Assembly: GCA_019351895.1 (NCBI GenBank)
Contig: JABBOH010000003.1
Location: forward strand, 124,001-188,000
Direction: 5' to 3'
Length of the DNA stretch: 64,000 nucleotides
Origin: Pseudomonadota bacterium
Lineage (GTDB): Bacteria > Pseudomonadota > Alphaproteobacteria > Acetobacterales > Acetobacteraceae
The notes below the pieces were generated by a model. It had not been told where the DNA came from and did not search any database. It was given only the letters and a program-made list of their open reading frames with translations. Shown one piece after another: positions 1 through 64,000 of the stretch (position 1 is its first letter; each line of letters opens with the position of its first letter). The position numbers were made by a program, and so were the translations under genes.

Positions 1-1
1 C

Positions 2-709
2 TTTTCGCTGGCGTTGCTCGACTGGTGCACGGCGCGCGGCGTTCGGCTGATCTACGCCTCCTCGGCCGCGACCTACGGTGACGGTGCGCTCGGCTTCGAC
101 GACAACTTGAGTCTGTCGCACCTGCAGAAGCTGCGGCCGCTCAACCTCTATGGCTGGAGCAAGCACCTCTTCGATCAGGTGGTGGCGACAAGGCTGGAGG
201 CCGGGGAGAAGCCGCCGCCACTCTGCGTGGGGCTGAAGTTCTTCAACGTGTTCGGGCCCAACGAGTACCACAAGGGCCCGATGATGAGCCTCGTCTCCAA
301 GTATTTCGCGGCGATCCGCCGCGGCGAGACGATCGACCTGTTCCGCAGCTACCACCCGGACTACAAGGACGGCGAGCAACTGCGCGACTTCGTCTATGTC
401 AGCGACATCACCGACGTCATCCTCTGGCTGCTTGACGTGAAGGAGGCGGTCGGCCTCTTCAACCTCGGCAGCGGTCGTGCCCGCAGCTTCATCGACCTTG
501 TGGGGTCAATTTTTGACACGCTTGGGCTTGAGAGAAAGATCCGCTTCGTCGAAATGCCGGAGGCGATGCGTCCGCGCTACCAGTATTTCACGCAATCCGA
601 TCCGACGCGGCTGCGCGCGGCCGGGTATAACCGGCCGGGGACGGAGTTGGAGACTGCCGTCTCCCACTTCGTCCGCACGCATCTCGATACGGAGGATCCG
701 TATCGCTGA
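2..709 (+). CDS. hldD: ADP-L-glycero-D-manno-heptose 6-epimerase, 5' end outside window
   Basis: NAD(P)-dependent extended SDR that epimerises ADP-D-glycero-D-manno-heptose to the L-glycero form used in the LPS inner core; cytoplasmic. The frame is open from base 2 with no start, so about 90 N-terminal residues, including the nucleotide-binding glycine motif, lie off the window (family length about 320-330 aa; 235 codons are visible). The catalytic YxxxK appears as YGWSK, preceded by the SSAATYGDG strand. The FNVFGPNEYHKG segment and the DFVYVSD strand are typical of HldD. It ends 12 bases before the convergent binding-protein gene. Identification is confident from motifs. Confidence 0.93.
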   Translation, partial: FSLALLDWCTARGVRLIYASSAATYGDGALGFDDNLSLSHLQKLRPLNLYGWSKHLFDQVVATRLEAGEKPPPLCVGLKFFNVFGPNEYHKGPMMSLVSKYFAAIRRGETIDLFRSYHPDYKDGEQLRDFVYVSDITDVILWLLDVKEAVGLFNLGSGRARSFIDLVGSIFDTLGLERKIRFVEMPEAMRPRYQYFTQSDPTRLRAAGYNRPGTELETAVSHFVRTHLDTEDPYR

Positions 710-721
710 CGGCCGTGAAGC

Positions 722-2386
722 CTAGCTCTGGGTGATGCTGACGCCGCCGAGGTAGAGCCGGTTGGCGGTCGCGGGGAGGCCGGATACCCTGGGCGATGTC
801 GCGAAGAGGAAGTCGTAGAAATAGCCGAAGATGATCGGAGTTTCGTCGAGCAGCAGCCGCTCGATCTTGCCCGAGACCGCGCGCTGGCCCGAAAGATCAA
901 GAGCCTTGACGTAATCGACGACCAGCGCGTCATAGGTCGGGTTCTTGAAGTGCGCGGCATTCCAGGTGCCGCTGCTCACCAGCGGCGCGTTGAGCGTCAC
1001 ATTCGGCACGCCACGGTTGCCGTAGTCGGTGATGCCGAGGGTGCTGTCCAGCCAATCGGAATTCCCGAAGACCGCCTTGCCGTAGTAGGCGGCCGTGTTC
1101 TCCACATGCAGGTTGATCTTGATGCCGATCTTCTTGGCGAAGCTCTGAATCAGAACCGCGTAGTCGGGAATTTCGAGGTATTGTTCGGTGGTCAATGTGA
1201 CCGAGAAGCCGTGGCTCACACCTGCCTGCCCCAGTAGATCGCGCGCCTTCTTCAGATCCTGCTCGCGCTGCGGCACGGAGAGGTCGGTCGATGGGAAGGC
1301 GCGGCAGAAGGGGCTGTCATTGCCGACCTCCGCATAGCCCTGGAAAAGCCCGCGCACGAGCGCCTTCCGATTGATGGAAAGAGCCAACGCCTGGCGCACG
1401 CGCTTGTCCGCGAACGGCCCTTGGTCGCAGCGCATATGCACCTGCTCGTGCGAGCTCGCTTTGCAGCTGATGACCTTGAACTTCGGATTTCCAATGATGG
1501 CGCGACCGTCAGCCACCGTGATCTGCGCCAGCAGATCGACCGAGCCCGCCTGCAAGGCCAGCACCTGCGGCTGCATGTCGGTGAAGAAGGTGAACTCCAC
1601 CCGGTCGAGCAGCGCCTTCGGCCCCCAATAATCCTCGTTGCGAACGAATGACGCGCCGACCTTGGGGGTGTATTTTTCGAGCTTGAACGGGCCGGTGCCG
1701 ACGAAGCTCTGCTCGTAGTTGCCGGAATAGCCCGCCGGCAGAATGACCATGTTGTAGTTGTCGGACGACAGGACGTAGGGAAAGTTGCCGTCCGGTGCAT
1801 CGAGATGAAAGGCGACAGTCAGGTCATCGACCTTCTTCGAGTTGCCTGGAGAGAGCACGCCCTTGAAAGCAGAGAGTGCGTTCGAGCCGTTCTTCGGATC
1901 GGACAGACGATCCACGCTCGCGATGACCGCATCGGCGTTCATCGGCTCGCCATTGGTGAACTTCACGCCCGGACGCAGTTTGAAGGTCCAGACGGAGCCA
2001 TCCGTGTTGGGCGCCCAACTCGTCGCCAACACGGGCGCCAGCGTGAAATCCGCTTGGAGCCGGCACAGAAATTCGCCGGTCTGCCCGAGGATGATGAGAC
2101 CACCCTGATCGGCGATGGTGACCGGGTCGATCGCGCCGGTCGGCAGCGTGAGCGCTACGCGCAGCGCGCCGCCAGACGGCCCCGCGGCCTGCGCGGGCTC
2201 GGCCGCCGCCATGCCCATCGCGCCCGCGATGCCGCCCAGCAGCGGCAGCGACAGGCCGAGCCGGGACCCATGTGCCAGAAACCCACGGCGGTCGACGCGA
2301 CCGCCGAGGAGGTTGTCCATGAGGTCATTCTGAGCCTCGGACATGCCCCGGCGCAGGTCGGAGATGAAACGATCACGATTGGACAT
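722..2386 (-). CDS. Tat-exported ABC transporter substrate-binding protein, family 5 (peptide/nickel/opine type)
   Basis: Periplasmic solute-binding protein of the SBP_bac_5 family (554 aa), which normally delivers peptides, nickel chelates, opines or sugars to an ABC permease. The start at 2386 is preferred over upstream codons because GAGGA sits 8 nt before it. The N-terminus has an unusually long n-region with RRGFL at residues 33-37, a hydrophobic stretch, and a likely cleavage site near residue 72 (AQA), which suggests Tat export. The body carries the family signature around FKLRPGVKFTNGEPMNADAV and the late FGYFYDFLF segment. No permease or ATPase gene adjoins it, so it is an orphan or its transporter lies elsewhere. 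The substrate cannot be predicted. Confidence 0.85.
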   Translation of the reverse strand: MSNRDRFISDLRRGMSEAQNDLMDNLLGGRVDRRGFLAHGSRLGLSLPLLGGIAGAMGMAAAEPAQAAGPSGGALRVALTLPTGAIDPVTIADQGGLIILGQTGEFLCRLQADFTLAPVLATSWAPNTDGSVWTFKLRPGVKFTNGEPMNADAVIASVDRLSDPKNGSNALSAFKGVLSPGNSKKVDDLTVAFHLDAPDGNFPYVLSSDNYNMVILPAGYSGNYEQSFVGTGPFKLEKYTPKVGASFVRNEDYWGPKALLDRVEFTFFTDMQPQVLALQAGSVDLLAQITVADGRAIIGNPKFKVISCKASSHEQVHMRCDQGPFADKRVRQALALSINRKALVRGLFQGYAEVGNDSPFCRAFPSTDLSVPQREQDLKKARDLLGQAGVSHGFSVTLTTEQYLEIPDYAVLIQSFAKKIGIKINLHVENTAAYYGKAVFGNSDWLDSTLGITDYGNRGVPNVTLNAPLVSSGTWNAAHFKNPTYDALVVDYVKALDLSGQRAVSGKIERLLLDETPIIFGYFYDFLFATSPRVSGLPATANRLYLGGVSITQS

Positions 2387-2500
2387 GAAGTTCCTCGGTA
2401 ATGGCCCGCTACACGCAGGGCAGTTGCCAGCATGACTGGTATGCACGCAAAGCAACCGAGAGGCCAGAGCACGGGCCGGCGAATCCGGAAGTTTCAGCCC

Positions 2501-3508
2501 CTAAACGTCTTTGGTCGCAGGCTGCGTCATTCCAGCCATCATGACCGCCTGGATCACGGCAGCGCGCAGGCTCGCGGCGCTCGCCTGACCCGTCCCGGCG
2601 ATTTCGAAGGCGGTGCCGTGATCAACGCTCGTCCGCACGAAGGGCAGCCCCACGGTGATGTTCACCCCTTGGTCGATCCCGAGGTATTTGACCGGGATCA
2701 GCCCCTGGTCGTGGTACTGGGCGACCACCACGTCGAACTCGCCCTGCCGTGCGCGCATGAACACCGTGTCTCCGGAGAGCGGCCCCGTGACGTCGATCCC
2801 CTCGCCCCGGGCGCGCGCGACGGCGGGCGCGATGATTGCCTCATCCTCCGGCCCGAACATACCGCCCTCCCCCGCGTGCGGATTGAGCCCGGCGACCGCC
2901 ACGCGTGGCCGGGCGATGCCGAACTGCCGCCCAGCGAGATCGGCGAGCCGGATCGCGCGAAGCTCGTGCTCAGGCGTCACCGCGCGGATCGCATCCGCGA
3001 GCGAGACATGGATGCTGACCAGCAGCACGCGCAGCTCGTTGTTGGCGAGCATCATGGCGTAGTCGGCAGTGCCCGCGCGCTCGGCGAGGATCTCGGTATG
3101 GCCGGGATAATCGATTCCGGCCGCGTTCATCGCTGCCTTGTTGATGGGCGCGGTGACGATGGCTGAAATCCGCCGCGCCTGCACTTCGTCGATGGCGCGC
3201 GAGATATAATCGAAGGCGGCTGCCCCGGCACGCGCGTCGATCCGCCCGAACGGCAAGTCCGCGGGCAGGTCGCCCACGGGCAGCACCTCGATCCGCCCAG
3301 CGCCGCCGCGCGCCTGATCCGGCGTCTCGATCGTCACGACCTCCAGCGGCATGTCCAGCAGCGCCACCGCGCGCCGCAGAATGGCCGCGTCGCCGATGAC
3401 GATGGCGGGCGCGGGCAGCCCCTCGGCAAACAGCTTGGCGATGATCTCCGGCCCGATCCCGGCCGGATCGCCCATCGTGATGCCCAACGGTCGCTGCGTC
3501 ATGAACAT
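2501..3508 (-). CDS. pdxA: 4-hydroxythreonine-4-phosphate dehydrogenase
   Basis: Oxidises 4-phosphooxy-L-threonine to 2-amino-3-oxo-4-(phosphooxy)butyrate, which PdxJ condenses with deoxyxylulose 5-phosphate to pyridoxine phosphate. The N-terminus ITMGDPAGIGPEI is diagnostic. The three metal-binding histidines are seen in DYPGHTEI, LNPHAGEGG and AQYHDQGLIPVK. Length (335 aa) is normal. ATG 3508 has AGGGG 5 nt upstream; ATG 3502 is an alternative. It faces the 2OG-Fe dioxygenase gene across 54 bases, and pdxJ lies just beyond, so the two central enzymes of DXP-dependent B6 synthesis are neighbours here. A catabolic PdxA2 role is less likely because no DUF1537 kinase is present. Confidence 0.93.
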   Translation of the reverse strand: MFMTQRPLGITMGDPAGIGPEIIAKLFAEGLPAPAIVIGDAAILRRAVALLDMPLEVVTIETPDQARGGAGRIEVLPVGDLPADLPFGRIDARAGAAAFDYISRAIDEVQARRISAIVTAPINKAAMNAAGIDYPGHTEILAERAGTADYAMMLANNELRVLLVSIHVSLADAIRAVTPEHELRAIRLADLAGRQFGIARPRVAVAGLNPHAGEGGMFGPEDEAIIAPAVARARGEGIDVTGPLSGDTVFMRARQGEFDVVVAQYHDQGLIPVKYLGIDQGVNITVGLPFVRTSVDHGTAFEIAGTGQASAASLRAAVIQAVMMAGMTQPATKDV

Positions 3509-3562
3509 GATTCCCCTGCGGCCTCTCACCACCTAGTTCATGAGAGGTCGTGTACAAAGCCC

Positions 3563-4336
3563 ATGGTGGATCGGACGGAGCGGATACGAGCGATGGCGGC
3601 GAGCACGAAGACGGATAAAGACCGCAGCGCGACGGTCATGCAGGCGCTGGAGGCGCGCGGCTTCGCGCAGGTCGAGGCCGCTGACATGCGCGCCATGCTG
3701 GAGCCTGCCGGCCTTAGCGACTGGGCGGGCTTCGCACAAAGCTGGGACGATCTCGGCCTCGACCGCTTCATGGCCGATGGCGGTCGCTACCGCCGCCGGC
3801 GCTTCGCGGCCTTCGCCGTGGCCGGCGGCCAGATTACCCGCAAGCCGCATCAGCCGCATTATCAGAGCCGCGACTACAACGCCCTGAACGGAGGCATCGC
3901 CCGCTGGTTCGAGCCGGTGACGGAGGCCATCGGCCAGCACGCCGCCACCACCGCCGTCCTGCGGGTCTGCGACGGTCTTTTCACGGGCCTCACCCCGCCC
4001 GATCTGCGGCCCGAGCGCTGGCATGTCGAGATGCACCAGTTCCGGATCGAGGCGCGGTCGGACCAGGAGGGCGCGCCGACCCCCGAGGGCCTCCACCGGG
4101 ACGGCGTCGACTGGGTGCTGGTGCTGCTCGTCCGGCGCCAAAACGTGGAACGCGGCGAGACCAACATCACGGATTTACAGCGCGCCCTCGTCTCGAGCTT
4201 CACCCTCGCCGAGCCGATGGATGCGGCGCTCGTCGATGACAGCCGGGTCTTTCACGGCGTCACGCCCATCCGCCCGCTCGATCCGGCGCGGCCGTCCTTC
4301 CGCGACGTGCTCGTCGTGACTTTCCGCAGAGAGTAG
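3563..4336 (+). CDS. 2OG-Fe(II) dioxygenase family protein (2OG-Fe_Oxy_2, amino-acid hydroxylase-like)
   Basis: A 257-aa protein resembling the PF10014 family, whose characterised members hydroxylate free amino acids such as isoleucine using Fe(II), O2 and 2-oxoglutarate. The iron site is visible as H178-R-D180 and H231, with R247 in FRDVLVVTFR as the likely 2-oxoglutarate anchor. The start is uncertain: ATG 3563 is used, but ATG 3593 is also possible and neither has a strong ribosome site. It is transcribed away from pdxA, and its stop lies inside the ribosome-binding site of pdxJ (TAGGAG, 11 nt before the pdxJ ATG), so the two are probably translated together. The substrate is unknown; the coupling with a B6 gene is unexplained. 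Confidence 0.8.
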   Translation: MVDRTERIRAMAASTKTDKDRSATVMQALEARGFAQVEAADMRAMLEPAGLSDWAGFAQSWDDLGLDRFMADGGRYRRRRFAAFAVAGGQITRKPHQPHYQSRDYNALNGGIARWFEPVTEAIGQHAATTAVLRVCDGLFTGLTPPDLRPERWHVEMHQFRIEARSDQEGAPTPEGLHRDGVDWVLVLLVRRQNVERGETNITDLQRALVSSFTLAEPMDAALVDDSRVFHGVTPIRPLDPARPSFRDVLVVTFRRE

Positions 4337-4346
4337 GAGACACCGC

Positions 4347-5102
4347 ATGGCGAAGCTCAGCGTGAACCTGAACAAGATCGCCCTCCTGCGGAATACGCGG
4401 AGGACGGGCGTGCCGGACATCGCGCGGTTCGCGCGCCTCGCCCATGACGCCGGCGCGCATGGGCTGACCGTCCATCCGCGACCGGACGAGCGCCATATCC
4501 GCCGCGACGACGTGGTGATGCTGGATGCCCTGATGCGCCCCTGGCGTCCCGCTTTCGAGTTCAACATCGAGGGCTATCCGGACCACCGCTTCATGGAGTT
4601 GGTGGCGGCGGTGAGACCCGAGCAATGCACGCTGGTGCCGGACGGTCCCGGCGTCTTCACCTCGGACGAAGGCTGGAAGCTCGACACCGAGCAGGTGCAG
4701 GTGGTGCGGGAAGCGGTCGACGCCCTGCACCGCCTCGGCAGCCGGGCGATCGTCTTCGTCGATCCTGATCCTCAGGTCGTCGCGCGCGTCCGTCAGGTAG
4801 GCGCCGACGGCATCGAAATCTACACCGGCGGCTATGCCGAGATGTTCCGCGCCGGCCACCCCGAGGGGCTGCTCTCGGCCTGTGCCGATACCGCCGCCGC
4901 CGCCGCCTCGCTCGGCCTCGTGGTCAATGTCGGCCACGATCTCAACCTCGATAACCTGCCGCCTCTGGTCGCCGCCGCGCCACACCTCGCCGAGGCCTCC
5001 ATCGGCCATGAGTTGACGGCGGATGCCCTGCTGATGGGCTGGACCGAGGCGATCGCCTGCTACCGGGCCGCGCTTGCACCGCAGGAGCGGCCCGCCATCT
5101 AA
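4347..5102 (+). CDS. pdxJ: Pyridoxine 5'-phosphate synthase
   Basis: TIM-barrel enzyme (251 aa, normal length) that condenses 1-deoxy-D-xylulose 5-phosphate with the PdxA product to form pyridoxine 5'-phosphate in the cytoplasm. Characteristic segments are SVNLNKIALLRNTR, LTVHPRPDERHI, FNIEGYP, CTLVPD, VVNVGHDLNLDNL and ASIGHELTADAL; they contain the catalytic Glu and His residues of the family. AGGAG overlaps the stop codon of the upstream dioxygenase, indicating translational coupling. The more usual alphaproteobacterial partner downstream, acpS, is absent here; a cation antiporter follows after 51 bases. Confidence 0.95.
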   Translation: MAKLSVNLNKIALLRNTRRTGVPDIARFARLAHDAGAHGLTVHPRPDERHIRRDDVVMLDALMRPWRPAFEFNIEGYPDHRFMELVAAVRPEQCTLVPDGPGVFTSDEGWKLDTEQVQVVREAVDALHRLGSRAIVFVDPDPQVVARVRQVGADGIEIYTGGYAEMFRAGHPEGLLSACADTAAAAASLGLVVNVGHDLNLDNLPPLVAAAPHLAEASIGHELTADALLMGWTEAIACYRAALAPQERPAI

Positions 5103-5153
5103 GGGCGGGTCCTCCCGCCATCCGGCGCAGATGGATTTCGGAAGGGCTGGAAT

Positions 5154-6962
5154 TTGGCATCGGCGCTCGCCACAGGCGTTCTCATCATCATCGTCGGCGG
5201 CGTGGCGGCGCAGTGGCTCGCCTGGCGCTTCCGGCTGCCGGCCATCGTGCTGTTGCTTGCGGTCGGCCTGCTCGCGGGGCCGGTCTTCGAGGTCATCCAC
5301 CCATCCCGCGCCATGGCCGGCACGCTGGGCCCCATGGTCGGTCTCGCGGTCTGCATCGTCGTCTTTGAGGGCGGCCTCGCGCTCAACCTGCGCGAGTTGC
5401 GAGCCGCGGGCGAGGGGGTGCTTCGCCTCACCGTCGTGGCCCTGCCGATCAGCTTCGTCCTCGGCACGGTCGCCGCCCGCGCCTGCACGGGTATGTCCTG
5501 GGGTGCCGCCACGCTCTACGGCGCCATCACCGTCGTCACCGGTCCCACCGTCATCCTGCCGCTTCTGCGCCACACGCGGCTCGACCGCCGGGCCGCGTCC
5601 TTCCTGAAATGGGAGGCGATCGTCAACGATCCGGTCGGCGCGTTGCTCGCCGCCGTCGTGCTCGATGTCGCGACGACGAAAGGCGGCGGTGTCGAGGCCG
5701 TCGGCGCCAGCGTGGTCGCGGGCGCGGCGCTGGCCGTGGCGCTCGGTGCAGGTGCGGCCTTCCTGGTGCGTTTCCTGTTCACCCGGGACCTGATGCCGGA
5801 GCCGCTGAAGACCCCGGTCCTGCTCGCTCTGGCGATGGGCGTCTACGTGCTCGGCAATCTCAGCCTGAGCGAGGCGGGGTTGATTGCATCGACCGTCTTC
5901 GGCGTGGCGCTCGCCAATCTCCGCGTTCCCGGTCTCGCTGAGCTTCGCCGCTTCAAGGAGGCGCTGGTCGTCCTCATCGTATCAGCGCTGTTCATCACCC
6001 TCGCGGCGGATCTGGATCGTCACGTGCTGACGCAGCTCTCCTGGCCTCTGATCGGGCTGACGACCGCGATGCTGATCCTCGTCCGGCCGGCGGCGATCGG
6101 TCTCGCGACCGTCCGCAGCGGTCTCACCTGGCAGGAGCGGGCGATCACCGGCTGGATCGCGCCGCGCGGGATCGTCGCGGCCGCCGTCGCCGGCGTGGCG
6201 GGGCTCCGCATGCAATCCGCCGGCATCCACGGCGCCAACCTCATCATGCCCGCCGTCTTCGCGCTGATCACGGCGACCGTCATCCTGCACGGCTTCTCGC
6301 TCGGCCCGCTGGCACGGCGGCTCAAGCTGCGTCTCGGCGCTACCCCGGGCCTCGCGATCGTCGGTGCTTCGGACTGGAGCACGGACCTCGCCGCCTGCCT
6401 GCATCAGGCGGGCGTCGGCGTGCTGCTCGTCGACACCTACCCCGGCGCGCTGAAGCCGGCGCGCGCGCTCGGCCTGCCGGTTCTGCAAGCGGAGTTGCTC
6501 AGCGACCACGGCGAGGAGGCGCTCGAAAGCCGCGCCATCGACTGGGTTCTGGCGGCGACCCCGAACGATATCTACAACGGGCTCGTCTGCGCCCGCCTCG
6601 GTCCTGACCTCGGACGCGAGCGCGTGTTCCAGACTGGCCCCTCCGGCGGCCTCGATCCGCATCGCTGGGTGAGCCGCGACTGGCGCGGCAAGGTGCTGGG
6701 CGCGCCGCCATGGGAGGCATCTTCCCTCTCCAGCCGCTATGCCGCCGGCTGGCGGTTCGCGGCCATCACCCTGCAGGAGGCGGCGCTGCCGGACGGGCGC
6801 GTGCCGCTGATCCATGTCCGGCACGGCGCCATCAGCCTCGTCTCGGTCGAAGACGAGGCAACGCCCAAGGTGGAGGCGGGAGACATCGCGATCGTCTTCG
6901 GAGAGGTTCCGGTGGAACACGATGAGGCCGCGGGCGCACCGGAAACGCTCGCGCATGGTTAG
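5154..6962 (+). CDS. CPA1-type cation:proton antiporter with C-terminal regulatory region
   Basis: Inner-membrane Na+(K+)/H+ exchanger, 602 aa. About twelve hydrophobic segments fill residues 1-390. The conserved pore signatures ITVVTGPTVILPLLRHTRL and EAIVNDPVGALL match the NhaP/CPA1 family, the Asp of NDP being the expected ion-binding residue. Residues 395-600 are cytosolic and begin with a Rossmann-like strand (GLAIVGASDWS), similar to TrkA-N domains that gate K+ antiporters. The start is TTG with GGAAGG about 8 nt upstream; no better in-frame start exists. Its end overlaps the following lipoprotein start by 8 bases. Ion specificity is not deducible. Confidence 0.88.
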   Translation: MASALATGVLIIIVGGVAAQWLAWRFRLPAIVLLLAVGLLAGPVFEVIHPSRAMAGTLGPMVGLAVCIVVFEGGLALNLRELRAAGEGVLRLTVVALPISFVLGTVAARACTGMSWGAATLYGAITVVTGPTVILPLLRHTRLDRRAASFLKWEAIVNDPVGALLAAVVLDVATTKGGGVEAVGASVVAGAALAVALGAGAAFLVRFLFTRDLMPEPLKTPVLLALAMGVYVLGNLSLSEAGLIASTVFGVALANLRVPGLAELRRFKEALVVLIVSALFITLAADLDRHVLTQLSWPLIGLTTAMLILVRPAAIGLATVRSGLTWQERAITGWIAPRGIVAAAVAGVAGLRMQSAGIHGANLIMPAVFALITATVILHGFSLGPLARRLKLRLGATPGLAIVGASDWSTDLAACLHQAGVGVLLVDTYPGALKPARALGLPVLQAELLSDHGEEALESRAIDWVLAATPNDIYNGLVCARLGPDLGRERVFQTGPSGGLDPHRWVSRDWRGKVLGAPPWEASSLSSRYAAGWRFAAITLQEAALPDGRVPLIHVRHGAISLVSVEDEATPKVEAGDIAIVFGEVPVEHDEAAGAPETLAHG

Positions 6963-7716
6963 ATGGCCGTGCCGCGTCGCCTGGGCTGCCGTGCTGCTAG
7001 TCGCCGGCTGCGCGGCGCCCGGCTCTCACGCGCCGCCATTCGCCCGTGTCCCTTACGAAGCCTTCTCGCGGCAGGCAGCCGTCGCCATTGCGCTGGGCGA
7101 GTGGCGGCTCTGGGGCAGCCGCGTCGACAACGACCCGATCAGCTACGCGCCCACCGACCTCGACGCGATTCCCGAGCGTCAGGAAGGTTTGTGGCAGCGT
7201 GTCGGCGAATATTGGTGGCAGGGCATGGACGCCGGCGAGCGTGACGCCCGCTACACCGGCAAGCACGATGCCAAGGGGAAGGTCTTCCCGGCCCGCATCA
7301 ACGGCCGCTTCGCCTGGTCGGCCGCGTTCATTTCCTACGTCATGCGCATCGCTGGGGCGGGGCGCGCCTTCCCGTACGCGCCCGCGCATTCGACGTATAT
7401 CGACGCCGCCGTACGCGACCAGACGCCGCTGCTGACGGCCGAGGATCCCGCCGTCTATGCGCCGCGCGTCGGCGATATCGTCTGCTTTGGGCGGGACCGG
7501 GCGGCCGGCCTCCGCTTCCACGACCTGCCGACGGACGGGTTCTTCCCCGCCCATTGCGGCATCGTAACGGGTGAACCGCAGGGCGAGATCGACATGGTGG
7601 GCGGCAATGTCGACGACGCGGTGGTGATGACGCAAGTGGCGACGCTGCCCGGCGGCCTTTTGTCCGACGCGATTTTTCCGTGGCTCGTCGTGCTGCGCGT
7701 CAACGCGCCGTCATAG
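6955..7716 (+). CDS. DUF2272 domain lipoprotein
   Basis: Predicted lipoprotein of 253 aa. The start at 6955 places a lipobox (VAG-C19) after a short basic-hydrophobic signal; a longer start at 6922 is possible. The domain carries the DUF2272 hallmark WSAAFISYVMR and the AHSTYIDAA and FPAHCGIV segments, a fold usually compared with CHAP/NlpC cysteine hydrolases. The usual catalytic Cys position appears as Ser (W-S-A), as far as I can align by eye, so hydrolytic activity is uncertain. It overlaps the antiporter gene by 8 bases, suggesting co-expression. Function unknown; a cell-wall-associated role is inferred from family and location. Confidence 0.8.
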   Translation: MVRWPCRVAWAAVLLVAGCAAPGSHAPPFARVPYEAFSRQAAVAIALGEWRLWGSRVDNDPISYAPTDLDAIPERQEGLWQRVGEYWWQGMDAGERDARYTGKHDAKGKVFPARINGRFAWSAAFISYVMRIAGAGRAFPYAPAHSTYIDAAVRDQTPLLTAEDPAVYAPRVGDIVCFGRDRAAGLRFHDLPTDGFFPAHCGIVTGEPQGEIDMVGGNVDDAVVMTQVATLPGGLLSDAIFPWLVVLRVNAPS

Positions 7717-7726
7717 GAACAGCCTC

Positions 7727-9040
7727 TCAATACGCCAGCAGGTTGTCCCGGAACTGCTGGTGCTCGTAGGTGGTGCGCACAAGCCCGCGCTGCTGCAGCG
7801 CCGGCACCAGACCCTCGGTGATCTCCGCCACGCTCCTGCGGCTCACATTCGGCAGGGCGATGAGGAAGCCGTCGCCGCCCACCTCCTGCATCACCTCGTC
7901 CATCTGGTCGGCGACCATCTCGGGCGTGCCGACGAGATCGACGCAGGCGCCCGCGCTGCTGTAGTCGATGATCGCCTCGCGCAACGTGTTCTTCCCGGCC
8001 TTGCGCAGGAATCCGGCGAGGCTCGACTGATGCCCGTTGGTCGAAAGCTCGCCGACCGGCGCATCCAAGTCGCAGCCCGAGAAGTCGATGTTCGTCATCC
8101 AGCCGAGCTGGGCCAGACGCCGGTCGATGTTCCGGGCCGCATCGGTGCGTCGTTCGTCGGCAAGCGCACGGGCCTCGGATGCTGTGCGCGCCAGGATCGG
8201 ATAGACCATGAACAGCGTCTTGCAGCTGTCGGGGTCGCGTCCGATGCCGCGCATCTGCGTGCGGACATCCTGGCGATAGTCCTTCATGCCGTCGATGCCC
8301 TTGGGATGAGCGACGATCGTGTCGGCATAGCGGGCGGCGGTCGCGCGGCCCTTGGCCGAGCCCCCGGCCTGCGCGATCACCGGCCTGCCCTGCGGACAGG
8401 GGCCGGAATTCAGCGGACCTCGGCTCGCGTAGTATTGACCCTTGTAGTCGATGGTGTGGACGCGTTCGGGGTCGATCAGCACGCCGGTCTTGCGGTCGGC
8501 CACAATCGCGCCCGGCTCCCAGGAATCCCAAAGTTTCGTTACGACTTCGATGTATTCCGCCGCCATCTCGTAGCGCAGGTCGTGCTCAGGCAGACGGTCG
8601 AGGCCGAAATTCTGCCCGGAATAGTCCGAGCTGCCGGTCACCATGTTCCAGCCCGCGCGGCCGGCCGAGATCTGATCCAGGGTGCCGACGATGCGCGCGG
8701 TCAGATAGGGATGATAGGCGAAGGTCGAGAGCGTCGGCACGATGCCGATACGGCGCGTCGCGGCCAGCATCAGGGACGCGATGACCGACGGCTCCTGGCG
8801 GGGGACGGACATGCCGTTCTTCAGGAACATGTCGCGCTTGTTCTGCCAGTTCTGGCCGATATAGATGCTGTCTTCAAGCAGCAGATAATCGAAGGCCGCG
8901 CGCTCCAGCGAGCGCGCGAGATCGAGGAACATCTCCGCCGACATCCACTCCTCGCTGATGTTTCCGGTCCACTCCTGACCCCAGGCCTGGATGCTGGAGC
9001 CCTGGAGAAACCACGCGAGATGGAATGTGTTCGCAGCCAC
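7727..9040 (-). CDS. LLM-class flavin-dependent monooxygenase (NtaA/SnaA/DszA group)
   Basis: Two-component FMNH2-dependent monooxygenase of the bacterial luciferase fold, about 437 aa. Family members cleave C-N or C-S bonds (nitrilotriacetate, alkyl and aromatic sulfur compounds). Characteristic segments are NMVTGSSDYSGQNFG (substrate and flavin pocket), PQGRPVIAQAGGSAKGRATAARYAD and the C-terminal GDGFLI. No in-frame ATG precedes the domain; GTG 9040 with GGAG 10 nt upstream is chosen and gives the family's usual length. No flavin reductase or transporter gene adjoins it. It follows the TPR-glycosyltransferase gene on the same strand with an 85-base gap. Substrate unknown. Confidence 0.85.
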   Translation of the reverse strand: MAANTFHLAWFLQGSSIQAWGQEWTGNISEEWMSAEMFLDLARSLERAAFDYLLLEDSIYIGQNWQNKRDMFLKNGMSVPRQEPSVIASLMLAATRRIGIVPTLSTFAYHPYLTARIVGTLDQISAGRAGWNMVTGSSDYSGQNFGLDRLPEHDLRYEMAAEYIEVVTKLWDSWEPGAIVADRKTGVLIDPERVHTIDYKGQYYASRGPLNSGPCPQGRPVIAQAGGSAKGRATAARYADTIVAHPKGIDGMKDYRQDVRTQMRGIGRDPDSCKTLFMVYPILARTASEARALADERRTDAARNIDRRLAQLGWMTNIDFSGCDLDAPVGELSTNGHQSSLAGFLRKAGKNTLREAIIDYSSAGACVDLVGTPEMVADQMDEVMQEVGGDGFLIALPNVSRRSVAEITEGLVPALQQRGLVRTTYEHQQFRDNLLAY

Positions 9041-9125
9041 GGGATCGATGCTCCGCTGAGGGGTGGAGCATCTCGGGCAAGCAAGGTTCAAGCCGCCGCG
9101 TAGTCCCCCCTGAGTGCGGACGGCG

Positions 9126-11774
9126 TCAGGCGGCGGCGCGGGCGGCCTCTCTCCGGGCGAACGCGGTCTCGGTCCAGTTCCGCCCGGAGCGTTTGTAGGC
9201 GGGCTGGCAGTGCACGGCGACGAAGCGCGGCAGGTCGAACTCGCCGAAGACGGCGATGCGCGCAAGCCTCTCGCGCCAGCCGTCGCCGCTGCCGGCGAGG
9301 CAGACGGCGAAGGCCCGGCTGACAAGGCCGGGGCCGGTGAGCAGCCAGACCTTGTCGCGGTCTCCGCGGTTGATGGCCTCTACCGCCAGGATCAGGGCCA
9401 GCCGCAGAACCGGGTGTCCGGGTGCGGCCGCCATGAAGTTGTTGCAGATCGATCCGGCCTCCACCCAGAAGCAGGCATCGGCCTCGCCGGGGATCAGGTC
9501 CCGGAAGGTTGCGAGACACCGATCGTCCATGTCGGCCCAGATGCCGCCGTCGCGCAGCAGAAACGCGAGACGGAACAGATCGGACTGGGTGGTCGCGTCG
9601 GGACAGCGGAGGAAGGCGCTCACAACGGCGGGCGGGAAGTACCGCCTGAGGTAATTCCGCGCGGTCCCGGCGTTGAACAGATAGTGGCGGTGGTCCGCAT
9701 TGCAGGCGCGCCAGCTCGCGCTGAAATCCAGCAAATCCGCGGAAAGCTCCGCCGCGTCCCAGAACTGGACGATGGTACGGGGAATGGCACGCCGCGCGGC
9801 TGTTGCTTCCGCAGGGCGCTCCCGGTTTAGCAGCCCGGCCCGCTGCAACGCTTGGATCAGGCTGAAGGCCGTCGGGATGCTGGTGGGCCGCGCCCGCACC
9901 TGGGCGAGAACCGCCTCCACCTCCTCGGCGGGCGGAAGCGCACGGGCTCGCGCCAGATCCCCGATCGCCCGGCGGTCCATCCGGTATTCGTTGAGCAACT
10001 GCCCCTGCGGGGACTGGGACGGGTTCGTCGTGATCCCCCGCAGCCGCCTCTCCGACACTTCAAGCAGAGCCTTCCGCCGGAGACACGCCGCGGCACCGTC
10101 GAGGTTGAGGCTTTGCAGGTAGAGGTTGAACAGCTCGGTCAGGACGCCGCGATGATGCGGTTTCAGCCTGAGCGCCGCTTCGAGATGATGGATCGCCGCC
10201 GCCGGATCATGCTGGCGGCGGGCAAGCTGGGCGTGTGCGGCAAGGACCTCGACCTCATGATCCCGGCTGCGCGCGGGGGCCACGGCCAGACAATCGCGGA
10301 CGCAGGCGATGGGGGCGAGCCGGACCTCGGCCCGGAAACGCTCCAGCCACAGGTGGAAATCCGCAGGGAAGGCCGCCTGCGCCGAGCGCGCCGCCTGCAA
10401 CGCCTCGTAGGATCGCCCGCTATCGCGCAGATGGCGGATGCGCTCGCTCCGGATGGCGGCGTTAGGGCCAAAGCGCGCCTCGGCCACCGCCATGACGGCG
10501 CTCGCCTCGGCTGCGCGGTCGAGGTCGCGCAGCAGCCGCGCGAGCCGGATGTGGTGCCCGGCGATTTCGGGCGACGCCGCCACAAGCCGGCGACAGAGGC
10601 CGAGCGCCGTCTCGCGATCCTCGTCGCTGAGCGCCTGATCCGCGGCCGCGGACAGAACGGCGGGATCGGCCGGGTTCCGGGCGAGCAGCCCATGCACGGC
10701 CTCGCGCGCCGTCTCCCCATCGCCGGTCGAGCGGTATTGCCGGACGAGGTCCGCCGCGATTACGGCATCGCCGGGCGACACAGCCGCCATCGCCTTGAGT
10801 GTGTCGAGCGCATCAGTCTCGCGGCCAGCGGCTCGATGCACGGCCAGCCGGCTGCGCAGGGCCACCAGGCGATGCTGCGGCCCCAGCGCCTCGATGCGAT
10901 CGGAGAAGCCAAGGGCCAGGTTGAACGCGCCACGGTCGGCCTCCGCCTGGGCACTCCGCGCCCACGGATCGGGCCGCGCCGGCTCCAGGACGTGCGCCTC
11001 CGAAAACAGATGGAGAGCGGCGTCGTGGTCCCGCCGCGCCAGCGCGATCTCTCCGAGATGGAGCCGCACGGCGAAGCTCGGGGCGCGGGCGTGGAGCAGC
11101 GCCTCGGCCTCGGCCTCCCGGCAGGCGGCCTGCAGGTCGCGGGACCAGTCGATAGCGTAGTGATCGATCGTCGGCGCGCGTTCAGAGGCTATTCCGAACG
11201 CCTCTAACGCGCCCTGCCGGTCGTTGGAGTCTCGCCGGATCAGCCCGCGATAGTGCCACGCGGCGGCTTCGTGGCGCGGATCGATGGCGGCCAGACGGCC
11301 AGCGGCTTCTAACGCTTCCGCGAAATGCTGCGCGCGTCGGCAAAGCCCGATCAGCTTGCGGAGCGGCTGGTCCGCCCGTGGATCGAGCGCCGCCGCCCGC
11401 CGGTAGCGGTCCAGCGCCTCGGTCAGGCCGCCGTGCCGTTCCTCGATCTCGCCCAGCGCCATCTGCCGGCCCACCGTGTCCGAAATCCCCGCGAGAATGG
11501 CCCGCGCGCGGTCGCTTTCGCCGAGCTGGGAGAAGCCGCGCGCACAGTCGATCGCGGCCTCCTCCTGATCCAGGGGAAGCGCCGCGGCGGTCTGGAAAGC
11601 GTCGCGCGCGCCTGCTGGGTCGCACCTCAGTATCGCGCAGTAGCCAAGCCCCAGCCAGCCATGCAGGTGGCCGGGCGTCGCGCGCGTGATGCGCAGGAAG
11701 GCGGCTTCGGCGGCGCCAAGCTTGCCCGCCGCCTGCATCGCCGTCAGCCGGTCAAGCATGAAGACATCCGCCAT
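9126..11774 (-). CDS. Tetratricopeptide-repeat protein fused to an OCH1/GT32-like glycosyltransferase domain
   Basis: An 882-aa cytoplasmic protein with no signal peptide. Residues 1 to about 560 are a run of degenerate TPR helices rich in Ala, Arg and Leu. From about residue 650 a DXD-type sugar-transferase domain begins with IPRTIVQFWD, followed by RYFPPAVVSAF and the nucleotide-sugar motif GGIWADMDDRC (DMDD at 748-751), as in the Gly_transf_sug family. Such fusions are thought to hold the transferase on a protein or glycan acceptor through the TPR array. The start ATG 11774 lacks a clear ribosome site; ATG 11759 is an alternative. Acceptor and donor are unknown. Confidence 0.85.
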   Translation of the reverse strand: MADVFMLDRLTAMQAAGKLGAAEAAFLRITRATPGHLHGWLGLGYCAILRCDPAGARDAFQTAAALPLDQEEAAIDCARGFSQLGESDRARAILAGISDTVGRQMALGEIEERHGGLTEALDRYRRAAALDPRADQPLRKLIGLCRRAQHFAEALEAAGRLAAIDPRHEAAAWHYRGLIRRDSNDRQGALEAFGIASERAPTIDHYAIDWSRDLQAACREAEAEALLHARAPSFAVRLHLGEIALARRDHDAALHLFSEAHVLEPARPDPWARSAQAEADRGAFNLALGFSDRIEALGPQHRLVALRSRLAVHRAAGRETDALDTLKAMAAVSPGDAVIAADLVRQYRSTGDGETAREAVHGLLARNPADPAVLSAAADQALSDEDRETALGLCRRLVAASPEIAGHHIRLARLLRDLDRAAEASAVMAVAEARFGPNAAIRSERIRHLRDSGRSYEALQAARSAQAAFPADFHLWLERFRAEVRLAPIACVRDCLAVAPARSRDHEVEVLAAHAQLARRQHDPAAAIHHLEAALRLKPHHRGVLTELFNLYLQSLNLDGAAACLRRKALLEVSERRLRGITTNPSQSPQGQLLNEYRMDRRAIGDLARARALPPAEEVEAVLAQVRARPTSIPTAFSLIQALQRAGLLNRERPAEATAARRAIPRTIVQFWDAAELSADLLDFSASWRACNADHRHYLFNAGTARNYLRRYFPPAVVSAFLRCPDATTQSDLFRLAFLLRDGGIWADMDDRCLATFRDLIPGEADACFWVEAGSICNNFMAAAPGHPVLRLALILAVEAINRGDRDKVWLLTGPGLVSRAFAVCLAGSGDGWRERLARIAVFGEFDLPRFVAVHCQPAYKRSGRNWTETAFARREAARAAA

Positions 11775-11884
11775 AAAGACATCCGCGCCAGAGTCTTTTC
11801 ATTGCACATACGTAATTATATCTGGGATGGCGCGCGGGATCGAGAGACTTCTGCACCAGCCCCATGGACGACCCATTTTGTTAT

Positions 11885-11899
11885 GTTATATCGTATCAC
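11885..11899 (+). promoter_or_regulatory. Possible metal-regulator operator (Zur-like dyad)
   Basis: GTTATATCGTATCAC is an imperfect dyad (GTxATA...TATxAC) in an AT-rich patch 40-54 bases before the metal importer start. Alphaproteobacterial Zur sites are AT-rich GTNATA-type palindromes, so this is the best candidate for metal-dependent repression of the operon. The match was made by eye only, and the regulator could be another Fur-family protein. Confidence 0.35.
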
Positions 11900-11938
11900 T
11901 GCAGGCGCCCATGCAGCGCGGGACCGACGAGGAGCGAC

Positions 11939-12892
11939 ATGAGCCAGCAGAGACGAGCCCGCCCGCGCCTCATGCGCCCTCTCGGCCTGACGATCGCAGC
12001 CGTGGCGCTCGTCTGGGCGGCATTCTGGTCGCCTACAGCCGCCGCCGATCCCGCCATTCGGGCCATCGGCATCGAGAACCAATATGCCGACGTGATCGCC
12101 CAGATCGGCGGCGATTACGTGCACGTCTCGGCCATCGAGACCGATCCCAACACCGACCCCCATAGTTTCGAGGTGAGCCCGCGCGTGGCGCGGCGCATCG
12201 CCGAGGCGGAGCTGATCGTCGAGAATGGCCTCGGCTATGACGACTGGGCGAACAGGATGATCGCCGCCGCGCCGAAGTCAGGCCGGCAGGTCATCAACGT
12301 GCAACACCTGCGCGGGCTGCCCGACAGCACGCCCAATCCGCATCTCTGGTACGATCCGGCAACCATGCCGGCCGTGGCGCGCGCGCTCGCCGCCGACCTG
12401 TCGCGGCTGCAGCCGGCACATGCGGCCTATTTCCAGCGCCGGGCGCAGGCCTTCGACGCCTCGCTGCAGCCCTGGCTCGCCGCGATCGCGGCCCTCAGGA
12501 AAGACGATCCGGGAGTTCCGGTCGCGGTGACCGAACCGGTCGGCGACTATCTGCTCCAGGCCGCCGGCACGACGATCGCAACGCCCTTCAGCCTGCAGGA
12601 CGCCATCATGAACGGCACCGACCCCGCGCCCCAAGACGTGACGATCCAGAACGCGCTCCTCACCGGCCACCGTGTCCGTGTCCTCGTCTACAACCAGCAG
12701 GTGACCGACCCGCTTACGCAATCCTTCCTGGGCATCGCGCGGAAGCACGGCATTCCGATCGTCGGCGTCTACGAGACGATGCCGACGCCCGGCTACACCT
12801 ATCAGTCCTGGATGCTGGCCGAGACGCTTGCCTTGCGCCGGGCCGTGGCCGACAAATCCTCGACCGAGACCCTGCTCCATGGATCGCACTGA
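11939..12892 (+). CDS. Metal ABC transporter substrate-binding protein (ZnuA/PsaA family)
   Basis: Periplasmic cluster-9 binding protein, 317 aa, with a Sec signal ending near residue 35. GAGGAG 5 nt before ATG 11939 fixes the start. Two metal ligands are clear: the His of DPHSFE and the His of NPHLWYDP. At the third position, where ZnuA has His, this protein has Glu (VTEPVGDYLL), as in the manganese binder PsaA (known ligands His, His, Glu, Asp). There is no His-rich loop. It is the first gene of a binding protein-ATPase-permease-permease set arranged like sitABCD/mntABCD, so Mn or Fe is as plausible as Zn. The possible operator upstream favours metal control. Confidence 0.85.
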   Translation: MSQQRRARPRLMRPLGLTIAAVALVWAAFWSPTAAADPAIRAIGIENQYADVIAQIGGDYVHVSAIETDPNTDPHSFEVSPRVARRIAEAELIVENGLGYDDWANRMIAAAPKSGRQVINVQHLRGLPDSTPNPHLWYDPATMPAVARALAADLSRLQPAHAAYFQRRAQAFDASLQPWLAAIAALRKDDPGVPVAVTEPVGDYLLQAAGTTIATPFSLQDAIMNGTDPAPQDVTIQNALLTGHRVRVLVYNQQVTDPLTQSFLGIARKHGIPIVGVYETMPTPGYTYQSWMLAETLALRRAVADKSSTETLLHGSH

Positions 12893-12939
12893 GAATGCCG
12901 GGCCACCATGCTTGAAGCGCCTCATGCGTGAAACGCCAC

Positions 12940-13770
12940 ATGCCTGACGCGGGCGCGGCGCTTACGGTCGAGCGCCTGAGCGTGTCCTTCCCGGGCCGCT
13001 CCGTTCTGCGCGATGTGAGCTTCAGCCTCGGGCAGGGCACGTTCTGCGGCCTCATCGGCTCCAACGGCTCGGGCAAAACGACGCTGCTCCGGACGATCCT
13101 CGGCTTCCAGACGGCGCAGGCCGGAGAGGTGCGTATCGGCGGCATCGCCGGGCCGCGTGGCCGCGCCTCCGTCGGCTACGTGCCGCAGAAGATCCTGCTC
13201 GATCCCGACATGCCGCTGCGGGCGCGCGACCTCGTGGCGCTCGGGCTCGATGGGAACCGCTTCGGCCTGCCGCTGCCGTCGCGCGCGCGGACGCAGCGTG
13301 TCGACGCCATGCTGCGCGCCGTCGATGCGGCGGGGTTCGCCGAACAGCGCCTCGGCGATCTTTCGGGCGGGCAGCAGCAGCGCGTAGTCATCGCCCATGC
13401 GCTGATCCGCCAGCCGCGCCTGCTGTTGCTCGATGAGCCGCTGGCCAATCTCGACGTCCGGGCCGTGGCTGATATCGTGGCCCTCCTCCGCCGTCTCACG
13501 ATGGAGGAGCACATCACCGTGCTGGTCTCGGCGCACGACATGAACCCGCTGCTCTCGGCGATGGACCAGATCGTCTATCTCGCCGAGGGGCGTGCGGCGA
13601 GCGGCCCGACGGACACCGTGGTCCGCAGCGAGGTGCTGAGCGCGCTCTACGGCCACCACATCGACGTGATCCGCGTCCATGGGCGCGTGCTGGTGATCGC
13701 GGCGGGGACGGCGGACGAAATCCCGGTCGCGCTCGCGCGCTGTCCGGCCCACGTCTCCGACATCCCCTGA
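12940..13770 (+). CDS. Metal ABC transporter ATP-binding protein
   Basis: Cytoplasmic ATPase of the metal importer, about 276 aa. Walker A is GSNGSGKTT, the signature LSGGQQQR, Walker B LLLLDEPL, and the H-loop is in VLVSAHDMN. ATG 12940 is used; GTG 12928 in frame is an alternative and neither has a strong ribosome site. It lies 47 bases after the binding protein and 9 bases before the first permease, clearly one operon. The C-terminal 30 residues beyond the nucleotide-binding domain are unremarkable. Confidence 0.92.
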   Translation: MPDAGAALTVERLSVSFPGRSVLRDVSFSLGQGTFCGLIGSNGSGKTTLLRTILGFQTAQAGEVRIGGIAGPRGRASVGYVPQKILLDPDMPLRARDLVALGLDGNRFGLPLPSRARTQRVDAMLRAVDAAGFAEQRLGDLSGGQQQRVVIAHALIRQPRLLLLDEPLANLDVRAVADIVALLRRLTMEEHITVLVSAHDMNPLLSAMDQIVYLAEGRAASGPTDTVVRSEVLSALYGHHIDVIRVHGRVLVIAAGTADEIPVALARCPAHVSDIP

Positions 13771-13779
13771 GCGTCCACG

Positions 13780-14652
13780 ATGTCGCTGTTCCAGGCCATG
13801 ATCGAAGCCGTCGTGGCCCCCGGCTTCCTGTCGAGCGGGCCCGTGCAGACCGCGGCACTCGTCGGCGGCGGTGCCGCCATCGTCTCTGGTCTGGTCGGCG
13901 TCTTCACCGTCATCCGCGGGCAGTCCTTCGCCGGGCACGCGCTCGCCGATGTCAGCAGCGCGGGCGGCTCGGCCTCGTTCCTCCTCGGCATCAATCCGCT
14001 GCTCGGCTTCCTCGGCATGGCGTTGCTGGCCGCCGGTGCCATGGATCTCGCAGGCCTCCGCCGCGCGCGGGAGCGTGAGATCGTCACCGGCATCGTGCTC
14101 GGGGCGGGGCTCGGCCTCACCGCGTTGTTTCTCCATTTCGACGTGGCGACGCGCAGCACCACGGGTGCGGCGATTGCGGTCATGTTCGGATCGATGTTCG
14201 CAATCCCCGCGTCGCTCATCCTGCCGAGCCTCGTCGTCGGGCTCGGCGCCGTGCTCATCACCGGCCTGATCTACCGACCGCTCCTGCTGACCTCGCTCGA
14301 CCCCGATCTCGCCGCCATCCGCGGCGTGCCTGTACGCGCGATCGGGCTGATCCATCTGCTCGTGCTGTCGCTCGCCGTCACGCTCGCCGCGATGACGATC
14401 GGCGCCATATTGTCGACCGCGCTGCTCATCGGCCCCGCCGCGACCGCGCTTCGCCTGGCGCGCCGACCGGGGCGCGCGATCCTGCTCGCCATGCTGATCG
14501 GCCTCGCCGCCACCTGGGGCGGCATCCTTCTCGCCTACGACAGCTACCGCTGGACATCCGGCCATAGCTGGCCCGTCAGCTTCTTCATCGTCACCATCAT
14601 CTTCGCGGGCTATCTGCTCTCGGGGCTGGCGGGGCAGCGGCGGGCCGCCTGA
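13780..14652 (+). CDS. Metal ABC transporter permease, first of two (ABC-3 family)
   Basis: Inner-membrane permease of 290 aa with about eight hydrophobic helices; ZnuB/SitC/MntB-like. The ABC-3 family segments GVFTVIRGQSFAGHALADVS near residue 45 and LTSLDPDLAAIRGVPV near 180 are clear. It starts 9 bases after the ATPase and is followed by a second, different permease after 2 bases. Members of this family normally pair as homo- or heterodimers; the tandem arrangement suggests a heterodimeric channel. Confidence 0.92.
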   Translation: MSLFQAMIEAVVAPGFLSSGPVQTAALVGGGAAIVSGLVGVFTVIRGQSFAGHALADVSSAGGSASFLLGINPLLGFLGMALLAAGAMDLAGLRRAREREIVTGIVLGAGLGLTALFLHFDVATRSTTGAAIAVMFGSMFAIPASLILPSLVVGLGAVLITGLIYRPLLLTSLDPDLAAIRGVPVRAIGLIHLLVLSLAVTLAAMTIGAILSTALLIGPAATALRLARRPGRAILLAMLIGLAATWGGILLAYDSYRWTSGHSWPVSFFIVTIIFAGYLLSGLAGQRRAA

Positions 14653-14654
14653 CG

Positions 14655-15482
14655 ATGTTCGCAAGCTTCATGACGAACACCTGGATCGTGGCGACGATCA
14701 TCGCGATTGTCGCAGGCTGCGTCGGCTTCTTCGTCGTGCTGCGCGGCGCGACCTTCGCAGCCCACGCGCTGCCGCTCGGCACCTTCCCGGGGGCGGCGGC
14801 GGCGAGCCTGCTCGGCATCAACCCGCTCTGGGGTCTGTTCGTCTTTGCGGGCCTGGGCGTCGCCGGCATCGGCCGGCTGGCGCGGAGACAACGCAACGAT
14901 GTGGCGACCGCGCTGGTGCTGATCGCCCTGCTCGGTTTCGGCACGCTCTGCCTCAGCCTATCGGGCCACTACGAGCAATCCGTCTACGGCCTGTTGTTCG
15001 GCGAGGTGCTCGGCATCGGCGCGGCCGACATCCCGCCGGTCGCAGGCGTCAGTTTTCTTGTCATCCTGATGCTCGGCCTCTGCTTCCGCCCGCTGCTGTT
15101 GACCTCTGTCTCCGCCGACCTCGGCGCCGCGCGCGGCGTGTCGGCGAGCATGATCGACCGGCTGTTCCTCGGTCTCCTCGCGACGGCGACGGCGATGGCG
15201 CTGCCGGTGGTGGGCGCGCTGCTGGTCTTCAGCCTCATGGTCGGGCCCGCTGCGGCGGCGCGGCTGTGCACAAGCCGTCCGATTGCGGCCATGGCGGTCT
15301 CGGTCGCCCTCGCGCTCGGCATCGTCTGGTCTGCAATTGCCTTGTCGTACTGGACCGACTGGCCGATCGGCTTCTTCGTCGGCGCCTTCGCCGCCTCGGC
15401 CTACGGCGCTGCGCGCGGGTGGCGCTGGGCACGCCGCTGGACGGCCCTGCGCTCCGTTCATGTAACCGTCATCGGCGCTTGA
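14655..15482 (+). CDS. Metal ABC transporter permease, second of two (ABC-3 family)
   Basis: Second ABC-3 permease, 275 aa, diverged from the first but with the same landmarks: VVLRGATFAAHALPLGTFPG early and LTSVSADLGAARGVS in the middle. It begins 2 bases after the preceding stop (TGACGATG). Two dissimilar permeases in one operon are typical of Mn/Fe importers of the SitABCD and MntABCD type. The C-terminus ends in a short basic tail. A small His-rich exported protein follows after 47 bases. Confidence 0.9.
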   Translation: MFASFMTNTWIVATIIAIVAGCVGFFVVLRGATFAAHALPLGTFPGAAAASLLGINPLWGLFVFAGLGVAGIGRLARRQRNDVATALVLIALLGFGTLCLSLSGHYEQSVYGLLFGEVLGIGAADIPPVAGVSFLVILMLGLCFRPLLLTSVSADLGAARGVSASMIDRLFLGLLATATAMALPVVGALLVFSLMVGPAAAARLCTSRPIAAMAVSVALALGIVWSAIALSYWTDWPIGFFVGAFAASAYGAARGWRWARRWTALRSVHVTVIGA

Positions 15483-15529
15483 TTCTACAACGTCCGGCGC
15501 GATTTCTGTTTCCTGAGACGGAGATGAAC

Positions 15530-15778
15530 ATGCGAAGCTTCAAGACGATGAAATTTGCCGCAATGGCGGCAACGGCGCTTCTGGCCGGCACAGTCGGCGC
15601 AAGCGCGCACGATCAGCCCAAGCCGAAAGGCGGCGCGGTCAAGGGTGCGGCGGTCGGCGCGGTCGCCGGGCACATGATGGGCCATCATACGAAGACCGGG
15701 GCCGCCATCGGTGCCGTCGCCGGCCATCATGAAAAAGTGAAATCCGAGAAGCGGTTCAGCAAGGGCGGGAACCCCTAG
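15530..15778 (+). CDS. Small exported His-rich glycine-zipper protein
   Basis: Predicted mature periplasmic or outer-membrane-associated peptide: 82 aa with a signal peptide ending ASA-HDQ near residue 27. GGAG 8 nt before ATG 15530 supports this start over ATG 15524. Two glycine-zipper repeats (GAAVGAVAGH and GAAIGAVAGH) alternate with histidine pairs (GHHTK, GHHEK), ending in a lysine-rich tail. Glycine-zipper proteins of this kind are widespread in alphaproteobacteria and uncharacterised. Its place directly after the metal importer and its histidines make metal binding possible, but this is inference. Its stop overlaps the end of the convergent oxidoreductase gene by 4 bases. Confidence 0.75.
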   Translation: MRSFKTMKFAAMAATALLAGTVGASAHDQPKPKGGAVKGAAVGAVAGHMMGHHTKTGAAIGAVAGHHEKVKSEKRFSKGGNP

Positions 15779-17061
15779 CCAAACCGCGTGGCGCTGAAGG
15801 GCGTCAAATCCATCGAGGACGGCTCTCCGCACACAAGTTCGCGGACGAGCCGCCCCGTGCCGGCGGACTGCGTGAGGCCGAGATGCCCATGGCCGAAGGC
15901 GTAGACGATGCGCGGAGAGGCTCGTGACGCGCCGATCACCGGCAGGCTGTCCGGCAGCGATGGGCGAAAGCCCATCCACTGCCGCCCCCCTTCGGGACGC
16001 AGGCCGGGAAGAAAACGTTGCGCCTTTCTCAGCATGGCCGCGGAACGGGCGAAGTTCGGCGGCAGGTCGAGGCCGCCGAACTCCACCGCGCCACCCACGC
16101 GAAGCCCCGTCGTCAGCGGCGTGATGACGAAGCCATGGCCGCCGAAGATGATCTGTCGCCGCACATCGAATGCGCTCGGCGGCAGGGTCGTGTTGTAGCC
16201 ACGTTCGGTTTCGAGCGGGATCCGGTCGCCGATCTGTTCGGTCAACCGGCTTGCCCAGGCGCCCGCGGCGACAACCGCGGCGGCGGCGATCAACCTCTGC
16301 CCGTCCGCGAGCCGGATCGCGACGCCACCTTCGGTCGGGGCGACGCCCGCCACTTCGCGGCGCAGGAAGCAAGCCCCCCGGGCGCGGATCGCCGCCGCCA
16401 GAGCCAGGGCGAAGTCGTGCGGGTCGCTGACCGTCCGCCACCCAGGCACAAAGGTCCCGGCCGTGAAGAGCGGCGCGAGGCCCGGCTGCAAGAACGCCAG
16501 CCTCTCGCCCCGCACATGCTCGAAACCGATGCCGTGCGCGCTCCGCGCCTGCCAGCCAGGGAGTGACGCCCGGAACTCGGCCTCGCCTTCGTACAGCTCC
16601 AGCGACCCGTCGCGCCGCACCATCGAGGCCAGTCCGGCCTCGGCCAACAGCACATCCATCTCGCGCTCGGCCACCTGCATCATAGCCCCCTGCGCCGCGA
16701 TGCTCCGCTGGATGCGGTCGCGCCACCCCGCCCGCCAGAAGCGCAGCAACCAGGGCGCGATCTTCAGGGCATAGCCGGGCCTGATGCTCAGCGGCCCGAG
16801 GGGGTCCATCAGCCACTTCGGCGCCTGCCGGATCTTGCCCGAACTCGCGAGCGGCAGAATGTCGGAGAAGGCCAGCGCGCCGGCATTGCCGAAGCTGGCA
16901 CCCTCGGCCACGCCGTGACGTTCGATCAGCGTCACGCGCCGACCGGCACCCAGAAGTTTCTGGGCGCAGGCAAGGCCGACGATGCCGGCGCCGATGATCG
17001 CGACATCGAGCGGCTCGTGGCCCGGCCCATCGTCCGGAGCCATCGGGGCCGCGTTGCTCAC
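15775..17061 (-). CDS. FAD-dependent oxidoreductase, D-amino-acid dehydrogenase (DadA) family
   Basis: DAO-fold flavoprotein of 428 aa. The FAD dinucleotide-binding motif is GAGIVGLACAQKLLGAG near residue 30, and the C-terminal FAD motif is YAFGHGHLGLTQSAGTGRLV. The middle (SSGKIRQAPKWLMDPLGPL) is the DadA-type quinone-linked subgroup, which deaminates D-amino acids. GTG 17061 overlaps the upstream NUDIX stop codon (GTGA) and has GGGAG 6 nt upstream, so it is preferred over ATG 17043. It is the last gene of a three-gene coupled operon with DUF1285 and the NUDIX hydrolase. Exact substrate unknown. Confidence 0.87.
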   Translation of the reverse strand: MSNAAPMAPDDGPGHEPLDVAIIGAGIVGLACAQKLLGAGRRVTLIERHGVAEGASFGNAGALAFSDILPLASSGKIRQAPKWLMDPLGPLSIRPGYALKIAPWLLRFWRAGWRDRIQRSIAAQGAMMQVAEREMDVLLAEAGLASMVRRDGSLELYEGEAEFRASLPGWQARSAHGIGFEHVRGERLAFLQPGLAPLFTAGTFVPGWRTVSDPHDFALALAAAIRARGACFLRREVAGVAPTEGGVAIRLADGQRLIAAAAVVAAGAWASRLTEQIGDRIPLETERGYNTTLPPSAFDVRRQIIFGGHGFVITPLTTGLRVGGAVEFGGLDLPPNFARSAAMLRKAQRFLPGLRPEGGRQWMGFRPSLPDSLPVIGASRASPRIVYAFGHGHLGLTQSAGTGRLVRELVCGEPSSMDLTPFSATRFG

Positions 17062-17675
17062 GTCTGCTCCCGCAGGCGGCGCGCGAGACTCATCAGAATC
17101 GCCGCGGTGGCGCCCCAGATATGATGTTCGTCGTGCGGCCAGACCCAGCCGTCCCGCCAGTCGCCGCCCTTGAGCTTCATCCGGCTGCGCTGCGGCTGGT
17201 CGGGATCGAGCAGGATCGCCAGCGGCAGGCTGAGGATCGCCGCGACCTCGTTCGCCGCCGGCCGCAGCTGCACGCCCGGCGTCACCAGCCCGACCACGGG
17301 CGTGACCAGAAAGCCGGTGCCCGTCTCGTGCATCGGCAGCCGCCCGATGAGTTCCACCGCCTCGGGATCGAGCGCCACCTCCTCCCACGCCTCGCGCAGA
17401 GCGGCGGCCTCATGGCTTTCATCCTCCGGGTCGATGCGGCCGCCGGGGAAGCTCACCTGGCCGCCATGGCTGCGCAGGTGATCGGCGCGGCGCGTCAGCA
17501 GGATGCGCGGATCGGGTTCCATGATGATCGGCACCAGCACCGCCGCCGCCAGACCGTCGGCACGGGCTGCTTCCGCCTCCGCCGCGTCTCCGGCGGGCTC
17601 GGCGCGCGCCAGACGGCGGCGGAGAAACTCGGCCGTCAGCCGCGACACGTCTCCACCCCGGTCACCGGCGCTCAC
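17058..17675 (-). CDS. NUDIX hydrolase, probable CoA pyrophosphatase (NudL-like)
   Basis: Mg2+-dependent hydrolase, 205 aa, predicted to cleave CoA and its derivatives to 4'-phosphopantetheine and 3',5'-ADP. The NUDIX box spans GGRIDPEDESHEAAALREAW and continues EEVAL. Just before it lies the CoA-pyrophosphatase hallmark LLTRRADHLRSHGGQVSFPG. GTG 17675 overlaps the DUF1285 stop (GTGA); GTG 17648 with GGTGGAG is a second candidate start. It is coupled on both sides, downstream to the DadA-like gene. The DUF1285-NUDIX pair next to a divergent moxR is a recurring alphaproteobacterial arrangement. Confidence 0.9.
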   Translation of the reverse strand: MSAGDRGGDVSRLTAEFLRRRLARAEPAGDAAEAEAARADGLAAAVLVPIIMEPDPRILLTRRADHLRSHGGQVSFPGGRIDPEDESHEAAALREAWEEVALDPEAVELIGRLPMHETGTGFLVTPVVGLVTPGVQLRPAANEVAAILSLPLAILLDPDQPQRSRMKLKGGDWRDGWVWPHDEHHIWGATAAILMSLARRLREQT

Positions 17676-18325
17676 GTCTCGTCGTTCGGCATCTCGCCCA
17701 GCGGGAAGAACACGCCGCTGCTCCAGACGCCGAGCATCATGCGGCCGCGCACCGGCTGCGGCTCCGCGAGCGCCACGAGTTCGTAGAAGACCGGGCGGCT
17801 GATCCGCGCCTCGATCGGATGCGCGCCGTTGCCGGGCCGAAGGCGCACATAGGGCTTGGGGTCGCCACCGCCGCTCGCATCGCTGAAGCGCAGCGGATGG
17901 TCGAGATCGACCGACACGATCTCGTCGGTGTTGGTCCGGAGCGTCACGATCTGCTCGCTGTCGTCGCCGCTCCAATCCATCTCGACGACGACGAAGGGCG
18001 CATCCTCGACCACGATGCGCCCGCGCTCGGCGGGCGTTTCCAGCCAGAAGCTGCCATCCGCCTCGCGCCGGAGGACGCTCGCGAAGAGGCAGACGAGCTC
18101 CTTCCGCCCGATCGGCGTGCCCTTGTAGAGCCAGGTGCCATCGCGCTTGATGACAAAAGGAAGATCGCCGCACTCGGCAGGCGGCGGCCGCTTGGATGAT
18201 CGCGGCGAGCCGAGCCGCGCTTGGGGCGGTGCAGACAGGCCAGCCGCGGGCGGACCGCCCGTCACCGGGTTGCCTCCCGCCTGCCCCACGATCTCCGCCC
18301 CCTTGCCGTCGTCGCCCAAAGCCAT
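17672..18325 (-). CDS. DUF1285 protein
   Basis: A 217-aa soluble protein of the conserved DUF1285 family, function unknown. Residues from about 55 onward carry the family core: CGDLPFVIKRDGTWLYKGTP, IGRKELVCLFASVLRRE and VDLDHPLRF. The first 50 residues are Gly/Pro-rich and poorly conserved. The start is uncertain: ATG 18325 is used, with GGGGAG very close to it; TTG 18343 is in frame. It is the first gene of the operon with NUDIX and DadA-like genes, and is divergent from moxR across about 160 bases that must hold both promoters. Confidence 0.85.
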   Translation of the reverse strand: MALGDDGKGAEIVGQAGGNPVTGGPPAAGLSAPPQARLGSPRSSKRPPPAECGDLPFVIKRDGTWLYKGTPIGRKELVCLFASVLRREADGSFWLETPAERGRIVVEDAPFVVVEMDWSGDDSEQIVTLRTNTDEIVSVDLDHPLRFSDASGGGDPKPYVRLRPGNGAHPIEARISRPVFYELVALAEPQPVRGRMMLGVWSSGVFFPLGEMPNDET

Positions 18326-18485
18326 GCTCCCCAATGTCGTCAATGCTCCGGGGGCGGTCGATCACTCGGCCGCATCCTCGAACACATTCTCCTCAGACGG
18401 CTTCGCTTCAACATTAGATATAGGTAGGTTCATCGGTCTGTGAGGCCCGACGCCCCATATTGAGCGACCTCAACCAAGGAATGCC

Positions 18486-19526
18486 ATGCCATTCGAGACC
18501 GGACGACCGGCCGCCGCCTCCATCGACGCGCAGGAGATGCTGGCCGGCGCAGAAAGACTGGGCGCGCGGCTGGCGACGCTCCGGGGCGAGATCGGCCGCG
18601 TCATCTTCGGGCAGGAGACGGTGGTGGAGTTCGCGCTGGCCGGCATTCTCTCAGGCGGTCATGTGCTGCTGGTGGGCGTGCCGGGCCTCGGCAAGACCCG
18701 CCTCGTCGAGACGCTCGGCCGCACCCTCGGCCTCGACACCCGGCGTGTCCAGTTCACGCCCGACCTCATGCCCGCCGATATTCTCGGCAGCGAGGTGCTG
18801 GACGATGCGCCCGAAACGGAGGGGCAGAGGGGCGGCCGCCGCGCCTTCCGCTTCCTGCCGGGACCCGTCTTCTGCCAGCTCCTGATGGCGGATGAGATCA
18901 ACCGCGCCAGCCCGCGCACCCAGTCGGCGCTGTTGCAGGCGATGCAGGAGGGGCACATCGCCGTCGCCGGGCACGACCGCCCGCTGCCGCGACCCTTCCA
19001 TGTGCTCGCGACGCAGAATCCCATCGAGCAGGAAGGCACCTATCCGCTGCCGGAAGCGCAGCTCGACCGCTTCCTGCTGCAGATCGACCTCACCTATCCC
19101 GAACGCGAGGACGAGCGCGCCATGCTGCTGGCCACGACCGGCGCGCGGATGGCGGAGGCCGAGGCGGTGCTGACCGCGGAGGAGCTTGCGGCCGCGCAGG
19201 CCCTGGTGCGGCGCATGCCGGTCGGCAACAGCATACTGGACGCCATTCTCGCCATCGTGCGGGACGGGCGGCCTGACGGCTCCAGCCTCGCGATCGTGCG
19301 GGATCATGTCGCCTGGGGTCCCGGGCCCCGTGCCGCCCAGGCGCTGATGCTCGCGACACGCGCCCGCGCGCTGCTGGACGGGCGGCTTGCGCCCAGCCTC
19401 GAGGATGTCGCGGCGCTCGCGCCCGCTGTGCTGCGTCACCGGATGGCACTGTCCTTCGGCGCCCGCGCGGAGGGGATCACCCTCGCCCAGGTCATCTCTG
19501 CGATGATCGCCCGCATTGGCCCTTAA
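18486..19526 (+). CDS. MoxR-family AAA+ ATPase
   Basis: Chaperone-like AAA+ ATPase, 346 aa. Walker A is GVPGLGKTRL, Walker B with the adjoining helix LLMADEINRASPRTQSALLQ, and sensor 1 is VLATQNPIEQEG. AAGGA 6 nt before the ATG fixes the start. MoxR proteins work with VWA or DUF58 partners in folding or activating complexes; here the DUF58 gene overlaps by 11 bases and two membrane/periplasmic proteins follow, all coupled. The set matches the MoxR-DUF58-BatA-like envelope operons common in alphaproteobacteria. Confidence 0.93.
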   Translation: MPFETGRPAAASIDAQEMLAGAERLGARLATLRGEIGRVIFGQETVVEFALAGILSGGHVLLVGVPGLGKTRLVETLGRTLGLDTRRVQFTPDLMPADILGSEVLDDAPETEGQRGGRRAFRFLPGPVFCQLLMADEINRASPRTQSALLQAMQEGHIAVAGHDRPLPRPFHVLATQNPIEQEGTYPLPEAQLDRFLLQIDLTYPEREDERAMLLATTGARMAEAEAVLTAEELAAAQALVRRMPVGNSILDAILAIVRDGRPDGSSLAIVRDHVAWGPGPRAAQALMLATRARALLDGRLAPSLEDVAALAPAVLRHRMALSFGARAEGITLAQVISAMIARIGP

Positions 19527-20403
19527 GCCGAGGCCGCCGCGGGATGCGGCCCTTGCCGCCGAGGCGCTCGGCGGGGCGCTGCCGCCGCTGCTCGTCGCGG
19601 CGGAGCGGGTGGCGGCCACGGTCGCCCAGGGCGTTCACGGACGCCGCCGCACCGGTCGCGGCGACAGCTTCTGGCAATACCGGCCCTTTGCCGAGGGCGA
19701 TGCCGCGCAGCGGGTCGACTGGCGGCAGAGCGCGCGCTCCGACCGGCTCTTTGTCCGCGAGACGGAGTGGGAGGCGGCGCAAACCGTCTATCTCTGGGTC
19801 GCGGATGGCGATGGCATGCGTTGGCACTCGCCGGGCGCGCCGCCCAAGCGCGACCGTGCGACGCTGTTGACGCTCGCCCTCGCCTCGCTGCTGCTCCGTG
19901 CGGGCGAACATGTGCGCCTGCTCGGCGGTGCGCCGCATCCGGCTTCGGGCCGCCAAGCGGCGCCCGCGATCGCGGCACTGCTCGGCCAGGATAGCCCGCG
20001 CGAGCAGCCCCTACCGCCCCAACATCGGGTCCCCCGCCACGCCCATGTCGTGCTGATCGGCGATTTCCTTGAGCCGCTTGAAGATATCCGGGCGGCAATC
20101 GGCTATTTCGCCGGCATTCCGGTCAGCGGCCATATCCTTCAGGTGCTGGACCCCGCAGAGGCCGAGCTGCCGTTTCGGGGCCGCATCCGGTTCGAGGGCC
20201 TCGGCGCCGCGCGGCGTGCCGCCGGCATCCTGGTGCCGCGCGTCGAGGACATCCGCGACCTCTATCACCAGCGGCTGCAGGACCAGATCGCCGGCATCGC
20301 GGCCATCGCCGCCGCCTCCGGCTGGCGCGCCAGCCTGCACCGCACCGACCACGCGCCGGGCACCGCCCTGCTCGGCCTTTATGAAGCGCTCGCTAATCGA
20401 TGA
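19516..20403 (+). CDS. DUF58 protein, partner of MoxR
   Basis: A 295-aa protein with the DUF58 signature RRGTGRGDSFWQYRPF, followed by GDAAQRVDWRQSARSDRLFV. The C-terminal part resembles a VWA-like fold. The start is TTG 19516, inside the end of moxR; no other start upstream of the domain is better, and the 11-base overlap implies translational coupling. Its stop overlaps the next start (ATGA). DUF58 proteins are encoded beside MoxR in most bacteria and are presumed clients or adaptors. Cytoplasmic, with no membrane segment before the domain. Confidence 0.88.
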   Translation: MALKPRPPRDAALAAEALGGALPPLLVAAERVAATVAQGVHGRRRTGRGDSFWQYRPFAEGDAAQRVDWRQSARSDRLFVRETEWEAAQTVYLWVADGDGMRWHSPGAPPKRDRATLLTLALASLLLRAGEHVRLLGGAPHPASGRQAAPAIAALLGQDSPREQPLPPQHRVPRHAHVVLIGDFLEPLEDIRAAIGYFAGIPVSGHILQVLDPAEAELPFRGRIRFEGLGAARRAAGILVPRVEDIRDLYHQRLQDQIAGIAAIAAASGWRASLHRTDHAPGTALLGLYEALANR

Positions 20404-23195
20404 TCTTCGCCCATCCCTGGCTGCTTCTCGGGCTGGCGGCGCTTCCCGTCATCTGGTGGCTGGTGCGGGCCAGCCCCCCGGCGCCGCGAAGCCAGGCCTT
20501 CCCGGCGCTCCGGCTGCTCGCCGATCTGCGCAGCACGGCCGAATCGCCCGAGCGCACGCCGCCCTGGCTGCTGCTGCTGCGGCTGCTGGCCGCCGCCTGC
20601 CTCATCGTCGGGCTGGCCGAGCCTATCCTCGACCCCGGCCACAGCCTGCCGGGTCGCGGTCCGCTGTTGATCGTCATGGATGACTGCTGGGCTTCCGCCG
20701 CCGACTGGGCGCCGCGGAGCGCTGCGGCCAATGCCGCCATCGCCGCCGCCAGCCGGACCGATCGTCCGGTCGCGCTGCTGTCGACCGCGCCGGGTCCCGA
20801 CGGCCGCCCGCCCGCGATTATCGGGCCGATGACGCCCGAGGCTGCCCGCGCGCGGGTCGCGGCGCTGTCGCCGCTGCCCTGGCCGGCGGATCACGTGGGC
20901 ACCGCGCATGCCCTCGTGCAATGGCATATGCCTGGAACCGCGGTGCTTTTCGTCGATAGCGGGCTCGCCGAGGCGCACGGTGAGACCGCCTTCCGAGCCG
21001 CGCTCACCGGCGCCGGCGCCGTCACGGACGCCCGCGCGGCCGAGACGGCGCCTCTGCTGCAAACGCCGCTCTCGCGCGACGGACATCTCATCCTGCGGCT
21101 GGCGGCGGCACCGCAGCCCGTCGACCGCCGTTTCGCCGTCCTCGCCCAGGGCAGCGACGGCCGCACGCTCGACCGCGTCACCATCCGTCTCGCGGCCGGG
21201 GCCACCGAGGCGGAAGCGCCGCTCGGCCTGCCCACGATCCTCGCCAACAGCGTCACACGGCTGCAGCTTTCGGGCGTCCCCACGGCAGGCGGCACGGTGC
21301 TGCTCGACGACCAGTGGCGGCGGCGCATCGTCGGCCTCGCTTCCGCCGCCGGAGACGCCGCCGACGCGCCGCTGGTGGGTCCGCTCTATTACCTCAACCG
21401 CGCCCTCGGCCCGGATATGGAGGTGCGCCACCGCCCGCTCGACCAGCTTCTGGCGCAGCCGCTCTCGGTGCTCATCCTGAGCGACCGTCCGCTGCCGCCG
21501 GGGCCGGATCGTGACGCCGTGGTGCGCTTCGTCCGGCGCGGCGGGCTGCTGATCCGCTTCGCCGGCCCGCTGATGGCGCAGAACCCCGACCCGCTGTTGC
21601 CCGTGCGCCTGCTGCAGCAGGATCGCAGCCTGGGCGGCGCGCTCTCGTGGAACAAGCCGGAGCATCTCGCCCCCTTCCCTTCGAACAGCCCCTTCGCAGG
21701 CCTTCCGGTGCCGAAGGACGTGACGGTGAGCCGGCAGTTGCTCGCCGATCCGGCCTCTCTGGCCGGCGCGTCGATCTGGGCGAACCTCACCGACGGCACG
21801 CCGCTGGTCTCCTCGGCGCCGCTCGGCCAAGGGCGCATCGTGCTCTTCCACGTCAGCGCGGATGCGGACTGGTCGAGCCTGCCGTTGTCGGGCCTGTTTC
21901 CGGCGATGCTCGACCGGCTGGTGCGTCTCTCCGCCGGTTCCGCCGACACCGGCGGCAACGCCCGGCTGGCACCCGCCGAAATCATGAACGGCTTCGGCGA
22001 CCTCGGCTCCCCCAATGCGGCAGCCGCGCCGATCTCGGCGGCGGACATCACCACTGTCTTGCCCTCTCCCAAAGCGCCCCCCGGCCTCTACGGACCGGCC
22101 GGAGGTCGCCGAGCACGCAATCTCGGCGGCATTCTGCCCGCCCCCGTGCCCGCCGCCGCGATTTCGGGTGCCGCTCGCGCCGACCTTTCCGGCGCGCATG
22201 CCGAGCGGCCGATCGGACCGGCGCTGGTCGCCATCGCGCTGCTGCTGCTCGTGGCCGACGTATTGGCGAGCCTCGCCCTCAGGGGTGTTCTCCATGGACC
22301 AGGCGGCGGAGTGGGGCCTGGACCAGACCGAGGATCGGGGCCGCGCCGCCCCCGCCTTGGCCGCCGAATTGGCCGCCGCGCCCGCACGACGGTCGTAATC
22401 GCCGCACTTGCGGTTACCGGACTTGCGGTCACCGGCCTCCCGCTCGCCCGCCCGGCGGAGGCCGCCGCGACACCCGTCCCGCCTTGCGCCCTGCAGACCT
22501 GCCTCGCCTATGTCGTGACCGGTAACAGCAGCGTCGACCGCCTCTCGCGGGACGGTCTCGCGAGCCTCTCGGACTTCGTGACGAGCCGGTCCGCCGCGAT
22601 CCTCGCCTCCCCGGTCGGCGTCTCCCCGGGGCAGGACGATCTCAGCCTCTATCCGCTGCTCTACTGGCCCATCATTCCCGGGGACGCGCCCCCAAACCGG
22701 GAGGCGATAGCGGCGCTCAACCGCTTCATGGAGAATGGCGGCATCATCCTGATCGACACCGAGGGCGGCGGCACCGGCGCCCAAGGGTCCGGCGCGGGGC
22801 TGCAGCCGGGCGCCACCGCCGCCTTGAGGCAGGCCGTGGCCGGGCTCGTCATCCCACCGCTCATGCGGCTGAACGAGCATCACGTCCTCGCCCACAGCTT
22901 CTATCTGCTGCGCGATTTTCCCGGCCGCTACCAGGGCGCACCGGTCTGGGTCGCCGCCGCTCAGGATGCGGCCAATGACGGCGTCAGCCCCATCATTATC
23001 GGCAGCAACGACTGGGTCGCCGCCTGGGACATGAATTCCGACGGCAGCTTCCCCTATGCGACCTTGCCCGGCGACGACCAGCAACGTCTGTACGCCTACC
23101 GCTTCGGCATGAACCTCGTCATGTACGCGCTGACCGGCACCTATAAGGGCGATCAGGTGCATGTGCCGGCGATCCTGGAACGGCTCGGCCAATGA
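20400..23195 (+). CDS. BatA-N / DUF4159 membrane protein
   Basis: A 931-aa inner-membrane protein. Residues 1-75 form the aerotolerance-type N-terminal region, with two hydrophobic helices (FAHPWLLLGLAALPVIWWLV and a second at 57-75). A long periplasmic or cytosolic middle follows, with transmembrane helices near 600-625 and 660-685. The last 230 residues are the DUF4159 domain, beginning CLAYVVTGNSSVDRLSRDGL and containing GGIILIDTEGG and the H-x-L segment NEHHVLAHSFYLL. Family function is unknown. It overlaps both neighbours by ATGA junctions, so it is made with MoxR, DUF58 and the next protein as one unit. Confidence 0.87.
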   Translation: MIFAHPWLLLGLAALPVIWWLVRASPPAPRSQAFPALRLLADLRSTAESPERTPPWLLLLRLLAAACLIVGLAEPILDPGHSLPGRGPLLIVMDDCWASAADWAPRSAAANAAIAAASRTDRPVALLSTAPGPDGRPPAIIGPMTPEAARARVAALSPLPWPADHVGTAHALVQWHMPGTAVLFVDSGLAEAHGETAFRAALTGAGAVTDARAAETAPLLQTPLSRDGHLILRLAAAPQPVDRRFAVLAQGSDGRTLDRVTIRLAAGATEAEAPLGLPTILANSVTRLQLSGVPTAGGTVLLDDQWRRRIVGLASAAGDAADAPLVGPLYYLNRALGPDMEVRHRPLDQLLAQPLSVLILSDRPLPPGPDRDAVVRFVRRGGLLIRFAGPLMAQNPDPLLPVRLLQQDRSLGGALSWNKPEHLAPFPSNSPFAGLPVPKDVTVSRQLLADPASLAGASIWANLTDGTPLVSSAPLGQGRIVLFHVSADADWSSLPLSGLFPAMLDRLVRLSAGSADTGGNARLAPAEIMNGFGDLGSPNAAAAPISAADITTVLPSPKAPPGLYGPAGGRRARNLGGILPAPVPAAAISGAARADLSGAHAERPIGPALVAIALLLLVADVLASLALRGVLHGPGGGVGPGPDRGSGPRRPRLGRRIGRRARTTVVIAALAVTGLAVTGLPLARPAEAAATPVPPCALQTCLAYVVTGNSSVDRLSRDGLASLSDFVTSRSAAILASPVGVSPGQDDLSLYPLLYWPIIPGDAPPNREAIAALNRFMENGGIILIDTEGGGTGAQGSGAGLQPGATAALRQAVAGLVIPPLMRLNEHHVLAHSFYLLRDFPGRYQGAPVWVAAAQDAANDGVSPIIIGSNDWVAAWDMNSDGSFPYATLPGDDQQRLYAYRFGMNLVMYALTGTYKGDQVHVPAILERLGQ

Positions 23196-25333
23196 GCACC
23201 GTCTCCACCGTGACGGGGGTGCAGTTCGCCCCCTTCCTCCCGCTCTGGGCGCTCGGCGCGCTGACGCTGCTCGCCCTGCTCGCCCTGGTGCCGGCCTTCC
23301 GCGCCCGCACGCCGGGGCGTTGGTGGCGGCTTCTGCTGGTGGCGCTGCTCATCGGCTGGATCAGCGGCCCCAAGCTCGTGCGCCAGCAATGGCGGACCCG
23401 GCCCGATATCGCGCTTCTCGTCGTCGATCACAGCGGGTCGGACACGATCCGCAACCGCATGGCCACAATCGACGCCGCCCGCACGGCGCTGACGGCCGAG
23501 GCGCGCGCGATCCCGAACCTCGAACTGCGGACCGTGACGGTGCCGGAGCAGGGCAGCGAGGGCACTCAGCTTTTCGCCGCGATCGACCGTGCCTTGAGCG
23601 ACATTCCGCCCGATCAGCTGGCGGGCGTCATCGCCCTGAGCGACGGTCAGGTCGCCGATCTGCCAGCGAAACCGCCCTTCACCGCGCCCTTCCACCTGCT
23701 GCTGCCGGCGCGCGGCGAGGAAACCGACCGCCGTCTCCGCCTCATCGACGCGCCGCGCTACGGCGTCGTCGGCAGCACCGTCACCTTGCGCTACGAGGTC
23801 GAGGATCTGGGCCCTGCCCCGAAGCATGGCACGGCGGAGGTCTCCGTCCGGCGCGACGGCGTTCCCCTGTCGGAGACGCAGGTTCCGGTGGGCCAGGTGC
23901 AGACCGTGACGCTGCCTGTGAAGCGCGAGGGACCCTCCGTCATCGTGCTTAACGCCTCGCCGCTCGCGGGCGAGGTGTCACCCATCAACAACCAGCAGAT
24001 CGTCACCATCAACGGCGTGCGCGACCGGTTGCGGGTGCTGCTCATCTCCGGTCAGCCCGACCCCGGGGAACGGGCGTGGCGCCGCCTGTTGAAGTCGGAC
24101 CCGGCGGTCGACCTCGTGCATTTCACCATCCTGCGGCCGCCCAACAAGGACGACCTCACCCCCCTCGATCAGCTCGCCCTCATCGCCTTCCCGGAACGCG
24201 AGCTTTTCGAGCAGAAGATCGCGGATTTCGACCTCATCATTCTCGACCGCTTCCAGAACCAGGGGATCCTGCCCGGCGCTTACCTCGGCAATATCGCCCG
24301 CTACGTCCGCAACGGCGGAGCGCTGCTGCTGGAAGCGGGGCCGGAATTCGCATCGGTCGATTCCCTGGCGCACACCGAACTCGGGACCGTCCTGCCGGCG
24401 CAGCCGACCGTCGCCGGCGACCCGATGGGCGATGCGACGATCGGTTTCCCCAGCCCCTTCGACCAGCCGCCCGCCAGCGGCGCTGGCATCACCATCGGCG
24501 CCTTCCGCCCGGCGCTCACCGATCTCGGGATGCGCGACCCGGTGACGGCCGATCTGCCGGGGACCGGCGGCGCCCAGCGGCCCGACTGGGGGCACTGGTA
24601 CCGGCTGATCGACACCGCCGACGTGCATGGCCAGGTGCTGATGCAGGGCGATGGCGGCAAGCCGCTGCTCATCCTCGACCATGTCGGCCAGGGACGGGTC
24701 GGGCTGCTGCTCTCCGACCAGATCTGGCTCTGGGCGCGCGACCATGACGGCGGTGGCCCGCAGGCCGAGCTGCTGCGGCGGGTTGCCCATTGGCTGATGA
24801 AGGAACCGGCGCTCGACGAGAACCGCCTGACGGCGACGATGGTGAACGGTCAGCTCGACATCGACCGGCGGCAGTTGCTGCCCGGTCCCCCGCCCGTCGT
24901 CAGCGTCACCGATCCCTCGGGGCGGGTGCGGCGGGTGGCGATGGATGCAGCCGGGCCTGGGCATGAGACGCTCTCGCTGCCGGCAGCGGCGCCCGGCCTC
25001 TGGCGGGTGAGTGACGGCGTCCGCACCGCCTACGCGGCATCGGATCTGGCCGATCCCCCTGAATGGGCCGATCTCCGCGCCACGGCGACCAAGGCCGGTC
25101 CGCTGATCGCGGCGACGAACGGCAGCGCGCACTGGCTGCTGCGCGGCGGGGTGCCCGCTCTGCGGCTGGTCTCGGCGAGCGATGTCGGCGGCGGCGGCAA
25201 CTGGATCGGCCTCCGCCGCAACCACGCCCATGTCACGACCGGCATCGCGCTCACACCGCTTCTGCCGGGCTGGGCGGCGCTGCCGCTGCTGCTCGGCGTG
25301 CTCCTCATCACATGGCGGCGCGAAGGCCGCTGA
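23192..25333 (+). CDS. Membrane protein with class-I-GATase-like domain, last gene of the MoxR operon
   Basis: A 713-aa protein with two N-terminal helices (about residues 13-30 and 43-62) and one C-terminal helix (about 690-708), so the bulk is probably periplasmic. The N-terminal third looks VWA-like (DIALLVVDHSGSDTIRNRMA) and the middle resembles the putative glutamine-amidotransferase fold (RLRVLLISGQPDPGERAWRR, then YVRNGGALLLEAGPEF). A catalytic Cys is not evident where GATases have one, so enzymatic activity is doubtful. It overlaps the DUF4159 gene by ATGA. Role unknown; envelope maintenance is the usual suggestion for this operon type. Confidence 0.8.
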   Translation: MSTVSTVTGVQFAPFLPLWALGALTLLALLALVPAFRARTPGRWWRLLLVALLIGWISGPKLVRQQWRTRPDIALLVVDHSGSDTIRNRMATIDAARTALTAEARAIPNLELRTVTVPEQGSEGTQLFAAIDRALSDIPPDQLAGVIALSDGQVADLPAKPPFTAPFHLLLPARGEETDRRLRLIDAPRYGVVGSTVTLRYEVEDLGPAPKHGTAEVSVRRDGVPLSETQVPVGQVQTVTLPVKREGPSVIVLNASPLAGEVSPINNQQIVTINGVRDRLRVLLISGQPDPGERAWRRLLKSDPAVDLVHFTILRPPNKDDLTPLDQLALIAFPERELFEQKIADFDLIILDRFQNQGILPGAYLGNIARYVRNGGALLLEAGPEFASVDSLAHTELGTVLPAQPTVAGDPMGDATIGFPSPFDQPPASGAGITIGAFRPALTDLGMRDPVTADLPGTGGAQRPDWGHWYRLIDTADVHGQVLMQGDGGKPLLILDHVGQGRVGLLLSDQIWLWARDHDGGGPQAELLRRVAHWLMKEPALDENRLTATMVNGQLDIDRRQLLPGPPPVVSVTDPSGRVRRVAMDAAGPGHETLSLPAAAPGLWRVSDGVRTAYAASDLADPPEWADLRATATKAGPLIAATNGSAHWLLRGGVPALRLVSASDVGGGGNWIGLRRNHAHVTTGIALTPLLPGWAALPLLLGVLLITWRREGR

Positions 25334-25589
25334 TTGCGCCACGCAGGAAGGTGACGGAGGCCGCGCGCATGGCGGCGGCCCGATCGGGCATGACTTTGGC
25401 CGGGTTTTGTGATAGCTGCATACCCCATGAACACAATGAGGCCGATCCGTAGCGGGCCGAGTGCCCGGCCGGATCTGTGCCGCCCGGACCCATTGTTTGC
25501 AGACCTCATCCGGCACCAGACGCTGGACCACGGCGTCCTGGTTGTCCGGCGTCGTCGCGGCTGCTCCTATTTGCGGAAGGCTTGAGCCC

Positions 25590-26339
25590 ATGAATGCACC
25601 GTCCTCCGACGCATCCGTCACTCTGATGCAGGAGAATGACTCGATTCCCGAAACCGCTGTCCCGACCGTCGAGGCCGAGGTTGCGGGCGATGCCGCGCCC
25701 GCAGTCGAAGGCGAAGTGGCAGCGGAAGCCGCGACGCCGCCTGAGCTGAAAGCCGGTGCCGCTCCGGCCCCCGAGGCCGACACGGATATCGATGACGACG
25801 ACCTTGAAGAGAAGGCGGAAAAGCCGGTCAAGCCAGCGCTGCCGACCAAGCCCGAGACCTTCGCCGAGGGCGACTTTGTCGTCTACCCGACCCATGGCGT
25901 CGGCAAGGTGGAACGGATCGCGGTCGAGGAAATCGCCGGCCACAAGCTGGAGCTGATCCACATCACCTTCGAGGAAAACCGCATGACGCTGCGGGTGCCG
26001 GTCGCCAAGGCCCGCTCGGCCGGGCTCCGGAAGCTTGCGACCCGCAAGCTGTTCGACGATGCGCTGGCGGTGCTGCGCGGCCGTGCCCGGATCAAGCGGA
26101 CCATGTGGTCGCGCCGGGCGCAGGAATACGAGGCGAAGATCAACTCAGGCGATCCGCTGGCGATCGCGGAGGTCGTGCGCGACCTGCATCGCAACTCCGG
26201 CCAGCCTGATCAGAGTTTCAGCGAGCGGCAGATCTACGAGGCGGCCATGGACCGGCTCGCGGCGGAACTGGCGGCGCTGGATCGCACCGACAAGCTGACG
26301 GCGTCCACCAAGCTGAACGAGTTCCTCAAGACGCTCTGA
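25590..26339 (+). CDS. CarD-family RNA polymerase-binding regulator with long acidic N-terminal extension
   Basis: Transcription regulator that contacts the RNA polymerase beta subunit and stabilises open complexes. The CarD/CdnL core runs from about residue 85: FAEGDFVVYPTHGVGKVERI, then the helical C-terminal domain with MWSRRAQEYEAKINSGDP. GGAAGG 8 nt before ATG 25590 supports the start. The core is preceded by some 80 residues rich in Ala, Glu, Pro and Asp, so the protein is 249 aa rather than the usual 160-170 aa. A strong terminator follows at 26364. Essential in some alphaproteobacteria (CdnL of Caulobacter); single copy in this window. Confidence 0.93.
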   Translation: MNAPSSDASVTLMQENDSIPETAVPTVEAEVAGDAAPAVEGEVAAEAATPPELKAGAAPAPEADTDIDDDDLEEKAEKPVKPALPTKPETFAEGDFVVYPTHGVGKVERIAVEEIAGHKLELIHITFEENRMTLRVPVAKARSAGLRKLATRKLFDDALAVLRGRARIKRTMWSRRAQEYEAKINSGDPLAIAEVVRDLHRNSGQPDQSFSERQIYEAAMDRLAAELAALDRTDKLTASTKLNEFLKTL

Positions 26340-26363
26340 CGCCGGCCAAGCGGCAGGACATAA

Positions 26364-26397
26364 AAAAGGGGCGGGGGATTTCTCCCCCGCCCCTTTT
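26364..26397. terminator. Bidirectional Rho-independent terminator between carD and the BI-1 gene
   Basis: A near-perfect GC hairpin, GGGGCGGGGGA paired with TCCCCCGCCCC around a TTTC loop, flanked by an A-run on the left and TTTT on the right. It can end transcription of carD from the left and of the convergent BI-1 gene from the right. Confidence 0.9.
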
Positions 26398-26434
26398 CGT
26401 TTGAGTAGCGGCTCTGAAGACTTGCGGCGTCTGT

Positions 26435-27208
26435 TCAGTTGCTGTTCCGGTTGCCCATGATCTGGAGAAGCATAAGGAACAGGTTGATGAAGTTGAGGTA
26501 CAGCGACAGGGCGTCATAGACGCTGCGCTTGGCCGACAACTCCTGGTCGTAGCCATAGCCGTACTGGATATAGTCGGACTTGATCCGCTGCGTGTCGTAA
26601 GCGGTGAGGCCGGTGAAGACCAGCACGCCGATGATGCTGATGCCGAACTGCAGTTCGCTCGACCGCACAAACATGTTCACGACCGAGGCGATGATGATGC
26701 CGAAGAGGCCCATCATCATGAAGCTGCCCATGCCGGTCAGGTCGCGCTTGGTCACGTAGCCCCAGGCGCTCGTCGCGGCGAAGGTTGCGGCGCAGACGAA
26801 GAACACCGTGACGATGGATGTCTGGGTGTAGATCAGGAAGATATTGGTGAGGCTCGCACCCATCACCGCCGCGAAGACCCAGAACAGGGTCTGGGCAGCC
26901 GTCCGGGAAAGCTTGTTGACGCCGAAGCTCAGCACCATGACGAAGGCGAGAGGGGCGAAGATCAGCAGGTAGGCGAGGGCCGACGGGCGATGGACCAGGA
27001 AGCCCTGGGCATTCTGAACCGTCGGATAGAGGTAGTTGATCGCCTCGGAATGGGCGATGCCGTAGGCGACGACGCCCGTCAGCAGCAGCCCGGACGCCAT
27101 CCAGTTGAAGACGCGCAGCATGTAGGCGCGCAGTCCGGCATCGAGAACCGCCGCCGACGTGGCGGTCGTCGCGCCACGATAGGTTCGGAAATCGGGACCA
27201 AAGGCCAT
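26435..27208 (-). CDS. Bax inhibitor-1/YccA family membrane protein
   Basis: Seven-helix inner-membrane protein of 257 aa in the TMBIM/BI-1 superfamily, whose bacterial members include a pH-gated calcium leak channel. The N-terminus is cytosolic (about 25 residues); helices run from about residue 30 to the end, with the family segment GLTAYDTQRIKSDY near 210 and a loop that includes two Asp residues. ATG 27208 has AAGGA 10 nt upstream. It converges on carD at the shared terminator. Function in bacteria remains poorly defined. Confidence 0.9.
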   Translation of the reverse strand: MAFGPDFRTYRGATTATSAAVLDAGLRAYMLRVFNWMASGLLLTGVVAYGIAHSEAINYLYPTVQNAQGFLVHRPSALAYLLIFAPLAFVMVLSFGVNKLSRTAAQTLFWVFAAVMGASLTNIFLIYTQTSIVTVFFVCAATFAATSAWGYVTKRDLTGMGSFMMMGLFGIIIASVVNMFVRSSELQFGISIIGVLVFTGLTAYDTQRIKSDYIQYGYGYDQELSAKRSVYDALSLYLNFINLFLMLLQIMGNRNSN

Positions 27209-27344
27209 TTTGGGATAATCCTTGTCATACCGCGAAGCGCGGTCGCGGCCATTTTGGCGCGTCCACGGAATGGATCAAGCTAAATCCACCCTACAAATTG
27301 GCAACAATCGCAGGCGACGGAAAAGAGCGGCAGGCGACGGGCGA

Positions 27345-27977
27345 TCAGCCGGTCAGTCTGGACTTGAACCGTGCCAACTGCTGCTGCATCGCGTCGATCA
27401 GCGGCTGGATCTGCCCGCCATGCTGGGAAATCACGCCCGCATAATCGTTTCGCTCAGTAAGCCGGAGACTGGTGCCCTCGGCGATGATGTCGACGATCTT
27501 AGGCTGGCCGTCGACCATGGCGACCACCCACTGCACGTTGGTCGGCGGCTTGCCCGGTACGTTCACCGCCGTGTTCACGACCATCCCGACCGGCTGCTTC
27601 TGGGCGTCGACAACCTTGAAGCTCGCGCCCTGGAAGGTGCTGGCCTGCCCTGTGACAGCATAGACCAGGAGCTGCCGGAACGTCTGCATATACTCCTGCT
27701 GCTGCTGCGGCGTCGCCTGCCGCCAGTAGCGGCCAAGCACGAAGTGGGCCACCCCGTCCACGTCCACATTGGCGAAAACGAGCTGCTGCAGGTGCGCCTG
27801 CTTCTCCCGGGAACCCGCCGAGGAATTGACGACCGCGAGGAGTTGGTCGCCCGTGCGCTGGATCATCGCCTTCGCCTCGGACAGGTCATCTGCCCAGGCC
27901 CCCGGCGCCAGGGCGACGAAGGCGGCAAGGGGCGCGGCAGCGGCGAGGCAGGTCATCAAGTGTCGGCGTGTCGGCAT
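27345..27977 (-). CDS. mlaC: MlaC-family periplasmic phospholipid-binding protein
   Basis: Soluble periplasmic carrier that shuttles phospholipids between the outer-membrane MlaA complex and the inner-membrane MlaFEDB transporter. It is 210 aa with a signal peptide ending near residue 29 (AWA-DD); the RRHLM start of the signal is weakly Tat-like. The Tol_Tol_Ttg2 fold is recognised by FVLGRYWRQATPQQQQEYMQ and NTAVNVPGKPPTNVQWVVA. The mlaA homologue lies 143 bases upstream on the same strand. The mlaFED genes are not in this window. Confidence 0.88.
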   Translation of the reverse strand: MPTRRHLMTCLAAAAPLAAFVALAPGAWADDLSEAKAMIQRTGDQLLAVVNSSAGSREKQAHLQQLVFANVDVDGVAHFVLGRYWRQATPQQQQEYMQTFRQLLVYAVTGQASTFQGASFKVVDAQKQPVGMVVNTAVNVPGKPPTNVQWVVAMVDGQPKIVDIIAEGTSLRLTERNDYAGVISQHGGQIQPLIDAMQQQLARFKSRLTG

Positions 27978-28120
27978 CGTCGTCTCCGTCTTCCTTGTCT
28001 CGGGCGCCGAGCCCGATCGTCTGCGCGTCTAACGGGCTCGGCTGCCGATCTCACACATGCGTATTCAGCTCAGCAAGTTCAGCGGCTCTCGCTTCGGCGT
28101 GAAGAGGCCGTGGACCCTAA

Positions 28121-28909
28121 CTATTGGCCGGTGGCGGGCCGGCGTGGATACCAGTCCGGCGGCGTGGACCGATGGTCATCCCGCACCGCCTGGATCGCCG
28201 CCTCACGATGCTGGCGATAGAGACTGCGGAAGGTCGCATAGGGGTCCAGCGCCATGCGCTTCACCTCGTCGATCGGCTTGAGCAGTTCGGCTCGCAGGTT
28301 GACGATACCGACGGCCGTCTTGCTGTCGTCCAGCGCGGTCACGACGGCGCCCTGCCCGATCCAAAAGAACGGGTCGGACACGACGCCAACCCCGTAGCCC
28401 GCGGCGTCGCGCGGATCCGACGGTCCCAGCACGGGAAGATAGAGGAATGGGCCCGGCTTGACGCCCCAGATGGCGAGCGTGATGCCGAAGTCCGCCTCAT
28501 GCGCGGGATAGCCCAAGCCGGACGCCACATCGAAGATACCACCCAGACCCACCGTCGAATTCACGACGAAGCGCACCAAGCTATCTCCCGCCCGGCGCGA
28601 CTTGGCTTCTAAAATGTCATTCATGAAAATGACAGGTGTGTGCAGATTCGCCAGCACGTCGCCTATGTGATTGCGCACAACATGGGGGACAACCGCGGCA
28701 TAGCCCTGAGCGATCGGCTTCAAAAAGTAGGTGTCGAGCGTGTCGTTGACGGCATACAGCTTGCGGTTCAACGGCTCCAGCGGGTCGTTGGTCTGCTCGT
28801 AGGCGGCAAGGGCGGCGGGGTCGGATGCTGGCGGCTTGGTCGCGCAGGCCGAAAGCCCCGCCAGCGCCAGCCCAGCCAGAAGCCCGACGGTCCAGATCCT
28901 CGATATCAC
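28121..28909 (-). CDS. mlaA: MlaA/VacJ outer-membrane lipoprotein
   Basis: Outer-membrane lipoprotein (262 aa) that removes mislocalised phospholipids from the outer leaflet and passes them to MlaC. The lipobox LSA-C22 follows a hydrophobic signal. The conserved core is NDPLEPLNRKLYAVNDTLDT, then FVVNSTVGLGGIFDVASGLG and the PVLGPSDPRDA loop. The start is GTG 28909 with GGGAG 8 nt upstream. mlaC follows on the same strand, forming a two-gene Mla unit. Confidence 0.93.
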   Translation of the reverse strand: MISRIWTVGLLAGLALAGLSACATKPPASDPAALAAYEQTNDPLEPLNRKLYAVNDTLDTYFLKPIAQGYAAVVPHVVRNHIGDVLANLHTPVIFMNDILEAKSRRAGDSLVRFVVNSTVGLGGIFDVASGLGYPAHEADFGITLAIWGVKPGPFLYLPVLGPSDPRDAAGYGVGVVSDPFFWIGQGAVVTALDDSKTAVGIVNLRAELLKPIDEVKRMALDPYATFRSLYRQHREAAIQAVRDDHRSTPPDWYPRRPATGQ

Positions 28910-29002
28910 GCGGTAGCTCCCTTACGTTCAACAAGCATAACCGGCAGGCTCAACTCTCCACAAAGGAGACGTAAAGCATATCCGGCGCAATTGGTATCCC
29001 TC

Positions 29003-29020
29003 GGGAACCGGCCGGTTTCC
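29003..29020. promoter_or_regulatory. Inverted repeat in the mlaA-metF divergent promoter region
   Basis: A perfect 12-bp palindrome, AACCGGCCGGTT (29006-29017), extended to 18 bp with one mismatch pair, in the 267-base gap between divergent mlaA and metF. It could be an operator; no regulator family is recognised. The rest of the gap shows no riboswitch motif that I can identify. Confidence 0.3.
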
Positions 29021-29176
29021 ATCTGGTGGCGCCATCGCGGATGGCAAGGTGCGCGACCATGTCCGACGGGCGGGGTGGCGCCGGCCTTGCAGGATGCGCG
29101 CGTTGCTGCCACGGAGAACGCCCCTACAATAGCGACTCCAGATGAGACCGACGGTCCGCGCGGTGAGTGCCAAACG

Positions 29177-30127
29177 ATGAACCATGCCCTGACCTCCCGT
29201 ATCCCCGTGCTCGAGCGCTGGGTCAGCGGTCCGCGCTTCGGCGCCCTGCCGCTGCCCGAGGGCGGCAGCCCCGCCCCGGCTCTGTCCTTCGAGTTCTTCC
29301 CGCCGAAAACCGAAGCGCTGGAGACCCAGCTCTGGGCCTGCATCCGCAGGTTGGAGACGCTGAGCCCGCGCTTCGTCTCTGTCACCTACGGCGCGGGCGG
29401 CAGCACGCGGGAGCGGACGCATGCGACCCTGATCCGCCTTGTGAGCGAGACGGCGCTGGTGCCGGCAGCCCATCTTACCTGCATGGGCGCGAGCCGCGGC
29501 GAGATCGACGAGGTCGCGGGGCGCTACTGGGATGGCGGCGTCCGCCATATCGTGGCGCTGCGCGGCGATCTCCCGCCCGGTCAGACCGATGTCGGCGCCG
29601 ACGGGTATCGGAACGCGATCGAACTCGTGGAAGGCCTGCGGCGCGTCGCCGATTTCGAGATCAGCGTCGCCGCCTATCCGGAGGTCCACCCGCGCGCCGC
29701 CTCGCCCGAGGCCGATCTCGACAACCTCAAGCGCAAGCTCGATGCCGGCGCGACGCGCGCCATCACCCAGACCTTCTTCGACAGCGCCGTCTATCTCCGG
29801 TTTCTGGACCGCTGCCTCGCCGCCGGCATCACGGCGCCGATCGTGCCTGGCATCCTGCCGGTGACCAACTTCGCGCAAGCGGTGAAGTTCAGCGCCATGT
29901 GCGGCACCGCGATCCCGGACTGGATGGCGACGATGTTCGAGGGGCTGGACGAGGACCCGGAGACGCGCCGCATGGTCTCCGTCGTTATGGCGGCCGAGCA
30001 GGTGCGGCTGCTGCAGGCCAACGGCGTGGACGAGTTCCACTTCTACACGCTGAACCGCCCCGACCTCACCTACGCCATCGCCCATATTCTGGGGGTGCGC
30101 CCGAAAGTGGAGGCCGCGCGGGCGTGA
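29177..30127 (+). CDS. metF: 5,10-methylenetetrahydrofolate reductase
   Basis: FAD-dependent TIM-barrel enzyme (316 aa) that reduces 5,10-methylene-THF to 5-methyl-THF for methionine synthesis. Diagnostic segments are LSFEFFPPKTE, FVSVTYGAGGSTRERT, AHLTCMGASR, IVALRGDLP, ITQTFFD and PGILPVTNF. ATG 29177 has a weak GGTGAG upstream. An ArsR/SAM-methyltransferase regulator gene that often precedes metF in alphaproteobacteria is absent. The stop overlaps the helicase start (GTGA), coupling folate metabolism with a repair helicase for no obvious reason. Confidence 0.95.
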   Translation: MNHALTSRIPVLERWVSGPRFGALPLPEGGSPAPALSFEFFPPKTEALETQLWACIRRLETLSPRFVSVTYGAGGSTRERTHATLIRLVSETALVPAAHLTCMGASRGEIDEVAGRYWDGGVRHIVALRGDLPPGQTDVGADGYRNAIELVEGLRRVADFEISVAAYPEVHPRAASPEADLDNLKRKLDAGATRAITQTFFDSAVYLRFLDRCLAAGITAPIVPGILPVTNFAQAVKFSAMCGTAIPDWMATMFEGLDEDPETRRMVSVVMAAEQVRLLQANGVDEFHFYTLNRPDLTYAIAHILGVRPKVEAARA

Positions 30128-32313
30128 GCGGCTATCTCGACCGGCTGAACGCCGAACAGCGCGCGGCCGTCGAGGCGCTGGACGGCCCGCTGCTGGTGCT
30201 GGCAGGCGCCGGCACCGGCAAGACGCGCGTGCTGACGACGCGCTTCGCCCATATCCTGATGTCGGGCCGCGCCGGTCCCGGGCAGGTGCTGTCGGTCACC
30301 TTCACGAACAAGGCCGCGCGCGAGATGCGGGAACGCATCGCCGCCATCCTCGGCCGCCCTGTGGAGGGGCTGTGGCTCGGCACCTTTCACGCCCTCGCTG
30401 CGCGCATCCTGCGGCGGCATGCGGCTCAGGTCGGGCTGGAACCCAACTTCTCCATCCTCGACACCGACGATCAGCTGAGGCTGCTCAAGCAGGTGATGCA
30501 GGCGGAATCGATCGACGCCAAGCGCTGGCTGCCGCAGGGGCTGATGGGCATCATTCAGCGCTGGAAGGATCGCGGCCTGACGCCGGACCGTGTCACCGCC
30601 GCCGAGGATACGGACTTCGCCGGGGGCCGCGCGCGGGACATCTATGCCGCCTATCAGGACCGGCTGCGCACGCTCAACGCCGCCGATTTCGGCGATCTGC
30701 TGCTGCACGTCACCGAGATCATGCGCAACCAACCGGAGATCCTGGCGCAGTACCACCGCATGTTCCGCTACATCCTGGTCGACGAGTATCAGGACACGAA
30801 CCTCGTCCAATACCTGTGGCTGCGCCTGCTCGCCCAGTCGCATCAGAACATCTGCTGCGTCGGCGACGACGACCAGTCGATCTATTCGTGGCGCGGCGCG
30901 GAGGTCGAGAACATCCTCCGGTTCGAGAAGGATTTCCCGGGCGCGCGCATCGTGCGGCTGGAAGCGAATTACCGCTCGACCGAGCAGATCCTCGGCGCCG
31001 CTTCGGGCCTCATCGCCCATAACGAGGGCCGGCTCGGCAAGACACTCCGCTCCGGCCGCAACGACGCGCGCGGCGACAAGGTCGAGGTCATCGCCCTCTG
31101 GGACTCGGAGGAGGAGGCCCGCATGATCGGCAGCCGGATCGAGGCGTTGCGACAGGACGGCCACCGGCTGTCCGAGATCGCCATTCTCGTCCGCGCCGGC
31201 TTCCAGACCCGCGCCTTCGAGGAGCGGTTCATCACCCTCGGCATCCCCTACCGCATCGTCGGCGGCTTGCGCTTTTACGAGCGGGCCGAAATTCGCGACG
31301 CCATCGCCTATCTGCGCCTCATCGTGCAGCCGGCGGACGACCTCGCCTTCGAGCGCATCGTGAACCTGCCGCGCCGCGGCGTGGGCGATGCGGCCATGCG
31401 CAGCCTCTACGCCTATTCCCGGTCGCAGGGCGTGCCGCTCATGCTGGCGACCGAGCGGCTGGTCGCGTCGGGCGAGCTGCGCGGACGGGTGCGGGAGAAC
31501 CTCGCCGAGCTGCTGCAGAACTTCATGGGCTGGCGGGAACTGCTGCAGCGCGAGGGCCATGTGGTGACCGCCGCCACCATGCTCGACGAGTCCGGCTACA
31601 CGGCCATGTGGAAGGCGGACAAATCGCCGGAAGCGCCCGGGCGGCTGGACAACCTCAAGGAACTCGTCCGCGCGCTGGCCGATTTCGAGACACTTTCCGG
31701 CTTCCTCGAGCACATCGCGCTCGTGATGGAGAACGAGGAGAGCACCGACGCCGACCGCGTCAGCCTCATGACGCTGCATGGCGCGAAGGGACTGGAGTTC
31801 GATACGGTCTTTCTGCCCGGGTGGGAGGAAGGGCTGTTCCCGAGTCAGCGCTCGATGGAGGAGACGGGCCTCAAGGGTTTGGAGGAGGAGCGCCGCCTCG
31901 CCTATGTCGGCATCACCCGCGCGCGGCTCCGGGCCGTCATCAGCCACGCCGCCAACCGCCGCATCTACGCGAACTGGCAGAGCAACGTGCCGAGCCGCTT
32001 CATCGAGGAGCTGCCTGCCGAGCATATCTCGCAGACGGGCGCCGCACGGGCCGACCGGCAGCAGCGGCTGACCACGCCGCCGATCTTCAGCGGGGCTTTC
32101 GCGCTGACCGCCGCGCGACCCCGCCTGGCGCCCGGCGCCTGGGAGCAGGCGAGCCGCCCGCCCCGTGCCGAAAGCATCCCTGTCGGCGCGCGCGTCTTCC
32201 ACCAGAAATTCGGCTACGGCACCGTGATGGCGGTCGACGATAACCGGCTCGACATCGCCTTCGAACAGAGCGGGGAAAAGCGCGTGCTCGATACCTTCGT
32301 CGAGCGCGCCTAG
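30124..32313 (+). CDS. UvrD/Rep/PcrA-type superfamily 1 DNA helicase
   Basis: ATP-dependent 3'-5' helicase, 729 aa, acting in repair or replication restart. Motifs in order: LAGAGTGKTRVL (I), SVTFTNKAAREMRERI (Ia), ILVDEYQDTN (II), CCVGDDDQSIYSWRGA (III), RLEANYRSTEQIL (IV), MTLHGAKGLEFDTVFL (V) and LAYVGITRAR (VI). The C-terminus carries a PcrA-like Tudor patch (GARVFHQKFGYGTVMAVDDN) that in PcrA contacts RNA polymerase. GTG 30124 overlaps the metF stop, and the stop shares one base with the prmA start. Somewhat shorter than a typical alphaproteobacterial UvrD. Confidence 0.93.
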   Translation: MSGYLDRLNAEQRAAVEALDGPLLVLAGAGTGKTRVLTTRFAHILMSGRAGPGQVLSVTFTNKAAREMRERIAAILGRPVEGLWLGTFHALAARILRRHAAQVGLEPNFSILDTDDQLRLLKQVMQAESIDAKRWLPQGLMGIIQRWKDRGLTPDRVTAAEDTDFAGGRARDIYAAYQDRLRTLNAADFGDLLLHVTEIMRNQPEILAQYHRMFRYILVDEYQDTNLVQYLWLRLLAQSHQNICCVGDDDQSIYSWRGAEVENILRFEKDFPGARIVRLEANYRSTEQILGAASGLIAHNEGRLGKTLRSGRNDARGDKVEVIALWDSEEEARMIGSRIEALRQDGHRLSEIAILVRAGFQTRAFEERFITLGIPYRIVGGLRFYERAEIRDAIAYLRLIVQPADDLAFERIVNLPRRGVGDAAMRSLYAYSRSQGVPLMLATERLVASGELRGRVRENLAELLQNFMGWRELLQREGHVVTAATMLDESGYTAMWKADKSPEAPGRLDNLKELVRALADFETLSGFLEHIALVMENEESTDADRVSLMTLHGAKGLEFDTVFLPGWEEGLFPSQRSMEETGLKGLEEERRLAYVGITRARLRAVISHAANRRIYANWQSNVPSRFIEELPAEHISQTGAARADRQQRLTTPPIFSGAFALTAARPRLAPGAWEQASRPPRAESIPVGARVFHQKFGYGTVMAVDDNRLDIAFEQSGEKRVLDTFVERA

Positions 32314-33200
32314 TGGCGGCGCGCCGCGCGACCCCCCTGGAGACAGTGTCGCTTTTGGTGCCGGAGGAGGCGCTTCCCTTCTACGAGCAGGCGCTGCTCA
32401 GCATCTGCCCGACCGTCGGCTTTTTCCGCGACGAGGACGAGGGCCCCTGGCGTCTGGAAGCGGTCAAGCCCGTCGGCGACCGCGATGCCGAACTCGCGAC
32501 CGCATTGCTGCTGGCCGCCGCCCTCTCCGGCGTTGAGGCGACCCTGGAACGGACGGCGACCGAAGCCGAGGGGTGGCTCGCACGCAACCTCGAGCAATTT
32601 CCAGAACAACTCATCGGCCGCCGCTTCGCGGTGCGCGGCACCCACGAGACGGCGGCGCCGGTCGCGGGCCGGCATACGCTCACCGTCGATGCGGGTCTCG
32701 CCTTCGGCAGCGGCGAGCATGGCTCGACGCGCGGCTGCCTGCGCGCGCTGGAGTTCATCGCCCATCGGCGTCCGCGAAGACTTCTCGATCTCGGCACTGG
32801 TTCAGGCATCCTGGCGATGGCGGCGGCCAAGCTGCTCCACCGTCCCGTCATAGCGACCGACATCGACCCCTGGTCGGTGCGCGTGACGCAGCAGAACGCC
32901 GCCTTGAATGGGGTTTCCGGTCTCGTACGCGGGGCACTTGCGGACGGGTGGAAAACCACCGCATCCCGCGCCGGCGCACCCTACGATCTCGTCTTCGCCA
33001 ATATCCTGGCGCGGCCGCTCTGCGCGATGGCCCGGCCCTTGGCCCAGCATCTGGCACCCGGCGGTCATGCGATCCTCGCCGGACTGCTGGCGACGCAGGA
33101 GCGGATGGTGCTTTCCGCTCACCGCCGCCAGGGTCTCGTGCTCGAGCGCCGCTTCCCCGAGGGGCAATGGTCGGCCCTGCTGCTGCGAAAAGCGTCCTGA
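32313..33200 (+). CDS. prmA: Ribosomal protein L11 methyltransferase
   Basis: SAM-dependent methyltransferase (295 aa) that trimethylates L11. The N-terminal substrate-recognition domain covers residues 1-110; the Rossmann domain has GLAFGSGEHGSTRGCL, the SAM motif LLDLGTGSGILAMAAAKL, and the catalytic FANILARPL motif. The start is GTG 32313, sharing a base with the helicase stop (TAGTG), so metF, the helicase and prmA form a tightly coupled set. Known knockouts are mild, so expression with repair genes may be incidental. Confidence 0.92.
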   Translation: MAARRATPLETVSLLVPEEALPFYEQALLSICPTVGFFRDEDEGPWRLEAVKPVGDRDAELATALLLAAALSGVEATLERTATEAEGWLARNLEQFPEQLIGRRFAVRGTHETAAPVAGRHTLTVDAGLAFGSGEHGSTRGCLRALEFIAHRRPRRLLDLGTGSGILAMAAAKLLHRPVIATDIDPWSVRVTQQNAALNGVSGLVRGALADGWKTTASRAGAPYDLVFANILARPLCAMARPLAQHLAPGGHAILAGLLATQERMVLSAHRRQGLVLERRFPEGQWSALLLRKAS

Positions 33201-33218
33201 TTGTTTTCTGAGGGGAAC

Positions 33219-34130
33219 ATGATGTGCCCGCTCCATCATAGCCTCGCCCATCATGGCCGTTACGACTACACGCCGATCACGCGGCGGCCGGTCTATGACT
33301 GGCCGAACGGGCGGCGGCTCGCGGTCTATCTCGGCCTCAACCTGGAGCACTTCGCGTTCGGTGAAGGACTAGGCGCGGAACTCGCTCCCGGCGGACCCGC
33401 GCCCGATGTGCTGAACTACGCATGGCGCGACTACGGCAACCGCGTCGGCGTCTGGCGCATGCTGGATCTGTTCGAGCAGCTGTCGCTTCCGGCCACTGTC
33501 CTGCTCAACAGCAGCCTCTACGACTATTGCCCCGAGGTCGTGGCGGCCTTCAGGGCGCGCGGCGACGAGATCGCGGGGCATGGACGCAGCAACGCCGAGC
33601 GGCAGAGCGTGCTCGATGAGGCCGAGGAGGCCAAGCTCATCGCCGAGACGACGGCGGCGATCAAACGCCACGAGGGCCGCGCCCCGGCGGGATGGCTGAG
33701 CCCCTGGATCGCGGAGAGCCGCACCACCCCCGACCTGCTGGCCGAGTCCGGCTATCGCTACACGCTCAACTGGTGCCATGACGACCAACCGGGCTGGATG
33801 CGCACCCGCGGCGGCGGCAGCCTTCTATCCGTGCCCTATCCGCAGGAGATCAACGACATCCCGGCGATCGTCGCACGCAAGATCGAGGCCGACGCCTTCG
33901 CGGACATGATCGTGGATAATTTCGAGGAGATGCGCCTGCAGGCGCAGAACCAGCCTCTGGTCATGGGGATCGCGCTACACCCCTATATCGTCGGCCAGCC
34001 GTTTCGCCTGCGTCATCTGCGGCGGGCGCTGGCGCAGATCGCGCGCGACCGGGACGACATCTGGCTGTGCCGGGCGGGGGACATTGCGGCGCATGCGGCC
34101 GCGGTCCTGCCGAAGCACATGCCCGCATGA
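33219..34130 (+). CDS. Polysaccharide deacetylase-family protein (PuuE/allantoinase-like)
   Basis: NodB-homology-fold hydrolase, 303 aa, no signal peptide. The sequence (YDYTPITRRPVYDWPNGRRL at the start, then NSSLYDYCPEVVAAFRARGD and GHGRSNAERQ) matches the PuuE-like allantoinase subgroup rather than chitin or peptidoglycan deacetylases. The metal-binding His near GHGRS and the later LHPYIVGQPFR histidine are present. GAGGGG precedes ATG 33219; ATG 33222 gives better spacing. No purine-catabolism genes adjoin it, so a role in amide or imide hydrolysis is possible but unproven. Confidence 0.85.
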   Translation: MMCPLHHSLAHHGRYDYTPITRRPVYDWPNGRRLAVYLGLNLEHFAFGEGLGAELAPGGPAPDVLNYAWRDYGNRVGVWRMLDLFEQLSLPATVLLNSSLYDYCPEVVAAFRARGDEIAGHGRSNAERQSVLDEAEEAKLIAETTAAIKRHEGRAPAGWLSPWIAESRTTPDLLAESGYRYTLNWCHDDQPGWMRTRGGGSLLSVPYPQEINDIPAIVARKIEADAFADMIVDNFEEMRLQAQNQPLVMGIALHPYIVGQPFRLRHLRRALAQIARDRDDIWLCRAGDIAAHAAAVLPKHMPA

Positions 34131-34160
34131 GGGGATCACGGACGCCTCGTTGCGACGCCA

Positions 34161-34195
34161 AAAAAAGAGGGCGGGCCTGTTCGGGGCCCGCCCTC
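34161..34195 (-). terminator. Rho-independent terminator of the DUF1127 gene
   Basis: On the minus strand an 11-bp stem, GAGGGCGGGCC with GGCCCGCCCTC around a 7-base loop, is followed by a T-run (the A-run at 34160-34166 on the plus strand). It lies 25 bases downstream of the DUF1127 stop and would also slow read-through from the convergent deacetylase gene. Confidence 0.88.
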
Positions 34196-34219
34196 CGCAG
34201 ACATGCCGGTGGGACGCGA

Positions 34220-34453
34220 TTAGCGGGCGTCGCGGCCCGGCATCAGAAAGACCGAGCGGATTTCGCCGCGGCTCAGGCCGATATCGGCCAGCTCGCGATC
34301 GCTCAGCCGATCGAGTTCGTTGATCACCGCGCTGCGGCGGCTCATGTCGCGCAGCCAGCGTCCGACACGGAACACGGGCGAACCGAGACGGCCTGTGCGG
34401 CTGCCCATCGCCTGGGGGGCACGCGCGGCACTGGTGTTGATGAAGGCGTTCAT
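34220..34453 (-). CDS. DUF1127 small protein
   Basis: A 77-aa basic protein ending in the DUF1127 (YjiS-like) helix-turn: FRVGRWLRDMSRRSAVINEL followed by DRLSDRELADIGLSRGEI. ATG 34453 has AAGGA 9 nt upstream, and the gene is closed by its own terminator, so it is a real monocistronic unit. DUF1127 proteins in alphaproteobacteria include small Arg-rich proteins that bind RNA and modulate sRNA-dependent phosphate and carbon metabolism (CcaF1 in Rhodobacter). The N-terminal 25 residues are variable. Confidence 0.88.
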   Translation of the reverse strand: MNAFINTSAARAPQAMGSRTGRLGSPVFRVGRWLRDMSRRSAVINELDRLSDRELADIGLSRGEIRSVFLMPGRDAR

Positions 34454-34626
34454 GGTGGCAGGTCCTTGGTCGATACGGCCCGGAGACGGTCCGGGGCACC
34501 GTTGCCGCGGGATATAGCAATGCGGAGACGCAACGGCCTGCGGCAAGAAGCTCTGACAGACATGCTCTTCAAGCATAGTCACGGTCCCGTTATGCTTTTG
34601 ACACATATCTTCACGGAAATTTCGCC

Positions 34627-36411
34627 ATGACGCCATATTCCGATCGTTTGGCCGCTGTCCGTGGGATATTCGCCGGTCTCGGGATCGGCGGCCTGCTGAT
34701 ACCCCGGTCGGACGAGCATCTTGGCGAGTATGTGCCCGCCGGGGCCGAGCGTCTGGCTTGGCTGACGGGCTTCACGGGCAGCGCCGGGCTTGCCCTCGTG
34801 CTCCCCGGGCGGGCCGCGATCTTCACCGACGGCCGCTACGTCCTGCAGGTGCGCGATCAGGCGGACGGAACCTTGTGGGAGTTCCGGCACATCACGGATG
34901 AACCGCCGGCGGACTGGCTGAAGTCGGCGGCGCCCGCAGGCGCGCGGATCGGTTACGACCCGCTGCTGGTCAGCGAGGACATGATCGAGCGTCTGGGGAA
35001 AGCCGCGCCCTCGGTCGTGCTGGTGCCGCTCGAAACCAACCCCATCGACGCAGTCTGGCCCGATCGCCCCGCGCCGCCGGCTGCACCCGCCTTCGTCTAT
35101 CCCGAGGCCCATGCCGGGCGGAGTGCCGCGGACAAGCGCGTGGACATCGCCGCGATCCTTAAGAATGCGGGCGAGGATGCGGCGGTTATCACCGACCCGC
35201 CCTCCATCAACTGGCTGCTCAACATCCGCGGCGCCGACGTGCCCTTCGTGCCGATCGCGCTCGGCTTTCTCATCATCCGGGCGGACGCCACGGCGACCCT
35301 CTTTATGCCGCCAGCCAAGATCGGCGCCGATGTGCGCGCGCATCTCGGCAATGCGGTGAGCGTCGAGCCGCGGGAGGCGCTGCCCGCCGCGCTCGATGCT
35401 TGGGCGGGCAAGCGCGTTCGCGTCGATGCCCAGGCCTCCCCCGCGTGGTTCGGCCAGCGCCTGCGGACGGCGGGGGCCGAGGTCGTGGCCGGTGCCGACC
35501 CTTGCGCGCTCCCCAAGGCCTGCAAGAATTCGGTGGAGCAGGACGGCGCGCGCGCGGCGCAGGCGCGGGACGCGGTGGCGCTCTGCCGGTTCCTGCACTG
35601 GCTCTCGGACCATGCCCCTACGGGCAAGGAGACCGAGATATCGGCGGCAGACGCGCTGCTCGGCTTCCGCCGGGCGCTGCCGGAGTTCCGCGAGGAAAGC
35701 TTCCCGGCCATCTCCGGGGCCGGCGAGCACGCGGCCATCATGCATTACCGGGTCTCGCCCGAAAGCGACCGGCACATCGTCCCCAACGAGATCTACCTCA
35801 TCGATTCGGGCGCGCAGTTCCTGGACGGCACGACCGACGTGACCCGCACCGTCTGGACCGGACCCGCTGCCGCGCCCGCCGCCATCCGCGACCACGTCAC
35901 GCGCGTGCTCAAAGGGCATATCGCCATCGCCACGCTCCGCTTTCCCGAGGGCGTCGGCGGCAGCCATCTCGACGCCTTCGCCCGTCACGCCCTGTGGTCC
36001 GTCGGCCTCGACTTCGATCACGGCACCGGGCACGGCGTCGGCGCCTATCTGTCGGTGCATGAGGGGCCAATGAGCCTCTCCCGCAACTCGCGGCCCATCC
36101 CCTTCAAGCCCGGCATGCTGATCTCGAACGAGCCAGGCTACTACCTGCCCGGCGCCTATGGCATCCGGCTCGAGAACCTGCTTCTGGTGCAGCCCGTGGC
36201 ACCCCAGCCGGGCGGGGTGAAGCCGTTCCTGGAGTTCGAGACGATCACCCTCGCCCCCTTCGACCGCATGCTGATCGAGCCCGCCCTGCTGACGAAGGCT
36301 GAGCGCGAATGGCTGGACGCCTATCATGCCCGCGTGCTGGCCGAGGTCGGGCCGAAGCTGCCGGCCGACGCGCAAAGCTGGCTCGCCGCCGCCTGCGCGC
36401 CCATCGCCTGA
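34627..36411 (+). CDS. Aminopeptidase P family protein (Xaa-Pro aminopeptidase)
   Basis: Cytoplasmic M24B metallopeptidase, 594 aa, releasing N-terminal residues before proline. It has the three-domain eukaryote-like architecture: two creatinase-N-like domains (1-310) and the pita-bread domain. The five metal ligands are visible: two Asp in LIDSGAQFLDGTTDVTRTVW, His in GTGHGVGAYLSVHEGP, Glu in NEPGYYLPGAYGIRLEN and a final Glu in LEFETITLAPFD. A glycosyltransferase start follows one base after its stop. Confidence 0.93.
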   Translation: MTPYSDRLAAVRGIFAGLGIGGLLIPRSDEHLGEYVPAGAERLAWLTGFTGSAGLALVLPGRAAIFTDGRYVLQVRDQADGTLWEFRHITDEPPADWLKSAAPAGARIGYDPLLVSEDMIERLGKAAPSVVLVPLETNPIDAVWPDRPAPPAAPAFVYPEAHAGRSAADKRVDIAAILKNAGEDAAVITDPPSINWLLNIRGADVPFVPIALGFLIIRADATATLFMPPAKIGADVRAHLGNAVSVEPREALPAALDAWAGKRVRVDAQASPAWFGQRLRTAGAEVVAGADPCALPKACKNSVEQDGARAAQARDAVALCRFLHWLSDHAPTGKETEISAADALLGFRRALPEFREESFPAISGAGEHAAIMHYRVSPESDRHIVPNEIYLIDSGAQFLDGTTDVTRTVWTGPAAAPAAIRDHVTRVLKGHIAIATLRFPEGVGGSHLDAFARHALWSVGLDFDHGTGHGVGAYLSVHEGPMSLSRNSRPIPFKPGMLISNEPGYYLPGAYGIRLENLLLVQPVAPQPGGVKPFLEFETITLAPFDRMLIEPALLTKAEREWLDAYHARVLAEVGPKLPADAQSWLAAACAPIA

Positions 36412-36412
36412 G

Positions 36413-37540
36413 TTGCCCACCGTTCTGCAGGTTCTTCCCGCGCTCGATAGCGGTGGCGTCGAACGCGGCACGATCGAGATCGTCGAGGCGCTGACGGCAC
36501 AGGGCTGGACGGCGCTGGTCGTGAGCCAGGGCGGCCGACTGGTCGCATCCGTCGAGCGGGCCGGCGGTCGGCACATCGCCCTCCCGCTGCGGACGAAGCT
36601 TCCATGGGCGATCTGGCGGAACGCCGGGCGTCTGGCGGAGATCATCCGGCGCGAGCGGGTCGACATCGTGCATGCCCGGTCCCGCGCGCCCGCCTGGTCC
36701 GCCTGGCTCGCCTGCCGGCGCACGGGCGTGCCCTTCGTCACCACATACCACGGCGCCTATGGCGATCAGGGCATGGGCAAGCGCCGCTACAACAGCGTCA
36801 TGGCACGGGGGCAGCGCGTCATAGCCGCCAGCGGCTTCATCGCCGATCTCGTGCGGCAGCAGCATGGCGTGGAGGACGATCGCCTGCGCCTCATCCCGCG
36901 CGGCATCGACCCTGCGGTCTTCGACCCCGGCCGTCTTGCCGGTCTGCGCGTGGCCAAGCTGGCGCAGGCGTGGTCGATCCCGGAAGGGGCGACGGTCATT
37001 CTATTGCCTGCGCGGGTATCGCGCTGGAAAGGCCAGAGCGTGCTGATCGCGGCCCTCGGGCTGCTGCAGCGGACGGATCTCCTGGTGGTTTTTGTGGGCT
37101 CCGATCAGGGACGCCACACCTACGTGCGCAGCCTGCTCGATCAGGCGGCGGCGCTTGGCGTGACCGCTCAGATCAGGCTTGCCGGGCATTGCGCCGACAT
37201 GCCGGCGGCGCTGATGCTGGCCGACCTCGTCGTCAGCGCGTCGACCGAGCCCGAGGCCTTCGGCCGTGCGGTGATCGAGGCGCAGGCGATGGAGCGGGTG
37301 GTGATCGCCGCCGGCCATGGGGGCGCGGCGGAAACCGTGGCCGACGGAGACACGGGCATCCTCGTGCCGCCCGGCGACGCCGCAGCGCTTGCTAGCGCGA
37401 TTTCGGCGGCGCTCGCGCTGCCCGAGGCGGAGCGCCGTGCGATGGGCGCCCGCGCCCGCGCCTCGGTGTTGGAGCACTACACCGTGGCTGCGATGCAGCA
37501 GGCGACCATGGCGGTTTATGACGAGGTGCTGAGGCAGTAG
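36413..37540 (+). CDS. GT4-family glycosyltransferase
   Basis: GT-B-fold retaining glycosyltransferase, 375 aa. The start TTG 36413 immediately follows the aminopeptidase stop and gives the family's typical opening (PTVLQVLPALDSGGVERGT); no ribosome site is seen, and an upstream in-frame ATG at 36326 would overlap the peptidase. The donor-site region has LLPARVSRWKGQS, and the E-x7-E motif is EPEAFGRAVIEAQAM. Members of this group add sugars to LPS or capsule. It heads a loose group with GT9 and GT14 enzymes, which suggests a surface-glycan locus. Confidence 0.87.
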   Translation: MPTVLQVLPALDSGGVERGTIEIVEALTAQGWTALVVSQGGRLVASVERAGGRHIALPLRTKLPWAIWRNAGRLAEIIRRERVDIVHARSRAPAWSAWLACRRTGVPFVTTYHGAYGDQGMGKRRYNSVMARGQRVIAASGFIADLVRQQHGVEDDRLRLIPRGIDPAVFDPGRLAGLRVAKLAQAWSIPEGATVILLPARVSRWKGQSVLIAALGLLQRTDLLVVFVGSDQGRHTYVRSLLDQAAALGVTAQIRLAGHCADMPAALMLADLVVSASTEPEAFGRAVIEAQAMERVVIAAGHGGAAETVADGDTGILVPPGDAAALASAISAALALPEAERRAMGARARASVLEHYTVAAMQQATMAVYDEVLRQ

Positions 37541-37552
37541 CGCCTCAAAGCC

Positions 37553-37858
37553 TCAATACGGCTTGCGGACCACGGCGGCTCCACGCGGCCCCGCGCAGCC
37601 GGCGCGATAGACGCCGTTGGCGCAATGCACGCCTCCGGCAGGATGCCGGTAATAGGGTGCCGCCGGATGATAATAGGGAGCGGCGGCCCTGTAGGCCGGC
37701 GCCCGGTAGTAGGGTGCGGGCTTGCGAACGACCACCGCACCGTTCGGCCCGGCGCAGCCGGCACGATAGACGCCGCTGGCGCAGGCCGCGCTCGCCCCCG
37801 GCGCGGCGGCGAGCCAGAGACCGGCGGCCGCGACCGCCGCCAGCAAAAGACGGTTCAT
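37553..37858 (-). CDS. Small exported protein with duplicated GVYRAGCAGP motif
   Basis: A 101-aa secreted or periplasmic protein, signal peptide ending near residue 24 (ASA-AC). The mature part has two copies of a module, CASGVYRAGCAGPNGAVVVR and CANGVYRAGCAGPRGAAVVR, separated by a Tyr/Pro/Ala linker with repeated PYYR and PYYH units. Each module holds two cysteines, so two disulfides are likely. Similar short proteins exist in alphaproteobacteria without known function; the single module is the common form and the duplication is notable. It is convergent with the GT4 gene (12-base gap). Confidence 0.75.
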   Translation of the reverse strand: MNRLLLAAVAAAGLWLAAAPGASAACASGVYRAGCAGPNGAVVVRKPAPYYRAPAYRAAAPYYHPAAPYYRHPAGGVHCANGVYRAGCAGPRGAAVVRKPY

Positions 37859-37880
37859 GACATTGTCTTCCTTACACGAT

Positions 37881-37913
37881 GAGATGATCGCCCATAGCAG
37901 CGAGATGATCGCC
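37881..37913. repeat. Tandem direct repeat GAGATGATCGCC in a divergent promoter region
   Basis: Two identical 12-mers, at 37881-37892 and 37902-37913, are spaced exactly 21 bp start to start, two helical turns. They lie just upstream of the small exported-protein gene and within the divergent gap to the heptosyltransferase. Such phasing is typical of a pair of regulator sites, but no regulator is recognised. Confidence 0.4.
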
Positions 37914-38074
37914 TGTAACGGCACGAGCATAGCGCGAGATAATGTTGTTTTCGTTACCGATGGACGCAGGCACGGCGGCAAGCCGGGGAGCCGGTTCGGG
38001 CGCCGGCGTTCCCTTCGCGCTGCGGATGGGCTAGGCGAGGCCCCCGACGCGCAACGAACGGGGCGACACTCGCC

Positions 38075-39070
38075 ATGGCTAGACCACCTGATCCCCGGAC
38101 GCCGGATGCCCGGACGCCGGATCCGCGCAGACCGGATCCACGGAGACCCCCGCGGATCCTGGTAATCCGCCTCGGAGCGTTCGGAGACTTCGTGCTCTCC
38201 TTCGGGCCCTTCGCGGCGATCCGCGAACACCATCCGGATGCGCACATCACGCTGCTCACCACGCCGCCCTTCGCCCGGCTCGGACGCCTCAGCCCCTGGT
38301 TCGACGATGTCGCCATCGACCCCCGCGCGCCTTGGTGGGACCTCCGCGCCCTGCTGCGGCTCCGCGCCAGGCTGCGAGGCTTCAACTACGTCTACGACCT
38401 GCAGACTTCCGGCCGCTCCTCGCGCTACTTCGCGCTGGCGGGCCGCCCCCCCTGGTCCGGGATCGCGCGCGGCTGCTACCACCCCCACGCCAACCCCAAC
38501 CGGGACGAGATGCACACCTGGGAGAGGCAGCGCGACCAGCTTGCCATGGCAGGGATCGCGCATGTCCCGGTGGCCGAGACCGGCTGGCTCACGGCCGCAG
38601 CCGAGCCGCCCGAGGTGCAGCGTCCCTACGCGCTGCTCGTGCCCGGCGCCTCGCCGCATCGCATCGCGAAGCGCTGGCCGACGGCACTCTACGCCCAGCT
38701 CGCGGCGCAGTTGGCGCGCGAGGGCGTGACACCAGTCGTCATCGGAACGGGGCCCGAAGCCGATCTGGCGGCAACCATCCTCGACGCCTGTCCGGAGGCG
38801 ATCGACCTCACCGGGCAGACCGATTTGCCGGGGCTCGCGGCGCTGGCGGCGAAGGCGCGCTTCGCCGTCGGCAACGACACCGGCCCCATGCACCTCGCGG
38901 CCGTGATGGGCTGCCCCTGCCTGACGTTGTTCTCCTACGCCAGCGACCTGACGCGGACCCAGCCGCGCGGCCCCAACGGGGAACGGTTCCTGACCCTGCG
39001 CGCCGACAACCTCGCCGACCTGCCGCTCGACGATGTGCTCGCAGCGCTGACAGACGCGGCGCTGCTTTGA
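38075..39070 (+). CDS. GT9-family heptosyltransferase-like protein with repetitive N-terminus
   Basis: ADP-heptose:LPS heptosyltransferase family, 331 aa, cytoplasmic face of the inner membrane. The domain begins at residue 27 (ILVIRLGAFGDFVLSFGPF) and ends with the GT9 signature GNDTGPMHLAAVMGCPCLTLF; LVPGASPHRIAKRWP is the donor-site loop. The first 25 residues are a low-complexity DPR/TPD repeat encoded by imperfect 12-18 bp units (38097-38150), so the real start could be downstream, though no later ATG precedes the domain. Convergent with the GT14 gene by 13 bases. Confidence 0.88.
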   Translation: MARPPDPRTPDARTPDPRRPDPRRPPRILVIRLGAFGDFVLSFGPFAAIREHHPDAHITLLTTPPFARLGRLSPWFDDVAIDPRAPWWDLRALLRLRARLRGFNYVYDLQTSGRSSRYFALAGRPPWSGIARGCYHPHANPNRDEMHTWERQRDQLAMAGIAHVPVAETGWLTAAAEPPEVQRPYALLVPGASPHRIAKRWPTALYAQLAAQLAREGVTPVVIGTGPEADLAATILDACPEAIDLTGQTDLPGLAALAAKARFAVGNDTGPMHLAAVMGCPCLTLFSYASDLTRTQPRGPNGERFLTLRADNLADLPLDDVLAALTDAALL

Positions 39071-39083
39071 CGGAGCATCGCGC

Positions 39084-40076
39084 CTAGCCAGAGTTCCCGG
39101 CTATCGCCTTCGAGACATCCGCCGAGCATTTCCGCGCAAAGAGAGCGCCGCTCGCCATCGCCTCGTCAACGTCGGCGACGGTCAACTGACGCAGGTCGGT
39201 CCGCCGGAACAGCCGCTCGCGGAGACTTCGGCAGGCCGGCCGCCGCTTGAGGATGAAGTGCCCGCCTTGATGCGGCGCGGACGGCGAGACGGTCGGAACG
39301 TTCGTGCCGCGCGCCCGCAGGCAGCCCAGAATGATGCTGGTGAAGAAAATCTCGTCCGGCGCGAGGGCGTATCGCAGGGCGTGAACTAGGGCACGCGGCG
39401 GCCGGAGGCAGGCCTCGGCCATGTCCCTGTCCACGACGAAGAACTGGCTGCCCTTCCAGAGATCGCGCAGGTCGACCTTCCGCTCGTACGGGAGCAGGCC
39501 GTCGATCCACGCGTAGGCGTTCCACGCGCGCTCATGCATCCGGCTCGTCGTCGGCCCCATGAATGGGTTGTCGTAGGGATGGAACTTGGTCACGACGTGG
39601 CGGCCGAGCCCCTCGCCATGCTTCAGCGACGGATCGATGCGCCCCCAGAGCGCGATCAGCGGTGTCGTGCGCCCGATGAGATCGTCGTTGATCTCCCCAA
39701 CGGTCCGTAGGGGAAAGCAGGAGCCGCTCAAGAGGACGAAGCGCTGGTTGCCAGCCTCGGACAAAGCGACCCGCAGGAGCCGCAGGGTGGCCTCGACGAT
39801 CGAGTAGCCGCCCCAGTTCAGGGCCCTTCTATCGGCGATGAGAAAAAGCCGGGAGCGCGCGTGGCTATCGAGCCACTTCAGGTCGAGGACCTTGGCATCG
39901 AGATGCAGATAGACCCTGGATCGGCCTTCGGCTAGCAACTCGTCGGTCAACAAACGAAGCTGCTCGTCGGCGGCATGAGCCAGAACGAGATAGGCGACCG
40001 TGCCCGAACCACCGGCCGCCCCAGCTTTCGACGGGCATGCTCTGGCCTGAGCGAAACCCGGATTCTTGAACTCCAT
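39084..40076 (-). CDS. GT14-type beta-1,6-N-acetylglucosaminyltransferase-like protein
   Basis: Glycosyltransferase related to core-2/I-branching enzymes, 330 aa from ATG 40076. The domain opens with VAYLVLAHAADEQLRLL and continues with VYLHLDAK, NWGGYSIVEATLRLLR, FVLLSGSCFPLR and WKGSQFFVVDRD; the acidic APDEIFF carries the likely catalytic Glu. In-frame starts further upstream (40175, 40202) exist, but a TTGACA box and dyad at 40198-40220 would place the transcript start inside them. Bacterial GT14 proteins are usually linked to capsule or exopolysaccharide; acceptor unknown. Confidence 0.82.
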   Translation of the reverse strand: MEFKNPGFAQARACPSKAGAAGGSGTVAYLVLAHAADEQLRLLTDELLAEGRSRVYLHLDAKVLDLKWLDSHARSRLFLIADRRALNWGGYSIVEATLRLLRVALSEAGNQRFVLLSGSCFPLRTVGEINDDLIGRTTPLIALWGRIDPSLKHGEGLGRHVVTKFHPYDNPFMGPTTSRMHERAWNAYAWIDGLLPYERKVDLRDLWKGSQFFVVDRDMAEACLRPPRALVHALRYALAPDEIFFTSIILGCLRARGTNVPTVSPSAPHQGGHFILKRRPACRSLRERLFRRTDLRQLTVADVDEAMASGALFARKCSADVSKAIAGNSG

Positions 40077-40197
40077 GCACGAAACCCGCCATGTCTGACG
40101 CTGCTTTGGTGCGCGAGCTTCCCTAGCCCGAGGCTGGCGCGGGGACCCGAAACCCGCCCACGCGGTACGGCGCATTGCAGCCACGGCATAATGTTTC

Positions 40198-40220
40198 GAC
40201 ATAAAAACGGTCTATGTCAA
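40198..40220 (-). promoter_or_regulatory. TTGACA promoter element overlapped by a perfect dyad
   Basis: On the minus strand a consensus -35 (TTGACA, 40220-40215) overlaps the inverted repeat GACATA-9 nt-TATGTC (40198-40218). It sits about 120 bases upstream of the GT14 start. The layout suggests a repressible promoter for that gene. The -10 is unclear. Confidence 0.4.
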
Positions 40221-40272
40221 GCCCGCCGGGCGGTGCCCGTCAGACGCGTGACGCGAGCGATCGAGACTTGCC

Positions 40273-42912
40273 TTACGCGGCCAGCGCCGCCCGCACCGCG
40301 TCGAGCGCGGCATCCGCCTGACTGGCGTCCGGGCCTCCCGACTGCGCCAGATCGGGCCGGCCTCCGCCACCCTTGCCGCCCGCCGCCGCACTCGCCGCCC
40401 GCGCGAGATCGACCGCGCTGAACCGCGCGGTGAGATCGGGCGAGACGCCGACGACGATGCTGACCTTGCCCTCGGCGGTCGAGACGAGCGCGACGACGCC
40501 GCCGCCCATCTGCTTGCCGATGGCATCGGCCAGACCCTTCAACTCGCGGGGTGGAACGTCGCCCAGATTGCGCGCCGAGAGCTTCACGCCGCCCACCTCC
40601 TCGATGGCCGCCGCGCCGCCGCCCGTCGCGAGCTTCTTCTGCGCCTCGCTGAGCTGCCGCTCCAGCCGTCGGCGGTCCTCGATCAGCACGTTGATGCGGG
40701 CCGGCAGTTCGGCCGCCGGCACCTTGAGCGTGGCGGCCGCGGCGTCCAGCAGCCGTTCCGTCTCACGCAGGCTGTCGAAGGCGGCAGCGCCCGCCACCGC
40801 CTCCAGCCGCCGGACGCCGGCGGAGACGCCGCTCTCCCCGGTCACCCGCAGCAGGCCGATATCGCCCGTGCGGCCCACATGCGTGCCGCCACACAGCTCG
40901 ATCGAATAGGCGCCACGGCTTTCGTCGCCGTCGCCCATGCTGACGACGCGAACCTCCTCGCCGTATTTCTCGCCGAACAGCGCCATCGCCCCCTCGGCGA
41001 CTGCCGCATCCGGCGTCATCAGCCGTGTCGTGACCGCGCTGTTCTCGCGGATGCGCGCGTTCACCTCTGCCTCGACGGCGGCCAGCTCCTCGGCCGTAAT
41101 CGGCTTCGGATGGCTGATGTCGAACCGCAGCCGGTCGGGCGCGTTGAGGCTGCCCTTCTGCGCGACATGGGTGCCGAGATGGCGGCGCAGCGCCTCGTGC
41201 AGCAGATGCGTCGCCGAATGGTGGGCGCGGATGGCCCCGCGCCGCGTGTGGTCGACCTCCGCCCTCACGGCGAGCCCCGTGCGGGCAAGCCCGCTCTCCA
41301 CCCGCCCGAAATGGATGAACAGGTCGCCGAGCTTCTTCTGCGTGTCGATGACGGTGATCGCGAGCCCGTCCGCCCCCGTGATGCGGCCCTGGTCGCCGAC
41401 CTGCCCGCCGCTCTCGGCGTAGAAGGGCGTCTGGTTGAGGATGACGGCGACCTCGCTGCCCGCCATGGCGCTATCCACCGGCGACCCGTCCACGACGAGC
41501 GCGAGGATTTCGCCCTCGGCGCTTTCGGTCGCGTAGCCCAGGAACTCCGTCGCGCCGAGCCGCTCCTTGAGGTCGAACCAGACGCGGTCGGTCGCGGCAT
41601 CGCCCGATCCGGCCCAGGCGGCGCGGGCGCGGCGGCGCTGTTCGGTCATCGCCTCCTCGAAGCCCGCGACATCGACCGCGCGGCCCTGCTCCCGCAAGGC
41701 ATCCTGCGTCAGGTCGAGGGGGAAGCCGAAGGTATCGTACAGGCGGAAGGCGACGCCGCCGGGCAGCGTCTGCCCCTCGCCCAGGCGACCGGTCTCCTCG
41801 GCCAGCAGGTGAAGCCCGCGTTCGAGCAGGGAGCGGAAGCGCGTCTCCTCCAGCCGGAGCGTGTCGGTCATCAGCGCGCTCGCGCGGCCGAGTTCGGGAT
41901 AGGCCTGGCCCATCTGGCGGATGAGCGCGGGCACGAGGCGCGGCATCAGCGGCTCGGTCGCCCCCATCTGGTAGGCGTGGCGCATCGCGCGGCGCATGAT
42001 CCGCCGCAGCACGTAGCCGCGCCCCTCGTTCGACGGCAGGACGCCGTCCGCGATGAGGAAGCAGGAGGAGCGGAGATGGTCCGCGACCACGCGGTGGCTG
42101 GTCTTCTCCACGCCGTCGGGGTCGCGACCGGTGGCCTCGGCGCTCGCCAGCACCAGGGCGCGGAGCGTATCGGTGTCGTAGTTGTCGTGCTTGCCCTGCA
42201 GGATGGCGGCGAAACGCTCCAGCCCCATGCCGGTGTCGATCGAGGGCCGGGGCAGCGGCTCGCGCGTGCCGGGCGGCCCCTCCTCGTACTGCATGAAGAC
42301 GAGGTTCCAGATTTCGATGAAGCGGTCGCCGTCCTCGTCCGCGCTGCCGGGCGGGCCGCCGGGGATCGAGGGGCCGTGGTCGTAGAAGATCTCGCTGCAG
42401 GGACCGCAGGGGCCGGTATCGCCCATTCGCCAGAAATTGTCCGATGTCGGGATGCGGATGATCCGCTCCTCGGGCAGGCCCGCGATGCGGCGCCAGAAGA
42501 CCGCCGCCTCCTCATCCTCGCTATAGACGGTCACGAGCAGCCGGTCGGGGGGAAGTCCGAAATCCTTGGTGACGAGGTTCCAGGCGTGGGTGATCGCCTG
42601 CTCCTTGAAATAGTCGCCAAAGGAGAAATTCCCGAGCATCTCGAAAAACGTGTGATGGCGCGCCGTGTAGCCGACGTTGTCGAGGTCATTGTGCTTGCCG
42701 CCCGCACGCACGCATTTCTGCGCCGTCGTGGCGCGGCTATAGGGCCGCCGTTCCTGCCCGGTGAAGACGTTCTTAAACTGCACCATGCCACTGTTGGTGA
42801 ACATCAGCGTGGGGTCGTTTCGCGGCACGAGGGGAGAACTCTCCACCACGGCATGGCCGTGACGGGCGAAATAATCGAGGAAAGTGGCGCGGATGTCGTT
42901 GCTGCTGGCCAT
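40273..42912 (-). CDS. alaS: Alanyl-tRNA synthetase
   Basis: Class II synthetase charging tRNA-Ala, 879 aa, full length. The N-terminal catalytic core starts [16 protein letters not shown] and includes [13 protein letters not shown]. The editing domain has the zinc-binding [12 protein letters not shown] and [13 protein letters not shown] motifs. The C-Ala domain ends with [16 protein letters not shown] 42912 is chosen by homology; GTG 42948 is in frame upstream. recA, the usual neighbour of alaS in many bacteria, is not here. Confidence 0.96.
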
Positions 42913-43118
42913 GGGAGCGGGGATCTCGGAGTCAGAGGGTTTCCGCACCTAGCGCACCGCTTTCACGCTGTCACGCGATCTGCCGTCAGGAGCAGGAAAG
43001 CGTGTGCAGGATGCATGGCCACCCCGACGCCGCACCTGCAAACGGTCAGCCTCAGCCTCACGCATATCGCTATAACGGAAGCGTGTCCGTTAAGCGGTGC
43101 TGCGCTGCAAAAATGCAC

Positions 43119-43147
43119 TTGCATTCCATAATCGCCGGACCTACGTT
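43119..43147 (+). promoter_or_regulatory. Promoter of the small RNA
   Basis: TTGCAT (43119-43124), a 17-base spacer and TACGTT (43142-43147) form a reasonable sigma-70 promoter that would start transcription near 43154, exactly at the 5' hairpin of the small RNA. Confidence 0.5.
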
Positions 43148-43153
43148 GTGCAT

Positions 43154-43241
43154 CGCAGCAACGGCGGTCCTTGATCGTGTTGCTGCTTTCTTGGACGTTT
43201 CCTCCCTAAACTTGGCGGTGCTTCGGCACCGCCTTTTTTTT
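43154..43241 (+). ncRNA. Trans-acting small RNA with CCUCCC anti-Shine-Dalgarno loop (suhB/mmgR-like)
   Basis: About 88 nt with three clear parts: a 5' hairpin with a perfect 8-bp stem (GCAGCAAC 43155-43162 with GTTGCTGC 43179-43186); an unpaired stretch 43187-43213 containing TTGGACGTTTCCTCCC; and a GC-rich terminator hairpin with an eight-T tail. The single-stranded CCTCCC can pair with ribosome-binding sites. This architecture and the GGACGTTTCCTCCC wording recall the alphaproteobacterial suhB/mmgR family of Hfq-dependent sRNAs (from memory, not searched). It lies between alaS and a histone-deacetylase-like gene. Targets unknown. Confidence 0.7.
43214..43241 (+). terminator. Rho-independent terminator of the small RNA
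   Basis: Perfect 8-bp stem GGCGGTGC/GCACCGCC with a TTCG tetraloop, directly followed by eight T residues. No protein gene on the plus strand ends just upstream, which is the main evidence that a non-coding transcript exists here. Confidence 0.92.
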
Positions 43242-43257
43242 GCCCGAGCGCTGGATA

Positions 43258-44385
43258 TTGGGAGATTCCGGGATTTCCGCAACACGCCCGCTGTTCGTCG
43301 GCAGCGAGATCTACCGGCACTCCACCTACGGTCCCACGCACCCCCTCGCGGTGCCGAGGGTTTCCATCTGCATCGACCTCTGCCGCGCGCTCGGGTGGCT
43401 GACGCCCGACGCGTATCGCGACGCGCCGATGGCGAGCGAGGCCCAGCTGCTGCGCTTCCATGACGCCGCCTATCTGGCCGCGCTCCGGCGGGCGGAGGCG
43501 GGCGGGGCCGTGAGCCCGGAGGATCGCGACCTCTACCGCATCGGCACGGATAACAATCCGGTGTATCCCGAAATCTATCGCCGCCCCGCGACCTCGGCGG
43601 GGGGTGTCCTGCTCGCCACCCGGCAGACCGCCGCAGGCGGCATCGCCCATGTGCCGGGCGGCGGCACGCATCATGGCCGGCCCGAGCGCGCCTCCGGCTT
43701 CTGCTACCTGAACGACTGTGTGCTGGGCATCCTCTCCTGGCTCGACCAGGGGTTGGACCGCGTCCTCTATCTTGACCTCGACGCGCATCACGGGGACGGC
43801 GTACAGGACGCTTTCGCCGGCGACCGCCGGGTGATGACCGTCAGCATCCATGAAGCCGGGCGCTGGCCCTATACCGGGCCGCTGGACGACCGAGGCGGCG
43901 GCAATGCCCGCAACCTCCCGGTGCCGCGCGGCTACAACGACAGCGAGGCGCGGTTCTTGCTGCGGGAGGCGATCCTGCCGCTGATCGCGCGTTTCTCCCC
44001 CGACGCCATCCTGATGCAGTGCGGCGCCGATGCGCTGGAAGAGGACCCGCTCGCGCGACTTTCCCTGTCGAACAACGCCTATTGGGCGGCGGTCGCGGCG
44101 GTCATGCCCGTTGCCCCTAGGCTCGTCGCAGTCGGCGGCGGCGGCTACAACCCCTACACGGTCGCCCGCTGCTGGGCGGGAATCTGGGCGACGCTGAACG
44201 CCTTCCCGATCCCCGAGAGATTGCCCGCCGAGGCCGAGACAGTTCTGCGCCGACTGGTCTACAACCGCGCCGCCGGCCGGAACCCGCCCGCGCATTGGAT
44301 GACGACGCTGCGGGACGACCCGCGCGAAGGGCCGGTGCGCGAGGAAATCCGCCGGATCGCCGCTGCCACCCTTCAGGAGGATTAG
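43258..44385 (+). CDS. Histone deacetylase-family hydrolase (AcuC/HDAC-like)
   Basis: Zinc-dependent amidohydrolase of the arginase-deacetylase fold, about 375 aa. The active site is intact: GGGTHHGRPERASGFCYLND, LDLDAHHGDGVQDAF with Asp-x-His zinc ligands, and QCGADALEEDPLARL with the third ligand. Bacterial members act on acetylated lysine, polyamines or acetoin-related substrates. No ATG precedes the domain; TTG 43258 is used, TTG 43240 is possible but falls in the sRNA terminator. The stop is followed one base later by the DUF192 start, whose AGGAGG lies inside this gene. Confidence 0.88.
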   Translation: MGDSGISATRPLFVGSEIYRHSTYGPTHPLAVPRVSICIDLCRALGWLTPDAYRDAPMASEAQLLRFHDAAYLAALRRAEAGGAVSPEDRDLYRIGTDNNPVYPEIYRRPATSAGGVLLATRQTAAGGIAHVPGGGTHHGRPERASGFCYLNDCVLGILSWLDQGLDRVLYLDLDAHHGDGVQDAFAGDRRVMTVSIHEAGRWPYTGPLDDRGGGNARNLPVPRGYNDSEARFLLREAILPLIARFSPDAILMQCGADALEEDPLARLSLSNNAYWAAVAAVMPVAPRLVAVGGGGYNPYTVARCWAGIWATLNAFPIPERLPAEAETVLRRLVYNRAAGRNPPAHWMTTLRDDPREGPVREEIRRIAAATLQED

Positions 44386-44386
44386 G

Positions 44387-44890
44387 ATGCGCCTTCGCGA
44401 TCTCATGGCCTTGACCGTCACCCTCGGCCTCGCCACGGCCTCCGGCACAGGCGCGGCCCTAGCCCAGAGCGAGCCGACCGGACCGCAGCCGACGCTGCCG
44501 CGCGAGCCGCTGACCATCATCGACGACAACGGCCATCCCCACCTCTTTCATGTGGAACTCGCGACAACCCCGCAGGAGCAGGAGACGGGCCTGATGTTCC
44601 GCACCTCCGTCCCCGCCGACGGCGGCATGCTGTTCGTCTTCCCGACGGTGCAGCCCGAGCCGTTCTGGATGAAGAACACGCTGGTCCCGCTCGACATGGT
44701 ATTCATCAACCCCGATGGGACCATCCGCGCGATCGCCGAGAACACGGTGCCGGAGAGCCTCGCCGCGGTCGATAGCGGCGGCCCGGTGCTGGCGGTGCTG
44801 GAACTGCAGGGCGGCCTGACCGCGAAGGAGAACATATCGGTGGGCGACCGGGTCGTCGCGCCGCAGTTCAACGACACGAAGCAGCCCTGA
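44387..44890 (+). CDS. DUF192 exported protein
   Basis: A 167-aa protein with a Sec signal ending near residue 26 (ALA-QS) and a DUF192 domain: VELATTPQEQETGLMFR, GMLFVFP, FWMKNTLVPLDMVFI. The domain is a small beta-barrel, common and uncharacterised. AGGAGG 8 nt upstream is a strong ribosome site. Co-transcribed with the deacetylase gene, followed by tRNA-Pro after 46 bases. Confidence 0.9.
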   Translation: MRLRDLMALTVTLGLATASGTGAALAQSEPTGPQPTLPREPLTIIDDNGHPHLFHVELATTPQEQETGLMFRTSVPADGGMLFVFPTVQPEPFWMKNTLVPLDMVFINPDGTIRAIAENTVPESLAAVDSGGPVLAVLELQGGLTAKENISVGDRVVAPQFNDTKQP

Positions 44891-44936
44891 TCGAGGCTGG
44901 CGCATCCTGCCAGGGCGGGTATACAAGCCGCCGGAC

Positions 44937-45013
44937 GGGGCGTGGCGCAGCCTGGTAGCGCGCGTGTTTTGGGTACACGAGGCCGCCGGTTCGAGTCCGG
45001 CCGCCCCGACCAG
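44937..45013 (+). tRNA. tRNA-Pro (anticodon TGG)
   Basis: A 77-base cloverleaf with a 7-bp CGGGGCG/CGCCCCG acceptor stem, D-loop AGCCTGGTAG, anticodon loop around TTGGG with TGG, T-arm GGTTCGAGTCC and encoded CCA. All stems pair. Confidence 0.95.
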
Positions 45014-45054
45014 ATGTCCGGGGCCTCGGACTGCCGACGAAGGAGGGCGTTCAG

Positions 45055-45360
45055 ATGCGCGCACGGATCTACCGCAGGCCAAAGTCGGCGATGCAGTCGG
45101 GCCACGGCACCCTGAACAACTGGGTGCTGGAGTGGCAGCGCGCCGAACCGCAGCGCCCGGATCCGCTGATGGGCTGGATCGGCGGCGGCGAGACGCAGCA
45201 GCAGGTGGTGCTGTTCTTTCCGACGCGCGAGGAGGCCGTCGCCTATGCCGAGGCGCATGATCTGAGCTACGACGCCGAGATCGCGCATGATCGCGTCGTG
45301 AAGCCCAAGGCCTATGGCGACAACTTCAGGACCGATCGCGCGGACAACTGGACGCATTGA
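45055..45360 (+). CDS. Complex I accessory subunit, NDUFS4/18-kDa homologue
   Basis: A 101-aa soluble protein of the ETC_C1_NDUFS4 family, a supernumerary subunit found in mitochondria and alphaproteobacteria that helps assemble the N-module of NADH dehydrogenase. Diagnostic segments: ARIYRRPKSAMQSGHG, WVLEWQRAEP, LMGWIGGGETQQQV and the C-terminal YGDNFRTDRADNWTH. AAGGAGGG 7 nt upstream. Placement between two tRNA genes is common in this class. Confidence 0.95.
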   Translation: MRARIYRRPKSAMQSGHGTLNNWVLEWQRAEPQRPDPLMGWIGGGETQQQVVLFFPTREEAVAYAEAHDLSYDAEIAHDRVVKPKAYGDNFRTDRADNWTH

Positions 45361-45396
45361 TGCGTTTCGGCGTATCGGCGAGGCAGCGCCAGCCAA

Positions 45397-45473
45397 GCGC
45401 CCTTAGCTCAGCCGGATAGAGCAACCGCCTTCTAAGCGGTAGGTCGGTGGTTCGAGTCCACCAGGGCGCGCCA
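45397..45473 (+). tRNA. tRNA-Arg (anticodon TCT)
   Basis: A 77-base cloverleaf: acceptor GCGCCCT/AGGGCGC, D-arm AGCTCAGCCGGATAGAGC, anticodon stem ACCGC/GCGGT with loop CTTCTAA, T-arm GGTTCGAGTCC, encoded CCA. Its 3' half overlaps, antisense, the last 14 codons of the following minus-strand regulator gene. Confidence 0.95.
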
Positions 45474-46463
45474 AGCTCCCCCGGCATCGTCAGGATCCGG
45501 CAGTGGCGGCGCCGCTGGTTTCGGAATCTCGATCTCCTTGAATGTGACGCGGCTCCCGCTCGTGCTCTCCGCCGTCACCTTCTGCCGGCACCGGAACAGA
45601 TAGCCGTCCCGCCGGCGGTACCACACCGCCCCCTGCCACAGCGGCTGGGACAGCATCTCCTCCCACAGCCGCGCGAAGTCGGCGGTCTCGATGCCTGTCG
45701 GCTTGATCAGGACCGGCGTGTGGCCCAGCGCCTCGTCCGCCTTGAACCGCGTGATCCGCGTGAATGCATCATTCACCCAGAGGATGCGGCTGCCGCGGTC
45801 GACAACCATCTCGGCATGGTGCGCCACTGTCGCAGGCGTCTTGCCGAACCCGTCAGTCAGGCCTTCGTGCGGCGACACCTCGACCATGAACGCAAAGAAC
45901 CCCTCGAGTTGACCGGCGCTGTCGAAATGAGGGGCATAGACCGTGCAATAGGTCGCGACGCCACCACCCGGCAGGGCCACGAGCTGGGAGAAGCTCTGGA
46001 TCTCCCCGCTCAGGACCCCGCGAATGAAGGGCGCAGACCGGTCATAGGCCGGCGCGCCGACGACCTCCCTCATGGTCCTCCCGAGAATGTCATCGGGACG
46101 CTTGCCGAAGGCGCGTTCGTGCAGAGGATTGGCGAAGCGCGCAACAAGATCATTGCCCCAGAAGGACACGAGGCCCGGGTAGATCCGCGCCATCAGATCC
46201 GCGGCACCCTGCGCGTCCTGCGCCGCCACGGCGGTCGCGCGCACGAGAGCCGCCAAGCTGGAGACGCCAAGTTTCGACATGATGGCCGCGCGATGGGCCT
46301 CTACCGTCCGGGCGCTGAGGCCGAGGCCCTGCGCGATGACCTTGTTCGGCTTGCCAGCGACGATCCCGTCCAGAACCTCCCGCTGCCTCGGCGACAAGCG
46401 GCCTCGAAGTGGCTTCGGCTGAGCAACCGGTGGATCGGTTCCCGTTTCGGCATCCTGCGACAA
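45432..46463 (-). CDS. HTH (LuxR-type)-PAS regulator, 3' end inside tRNA-Arg
   Basis: A 343-aa cytoplasmic regulator with the order reversed from most LuxR proteins: the LuxR helix-turn-helix comes first (LSPRQREVLDGIVAGKPNKV, then GLSARTVEAHRAAIMSKLGV, residues 22-80) and two PAS domains follow (about 95-205 and 215-325, the second with AEMVVDRGSRILWVNDAFTR). TTG 46463 with GGGGG 6 nt upstream is used; in-frame starts to 46607 exist. The last residues (RALVDSNHRPTA) are read from the antisense of tRNA-Arg and the stop is in its anticodon loop, so the native C-terminus may have been lost. Likely local regulator of the gene group that follows on the same strand upstream. Confidence 0.8.
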   Translation of the reverse strand: MSQDAETGTDPPVAQPKPLRGRLSPRQREVLDGIVAGKPNKVIAQGLGLSARTVEAHRAAIMSKLGVSSLAALVRATAVAAQDAQGAADLMARIYPGLVSFWGNDLVARFANPLHERAFGKRPDDILGRTMREVVGAPAYDRSAPFIRGVLSGEIQSFSQLVALPGGGVATYCTVYAPHFDSAGQLEGFFAFMVEVSPHEGLTDGFGKTPATVAHHAEMVVDRGSRILWVNDAFTRITRFKADEALGHTPVLIKPTGIETADFARLWEEMLSQPLWQGAVWYRRRDGYLFRCRQKVTAESTSGSRVTFKEIEIPKPAAPPLPDPDDAGGAWRALVDSNHRPTA

Positions 46464-46720
46464 GATCGGCCCCCGCAAAACGGATGTTACAGAGGCCGTT
46501 CGGCCGGCAACCTGGGCACAACGCCGCTGCGAGTGCAGGCTCCTGGACTGACGGAAGCCATCGCGCCTCGGATGTCCGATGACCAGGCAGCAGATTTCAC
46601 GACACACCGGCTTCCGTCAAGTCGAGAATGACGCAGTCAACTCCGCGGATGCCCGCGCTGGCCTCCGCAACGGCACGTTTTGCAGCGGGTGCATCTTTGT
46701 GTATGCGTGGCGGCCAAGTT

Positions 46721-48562
46721 TCAGAGTCGTATGGCGCCCGAGGCGATTTTCGACAGGCAATCGCTGTCGCATGGAAGCATGCTCTCGCTCGCGGGATCAT
46801 TGAACCACAGGCTGTCTGGGACGGCAGGCGGAGCCAGCCCCTCGCGGGCAAAGTCTTCGGTTTTGAGTTTGAAGGTGCCCGTCTGCGGGATCGAGCGGCA
46901 CAGGCGGATGAAGAGGGGCCGGGCGAATGCCGGCAATTCCGCCGCGATGTGCGTCTTCAGGACCTGCAGGGACAGCCTCTCATTTCCGACAACCGCGGCC
47001 ATTCCGGCCCGCCCCTCCGCCCCCGGGACCGCAACACCGTAGGCGACAGCGTCGACCACGCCCTCGCATTTCATGATCGCGGCCGCGACCTCCACCGCCG
47101 ATACGTTCTCGCCCTTCCAGCGAAAACTGAAGCCCAGCCTGTCGACGAAGTAGAAATAGCCCAAACGATCCCGGCGCATGAGGTCGCCGGTGCGGAACCA
47201 GATATCACCGCTTGCAAACACATCGTGCAGCCGCTTCCGCCCGCTTGCCGCCGCATCGGTATAGCCGTCGAAGCGTCGCGCCGCGTGCCTGCTGCTCTGG
47301 TCGATACGCCCAATGGCCTCGCCCGTTTCGTCGGCATCGCACGCAATGCAGCGGCCGTCGGCATCGCGCACCGGCAGACCCGTTGTCTCGTCGAGACGGA
47401 TTATCGCCACGGGGAAACGGTGAGCGAGGAAGGGCGGGATCCGGCCGATGGCACCGGGCTTGCCCTCGCAATTATACAGCGAGACGTTACCCTCGGTCGC
47501 CGCATAGTATTCCAGGATTCGCGGTATCTTGAAGCGGGCCTGGAACTCCGTCCAGACCTCGCGGCGCAACCCGTTGCCGCAGCAAAGACGGAGACGATGC
47601 GGCCGGGGCCTATCCTCGTCTCCCGTATGCAGCAGATAGCGGCAAAGCTCTCCGATATACTGGAAGATCGTGCAATCGTTCTCCGTGACGTCGGACCAGA
47701 AACGGCTCGCGGAGAACTGACGCCGGATGACAAGCGATGCCCCCGCCACCAGCATGGCCCCGACCGCGACAACGCCGCCGACGCTGTGATACATGGGCAG
47801 GCAATCGTACAGCCGATCTTCAGGCTGCGCATCCATCATGCCGGCGAACCATCCGCTCCATTCGAGGATGCGCCCATGCGTGACGTAAGCGGCTTTCGGC
47901 AAGCCGGTCGTGCCGGAGGTGAAGATCAGCAAGGCGGCATCGGCGGCGCTGATCCCGGCAGGCCGATGCTGCTCCTCGTGGCGCGTTCCGTGCCGATCGT
48001 GACCGCGCGCGCGACGGAGATGGAGCGACCCGTCATGCGTCCAGAGGTCAGCCGCAACGGAATGTGCGTCAAGCGCCTCAGACACTCGACCGTACCATGC
48101 ATCGTCAACGATCACATGGCTGCAGCGGGCCGCTTGGACGCAATGGGCAAGACCGGCGCCGACGAGGTTGGTGTTGATCAGGGCCACGACGCAGCCGATA
48201 TGCGTCAGTCCCAGCCAGATCGCGACGTAGTCCACGCAGTTCGGCATGATGAGGCAGACGACGGACCCATGACCAAGGTCCTCGCTCAAGGCCCAATCCG
48301 CGTACACCGTTGCTCGCGCTACAACCTCGCCGTAGGTGAGCTGCGCTCTCTCGTCGACCAGCGCGAGGGCGTCGCGCCGCCCGGCGGCCTGCCTCTCGAC
48401 GATCGAGAGCAGCGTGGCCGCCTCGTCCTGCTCAAGCGACTGGCTCCACTGCAGCGCCCGAAGCCAGTGCTGCAGTGGCTTCTCCTGGACCGGGCGGGTT
48501 GAGGACCCGCCCGTTCCGCCCACGCTCGCGCTACCTCCGCCGGAAGCGAGGGTAAGGTCCAT
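46721..48562 (-). CDS. FATP/ACSVL-type acyl-CoA synthetase
   Basis: AMP-forming ligase, 613 aa, activating long or very long fatty acids. The ATP motif is IFTSGTTGLPKAAYVTH, the A5 region EYYAATEGN, A7 TGDLMRRDRLGYFYF and A8 DRLGFSFRWKGENVSAVEV. The C-terminal TGTFKLKT is the FATP-type Lys motif. The first 30 residues are Gly/Ser-rich and extra. It lies 25 bases after the HDO gene, so it is probably the last gene of the metabolic operon. It could supply acyl-CoA to an unknown acceptor made by the upstream enzymes. Confidence 0.88.
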   Translation of the reverse strand: MDLTLASGGGSASVGGTGGSSTRPVQEKPLQHWLRALQWSQSLEQDEAATLLSIVERQAAGRRDALALVDERAQLTYGEVVARATVYADWALSEDLGHGSVVCLIMPNCVDYVAIWLGLTHIGCVVALINTNLVGAGLAHCVQAARCSHVIVDDAWYGRVSEALDAHSVAADLWTHDGSLHLRRARGHDRHGTRHEEQHRPAGISAADAALLIFTSGTTGLPKAAYVTHGRILEWSGWFAGMMDAQPEDRLYDCLPMYHSVGGVVAVGAMLVAGASLVIRRQFSASRFWSDVTENDCTIFQYIGELCRYLLHTGDEDRPRPHRLRLCCGNGLRREVWTEFQARFKIPRILEYYAATEGNVSLYNCEGKPGAIGRIPPFLAHRFPVAIIRLDETTGLPVRDADGRCIACDADETGEAIGRIDQSSRHAARRFDGYTDAAASGRKRLHDVFASGDIWFRTGDLMRRDRLGYFYFVDRLGFSFRWKGENVSAVEVAAAIMKCEGVVDAVAYGVAVPGAEGRAGMAAVVGNERLSLQVLKTHIAAELPAFARPLFIRLCRSIPQTGTFKLKTEDFAREGLAPPAVPDSLWFNDPASESMLPCDSDCLSKIASGAIRL

Positions 48563-48587
48563 GCGGAGGCCGCCTCACGCGCGCCTG

Positions 48588-49229
48588 TCAGTTCGTGCCG
48601 AAACGCGGCACACAGATCCGGTAGATGTCCCTGAACGCTGTCCACAGCGGCACCACACGGTCATCCGGCTGTAGATGGCGGCTCAACGCCCCATGTCCCG
48701 CGTCCGGATCGCTGTCAAAGCGGACGTGCTCGGCAAGGAAATGGCGGAACCCACGGAGCAGATCGTTGTTCCAGTCGTCGTACCGCAGCATCGCCGTGAA
48801 CACGGCCTCGAGACCGCCGTCCTCGTAGCTTGCGATGCTCAAAGCCCGCGACATGGGATCGAGGCTCCGCGTCGCATCGAGATAATCGGCGCCCGCCGCC
48901 TCGACCCGAGCCGCGAGTTCGGCCGGGATCGTATTCAGAAGCAATGTGCGCCGCATGAACTCATCATGGTTCATCTTCTCGCCTGCTGCCGCTACACCGG
49001 GCCAGGGCGACAAATTCGCCGTGTTGCACTCCTCGCGTTCAAGCTCGGCGAGCTTGGGATCCTCGGGGAAAAGCTCGCAGGCAATCTGCAGGCTCTCCCG
49101 GAACTGGATGCTGAAGTAGTAGTACGCGCAGGCAGCAGCGACCATCTCTTCGCTAGTCAGAGAGGCCCAATCCCATTCGCTGATCTCATCGACAATTCGT
49201 TTGTAGGCGAAACTTACTACCGTATCCAT
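48588..49229 (-). CDS. Heme-oxygenase-like (HDO-type) putative di-iron oxidase
   Basis: An all-helical protein of 213 aa with the heme-oxygenase-like fold shared by UndA, SznF, BesC and the iron-containing redox enzyme families. The C-terminal ligand helix is FLAEHVRFDSDPDAGHG, giving H168, D172 and H179. Other candidate ligands are E45, E66/E67, H88 and E136. HDOs use Fe2 and O2 for oxidative C-C cleavage, desaturation or N-oxygenation of amino acids and fatty acids. GGGAG 7 nt before ATG 49229. It sits 56 bases after a PLP decarboxylase and before an acyl-CoA synthetase, a setting typical of natural-product genes. Substrate unknown. Confidence 0.7.
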   Translation of the reverse strand: MDTVVSFAYKRIVDEISEWDWASLTSEEMVAAACAYYYFSIQFRESLQIACELFPEDPKLAELEREECNTANLSPWPGVAAAGEKMNHDEFMRRTLLLNTIPAELAARVEAAGADYLDATRSLDPMSRALSIASYEDGGLEAVFTAMLRYDDWNNDLLRGFRHFLAEHVRFDSDPDAGHGALSRHLQPDDRVVPLWTAFRDIYRICVPRFGTN

Positions 49230-49285
49230 AGCCTGACTCCCAAGGTCAAAGTGTTTCCCGCCCGCGCTGCTCGGCAGCGCTCCTC

Positions 49286-50749
49286 TTACCCTTCTTCTGT
49301 CCGCGTTCCTTGGCCGTAGCCCGGCTTTCGGACGTTGTTCAGGAGATCGACAAGCATCCGGACATCATCGGCCGTTGTCTGACCATTGACCGGACAAATT
49401 CTGAGGGCATCTTGTCCCTTGAACCGTGTGCACGAGACCCAGGCCTGGCCCGAGTCCAAAACCCCCCGCGCGATATCTCCGACGGCGCGCGAACCTTCCG
49501 GCGGCACGGCGCACACAACCGCCAGCCGCGACTCGTTTACGATCGTCCAGCCTGCCGCCCGAAGGCGCTCCGCGACGAGATCGGCCAGGCCCACGCTGCG
49601 CTCGACATGTTCGCCGTAGCCTTGCCAGCCGACGGCGGCGAGCGCAAGGAACAGCCGAAGCCCGATGAAGCGCCGCGACCATTGAACGGTCATCATGTAC
49701 GGGTCGACCGCGTGATCCGACGACGGCATGAAATAGCCATCAATATGGAATGCGTCCCGTAAAGGTCCGCTGAGCCGCGTGAGAAACAGCGAGCAGGCCA
49801 TCGTCGTCGCGAGCCACTTGTGGGCGTCGATCGTGATGGAATGCGCGCGTTCGATCCCAGCCAGCAGCCCGCGCATCGTCTCGGAGACGACAGCCGCGCC
49901 GCCCCAGGCTCCGTCCACGTGGTACCAGAGCCCATGACGCTCGGCGATGTCCGCGCAAGCGTGCAGCGGGTCGATCATTCCGGCGCCTGTGGTCCCCGCC
50001 GTGGCGGACACCATCACCGGTACCAGCCCCTGCTGCCGGTCGCTCTCTATCATATCGGCGAGCGCCGCAACGTCCATCCGTCCGTGCGCGTCCGTCGCCA
50101 CCGCCCGCACGCCTGCATGCCCGACACCGCTCTGGACGGCGATCTTGTACCAGGCGACGTGCGCGTCCTCGGACACATAGAACACCGGCGGCCCCGCGAA
50201 GGCGCCGATGCCCCTGTTGACGAAGTCCCGGTTGGCGTAGCTCAACGCCGAGATGAGCGCGGTGAAGTTCGCTTCCGAACCGCCCGTCGCGAAATGTCCG
50301 CCGGCAGTATCCGGGAAGCCGACGCGTTCCGCGAATGCCTGGATGACGTGGCGCTCGATCGCGACGGCGGCAGGCGATGTCGTCGCCGTTGCGAGCTGCG
50401 GATTGAACGCTGCCACGATCCGATCCGCGAGTTCGGCGGGCAGTGTCGGCGCGGGATTGAAGAGGCCGAAATAGCGCGGATGCGTGATCTGTACCAGCCC
50501 CTGCTTCAACTGGTCGATCACGAAGCCGATGGCGTCCGCGAGAGGCCTCGGCTGCTGGAAATCGAACGGCGCCAGACGTGAGCGCAGTATTTCGACGCCG
50601 ACAACGGGGGTCACGCGCCCCTCCGCCACCGACGCGCGCGCGGCGAGCAGAGCGTCCGTCACCGCATGCTCCCAAACCGCGCGCTCTTCCGGCGAGCAGA
50701 AAAGGCCGGGCATCGACGAGGCCAGGTCGTCGGGCGCGGGCGGGCGCAT
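49286..50749 (-). CDS. PLP-dependent group II decarboxylase
   Basis: Aromatic-amino-acid/glutamate-type decarboxylase fold, 487 aa. PLP residues in this numbering: H197 in SEDAHVAWYK stacks the ring, D279 in YHVDGAWGG binds the pyridine nitrogen, and K311 in TIDAHKW forms the Schiff base. ATG 50749 has AGGA 7 nt upstream; GTG 50773 is in frame and would overlap the previous stop. Substrate class (aromatic, acidic or diamino acid) is not deducible. It is coupled to the MetA-like gene (17-base gap), implying decarboxylation of an amino acid made by the MetY/MetA pair or of its acceptor. Confidence 0.9.
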   Translation of the reverse strand: MRPPAPDDLASSMPGLFCSPEERAVWEHAVTDALLAARASVAEGRVTPVVGVEILRSRLAPFDFQQPRPLADAIGFVIDQLKQGLVQITHPRYFGLFNPAPTLPAELADRIVAAFNPQLATATTSPAAVAIERHVIQAFAERVGFPDTAGGHFATGGSEANFTALISALSYANRDFVNRGIGAFAGPPVFYVSEDAHVAWYKIAVQSGVGHAGVRAVATDAHGRMDVAALADMIESDRQQGLVPVMVSATAGTTGAGMIDPLHACADIAERHGLWYHVDGAWGGAAVVSETMRGLLAGIERAHSITIDAHKWLATTMACSLFLTRLSGPLRDAFHIDGYFMPSSDHAVDPYMMTVQWSRRFIGLRLFLALAAVGWQGYGEHVERSVGLADLVAERLRAAGWTIVNESRLAVVCAVPPEGSRAVGDIARGVLDSGQAWVSCTRFKGQDALRICPVNGQTTADDVRMLVDLLNNVRKPGYGQGTRTEEG

Positions 50750-50766
50750 GTGGAAGTCCTGTTCCG

Positions 50767-51669
50767 TCAGCACGGCACGAAATCCGAGAGACCTCGCAAC
50801 TCGGGAGAGGTGGCGCCGAGCGCCGGGGCCCGGCGCAGACCGAGGCTTTTCCGCTCGGCCAGTTCACGGAACCAATTGCGGTAGAGTGTCACGGCCGCGG
50901 GGCGCCAGGACGCGTCGCCGACATAATGGCAGGGCGGCAACGGCGGCGTTGCGCGCTCTCCCATGTCGAAGCGCTTGAGGTCGCGCTGGAACTCGCGCTG
51001 CAGGGTATCGGCGTCGTATTCCGGATGGCTCTGCAGGAAGAGCGCGGGCGCCGCGCCACGCCTCTCGAACAGATCGACCCCGACCTCCTCCGACCAGACG
51101 AGGATGCTGTAGCCGTGCATCTGCAATACGTCCTCCGGAAGCGTGTTGTGACGCGAGTGCGGCATCATCCATGTGCCGCCGATATCCGCCATGACGGGAT
51201 GACGCCGTGCCAGGATTTCGCCCGCGAATATTCCCGAGACCTTCTGCTCGAGCTTCACCCGCTCGATGCCATGCAGATGCAGCACCGCGGCGTGGGCCGC
51301 CAGGCACGACCAGATCGCCGGGGTTGCCGTATCCTCCGCCCAGTCGACAAGACGCCCGACAAGCGGCCGGACAGGATCGTCCGCGAGTCGCGCCGTCCGC
51401 GGTTCGGCGCCGGTGACGATGATGCCGTCGGCATCGGCATCGAACAGGGCATCGACATCCTCCTCCTCCACGGCGCTGCCGCGGGAATGCTCGCGATAGA
51501 ATTTCACGATCACGTCATGCTCGGTGGCGCCTGCACCAAGCAGGTTCCTGAATTGCCGCACCGTCGCGCGGCGCGCCGCCTCGGGCATATTGTTCACAAC
51601 CGCGATTGTCAGGCTCTGGCGTGGCGCGGGAGCGCGGCCCGACGCCGGAACGGCCACCGCCGCGTTCAT
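50767..51669 (-). CDS. MetA-type homoserine O-acyltransferase-like protein
   Basis: Glutamine-amidotransferase-fold acyltransferase of 300 aa, related to homoserine O-succinyl/acetyltransferase MetA. The catalytic residues align: C122 in IWSCLAAHAAVLHLHGI, H215 and E217 in QSHPEYDADTLQREF. VVNNMPEAARRAT and MPHSRHNTLP are the equivalents of VNLMP and PHSRH. The sequence is distant from canonical MetA (SCLAAH instead of CWGAQ), so the substrate may differ. ATG 51669 overlaps the MetY-type stop (ATGA). It would make O-acyl-homoserine for the neighbouring sulfhydrylase. Confidence 0.82.
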   Translation of the reverse strand: MNAAVAVPASGRAPAPRQSLTIAVVNNMPEAARRATVRQFRNLLGAGATEHDVIVKFYREHSRGSAVEEEDVDALFDADADGIIVTGAEPRTARLADDPVRPLVGRLVDWAEDTATPAIWSCLAAHAAVLHLHGIERVKLEQKVSGIFAGEILARRHPVMADIGGTWMMPHSRHNTLPEDVLQMHGYSILVWSEEVGVDLFERRGAAPALFLQSHPEYDADTLQREFQRDLKRFDMGERATPPLPPCHYVGDASWRPAAVTLYRNWFRELAERKSLGLRRAPALGATSPELRGLSDFVPC

Positions 51670-53000
51670 GCTCGCACCCGCGCCGGTTGCTCGTGGCCGA
51701 GGCTGGGCTGCCTCCGTGCGCGCTGCCCGGTCGCTGCCGTCAGCGCCTGATCCAGATCGTCCAGAATGTCGTCGACATGCTCGATTCCGATGCTGAGACG
51801 TATGGTCGCGGGCGTGACGCCCGCCTTCAGCTGATCGTCGGCCGGCATCTGCCGATGCGTGGTCGACGCCGGATGGCAAGCCAGCGACTTCGCATCCCCC
51901 AGATTGACCACCCGCTTGACGAGCTTCAGGGCATCGTAGAAGCGGATCCCGCCGCCATAGCCGCCCTGTACGCCGAAGGTGAGGAGCGAGCAGGCGGAGC
52001 CTCCGAGATACTTCCGGACGCGCTCGTAGTAGGGGCTCGAAGGGAAGCCAGCGTAGTTCAGCCATTCGACGCGCGAATCGTCACGCAGGAACTGTGCGAC
52101 CTTGGCGGCATTCTCCACATGCCGCTCGACGCGAACGGCGACCGTCTCGATGCCCTGGAGGAGAAGAAAGGCGCTCATCGGCGCAAGAACCGCGCCAAGC
52201 GTACGCAGGAACACGCTGCGGCAGCGGGCGATGTAGGCCGCGCGGCCGAAATGCTCCGCATAGATCATGCCGTGATAGGAGGCGTCGGGCTTGTTGAACA
52301 TCGGGTAGCGGTTGGCGTGCTTTTCCCAAGGAAACCGCCCGGCGTCGATGACGATGCCGCCGAGGGTCGTGCCGTGGCCGCCAAGAAACTTGGTCATCGA
52401 GTGGATCACGATATCGGCACCGTGCTCGATCGGTCGGCACAGAACCGGCGTCGCGACGGTGTTATCGACGACGAGCGGCATGCCGTGGCGATGCGCGACC
52501 TGCGCCAATCCCGCAATGTCGGCGACGTTTCCCGCGGGATTTCCGACACTTTCGCAAAAGATCAACCGGGTGTCTTCATCGATCAGGGCTGCGATGTCGT
52601 GCGGGCTGTCGCTTTCGGCCAGGCGCACGCCGACGCCCATGCTCGCCAGATGATGCGAGAACAGGGTGTGCGTGGTGCCATAAAGCTGCGGCACCGAGAC
52701 GATGTTGCGCCCGGACTCGACGAGATTGGCCACGGCGCAATGGAGCGCCGCCTGTCCCGAGGCAACGGCCATTGCCTCGATGCCGCCTTCCATGGCCGCC
52801 ACGCGCTTTTCCAGAACCGCGTTCGTCGGATTGCTGATCCGGCTGTAGCGGTAGCCTTCGGCCTCCAGGTTGAAGAGCGCGGCGGCATGATCGGCCGAAT
52901 CGAACTCATAGGACGCCGTCTGATAGATCGGCACGGCAACGGCCCGCGTGGCGGTATCGCCATCGAAGCCCGCATGCAAAGCGAGCGTTTCACGCCGCAT
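51666..53000 (-). CDS. O-acetylhomoserine sulfhydrylase-type enzyme (MetY/Cys-Met metabolism PLP family)
   Basis: PLP-dependent gamma-replacement enzyme, 444 aa from ATG 53000 (TTG 53054 is an upstream alternative). Signature segments: VPIYQTASYEFDSADHAAAL, YSRISNPTNAVLEKRVA, and the Schiff-base Lys in VIHSMTKFLGGHGTTLGG. It replaces the acyl-oxygen of O-acylhomoserine with sulfide, or with another nucleophile in specialised relatives such as the C-terminal domain of rhizobitoxine synthase RtxA. The last 22 residues (RARRQPSLGHEQ...) are an unusual basic tail. ATGA overlap with the MetA-like gene. Either methionine synthesis or a specialised amino acid pathway. Confidence 0.9.
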   Translation of the reverse strand: MRRETLALHAGFDGDTATRAVAVPIYQTASYEFDSADHAAALFNLEAEGYRYSRISNPTNAVLEKRVAAMEGGIEAMAVASGQAALHCAVANLVESGRNIVSVPQLYGTTHTLFSHHLASMGVGVRLAESDSPHDIAALIDEDTRLIFCESVGNPAGNVADIAGLAQVAHRHGMPLVVDNTVATPVLCRPIEHGADIVIHSMTKFLGGHGTTLGGIVIDAGRFPWEKHANRYPMFNKPDASYHGMIYAEHFGRAAYIARCRSVFLRTLGAVLAPMSAFLLLQGIETVAVRVERHVENAAKVAQFLRDDSRVEWLNYAGFPSSPYYERVRKYLGGSACSLLTFGVQGGYGGGIRFYDALKLVKRVVNLGDAKSLACHPASTTHRQMPADDQLKAGVTPATIRLSIGIEHVDDILDDLDQALTAATGQRARRQPSLGHEQPARVRA

Positions 53001-53264
53001 GGCTGTGGCATCCCGGCCGTCGGTTCCGAAGGTCGTGACCGGAAGATGATCCAAACATCATCGATCCTTTGTCGTTTATAGCTTTAAGGAGATGGAGCGG
53101 GCGGAGCTTGCGCCAAGGCTTCTACGCAATCTTGTAGCGGGAACCGGCACGGGCGCTCTATACCAAAAAGAGAGGATGCGGACACTCCCACGAGGCAGAA
53201 GCTAAACCTCGTTGCACCTTCACAATCCGATGCAAAAGCGATTGATGCTTAGTCCCTCTGCCGA
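53001..53264 (-). other. Intergenic region upstream of the MetY-MetA-decarboxylase operon
   Basis: This 264-base gap separates two minus-strand gene sets and probably holds the promoter of the metY-type operon. On the minus strand a 6-bp hairpin (ACGAGG/CCTCGT, 53188-53212) and a small CTAC/GTAG hairpin are seen. I find no SAM-II, SAM-V or SAH riboswitch wording. The GTGATTTG and GCTAAA elements of SAM-II are missing. Confidence 0.4.
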
Positions 53265-53999
53265 TCACGCCGTGTTTCCGGCGTCGACCGTCATGACAGT
53301 CCCCGTGATGTTGCGTCCCTTGTCGCTCATCAAGAAGTCGACAGCATCGGCGATATCCTTGATGTCGACGAGCCTGCGAAGCGCGCTGCGACGCTCGATC
53401 CGCGAGCGGTCCTGTTCGCTCATGCCATCCGTCATATCGGTCGCGATGAATCCGGGGGCGACCGCATTGACGGTGATACCGGCGGCTCCGACTTCCCGGG
53501 CCAAGGATCGCGTGAAACCGTTCAGGGCCGCCTTGCTCGCGCTATAGGCCGACAGGCCGCTGTAGCCCGTCATGCTCACGATCGAGGAGATGTTGACGAT
53601 CCGCCCCTGCCCCTGCGTCAGCATGGAGCGCAACACGTGCTTCGTGAGCAGAATGGGAGCGGTGACGTTGAGAGCGATGAGCTTGGCGACCTCATCATCC
53701 TTGATCTGGCTCGCGAGGCCGTGGGTGCCGATGCCGGCATTGTTGACGAGACCATAAATCGGCCCGACCTCTCCCCGTATCGCCTTGACGAGTGGGCCCA
53801 GACCCGCCGAATCGGCGAGGTCGCAGCAATGAAACCGCACCGCGCCGCGCCCTTCCGCGGCGGCCCGATCGATCGCCTCCGACAGCTCAGCTGTCTGCCG
53901 TCGCGCGACCGCGTGAACGCTGAAACCGGAAGAGGCGAGACCTAGGCTGATGCCGAGGCCGAGGCCGCGGCTACCGCCGGTTACGATAACGTTACGCAT
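53265..53999 (-). CDS. SDR-family reductase, FabG-like
   Basis: NAD(P)H-dependent short-chain dehydrogenase, 244 aa. Cofactor motif TGGSRGLGLGISLG, NNAGIGTHG, catalytic Ser in VNISSIVSMTGYSGL and YSASK (YxxxK), then the C-terminal GNITGTVMTVDAGNT-type end (ITGTVMTVDAG). It resembles 3-oxoacyl-ACP reductases and would suit reduction of a carrier-bound keto intermediate. Its start overlaps the ligase gene by 8 bases. Last gene of the hydrolase-ACP-ligase-SDR unit. Confidence 0.9.
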   Translation of the reverse strand: MRNVIVTGGSRGLGLGISLGLASSGFSVHAVARRQTAELSEAIDRAAAEGRGAVRFHCCDLADSAGLGPLVKAIRGEVGPIYGLVNNAGIGTHGLASQIKDDEVAKLIALNVTAPILLTKHVLRSMLTQGQGRIVNISSIVSMTGYSGLSAYSASKAALNGFTRSLAREVGAAGITVNAVAPGFIATDMTDGMSEQDRSRIERRSALRRLVDIKDIADAVDFLMSDKGRNITGTVMTVDAGNTA

Positions 54000-55380
54000 G
54001 TTGCCTCAGCAGTTTGCCGGATGGTGCGACAGGTAACGAACGGACCACTCGAAACGATGCAGGAACTTCATGCCGCGCAAGCTCGTTCTGGCACAGGGCC
54101 AGAAGTTCCGCCTTGGCCCGGACGGCGTCATCCTCGCGAGGTCCGAGAACCACGTCGGCGACCACAATCGCGCCCGTGATGGGGTTGGCCCGCGCCGAGA
54201 CCCGTGACACCGATACAGCCGGATGGCGATTGATCACGGCCTCGACCCGCTCGGGATGCACCTTGAGACCACCCACGTTGATGATGTCATGGCGTCGGCC
54301 AACAAAGATGTAGCGGTCGCCACGCTTCTCGACGACGTCGCCGGTGTCGATGAAGCCGTCCCTCCCAGGAAGCGCCGGAGCTTCCGCTCCGACATAGCGC
54401 GCCGCCGTTCGGGGGGAACGGATGCGAAGCGTGCCGCCCTCCACTGCCAAAGATACGCGCCCGGCCGACGACAGGAGCGACGCCGGGAACCCCGCCTTGC
54501 CGTCCCTCACATCGAAGGCGACGCCCGCCTCGGTGGAGGCGAAGGCATGCGCGACCTCCGCTTCTGGAAAAGCCGCCTGCAACGCATCCAGAATGGCTTG
54601 ATCCGCAGCCTCCCCGGAGAGCCTGACGTAGCGCGGCGACATTGAGCCGGCATGTCCGCTCATCAGAGCACGACGCCAATGGGATGGCGTGCCGGAGATA
54701 TGCGTCACCCCGGCCTCGCCGACGCGCCTCAGGAACGCGCTCACGCCTTCGGCGGTATCGGAGAGCACCATCGAACCCGTGCCGGCGAGCGCCCGCAGCA
54801 ACACCTGGAGGCCACCGTAGCGCCGCACGTCATAGAAGGTGCTCCAGACCGGTGGGGCCTCGCCCGCACCCACGCCGTCGGCGACAGCGCCGGTCAAGGT
54901 CATCAGGCTGTGCTGCACGAGCTTCGGCCGGCCGGTGGTGCCGGAGGTGAAGAGCAACCACTCCGTCTCGACCAGCTCCGCGGCTGGCTCGACCTCATGT
55001 TCGAGCTGCATTCCGCATCGCACGACCGCCACCGCGCCCCCCAGATCCGGGATGTCGCGCAGGCCGTCGGTCACGATGCAATCCACTTCGGCGTCGGCCG
55101 AGGCATCGCGAAGATGCGGGACGGAAACATCCGGCGGGCAGATGGTCACGCGCCTCACCACCCCGTCGAGATGCGCGAGCGCCAGCACCGTCGGGAGTTG
55201 ATCAGTCGTCGCGAGCAACACACTCCGTCCACGCAGGTTCGTGACGGGCCCTGAGAGGTTGGTCTTCTCACCGAGGTCGCGGAGCGCGATCCGCTGTCCC
55301 GCATCCGAGATGACGCTGTCGGGACCGCGGTCGCGGGGCCCGATGATCTCGATGAGCGTCCGGAAATCAGACGTCGGCAT
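53992..55380 (-). CDS. AMP-forming acyl/amino-acid ligase, short variant
   Basis: ANL-superfamily adenylating enzyme of 462 aa, shorter than the usual 500-550 aa because the N-terminal subdomain is reduced. Core motifs remain: LLFTSGTTGRPKLVQHS (A3), HAFASTEAGVAF (A5), GFIDTGDVVEKRGDRYIFVG (A7), RRHDIINVGGLKVHPERVE (A8) and the catalytic Lys in PSGKLL. It overlaps the carrier-protein gene by 14 bases and the SDR by 8, so it very likely charges that carrier. The ligase known beside exosortase A is a comparable partner. Substrate unknown. Confidence 0.88.
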   Translation of the reverse strand: MPTSDFRTLIEIIGPRDRGPDSVISDAGQRIALRDLGEKTNLSGPVTNLRGRSVLLATTDQLPTVLALAHLDGVVRRVTICPPDVSVPHLRDASADAEVDCIVTDGLRDIPDLGGAVAVVRCGMQLEHEVEPAAELVETEWLLFTSGTTGRPKLVQHSLMTLTGAVADGVGAGEAPPVWSTFYDVRRYGGLQVLLRALAGTGSMVLSDTAEGVSAFLRRVGEAGVTHISGTPSHWRRALMSGHAGSMSPRYVRLSGEAADQAILDALQAAFPEAEVAHAFASTEAGVAFDVRDGKAGFPASLLSSAGRVSLAVEGGTLRIRSPRTAARYVGAEAPALPGRDGFIDTGDVVEKRGDRYIFVGRRHDIINVGGLKVHPERVEAVINRHPAVSVSRVSARANPITGAIVVADVVLGPREDDAVRAKAELLALCQNELARHEVPASFRVVRSLPVAPSGKLLRQHA

Positions 55381-55624
55381 CGGCCGCCGCGGCCTCATAG
55401 ACGGCGATGAACTCGCCGACCGTCGAGGGGAAATGCGTATTTGTCTCGCTCGAAAGCGGATCCAGCCCAAGCTCGTCATCCAGGCTCGCAACGAGGATCG
55501 CGAGACAGAGCGAATCGAGACCGGTCTCGAGCAACGGCGTTTCATCCGTCAGCGGCGCCAGACGCTTGCTCTGCTGCTTCGCAACCCGCTGCATCTGCGC
55601 AATGACTTCGTCTCTTATGGACAT
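55367..55624 (-). CDS. Acyl carrier protein 1
   Basis: An 85-aa acidic carrier protein with the phosphopantetheine site at S38 (ETGLDSLCLAILV). The helix-II sequence and the D-S-L motif are canonical. Its ATG directly follows the hydrolase stop (TAGATG) with GAGGGG 9 nt upstream, and its end overlaps the ligase gene. Distinct from housekeeping AcpP, which is usually next to fabF; it serves this gene group. Confidence 0.92.
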   Translation of the reverse strand: MSIRDEVIAQMQRVAKQQSKRLAPLTDETPLLETGLDSLCLAILVASLDDELGLDPLSSETNTHFPSTVGEFIAVYEAAAADADV

Positions 55625-57286
55625 CTATAAGGCCCCCTCGGTGGCGAGATTCCTATGAAGCCGGGCATCCGGCACCTTTGCCGTGTCCCCTCTGAAGTTC
55701 GGTCGATCGGCCAGTGCAGTCGGGGTGGGTACCGCTGCAAGGAAATCGGCGATCCGATCGGCTACGCGCCGCCGCATCTCGGGGCGCGTGAGGTCATGAT
55801 CGATGTCCGGCATGATCGCGCATTCGATCCCTGCATATGCCGCGAGATCCTTGCCCGACGAACCGAAGTTCTGCTCGAGCGACACGAGGCCGCCGTCGCC
55901 GTCCGCGAAGATGAAGCCGCATCGGACACCGCGCGCCGACAATGTCTCCATGGACCGCCGGGCGAAGCTTGCCGGCCCGGCCTTCTCATAGCGGATCGTG
56001 AACAATGGAAGGTTGACGCAAAGCAGCGCGGCCACGCGTGCATCCGCGGCGGCCGACTGCAGCGCGTGATAGGCGCCCGAGCAGAGGCCGTGCAAAGCGA
56101 TCGATCGAAACCCGAGGCTTTCGGCAAGGTCGATGGCGGCCGCGAAATCGGCCCGCCGGTCGATCATGAAGGTGTGCGTCACGGCATTGGCATCGTATGA
56201 GGCGTCAATACTGTCTCCGAGCCCCGCGAAGTCCATTCGCAGAGATGCGATCCCATGCCGCGCGAGGTGTCGCGCCAACTCCACGCCGAAGCGTGCGAAT
56301 CCCTCATGGGGGTCGCCGCCGGTATTGCCGAATATGAGGATGCGGTTGCAAAGCCCAACCGCCGGCTCGCATAGCATGCCGAAAAGGTTGCCTGCCGGGC
56401 CGAACATCCGGGCCGTCTCCCGCCAGCCCGGGCCAGCGAGATCGAAGCGATGACGTGGGACAGGTTCGGGCACAGGCAACGGCCGCGCCGGGCAGGTCTC
56501 GCTTAGCCAGCCGACGACTGGACAAAGGTTCGGAAACGGCTCGTCCGCCAGATGCGTCGGACGCAAAAAGGCGAGCGCGCTTTCGTCGACGAGCTGCGTC
56601 ACCTTGGCCCCCTGGCGTTGCCATGCGGATTGGGCTTGGCGCATCGGCTCGGAATGCTGCGTGGTCAACACAAGGATCTGCCGGTTTGCGTCAGAGTCCA
56701 CAGTCAGAAGGTCCAGCAGGGCGATGTGCGCCAGCTCCTCGGGAGGAAGCTGGAGGCCGTGCACCCGTACCGCGCCCTCGGCGTCCGCTTCCGACTTCGT
56801 CGCCAGCCGTTCCTCCATACGGAGTTGCGTCGCGAACGATCTTCCGCGGACAACGGGCTCGATCAGGATGAGCGCGGCAACCGCGTCCTGCTCTGCCGCC
56901 ACCATGGCCGCCAGGGTGGCGCCGAGCCTTAGCCCTGCAAGCACGACCCGGCGAGCACCGTCAAGAGCGAGAGCGGCGTCGATCGCGTCATGCACGTTCT
57001 GCTGCCAAGCGGCCAATGTCGCATCGCCGTCACAGGAATCGCCCGTGCCGCGGTAGTTGAAGCGAAGCGTGCGATAACCGGCGAGCGCGAGTTGGTCCGC
57101 AAGGAAGCGCAGCGGCCGATGGCCGGTGCTTCCGTCGCGGCCGATGCCGGGGCACATGACGACCACCGCGTCAGAAACCGTGCCCGACACAGGAACGTGA
57201 AGCTGCGCGAAGCAGCCCTGAAACGTGGTGGGCCGCAGCTGCACTTCAGGGTGATGCTTTGCCAACGGCTCAGACACGAAGATCAC
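55625..57286 (-). CDS. Fused double alpha/beta hydrolase (exosortase A-associated hydrolase 2 + 1 type)
   Basis: A 553-aa protein made of two alpha/beta-hydrolase domains. Domain 1 (1-255) has FNYRGTGDS and, at the nucleophile elbow, G118-L-R-L-G122, where Arg replaces the nucleophile. Domain 2 (280-553) has MDFAGLGDS and G400-L-C402-S-G404, where Cys is the nucleophile, with D462/D464 and H497 as likely triad partners. The GLRLGA and GLCxGA elbows are features I recall of the two hydrolases next to exosortase A, normally separate genes. Start GTG 57286 lacks a clear ribosome site. Coupled to ACP 1, so a carrier-bound thioester is the likely substrate. Confidence 0.8.
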   Translation of the reverse strand: MIFVSEPLAKHHPEVQLRPTTFQGCFAQLHVPVSGTVSDAVVVMCPGIGRDGSTGHRPLRFLADQLALAGYRTLRFNYRGTGDSCDGDATLAAWQQNVHDAIDAALALDGARRVVLAGLRLGATLAAMVAAEQDAVAALILIEPVVRGRSFATQLRMEERLATKSEADAEGAVRVHGLQLPPEELAHIALLDLLTVDSDANRQILVLTTQHSEPMRQAQSAWQRQGAKVTQLVDESALAFLRPTHLADEPFPNLCPVVGWLSETCPARPLPVPEPVPRHRFDLAGPGWRETARMFGPAGNLFGMLCEPAVGLCNRILIFGNTGGDPHEGFARFGVELARHLARHGIASLRMDFAGLGDSIDASYDANAVTHTFMIDRRADFAAAIDLAESLGFRSIALHGLCSGAYHALQSAAADARVAALLCVNLPLFTIRYEKAGPASFARRSMETLSARGVRCGFIFADGDGGLVSLEQNFGSSGKDLAAYAGIECAIMPDIDHDLTRPEMRRRVADRIADFLAAVPTPTALADRPNFRGDTAKVPDARLHRNLATEGAL

Positions 57287-57506
57287 AGAAATTTGTTTGG
57301 CTTTCGCCCGACTGGGGCATTGCTATCGACGGTGCCATCGCCAACCGATCCTTCGCTCGAAGTCGTCCTTGGTAGTCACTCAAACTTAACATACTAGGAC
57401 GGGCGAAACGCCTCTGCCAAAGGTTCATGACCCATCGTGCCGCATACCTATTCCAGAGGATCTCTCACAGGTCGAAACCGGCCAGCTAGGCTTGACCGCT
57501 CGATCG

Positions 57507-58688
57507 TCAGCGCGTCGCGACCTGAGCCGCGGTCGTCGGTTTGGAAAGATCGGTATCGAGCCATCCCGCGAGAATATGCGTGAACCGAGAAGCGCCGCTC
57601 GCGTTCAAGTGGAACTGATCACCAAAGAACCGGTCGTGCCAGCATGGCATCGTAGGCCCGAGGAGCCGCGCATCGGGGTCGGACGCCACGGTTTTCCGCA
57701 GATAGCTGAGGAAGCCCGTGCGCAGGCCTGGGTTCATCTGCCGGCAAGTAGCGTCGTTGATCGGTAGCGATACCAGATAGACCGGCACATTGCGCCGCGC
57801 CAGTTCCAACAGCATGTCCTTGAAATAAGTGTCGATGACCGGGGACAACCGGAACCGAGGGATTTCCGCTTCGGCCGCGATCCCGGATGAACCATCAGCC
57901 GTGCCGAAGAAGGCCTGTCCACGATCCTTCAGGATCGCGTGTTCGGCATCGCGGTTGTGAAGATAGCGGCCGAAAACATAGCCGTTGACGATGCTGTCGA
58001 AGTAGATTGTCGGGAACCGCAGGGCATACATCGCTTCCCTGACGATCGGCATGACATTTGCGGCCGGCGGCAGACGGTCGATCTCGCGGTCGTCGAGATG
58101 ACGGCTCGTCGCCCGCACCGACTGCATATCCGCGAAATTCAGCAGACCGATCCGCGTGCTGATATTCCAGTAATCGTCATCAGTCACATACTTGCCGGAG
58201 CTGTATGCGATCACAACCGCCTTCGGCAGCGTCTTGCACCGGAGCGCGCGGCCGAGCGCGAAGTATGCCTCGATCGGGCTACTTCCGGAGAAGGCGAAGT
58301 TGGTGGCGCGGAAGGGAAGCGCCAGGGGCTCGACGCCGGCCATCGCGCGGCTGTCCCCGAAGACCGCAAGCGAGCCGAGGTCGCAACTGGCCAGCATGTG
58401 ACGCTTGGCGATCCAGGCCGGATAGTCGCGCGTCAGAAACGCCATGGGCAGGGTGGCGGTATAGAGCCAGACGAGCCCGAAGATCAGCACGAATGCCGTC
58501 AGGCACAGGCGCAGGAACCGCCGCGCCCGCGCTTCACGGATCGCCTCGGGGGAAGCCACAGCCGTAGCGCGCTCTGTGGCGTCAGCCGCAGCCGTGGAGG
58601 GGCGCAGGTCATGAGGCCGACCACCGCCGCTGGCGATGGCGCCGGTGGTCCCTGCTTGCGGCGCCAGCCTAGGCGGTCCTGGCAGCAT
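57507..58688 (-). CDS. Membrane-anchored SGNH/DltD/AlgJ-like protein
   Basis: A 393-aa protein with a 58-residue cytosolic low-complexity tail, one transmembrane helix (60-82) and a periplasmic SGNH-fold domain. The block I motif is F-G111-D112-S113-R and the block V D357-x-x-H360 in GDQFHLNASG, giving a Ser-Asp-His triad. Such proteins accept acyl groups exported by an MBOAT partner (AlgI/AlgJ/AlgX, PatA/PatB, DltB/DltD) and place them on a periplasmic polymer. It follows the MBOAT gene by 35 bases. Confidence 0.85.
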   Translation of the reverse strand: MLPGPPRLAPQAGTTGAIASGGGRPHDLRPSTAAADATERATAVASPEAIREARARRFLRLCLTAFVLIFGLVWLYTATLPMAFLTRDYPAWIAKRHMLASCDLGSLAVFGDSRAMAGVEPLALPFRATNFAFSGSSPIEAYFALGRALRCKTLPKAVVIAYSSGKYVTDDDYWNISTRIGLLNFADMQSVRATSRHLDDREIDRLPPAANVMPIVREAMYALRFPTIYFDSIVNGYVFGRYLHNRDAEHAILKDRGQAFFGTADGSSGIAAEAEIPRFRLSPVIDTYFKDMLLELARRNVPVYLVSLPINDATCRQMNPGLRTGFLSYLRKTVASDPDARLLGPTMPCWHDRFFGDQFHLNASGASRFTHILAGWLDTDLSKPTTAAQVATR

Positions 58689-58723
58689 GATCGGGAACTT
58701 TCATAGCGACGCGATACAACCCG

Positions 58724-60337
58724 TTAAAACTGGAAGTACAGGAACTCCGACGTGCCCCCGACAGCCAGCACGCCGAGCGTCAGCACGGCGCCAATGGTGG
58801 CCGCCCAGCCGACGCTCGGCTGCCAGGACACCCATGGCAGCGGACCCGGCTGGATGCGCCCCAGAACCGGCTCGAAGCCACGCATGATCTGCTGCGTGTT
58901 GGGGCAGAACCAGACGATCACATAAAGCAGCGCCACCCACAGCACCGTGTTCATGCCGTCGATGAACCTTACCGCCCGCACCGGCTGCAGCACCCCTTGC
59001 GCCAGAAGCGCATGCCCGATGGCGCCGAGGCGCGTCACCACGCCGGAGGGAACGAAGATACTGCCGAAGCCGTGCAGGCCGATCATGCCGCGCAGCATGT
59101 CGGTCGCCGCTCCGAGGGAGTGGGAGCGGAAAAACACCAGGGCGACCAGGGTTGCGAGAAACGTCAGCGCTACCTTCAGCACATGCTGGACCCGCCCCTC
59201 CGCCGCCGTCAGGACGCGGTGAGGCCGGAAGATCCGAAAGGCGTGATTGATGCTGAGGTAAATCCCATGGATCACCCCGAAGGCAAGATACTGTAGCCCG
59301 GCCCCATGCCACATTCCCGCGAGCGCCATCGTGAACAGGGTCGGAAACATGACCATCGTCGCGAAGCCAGCGGGGCTCGCATGGCCCGCGCGGCCGATCG
59401 CGAGGTTACGGGCGGCGCGCCGCCGCGTGATGGCAAGAGCCATCGGGTTGTAGATGTAAAGCGCCAGATACCGCGACAAGGTGATGTGCCAACGTTGCCA
59501 CAACTCAATGATCGAGGCGGCCTTGTAGGGGGAGTTGAAGTTCACCGGGAAGCGGATGTTGAACATGCGTGCGACGCCGATCGCCATGTCCGTGTAGCCC
59601 GAGAAGTCGAAGTAGATCTGCAACGCGTAGCTCAGCACGGCAAGCCACGCGGTATCGAGAGGCACGGAGCCCGCGGTGCCAAAGCCCGCTCTGACGGACG
59701 GGATCATCGTGTCGGCGAACAGCGTCTTCTTGACGAGCCCGAACGCGAAGATCGCGAGCCCTACGGAAAGGTTCTCCGCCGAGAAGCGATATGTCTTGGG
59801 CTCCGCGAACTGCGGCATGATCTCGCGGTGATGCAGGATCGGTCCCGCGATCAGATGCGGGAAGAACGAGACGAACAGCACGTAGTGGACGAAGCCACGC
59901 TCGGTGATCAGACCTGCCTTCTTGTCCACCAGGAAGCCGATCTGGGTGAAGGTGAAGAACGAGATGCCGAGCGGCAGGACGATGTCGGGCACCGTGCCAT
60001 GAAGCACCCCGCAGCCCGTCAGGAAGTGGAGCATTGTCTCCAGATATTTGAAGTAGACCAGCAGCCCGACATTGGCCGTGACGACAAGCGCCAGCAGCGC
60101 GGTCTGGCGCCGAGGAAACGACGCGAGCCGGTCGAGGCCGAGCGAGGCGAGGTAGTTGGAGCCGATCGACGCCATGAAGAGCAGCAGGAACGGCGGGTTC
60201 CACCAGCCATAGAAGACGAAGGAGATCCCGATGAGCCAGAGCTTGGAGGCAGCCGGCAGGACCGACGTCACCAGATAGAACCCGCCGAGAACGATCGGCA
60301 GGAACAGGAACAGGAAAACGTATGAGTTGAAGAGCAC
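58724..60337 (-). CDS. MBOAT family O-acyltransferase (AlgI/DltB-like)
   Basis: Polytopic membrane acyltransferase, 537 aa, about eleven helices. Family landmarks are GISFVFYGWWNPPFLLLF, PLGISFFTFTQIGFLVD, YFDFSGYTDMAIGVARMFNI, ELWQRWHITLSRYL and the catalytic His in MALAGMWHGAGLQYL. GTG 60337 with AGGGC upstream. It moves acyl groups across the inner membrane from a thioester donor. The carrier-protein gene 20 bases upstream makes an ACP thioester the likely donor, as for DltB, whose donor is D-alanyl-DltC. Confidence 0.92.
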   Translation of the reverse strand: MLFNSYVFLFLFLPIVLGGFYLVTSVLPAASKLWLIGISFVFYGWWNPPFLLLFMASIGSNYLASLGLDRLASFPRRQTALLALVVTANVGLLVYFKYLETMLHFLTGCGVLHGTVPDIVLPLGISFFTFTQIGFLVDKKAGLITERGFVHYVLFVSFFPHLIAGPILHHREIMPQFAEPKTYRFSAENLSVGLAIFAFGLVKKTLFADTMIPSVRAGFGTAGSVPLDTAWLAVLSYALQIYFDFSGYTDMAIGVARMFNIRFPVNFNSPYKAASIIELWQRWHITLSRYLALYIYNPMALAITRRRAARNLAIGRAGHASPAGFATMVMFPTLFTMALAGMWHGAGLQYLAFGVIHGIYLSINHAFRIFRPHRVLTAAEGRVQHVLKVALTFLATLVALVFFRSHSLGAATDMLRGMIGLHGFGSIFVPSGVVTRLGAIGHALLAQGVLQPVRAVRFIDGMNTVLWVALLYVIVWFCPNTQQIMRGFEPVLGRIQPGPLPWVSWQPSVGWAATIGAVLTLGVLAVGGTSEFLYFQF

Positions 60338-60357
60338 CTGTGCCCTGCTCCACGCGG

Positions 60358-60612
60358 TCAGCCGGTGAGCGCGGGCAGGCGCTGCTCGATCAGCGCCGTC
60401 AACTCCTTGATCGTCTTCAACTGCTCCATCTCGGCGGACTTCACCTTGATGCCGAACCGATGCTCGATTTCAACCGCGAGCGTCACCTGCGACATGGAAT
60501 CCCATTGCGGGATCATGTCCGACGTCGTCTCCGGCGTCAGGACAAGGTCCGGCGCCTCGAAGATGTCCCTGAAGATTTCCGTCAGGCGGGGGAGAACGTC
60601 GTCTCGCGTCAT
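60358..60612 (-). CDS. Acyl carrier protein 2, paired with the MBOAT
   Basis: An 84-aa carrier protein with the phosphopantetheine site S39 in PQWDSMSQVTLAV; the W-D-S-M wording resembles DltC and other dedicated carriers more than AcpP. ATG 60612 lies after GAGGAATGGTGAG. It heads the ACP-MBOAT-SGNH operon. The charging ligase may be the one at 53992 or lie elsewhere. Confidence 0.92.
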   Translation of the reverse strand: MTRDDVLPRLTEIFRDIFEAPDLVLTPETTSDMIPQWDSMSQVTLAVEIEHRFGIKVKSAEMEQLKTIKELTALIEQRLPALTG

Positions 60613-60799
60613 GGTCTCACCATTCCTCGCGGGTTGGCGGCGCGCCGCTCCATAGCCAGCGGCGATATTGCCGTCTGGCCATAGATCTGCGGGCTGCGCA
60701 ACTTCGCCATATGGCGGAACCACCATCAGGTCAAAGCGCTGAGCTTTATGAGTAGAGGGAAAATGGCAAAGATTGGGCGCGAAAAAGGCGACTTCGCGT

Positions 60800-60843
60800 C
60801 ATCGCGCGATATTTCCTATCCGCCGAAGGGAGATCGCGCGATG
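60800..60843. repeat. Paired palindromes flanking 22 bases upstream of ACP 2
   Basis: CATCGCGCGAT (60800-60810) and its inverse ATCGCGCGATG (60833-60843) can form an 11-bp stem. Each copy also holds the perfect 10-bp palindrome ATCGCGCGAT, centres 32 bp apart (three turns). It is either the terminator stem of the sugar-binding-protein gene (no T-run) or a two-site operator for the ACP-MBOAT-SGNH operon. Confidence 0.45.
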
Positions 60844-60872
60844 CGACCTCCCCCGCCCCTCAGCCGAAAGGC

Positions 60873-61826
60873 TTATTTCTTCATGAACTGGTCGACGTTG
60901 CTCTTCGTGACCACATCAAGGCCGACATACTGGATCGGATCCTGTTTCTTGCCTTCCTTCAGGGCGAGCAGAATATCCATAGCCTTCGCGCCCATGGCGT
61001 AAGGCTGCTGCCCGACGAGCGCCGCGACCTTGCCTTGCTTCAGTTCGCTCAGCTCCGCCGGAAGCGTGTCGGCCGACACGATCGTCAGCTTGCCGCTGTC
61101 GATCGCCGACTTGTGCTTGTTGTAGAACGCGTCGTAAGCGTTCTCGGTGAATAGCGGCCAGCCGCCGACCAGCACGATGGCGTTGAGGTTCGGATTGGCC
61201 GTCATCAAATCCGACATCTGCTGGATGCCGAGCGCGCTGTCGTCGTTGCAGAAGGTCGGCGAGCCGCTGACTTCCTTCCAGCCCGCGGGCTTCAGAACGT
61301 CACGCACGCCATCGACGCGCTGGGCGAGGTTCTCGGCCGCCGGACCGCCCGAGATCATCGCATAGGTGCCGGCGTCCGAATGGGCCTTGATCAGCTGCTG
61401 GCCAATATCCTTGCCGAGCTGCATGTTGTCGGTTCCGACATAGACCTGCCGCTGGGACTTCGGCGCATCGGCGTCGAAGGTGATGATCGGGATGCCGGCC
61501 GCGCGGCCGCGCGCGATCACACGCTCCACCGACCCCGCATCGGCGACCGAGATCGCGATGCCGTCGACGCCCCGGGTGATGAGGTCCTGAATGGTCTGCA
61601 CCTCCGCGGCGGCGTCCTGATTGACTGGGCCGGTGTAGATGCACTTCACATTCCCGAGCTTCTTCGCCTCGGCCATGCAGCCGTCGCGGGCGAGATCGAA
61701 ATACGGGTTGTTGAGCGACTTCGGGACGATCGCGAACTCGTAGGTCTTCCCGGCGGCATGGGCCGAACCCATGCCGGATGTCACGGCGATCATGCCGACG
61801 CCGGCAGCCAGGAGCCATTTTTTCAT
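60873..61826 (-). CDS. Sugar ABC transporter substrate-binding protein (RbsB/FrcB-like)
   Basis: Periplasmic type I binding protein, 317 aa, with a signal peptide ending near residue 24 (AHA-AG). Cluster-2 sugar-binder segments are VPKSLNNPYFDLARDGC, IQDLITRGVDGIAIS, IITFDADAP and VLVGGWPLF. It is the last gene of the operon, 39 bases after the permease. The ligand is a pentose, fructose or similar sugar; not resolvable. Confidence 0.92.
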   Translation of the reverse strand: MKKWLLAAGVGMIAVTSGMGSAHAAGKTYEFAIVPKSLNNPYFDLARDGCMAEAKKLGNVKCIYTGPVNQDAAAEVQTIQDLITRGVDGIAISVADAGSVERVIARGRAAGIPIITFDADAPKSQRQVYVGTDNMQLGKDIGQQLIKAHSDAGTYAMISGGPAAENLAQRVDGVRDVLKPAGWKEVSGSPTFCNDDSALGIQQMSDLMTANPNLNAIVLVGGWPLFTENAYDAFYNKHKSAIDSGKLTIVSADTLPAELSELKQGKVAALVGQQPYAMGAKAMDILLALKEGKKQDPIQYVGLDVVTKSNVDQFMKK

Positions 61827-61865
61827 CTTGGGTATCCTCCTTGTCGAAGCTGTTATGCGAACCGC

Positions 61866-62882
61866 CTAATGACCGAGGCGTCGGCTTCTGAGGCGATCGA
61901 CGAAGACGGCGGCGATGATGATCGCGCCGACGAACGTGTCCTGCCAGTAGGTGTTGACGTGGGCGAGCACGAGGCCGTTGCGGATGACCTCGATCAGGGC
62001 GGCGCCGACCATGGCCCCGAGGGGACCGCCGACACCGCCGAGAAGGTTGGCGCCGCCGATGACCGAGGCCGCGATGATGCGGAGCTCATAGCCATCGGCG
62101 AGGTTGGCCGGAACCGAGCCGAGCCAACCGGCGAGCAGGATGCCGGCGAAGGCCGCCGACAGCCCGGAGATCACGTAAACGCCGGCCTTGATGGATGTGA
62201 CGGGCACACCGGTCAGTTCCGCCGCGCGCTCGTTGCCGCCGATGGCGAACACATAGCGGCCGCGGGACGTGTGGTGCAGCATTACCGCCATGAAGATGCC
62301 GAGCAGCACGAGATAGATCAGCGGCACGGGGATGCCGAACAGCGATCCGTCGGTCAGGCGGAAGAACAGGTTGCTGTCGGCGCCCGAGATGTTGACGCCC
62401 TGGCCTCCGGTGATGGCGTAGCAGAGGCCGCGCACGATGCTGAGCATGCCGAGCGTGGTGACGAACGGCGTGAGGCCGATCCGCGCGATCAGCAGACCGT
62501 TGCAGAGGCCGATGCCCGCGCCGACCAACATGCCGCCGATGATCGACAAGGCCATGACGGCGCCCGGCACCGATGCCAGCCCGGTCGCACCCAGCGCCTG
62601 GAACAGGAGCGCGGTGATGATCGCGGACAGCCCCATCGTGGACCCGACCGAAAGGTCGATGCCGCCGGTGATGATGACGATCGTCGAGCCCAGGGACACG
62701 ATGCCGATATAGGAGAAGTCGGTGAGGACGTTGCTGAGGTTGCCGAAGGTCAGGAAGGCCGGCGCGACGAAGGATATGATGATGACCAGCAGCAGCAGCG
62801 CGAGGCAGACGTACGCGGTCTGCGTCGCCAGAAACCCGCGCGAATGCCATGGCACGCGGTTGATGTTGGCAAAGTCGCTCAT
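61866..62882 (-). CDS. Sugar ABC transporter permease (RbsC/FrcC-like)
   Basis: BPD_transp_2 family inner-membrane permease, 338 aa, about ten helices. The family motif is GGIDLSVGSTMGLSAIITAL, with later GNERAAELTGVPV and ASVIGGANLLGGVGGPLGA. The conserved ASVIGG-type EAA-like loop contacts the ATPase. Start ATG 62882, 58 bases after the ATPase stop. Confidence 0.92.
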   Translation of the reverse strand: MSDFANINRVPWHSRGFLATQTAYVCLALLLLVIIISFVAPAFLTFGNLSNVLTDFSYIGIVSLGSTIVIITGGIDLSVGSTMGLSAIITALLFQALGATGLASVPGAVMALSIIGGMLVGAGIGLCNGLLIARIGLTPFVTTLGMLSIVRGLCYAITGGQGVNISGADSNLFFRLTDGSLFGIPVPLIYLVLLGIFMAVMLHHTSRGRYVFAIGGNERAAELTGVPVTSIKAGVYVISGLSAAFAGILLAGWLGSVPANLADGYELRIIAASVIGGANLLGGVGGPLGAMVGAALIEVIRNGLVLAHVNTYWQDTFVGAIIIAAVFVDRLRSRRLGH

Positions 62883-62940
62883 GCGCGCGCCCGGCGCCTC
62901 GTGCCAAGGCCCGCCATAGGCAGGACGAACGTCCCGGATG

Positions 62941-63681
62941 TCATGCGGCTTCCAATGCTCCCGTGATCAACCCGGTTACTTCCTGAGGAGAGGACTTCAC
63001 GACCGGCTTGTCGGCGACGAGGCGGCCGCGCCGCAGCACGATCACGCGGTCGCAGATCTCGAAAACGTCCGGCATGCGATGGCTGATGAGAATGACGGCG
63101 ATGCCCTGGTCGCGCAGGCGGCCGATCAGGGCGAGCACCTCGGCGATCTGGCGGACGCTGATGGCGGCCGTCGGCTCGTCCATCAGGATCAGCTTGGCGT
63201 CGGCCAAGCGCGTGCGGGCGATGGCGACCGCCTGCCGCTGGCCGCCCGACATGCGGCGCACCAGTTCGGCGGGCCGGGTCTCGCTTTTCAGCTCTCGGAA
63301 CAACTCGGCGGACCGGCGCTCCATCGCGCGGTGGTCGAGCAGCCGCAAAGGGCCGACCTGGCGATGCAGTTCCCGTCCGAGAAAGATGTTCGCGGCTGCG
63401 TTCAGGTTGTCAGCCAGCGCCAGATCCTGGTGAACGACCTCGATGCCCGCGTTGCGCGCGTCGATCGGGTGATGAAAATGCACCTCGCGGTCGGCGAAGC
63501 GCATCATGCCTTCGCTTTGCCTGAAGACACCCGCGATGATCTTGACCAACGTCGACTTGCCGGCCCCGTTGTCGCCCATCAGCCCGACGATCTCGCCGGG
63601 CGCGATCGAGAAGCTCACATGGCTGAGCGCCTGAACGGCGCCGTAGGATTTCCCTATGTCAACAAGATCGAGAAGCGTCAT
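62941..63681 (-). CDS. Sugar ABC transporter ATP-binding protein, single-domain (FrcA-like)
   Basis: A 246-aa ATPase with one nucleotide-binding domain, unlike the double-domain RbsA: Walker A GDNGAGKSTLVK, signature MSGGQRQAV, Walker B LILMDEPTAAI, H-loop VILISHRM. Single-domain ATPases occur in the fructose importer FrcBCA of rhizobia, whose gene set this matches. ATG 63681 is chosen because the domain starts there; no good ribosome site is seen. First gene of the operon. Confidence 0.9.
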   Translation of the reverse strand: MTLLDLVDIGKSYGAVQALSHVSFSIAPGEIVGLMGDNGAGKSTLVKIIAGVFRQSEGMMRFADREVHFHHPIDARNAGIEVVHQDLALADNLNAAANIFLGRELHRQVGPLRLLDHRAMERRSAELFRELKSETRPAELVRRMSGGQRQAVAIARTRLADAKLILMDEPTAAISVRQIAEVLALIGRLRDQGIAVILISHRMPDVFEICDRVIVLRRGRLVADKPVVKSSPQEVTGLITGALEAA

Positions 63682-63832
63682 CGTGCGGCCACCGCAGCGC
63701 GAGCGCGAACAGGTCCCGCGCTCGTGGATGCGGAACAGCGGGCCGGAGGATGGGCGAAATACGGCACAGGACGTTTCCCTCGGGCTTGTCCAGTCACCGG
63801 ACAGCCTCCCTTTGTTCGGACATTTGCCAAAG

Positions 63833-63861
63833 CCTGTACCCCACACGCCAGCCAGCCTCAA
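63833..63861 (-). promoter_or_regulatory. Candidate promoter of the sugar ABC operon
   Basis: On the minus strand TTGAGG (63861-63856), a 17-base spacer and TACAGG (63838-63833) resemble a sigma-70 promoter about 150 bases before the ATPase start. Judged by eye only. Confidence 0.35.
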
Positions 63862-63925
63862 CAGAACGGACCAAGAACGGCTTCACTTTTTCGCGCGACC
63901 GCATGAGGGCGCGCCTGCCCGATCC

Positions 63926-63946
63926 AAAAGCCCGAGACCCGGGCTT
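63926..63946 (-). terminator. Weak terminator-like hairpin of an upstream minus-strand gene
   Basis: AAGCCCG/CGGGCTT (7 bp) with a 5-base loop, followed on the minus strand by TTTTGG. It may end a gene lying beyond the right edge of the window. Confidence 0.4.
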
Positions 63947-64000
63947 GACGAAAGCAACATGCACGCCTTCTGGCCAGCCTCCGCCCCCGGGCGCACAGTA

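Follow-up and report, generated by a model that had tools for sequence, protein, structure and literature searches.

We lean, without strong conviction, towards reading the minus-strand cassette at 53265–57286 of the window (the whole 64-kb stretch of DNA analysed here) as an exosortase-independent pathway for acyl- or aminoacyl-ACP transfer that serves a small molecule or a surface decoration, with a two-domain hydrolase (dHyd) as the transfer enzyme and a supply line encoded alongside. The individual reactions, the assignment of dHyd as transfer enzyme and the end product are all inferred.

Organisation of the cassette

ORF calls and models confirmed the four genes of the cassette (dHyd, ACP2, AMP ligase and SDR; Table 1), and the arrangement is tightly packed: the dHyd and ACP2 genes abut, ACP2 and the ligase overlap by 14 bp, and the ligase and SDR by 8 bp. 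A longer, 517-aa ligase ORF reaches 55545, its N-terminus overlying ACP2. A 210-bp gap divides the minus-strand run into the cassette and the OAHSH-side genes, and 220 bp with a weak promoter-like site lie between the cassette and the upstream MBOAT module; the promoter scan as a whole was at chance level (2 sites found, 2.3 expected). The OAHSH, MetA-like, heme-oxygenase-like and acyl-CoA-ligase genes of the cassette's own minus-strand run were absent from the original prediction.

Table 1. Features of the cassette and its flanks, in order of position in the window.
Feature	Position	Strand	Basis
LuxR-type HTH + PAS protein, possible regulator	45432–46397	-	PF00196, PF08448; directly downstream
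FATP/FadD6-type acyl-CoA synthetase	46721–48562	-	NF006134 673.9 bits, over cut-off 625
Heme-oxygenase-fold, diiron-oxygenase-like protein	48588–49229	-	predicted fold; no Pfam match
PLP group II decarboxylase (diaminobutyrate/aspartate/aromatic type)	49286–50773	-	PF00282 211.8 bits; NF052646 172 of 900; PDB neighbours
MetA-like homoserine O-acyltransferase	50767–51669	-	PF04204 159 bits; NF003776 261.8 of 358
OAHSH (MetY type), PLP	51666–53054	-	TIGR01326 593.5, over cut-off 495.1
SDR, 3-oxoacyl-ACP-reductase-like	53265–53999	-	NF009466 219 of 222 bits; PF00106
AMP ligase (ANL family)	53992 to ~55380	-	462 aa; PF00501 and PF13193 above gathering
ACP2, carrier protein	55367–55624	-	85 aa; GLDSL attachment site
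dHyd (two-domain hydrolase)	55625–57286	-	553 aa; two alpha/beta-hydrolase domains
SGNH-hydrolase-like, membrane-anchored (DltD/AlgJ-like by motif)	57507–58688	-	GDS and DQFHLN by eye; no Pfam/NCBIfam match
MBOAT O-acyltransferase, DltB/AlgI-like	58724–60337	-	PF03062 69.5 bits; TIGR04091 158 of 375
ACP1, carrier of MBOAT module	60358–60726	-	PF00550 32.4 bits; start 60612 or 60726

The two domains of dHyd

The first domain of dHyd (D1) spans approximately residues 16–268 and the second (D2) residues 286–521, and each carries one of the two predicted elbows, GLRLGA at residues 118–123 and GLCSGA at residues 400–405. D2 has Cys402 in its GLCSG motif, a conserved Asp496-His497 pair and a mostly conserved Asp464, while Arg120 stands at the nucleophile place of D1; the presence of Arg there, instead of Ser or Cys, had gone unremarked in the original prediction. 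Across 74 sequences (the window protein and 73 relatives), the D2 Cys is found in 73, and the D1 position is Arg in 55, Gly in 18 and a gap in one, with Ser or Cys in none. Since the elbow of D1 has Arg or Gly, the idea that both fused domains are working enzymes was rejected.

The original prediction had placed the cassette among the families described around exosortase A, and tied this to matches with TIGR03098, TIGR03100 and TIGR03101; all three models scored far below cut-off, so that true membership in the exosortase-A set was rejected. The dHyd protein reaches 87.9 of 168.45 bits with TIGR03100 (hydrolase 1) and 86.2 of 202.75 with TIGR03101 (hydrolase 2); for the separate domains, the best NCBIfam models are TIGR03101 for D1 (70 bits) and TIGR03100 for D2 (48.4 bits). 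With hhalign, D1 aligned to a hydrolase 2 profile (E 6e-20 over 209 columns) and D2 to a hydrolase 1 profile over its full length (E 1e-28, 265 columns), and both pairings beat the crossed pairs and three single control hydrolases; these E-values, from small alignments and single-sequence controls, serve for ranking.

A TIGR03100 search of 120 genomes of the phylum gave five matches. Four of them exceed the cut-off, and the remaining one, from G529, proved to be a dHyd at a locus with an aaRS-like ligase. By eye, the elbow residue is Cys in all four members over cut-off and Arg in the gene preceding each of them, two of these preceding genes being hydrolase 2 by position only. The hydrolase 2 beside the TIGR03100 gene of G261 scores only 44 bits. 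Ligases beside TIGR03100 genes reach 657 and 713 bits with TIGR03098, and the G261 decarboxylase 526 bits with TIGR03099. On the strength of the domain alignments and the matching Arg/Cys elbows, dHyd is, at the level of sequence, a diverged, fused counterpart of the hydrolase 2–hydrolase 1 pair. The proposed kinship with the exosortase-A genes therefore stands for the hydrolase halves, as remote homologues with the same order and elbow residues, and falls for the ligase and the decarboxylase. The latter, expected to be a partner typical of the exosortase set, is a group II enzyme (PF00282) that TIGR03099 does not match, so the parallel is one of role only.

No exosortase match in the genome

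The window had been described as free of exosortase and PEP-CTERM proteins, and the same proved true of the whole genome (97.9% complete), where neither exosortase (TIGR02602, PF09721) nor PEP-CTERM (PF07589) gave a match; a nearby exosortase locus was thereby rejected. PF09721 and PF07589 do match in two genomes of the host's family (G179 and G235). In the stretches examined of the exosortase loci of G235, G179 and G493, neither D1 nor D2 nor the ligase had a matching gene. Among 33 hand-picked genomes bearing dHyd or the ligase, 29 gave no exosortase match, which supports the predicted stand-alone role; its nature may be small-molecule chemistry or surface decoration.

To our knowledge, the hydrolases, ligase and ACP of the exosortase-A set have been described only through their association with exosortase. 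The 2006 PEP-CTERM paper (PMC1569441), at least in its main text, names no hydrolase, ligase, acyl carrier, decarboxylase or pyridoxal, and searches of one open-access library on exosortase hydrolases, carrier-protein ligases and flagellin or exopolysaccharide acyl-ACP cassettes brought up nothing on this system.

Ligase, carrier and supply genes

ACP2 scores 20.5 bits with PF00550, slightly below the gathering score of 20.8. The nearest NCBIfam model to the ligase, scanned as the 517-aa ORF, is TIGR01923 (menE, 98 of 330 bits), and TIGR03098 ranks only twelfth (65.3 of 592.35 bits), MenE/FadD-type models being closer. The enzyme, an AMP-forming ligase, presumably charges ACP2. All ten ligase loci examined, distant genomes included, have the order ACP–ligase–SDR, and this recurrence argues that the arrangement is not due to chance. 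In the seven closest of the ten, an acyl-CoA ligase gene lies near the AMP ligase.

The MetA-like gene overlaps OAHSH by 4 bp and adjoins OAHSH in all seven genomes where it was found, and the decarboxylase gene is the third after the SDR. The ligase and MetA-like subfamilies occur together in five genomes (0.15 expected), or in four with the window's own genome removed (0.11 expected, p 6e-7), both figures being uncorrected for shared ancestry. The MetY/MetA, decarboxylase, heme-oxygenase-fold and acyl-CoA-ligase set of the window recurs without dHyd in another alphaproteobacterial family; G493 repeats the series OAHSH–MetA–decarboxylase–acyl-CoA ligase–SDR–ligase–ACP–oxygenase-like. In genomes G493 and G388, where dHyd is absent, the shared chemistry thus does without it. 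Ten genomes with the window's ligase type, in a check of 13 hand-picked genomes, comprise three with dHyd (G000, G224 and G630), five with a GNAT-like protein, two with neither and none with both; the GNAT-like label was given by eye, and three such proteins that were scanned had no Pfam match. As no genome of the ten has both, dHyd and the GNAT-like protein may substitute for each other as delivery enzyme.

The predicted fold of the oxygenase-like protein (pLDDT 81.7, modelled from two sequences) resembled heme-oxygenase-like structures, namely HamA (Z 14.0, 3.9 Å, 190 aligned), HrmI (Z 13.9, 3.3 Å, 195 aligned) and PolF (Z 13.6, 3.5 Å, 200 aligned), although helical models can reach Z 13–14 without kinship. 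The best Foldseek hit was CADD (E 3.5e-3), with none at 0.001; a plasmid search gave no match, and a PDB sequence search only weak, unrelated ones. Residues E67, H88, E136, H168, D172 and H179 are identical in both available sequences, and they may be metal ligands by analogy with the diiron-oxygenase family, an assignment that does not come from the model. HamA, the top fold match, offered nothing transferable to the window's protein.

Genomic neighbourhoods of dHyd

A scan recovered 521 stretches with dHyd relatives, and locus counts refer to the best 80 of these, in 73 of which the dHyd gene was called; the codon-based gene caller misses genes in lower-GC contigs, so its calls were cross-checked by tblastn. 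In 64 of the 80 loci, dHyd has carrier, ligase or associated genes within 9 kb, as against none of 12 comparison stretches without dHyd (9 to 18 kb, a convenience sample); no partner was detected in the other 16, some of which are contig ends. OAHSH, MetA-like, decarboxylase and oxygenase-like genes near dHyd are particular to the window (0 of the 80 loci for each). In G179, dHyd lies near an acyl-CoA ligase, with no ACP2–ligase–SDR found in the ~36 kb examined. At 43 representative loci there were 161 neighbour genes, of which 103 were unlabelled; 57 of these were scanned with Pfam and 46, mostly short, were left out.

Discussion

In the pathway that we favour, the AMP ligase would load a small organic acid or an amino acid onto ACP2, the SDR would modify the bound group, and Cys402 of D2 would receive it from ACP2 and then pass it to an acceptor or release it; D1, which has no nucleophile, probably aids docking of the carrier or substrate. 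OAHSH, the MetA-like enzyme, the PLP decarboxylase, the diiron-oxygenase-like protein and the acyl-CoA ligase would form a dedicated supply or tailoring line, its product most likely an O-acylhomoserine-derived amino acid, and the upstream MBOAT–SGNH–ACP1 module may bring the acyl group to the cell surface.

Surface glycan acylation is a possible alternative, though a doubtful one: an unusual acyl or aminoacyl group would come from dHyd, ACP2, ligase and SDR, and MBOAT, the SGNH-like protein and ACP1 would transfer it to an exported polysaccharide in the manner of the Dlt or Alg systems. The three upstream genes directly adjoin the cassette on the same strand and are a candidate Dlt-type trio, in which MBOAT (PF03062) and the carrier are matched, the DltB model stays below cut-off (158 of 375) and the DltD-like member was recognised by eye. 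However, MBOAT is tied to the cassette by position only, the 220-bp gap with its promoter-like site separates the modules, and MBOAT lies near dHyd in only 2 of the best 80 loci. Polysaccharide flippases and glycosyltransferases are found among dHyd neighbours elsewhere, as are SGNH-like genes at L020, L022, L024 and L027 (by eye), whereas a scan for the SGNH motif pattern was empty in the 80 loci and Pfam GDSL lipase matched only 3 of the 57 neighbours scanned. DUF1839, a frequent dHyd partner, has been proposed from genomic context to process cell-wall glycans (PMC10318531), and ACP–ligase–SDR sets occur within an Azospirillum pseudaminic-acid/flagellin island and, in Rhodobacterales, next to genes for glycosyltransferases and acyltransferases. 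Against this, the cassette has no glycosyltransferase, and the OAHSH, MetA, decarboxylase and oxygenase-like genes would go unexplained.

It is unlikely that dHyd is a mere housekeeping thioesterase that clears mis-charged carriers. The alpha/beta-hydrolase fold, the conserved Cys, Asp and His, and the co-occurrence of dHyd with several different ligases and carriers would suit such proofreading, but the either-dHyd-or-GNAT-like pattern points to an alternative delivery enzyme more than to an editor, in which a retained twin domain without nucleophile would also be unexpected. We consider it highly improbable that these are ordinary fatty-acid or methionine genes, neighbours by accident: each protein is from a common superfamily, but gene order and linkage are retained across distant families, and more OAHSH-type genes, as well as MetX-type genes that score below the curated cut-off, lie elsewhere in the genome. 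Least credible of all is a remnant or relocated copy of the exosortase-A side genes after loss of the exosortase, since, for all the homology of D1 and D2 to hydrolases 2 and 1, relatives occur in 521 stretches, exosortase went unmatched in 29 of the 33 genomes tested that bear dHyd or the ligase, the ligase and decarboxylase are outside the families of that set, and the key residues of dHyd are conserved rather than decaying.

Returning to the carrier-transfer reading, fused side-gene hydrolases in a carrier set of a genome with no exosortase match suggest small-acyl transfer rather than protein sorting. Because the fused pair sits in a genome without detectable exosortase or sorting signals, the role of these hydrolases becomes testable apart from protein sorting. 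More tentatively, the pair of Arg and Cys elbows may mark a general class of carrier-dependent enzymes that transfer acyl or aminoacyl groups and are served by at least three charging systems (the exosortase-A AMP ligase, the aaRS-like ligase, and the AMP ligase with SDR), of which the exosortase-A side genes would be one branch, for acylation of glycans or metabolites and with no direct role in sorting. In addition, the window draws attention to an uncharacterised biosynthetic cluster that probably encodes a new diiron-oxygenase-like protein.

Comparison with known systems

The oxygenase-like protein shares with HamA, HrmI, PolF and CADD a predicted fold (Z ~13–14) and possibly a six-residue metal-ligand pattern, but with 8–17% identity and no Pfam match its oxygenase role is putative. 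As in Dlt and Alg polymer acylation (DltABCD, AlgI/J/X), an MBOAT, a carrier and an SGNH-like membrane protein are found together with a separate ligase nearby; in contrast, the dHyd/SDR cassette is extra and the linkage is unconserved. The surface-glycan islands of Azospirillum and Rhodobacterales have a homologous ligase with an ACP before and an SDR after it, but there a single-domain hydrolase and a ketoacyl-ACP synthase III, or an annotated acyltransferase, accompany them, and no dHyd is annotated in the parts examined.

Carrier-protein ligases are treated in PMC9437257. At amino acid:[carrier protein] ligase loci, as in the window, the dHyd family stands beside a carrier and its charging enzyme; there, however, the ligase is of the class II aaRS-like type, acyl-CoA dehydrogenase is the redox partner, and DUF1839 and GH2 are present. 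None of these four matched in the 64-kb window with single queries from L015 (E 1e-3), a search of limited sensitivity in that the L015 ACP query missed ACP2 as well. Compared with the exosortase-A set (TIGR03100, TIGR03101, TIGR03098 and TIGR03099), the window hydrolases are fused and below cut-offs, the ligase and decarboxylase are of other families, an SDR belongs to the cassette, and the genome has no exosortase or PEP-CTERM match; shared are the hydrolase order (2 then 1), the Arg then Cys elbows, an ACP adjoining the hydrolases (in three of the four TIGR03100 loci) and an AMP ligase. In this way dHyd links the exosortase-A hydrolases to the amino acid:carrier-protein ligases.

Gene organization of the cassette

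The predicted four-gene hydrolase–ACP–ligase–SDR cassette was confirmed, with all four genes packed on the minus strand. The ACP gene (ACP2) starts where the gene for the two-domain alpha/beta-hydrolase (dHyd; domains D1 and D2) ends, and the ligase gene overlaps ACP2 by 14 bp and the SDR gene by 8 bp. The minus-strand run extends beyond these four genes, to 46721, and includes an O-acetylhomoserine sulfhydrylase type gene (OAHSH) and a gene for a MetA-like homoserine O-acyltransferase (MetA). A regulator gene (45432–46397; N-terminal LuxR-type HTH, then PAS domains) adjoins the cluster, and sugar-type ABC importer genes (60873–63861; binding protein, permease and ATPase, named by eye from sequence) lie just upstream of the MBOAT module.

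Locations of the cassette, its flanking genes and GNAT-like genes at comparison loci
Feature	Location	Strand	Basis or remark
dHyd, small ACP (ACP2), AMP-forming ligase, SDR, in that order	57286 down to 53265	−	Window gene calls
OAHSH, MetA-like gene, PLP decarboxylase, 213-aa heme-oxygenase-like protein, FATP-type acyl-CoA ligase	down to 46721	−	After 210-bp gap
SGNH-like membrane protein, MBOAT, second ACP (ACP1)	220 bp upstream of cassette		Window gene calls, sequence
GNAT-like protein beside dHyd-free ACP–ligase–SDR cassettes	L100 8156–9064; L110 4928–5899; L111 8366–9220; L112 11945–12781		By eye

Relationship to the exosortase-A gene set

The ligase and both hydrolase halves were originally assigned to families associated with exosortase A, and all three scored under the curated cut-offs. 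For dHyd the scores were 87.9 bits against TIGR03100 (hydrolase 1; cut-off 168.45) and 86.2 bits against TIGR03101 (hydrolase 2; cut-off 202.75), while the ligase scored 65.3 bits against TIGR03098 (cut-off 592.35), with menE and FadD-type models scoring higher. Nor is the PLP decarboxylase the expected partner of that set, as it is a PF00282 group II enzyme without a match to TIGR03099. Membership of the exosortase-A set, as judged by curated models, was therefore rejected. The absence of exosortase and PEP-CTERM proteins, claimed for the window, extends to the whole genome: whole-genome profile searches gave no match to TIGR02602 or PF09721 (exosortase) or to PF07589 (PEP-CTERM). The last two models work in the same family, finding one exosortase each in G179 and G235, with 10 and 5 PEP-CTERM matches. 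No exosortase match was found in 29 of the 33 dHyd- or ligase-bearing genomes tested.

Searched alone against 18,950 models, D1 has TIGR03101 as its best match (70 bits) and D2 has TIGR03100 (48.4 bits). The comparison set consisted of the loci of four TIGR03100 members over cut-off (G261, G668, G739 and G393), with companion genes verified in part: TIGR03098 ligases (657 and 713 bits; G261, G668) and a TIGR03099 decarboxylase (526 bits; G261). Against TIGR03101, hydrolase 2 reaches 274 bits in G739 and G668 but no more than 44 bits in G261; the G393 gene in this position has no match at 1e-8. The latter two outcomes (hydrolase 2-position genes L157 8985–9686 and L158 10267–10953) are so far under the cut-off that the TIGR03101 model may miss diverged members.

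In the four hydrolase 1 proteins the nucleophile elbows, read by eye, are GECDSA, GLCDGA, GNCDAA and GNCDAA, with Cys in the nucleophile place; the preceding gene products have AVRHGA, GLRSGT, AMRGGA and SFRSGA, with Arg in that place. The elbow residues of dHyd are Arg120 and then Cys402, the same order as in the hydrolase 2–hydrolase 1 pair. Among the window dHyd and 73 relatives, the D2 elbow has Cys in 73 of 74, and the D1 elbow has Arg (55), Gly (18) or a gap (1). Profile alignment (hhalign) gave E values of 6e-20 over 209 columns for D1 with hydrolase 2 and 1e-28 over 265 columns for D2 with hydrolase 1, compared with 6e-16 (123 columns) and 3e-9 (109 columns) for the crossed pairs, 3e-15 for D1 with D2, and 2e-5 to 0.6 for three single control hydrolases. 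The predicted dHyd structure (mean pLDDT 82.1) matches many alpha/beta hydrolases in each of its two domains. Three of the four TIGR03100 loci have an ACP with a DSM site adjoining hydrolase 2; in G739 none was seen within 2 kb before hydrolase 2. Judged from these sequence comparisons, the homology of dHyd to the exosortase-A hydrolase pair is real despite sub-cut-off model scores, so that the proposed likeness stands in homology and Arg/Cys elbow order, but not by curated cut-offs.

Genomic settings of dHyd

A survey of one genome per species gave 521 stretches with dHyd relatives, and loci were counted in the best 80. Carrier, ligase or associated genes lie within 9 kb of dHyd in 64 of these 80 (36 of 43 after thinning to representatives), compared with 0 of 12 stretches lacking dHyd, a convenience choice. 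Within this distance were an aminoacyl-tRNA-synthetase-like (aaRS-like) carrier-protein ligase (31 loci), acyl-CoA dehydrogenase (34), GH2 (35), DUF1839 (32) and another AMP-ligase type (18); the ligase type of the window was found in two (L021, L026). A 2023 paper (PMC10318531) proposes a glycan-processing role at the cell wall for DUF1839 proteins, from context. Of the best 80 loci, 0 had OAHSH near dHyd, and the count was equally 0 for MetA, for the decarboxylase and for the oxygenase-like gene; such neighbours were found only in the window. The commonest families among 57 scanned dHyd neighbours were polysaccharide flippases (7) and glycosyltransferases. SGNH-like genes adjoin dHyd in four loci by eye, and a pattern scan of dHyd loci for SGNH motifs found none. 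In Rhizobium sp. NLR16a (L008 10408–13719), dHyd is annotated within one long protein whose N-terminal part resembles, by eye, a multi-pass polysaccharide flippase, a direct link to polysaccharide export.

Ligase loci and the GNAT-like protein

Among 385 class-sample genomes, 8 have the ligase, including the present one. In all ten loci examined (window, L021, L013/L026, L100, L109–L114) it stands between an upstream ACP and a downstream SDR; an acyl-CoA ligase is nearby in the seven closest and absent from the vicinity in three more distant ones (L112–L114). Half of the ten ligase genomes, namely G606, G493, G318, G388 and G434, have a GNAT-like protein of 280–320 aa, which is adjacent to the cassette in four and away from it in G606. 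The three scanned had no Pfam match, the GNAT likeness being by eye. It was not found in the four dHyd genomes (G000, the present genome; G179, G224, G630), and dHyd had no match in nine other genomes, of which seven carry the ligase and two only the MetA type. Across the ten ligase genomes, dHyd thus occurs in three and the GNAT-like protein in five; two lack both, and no genome has the two together. This either-or pattern suggests, from gene content, that dHyd may be one of several interchangeable delivery enzymes. In G179, dHyd is near an acyl-CoA ligase, and no ACP2–ligase–SDR was found in the ~36 kb fetched.

The OAHSH–MetA pair and the wider cluster

The MetA-like subfamily occurs in 7 of 385 class genomes, with OAHSH adjacent in all seven. 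It co-occurs with the ligase in five genomes from five families (0.15 expected), or four (0.11 expected; p 6e-7) without the present genome, figures that ignore shared ancestry. In G493, 10 kb holds OAHSH–MetA–decarboxylase–acyl-CoA ligase–SDR–ligase–ACP–oxygenase-like genes, and in G388, ~10 kb holds ACP–ligase–SDR, aaRS-like ligase, acyl-CoA dehydrogenase, carrier, acyl-CoA ligase, OAHSH and MetA. Locus L111 (9319–19555, ~10 kb) joins AMP ligase/SDR and aaRS-like ligase/acyl-CoA dehydrogenase charging systems with OAHSH and MetA, and this joint locus is possibly the key to the pathway. The pair and the ligase are apart in G606 and G318; the pair is beside an aaRS-like ligase and acyl-CoA dehydrogenase in G318 and a carrier-thioesterase and AMP ligase in G566, with no carrier or ligase seen beside it in G606 and G486. 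The wider cluster's closest relatives lack dHyd.

The window pair looks dedicated, because the genome has further OAHSH- and MetX-type genes, the MetX-type ones under curated cut-off. A second OAHSH-type gene (G000:C84:46434–47729) contains a single in-frame TAA within the part aligned, and is either a pseudogene or a sequence error.

The oxygenase-like protein is rare, being found among 385 genomes only in the present one and G493. Its model (pLDDT 81.7, two sequences) gave Z values of 12.7–14.0 with HamA, HrmI, PolF and CADD, which helical folds can reach by arrangement, and Foldseek alone was weak (best E 3.5e-3).

Proposed function and comparison with known systems

The ligase and ACP2 would form an acyl- or aminoacyl-ACP, the SDR may tailor the bound group, and Cys402 of dHyd would take the group from ACP2 and deliver it. 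D1, without a nucleophile, likely has a binding role, since it is kept in both fused and separate versions. Synthesis or modification of the amino acid is probably the task of the Met-type pair, together with the decarboxylase and the oxygenase-like protein. Surface decoration as the end point is favoured by the MBOAT and SGNH genes next door, and a free metabolite by the amino-acid enzymes in the cluster.

Cassettes related to the ACP–ligase–SDR genes are contained in pseudaminic-acid/flagellin islands of Azospirillum and lie beside glycosyltransferase genes in Rhodobacterales. The carrier-protein cassette contains a conserved relative of the exosortase-A hydrolase pair that is independent of exosortase; dHyd shares with that pair the order (2, 1) and the Arg/Cys elbows, but is a fusion of what are there separate genes.
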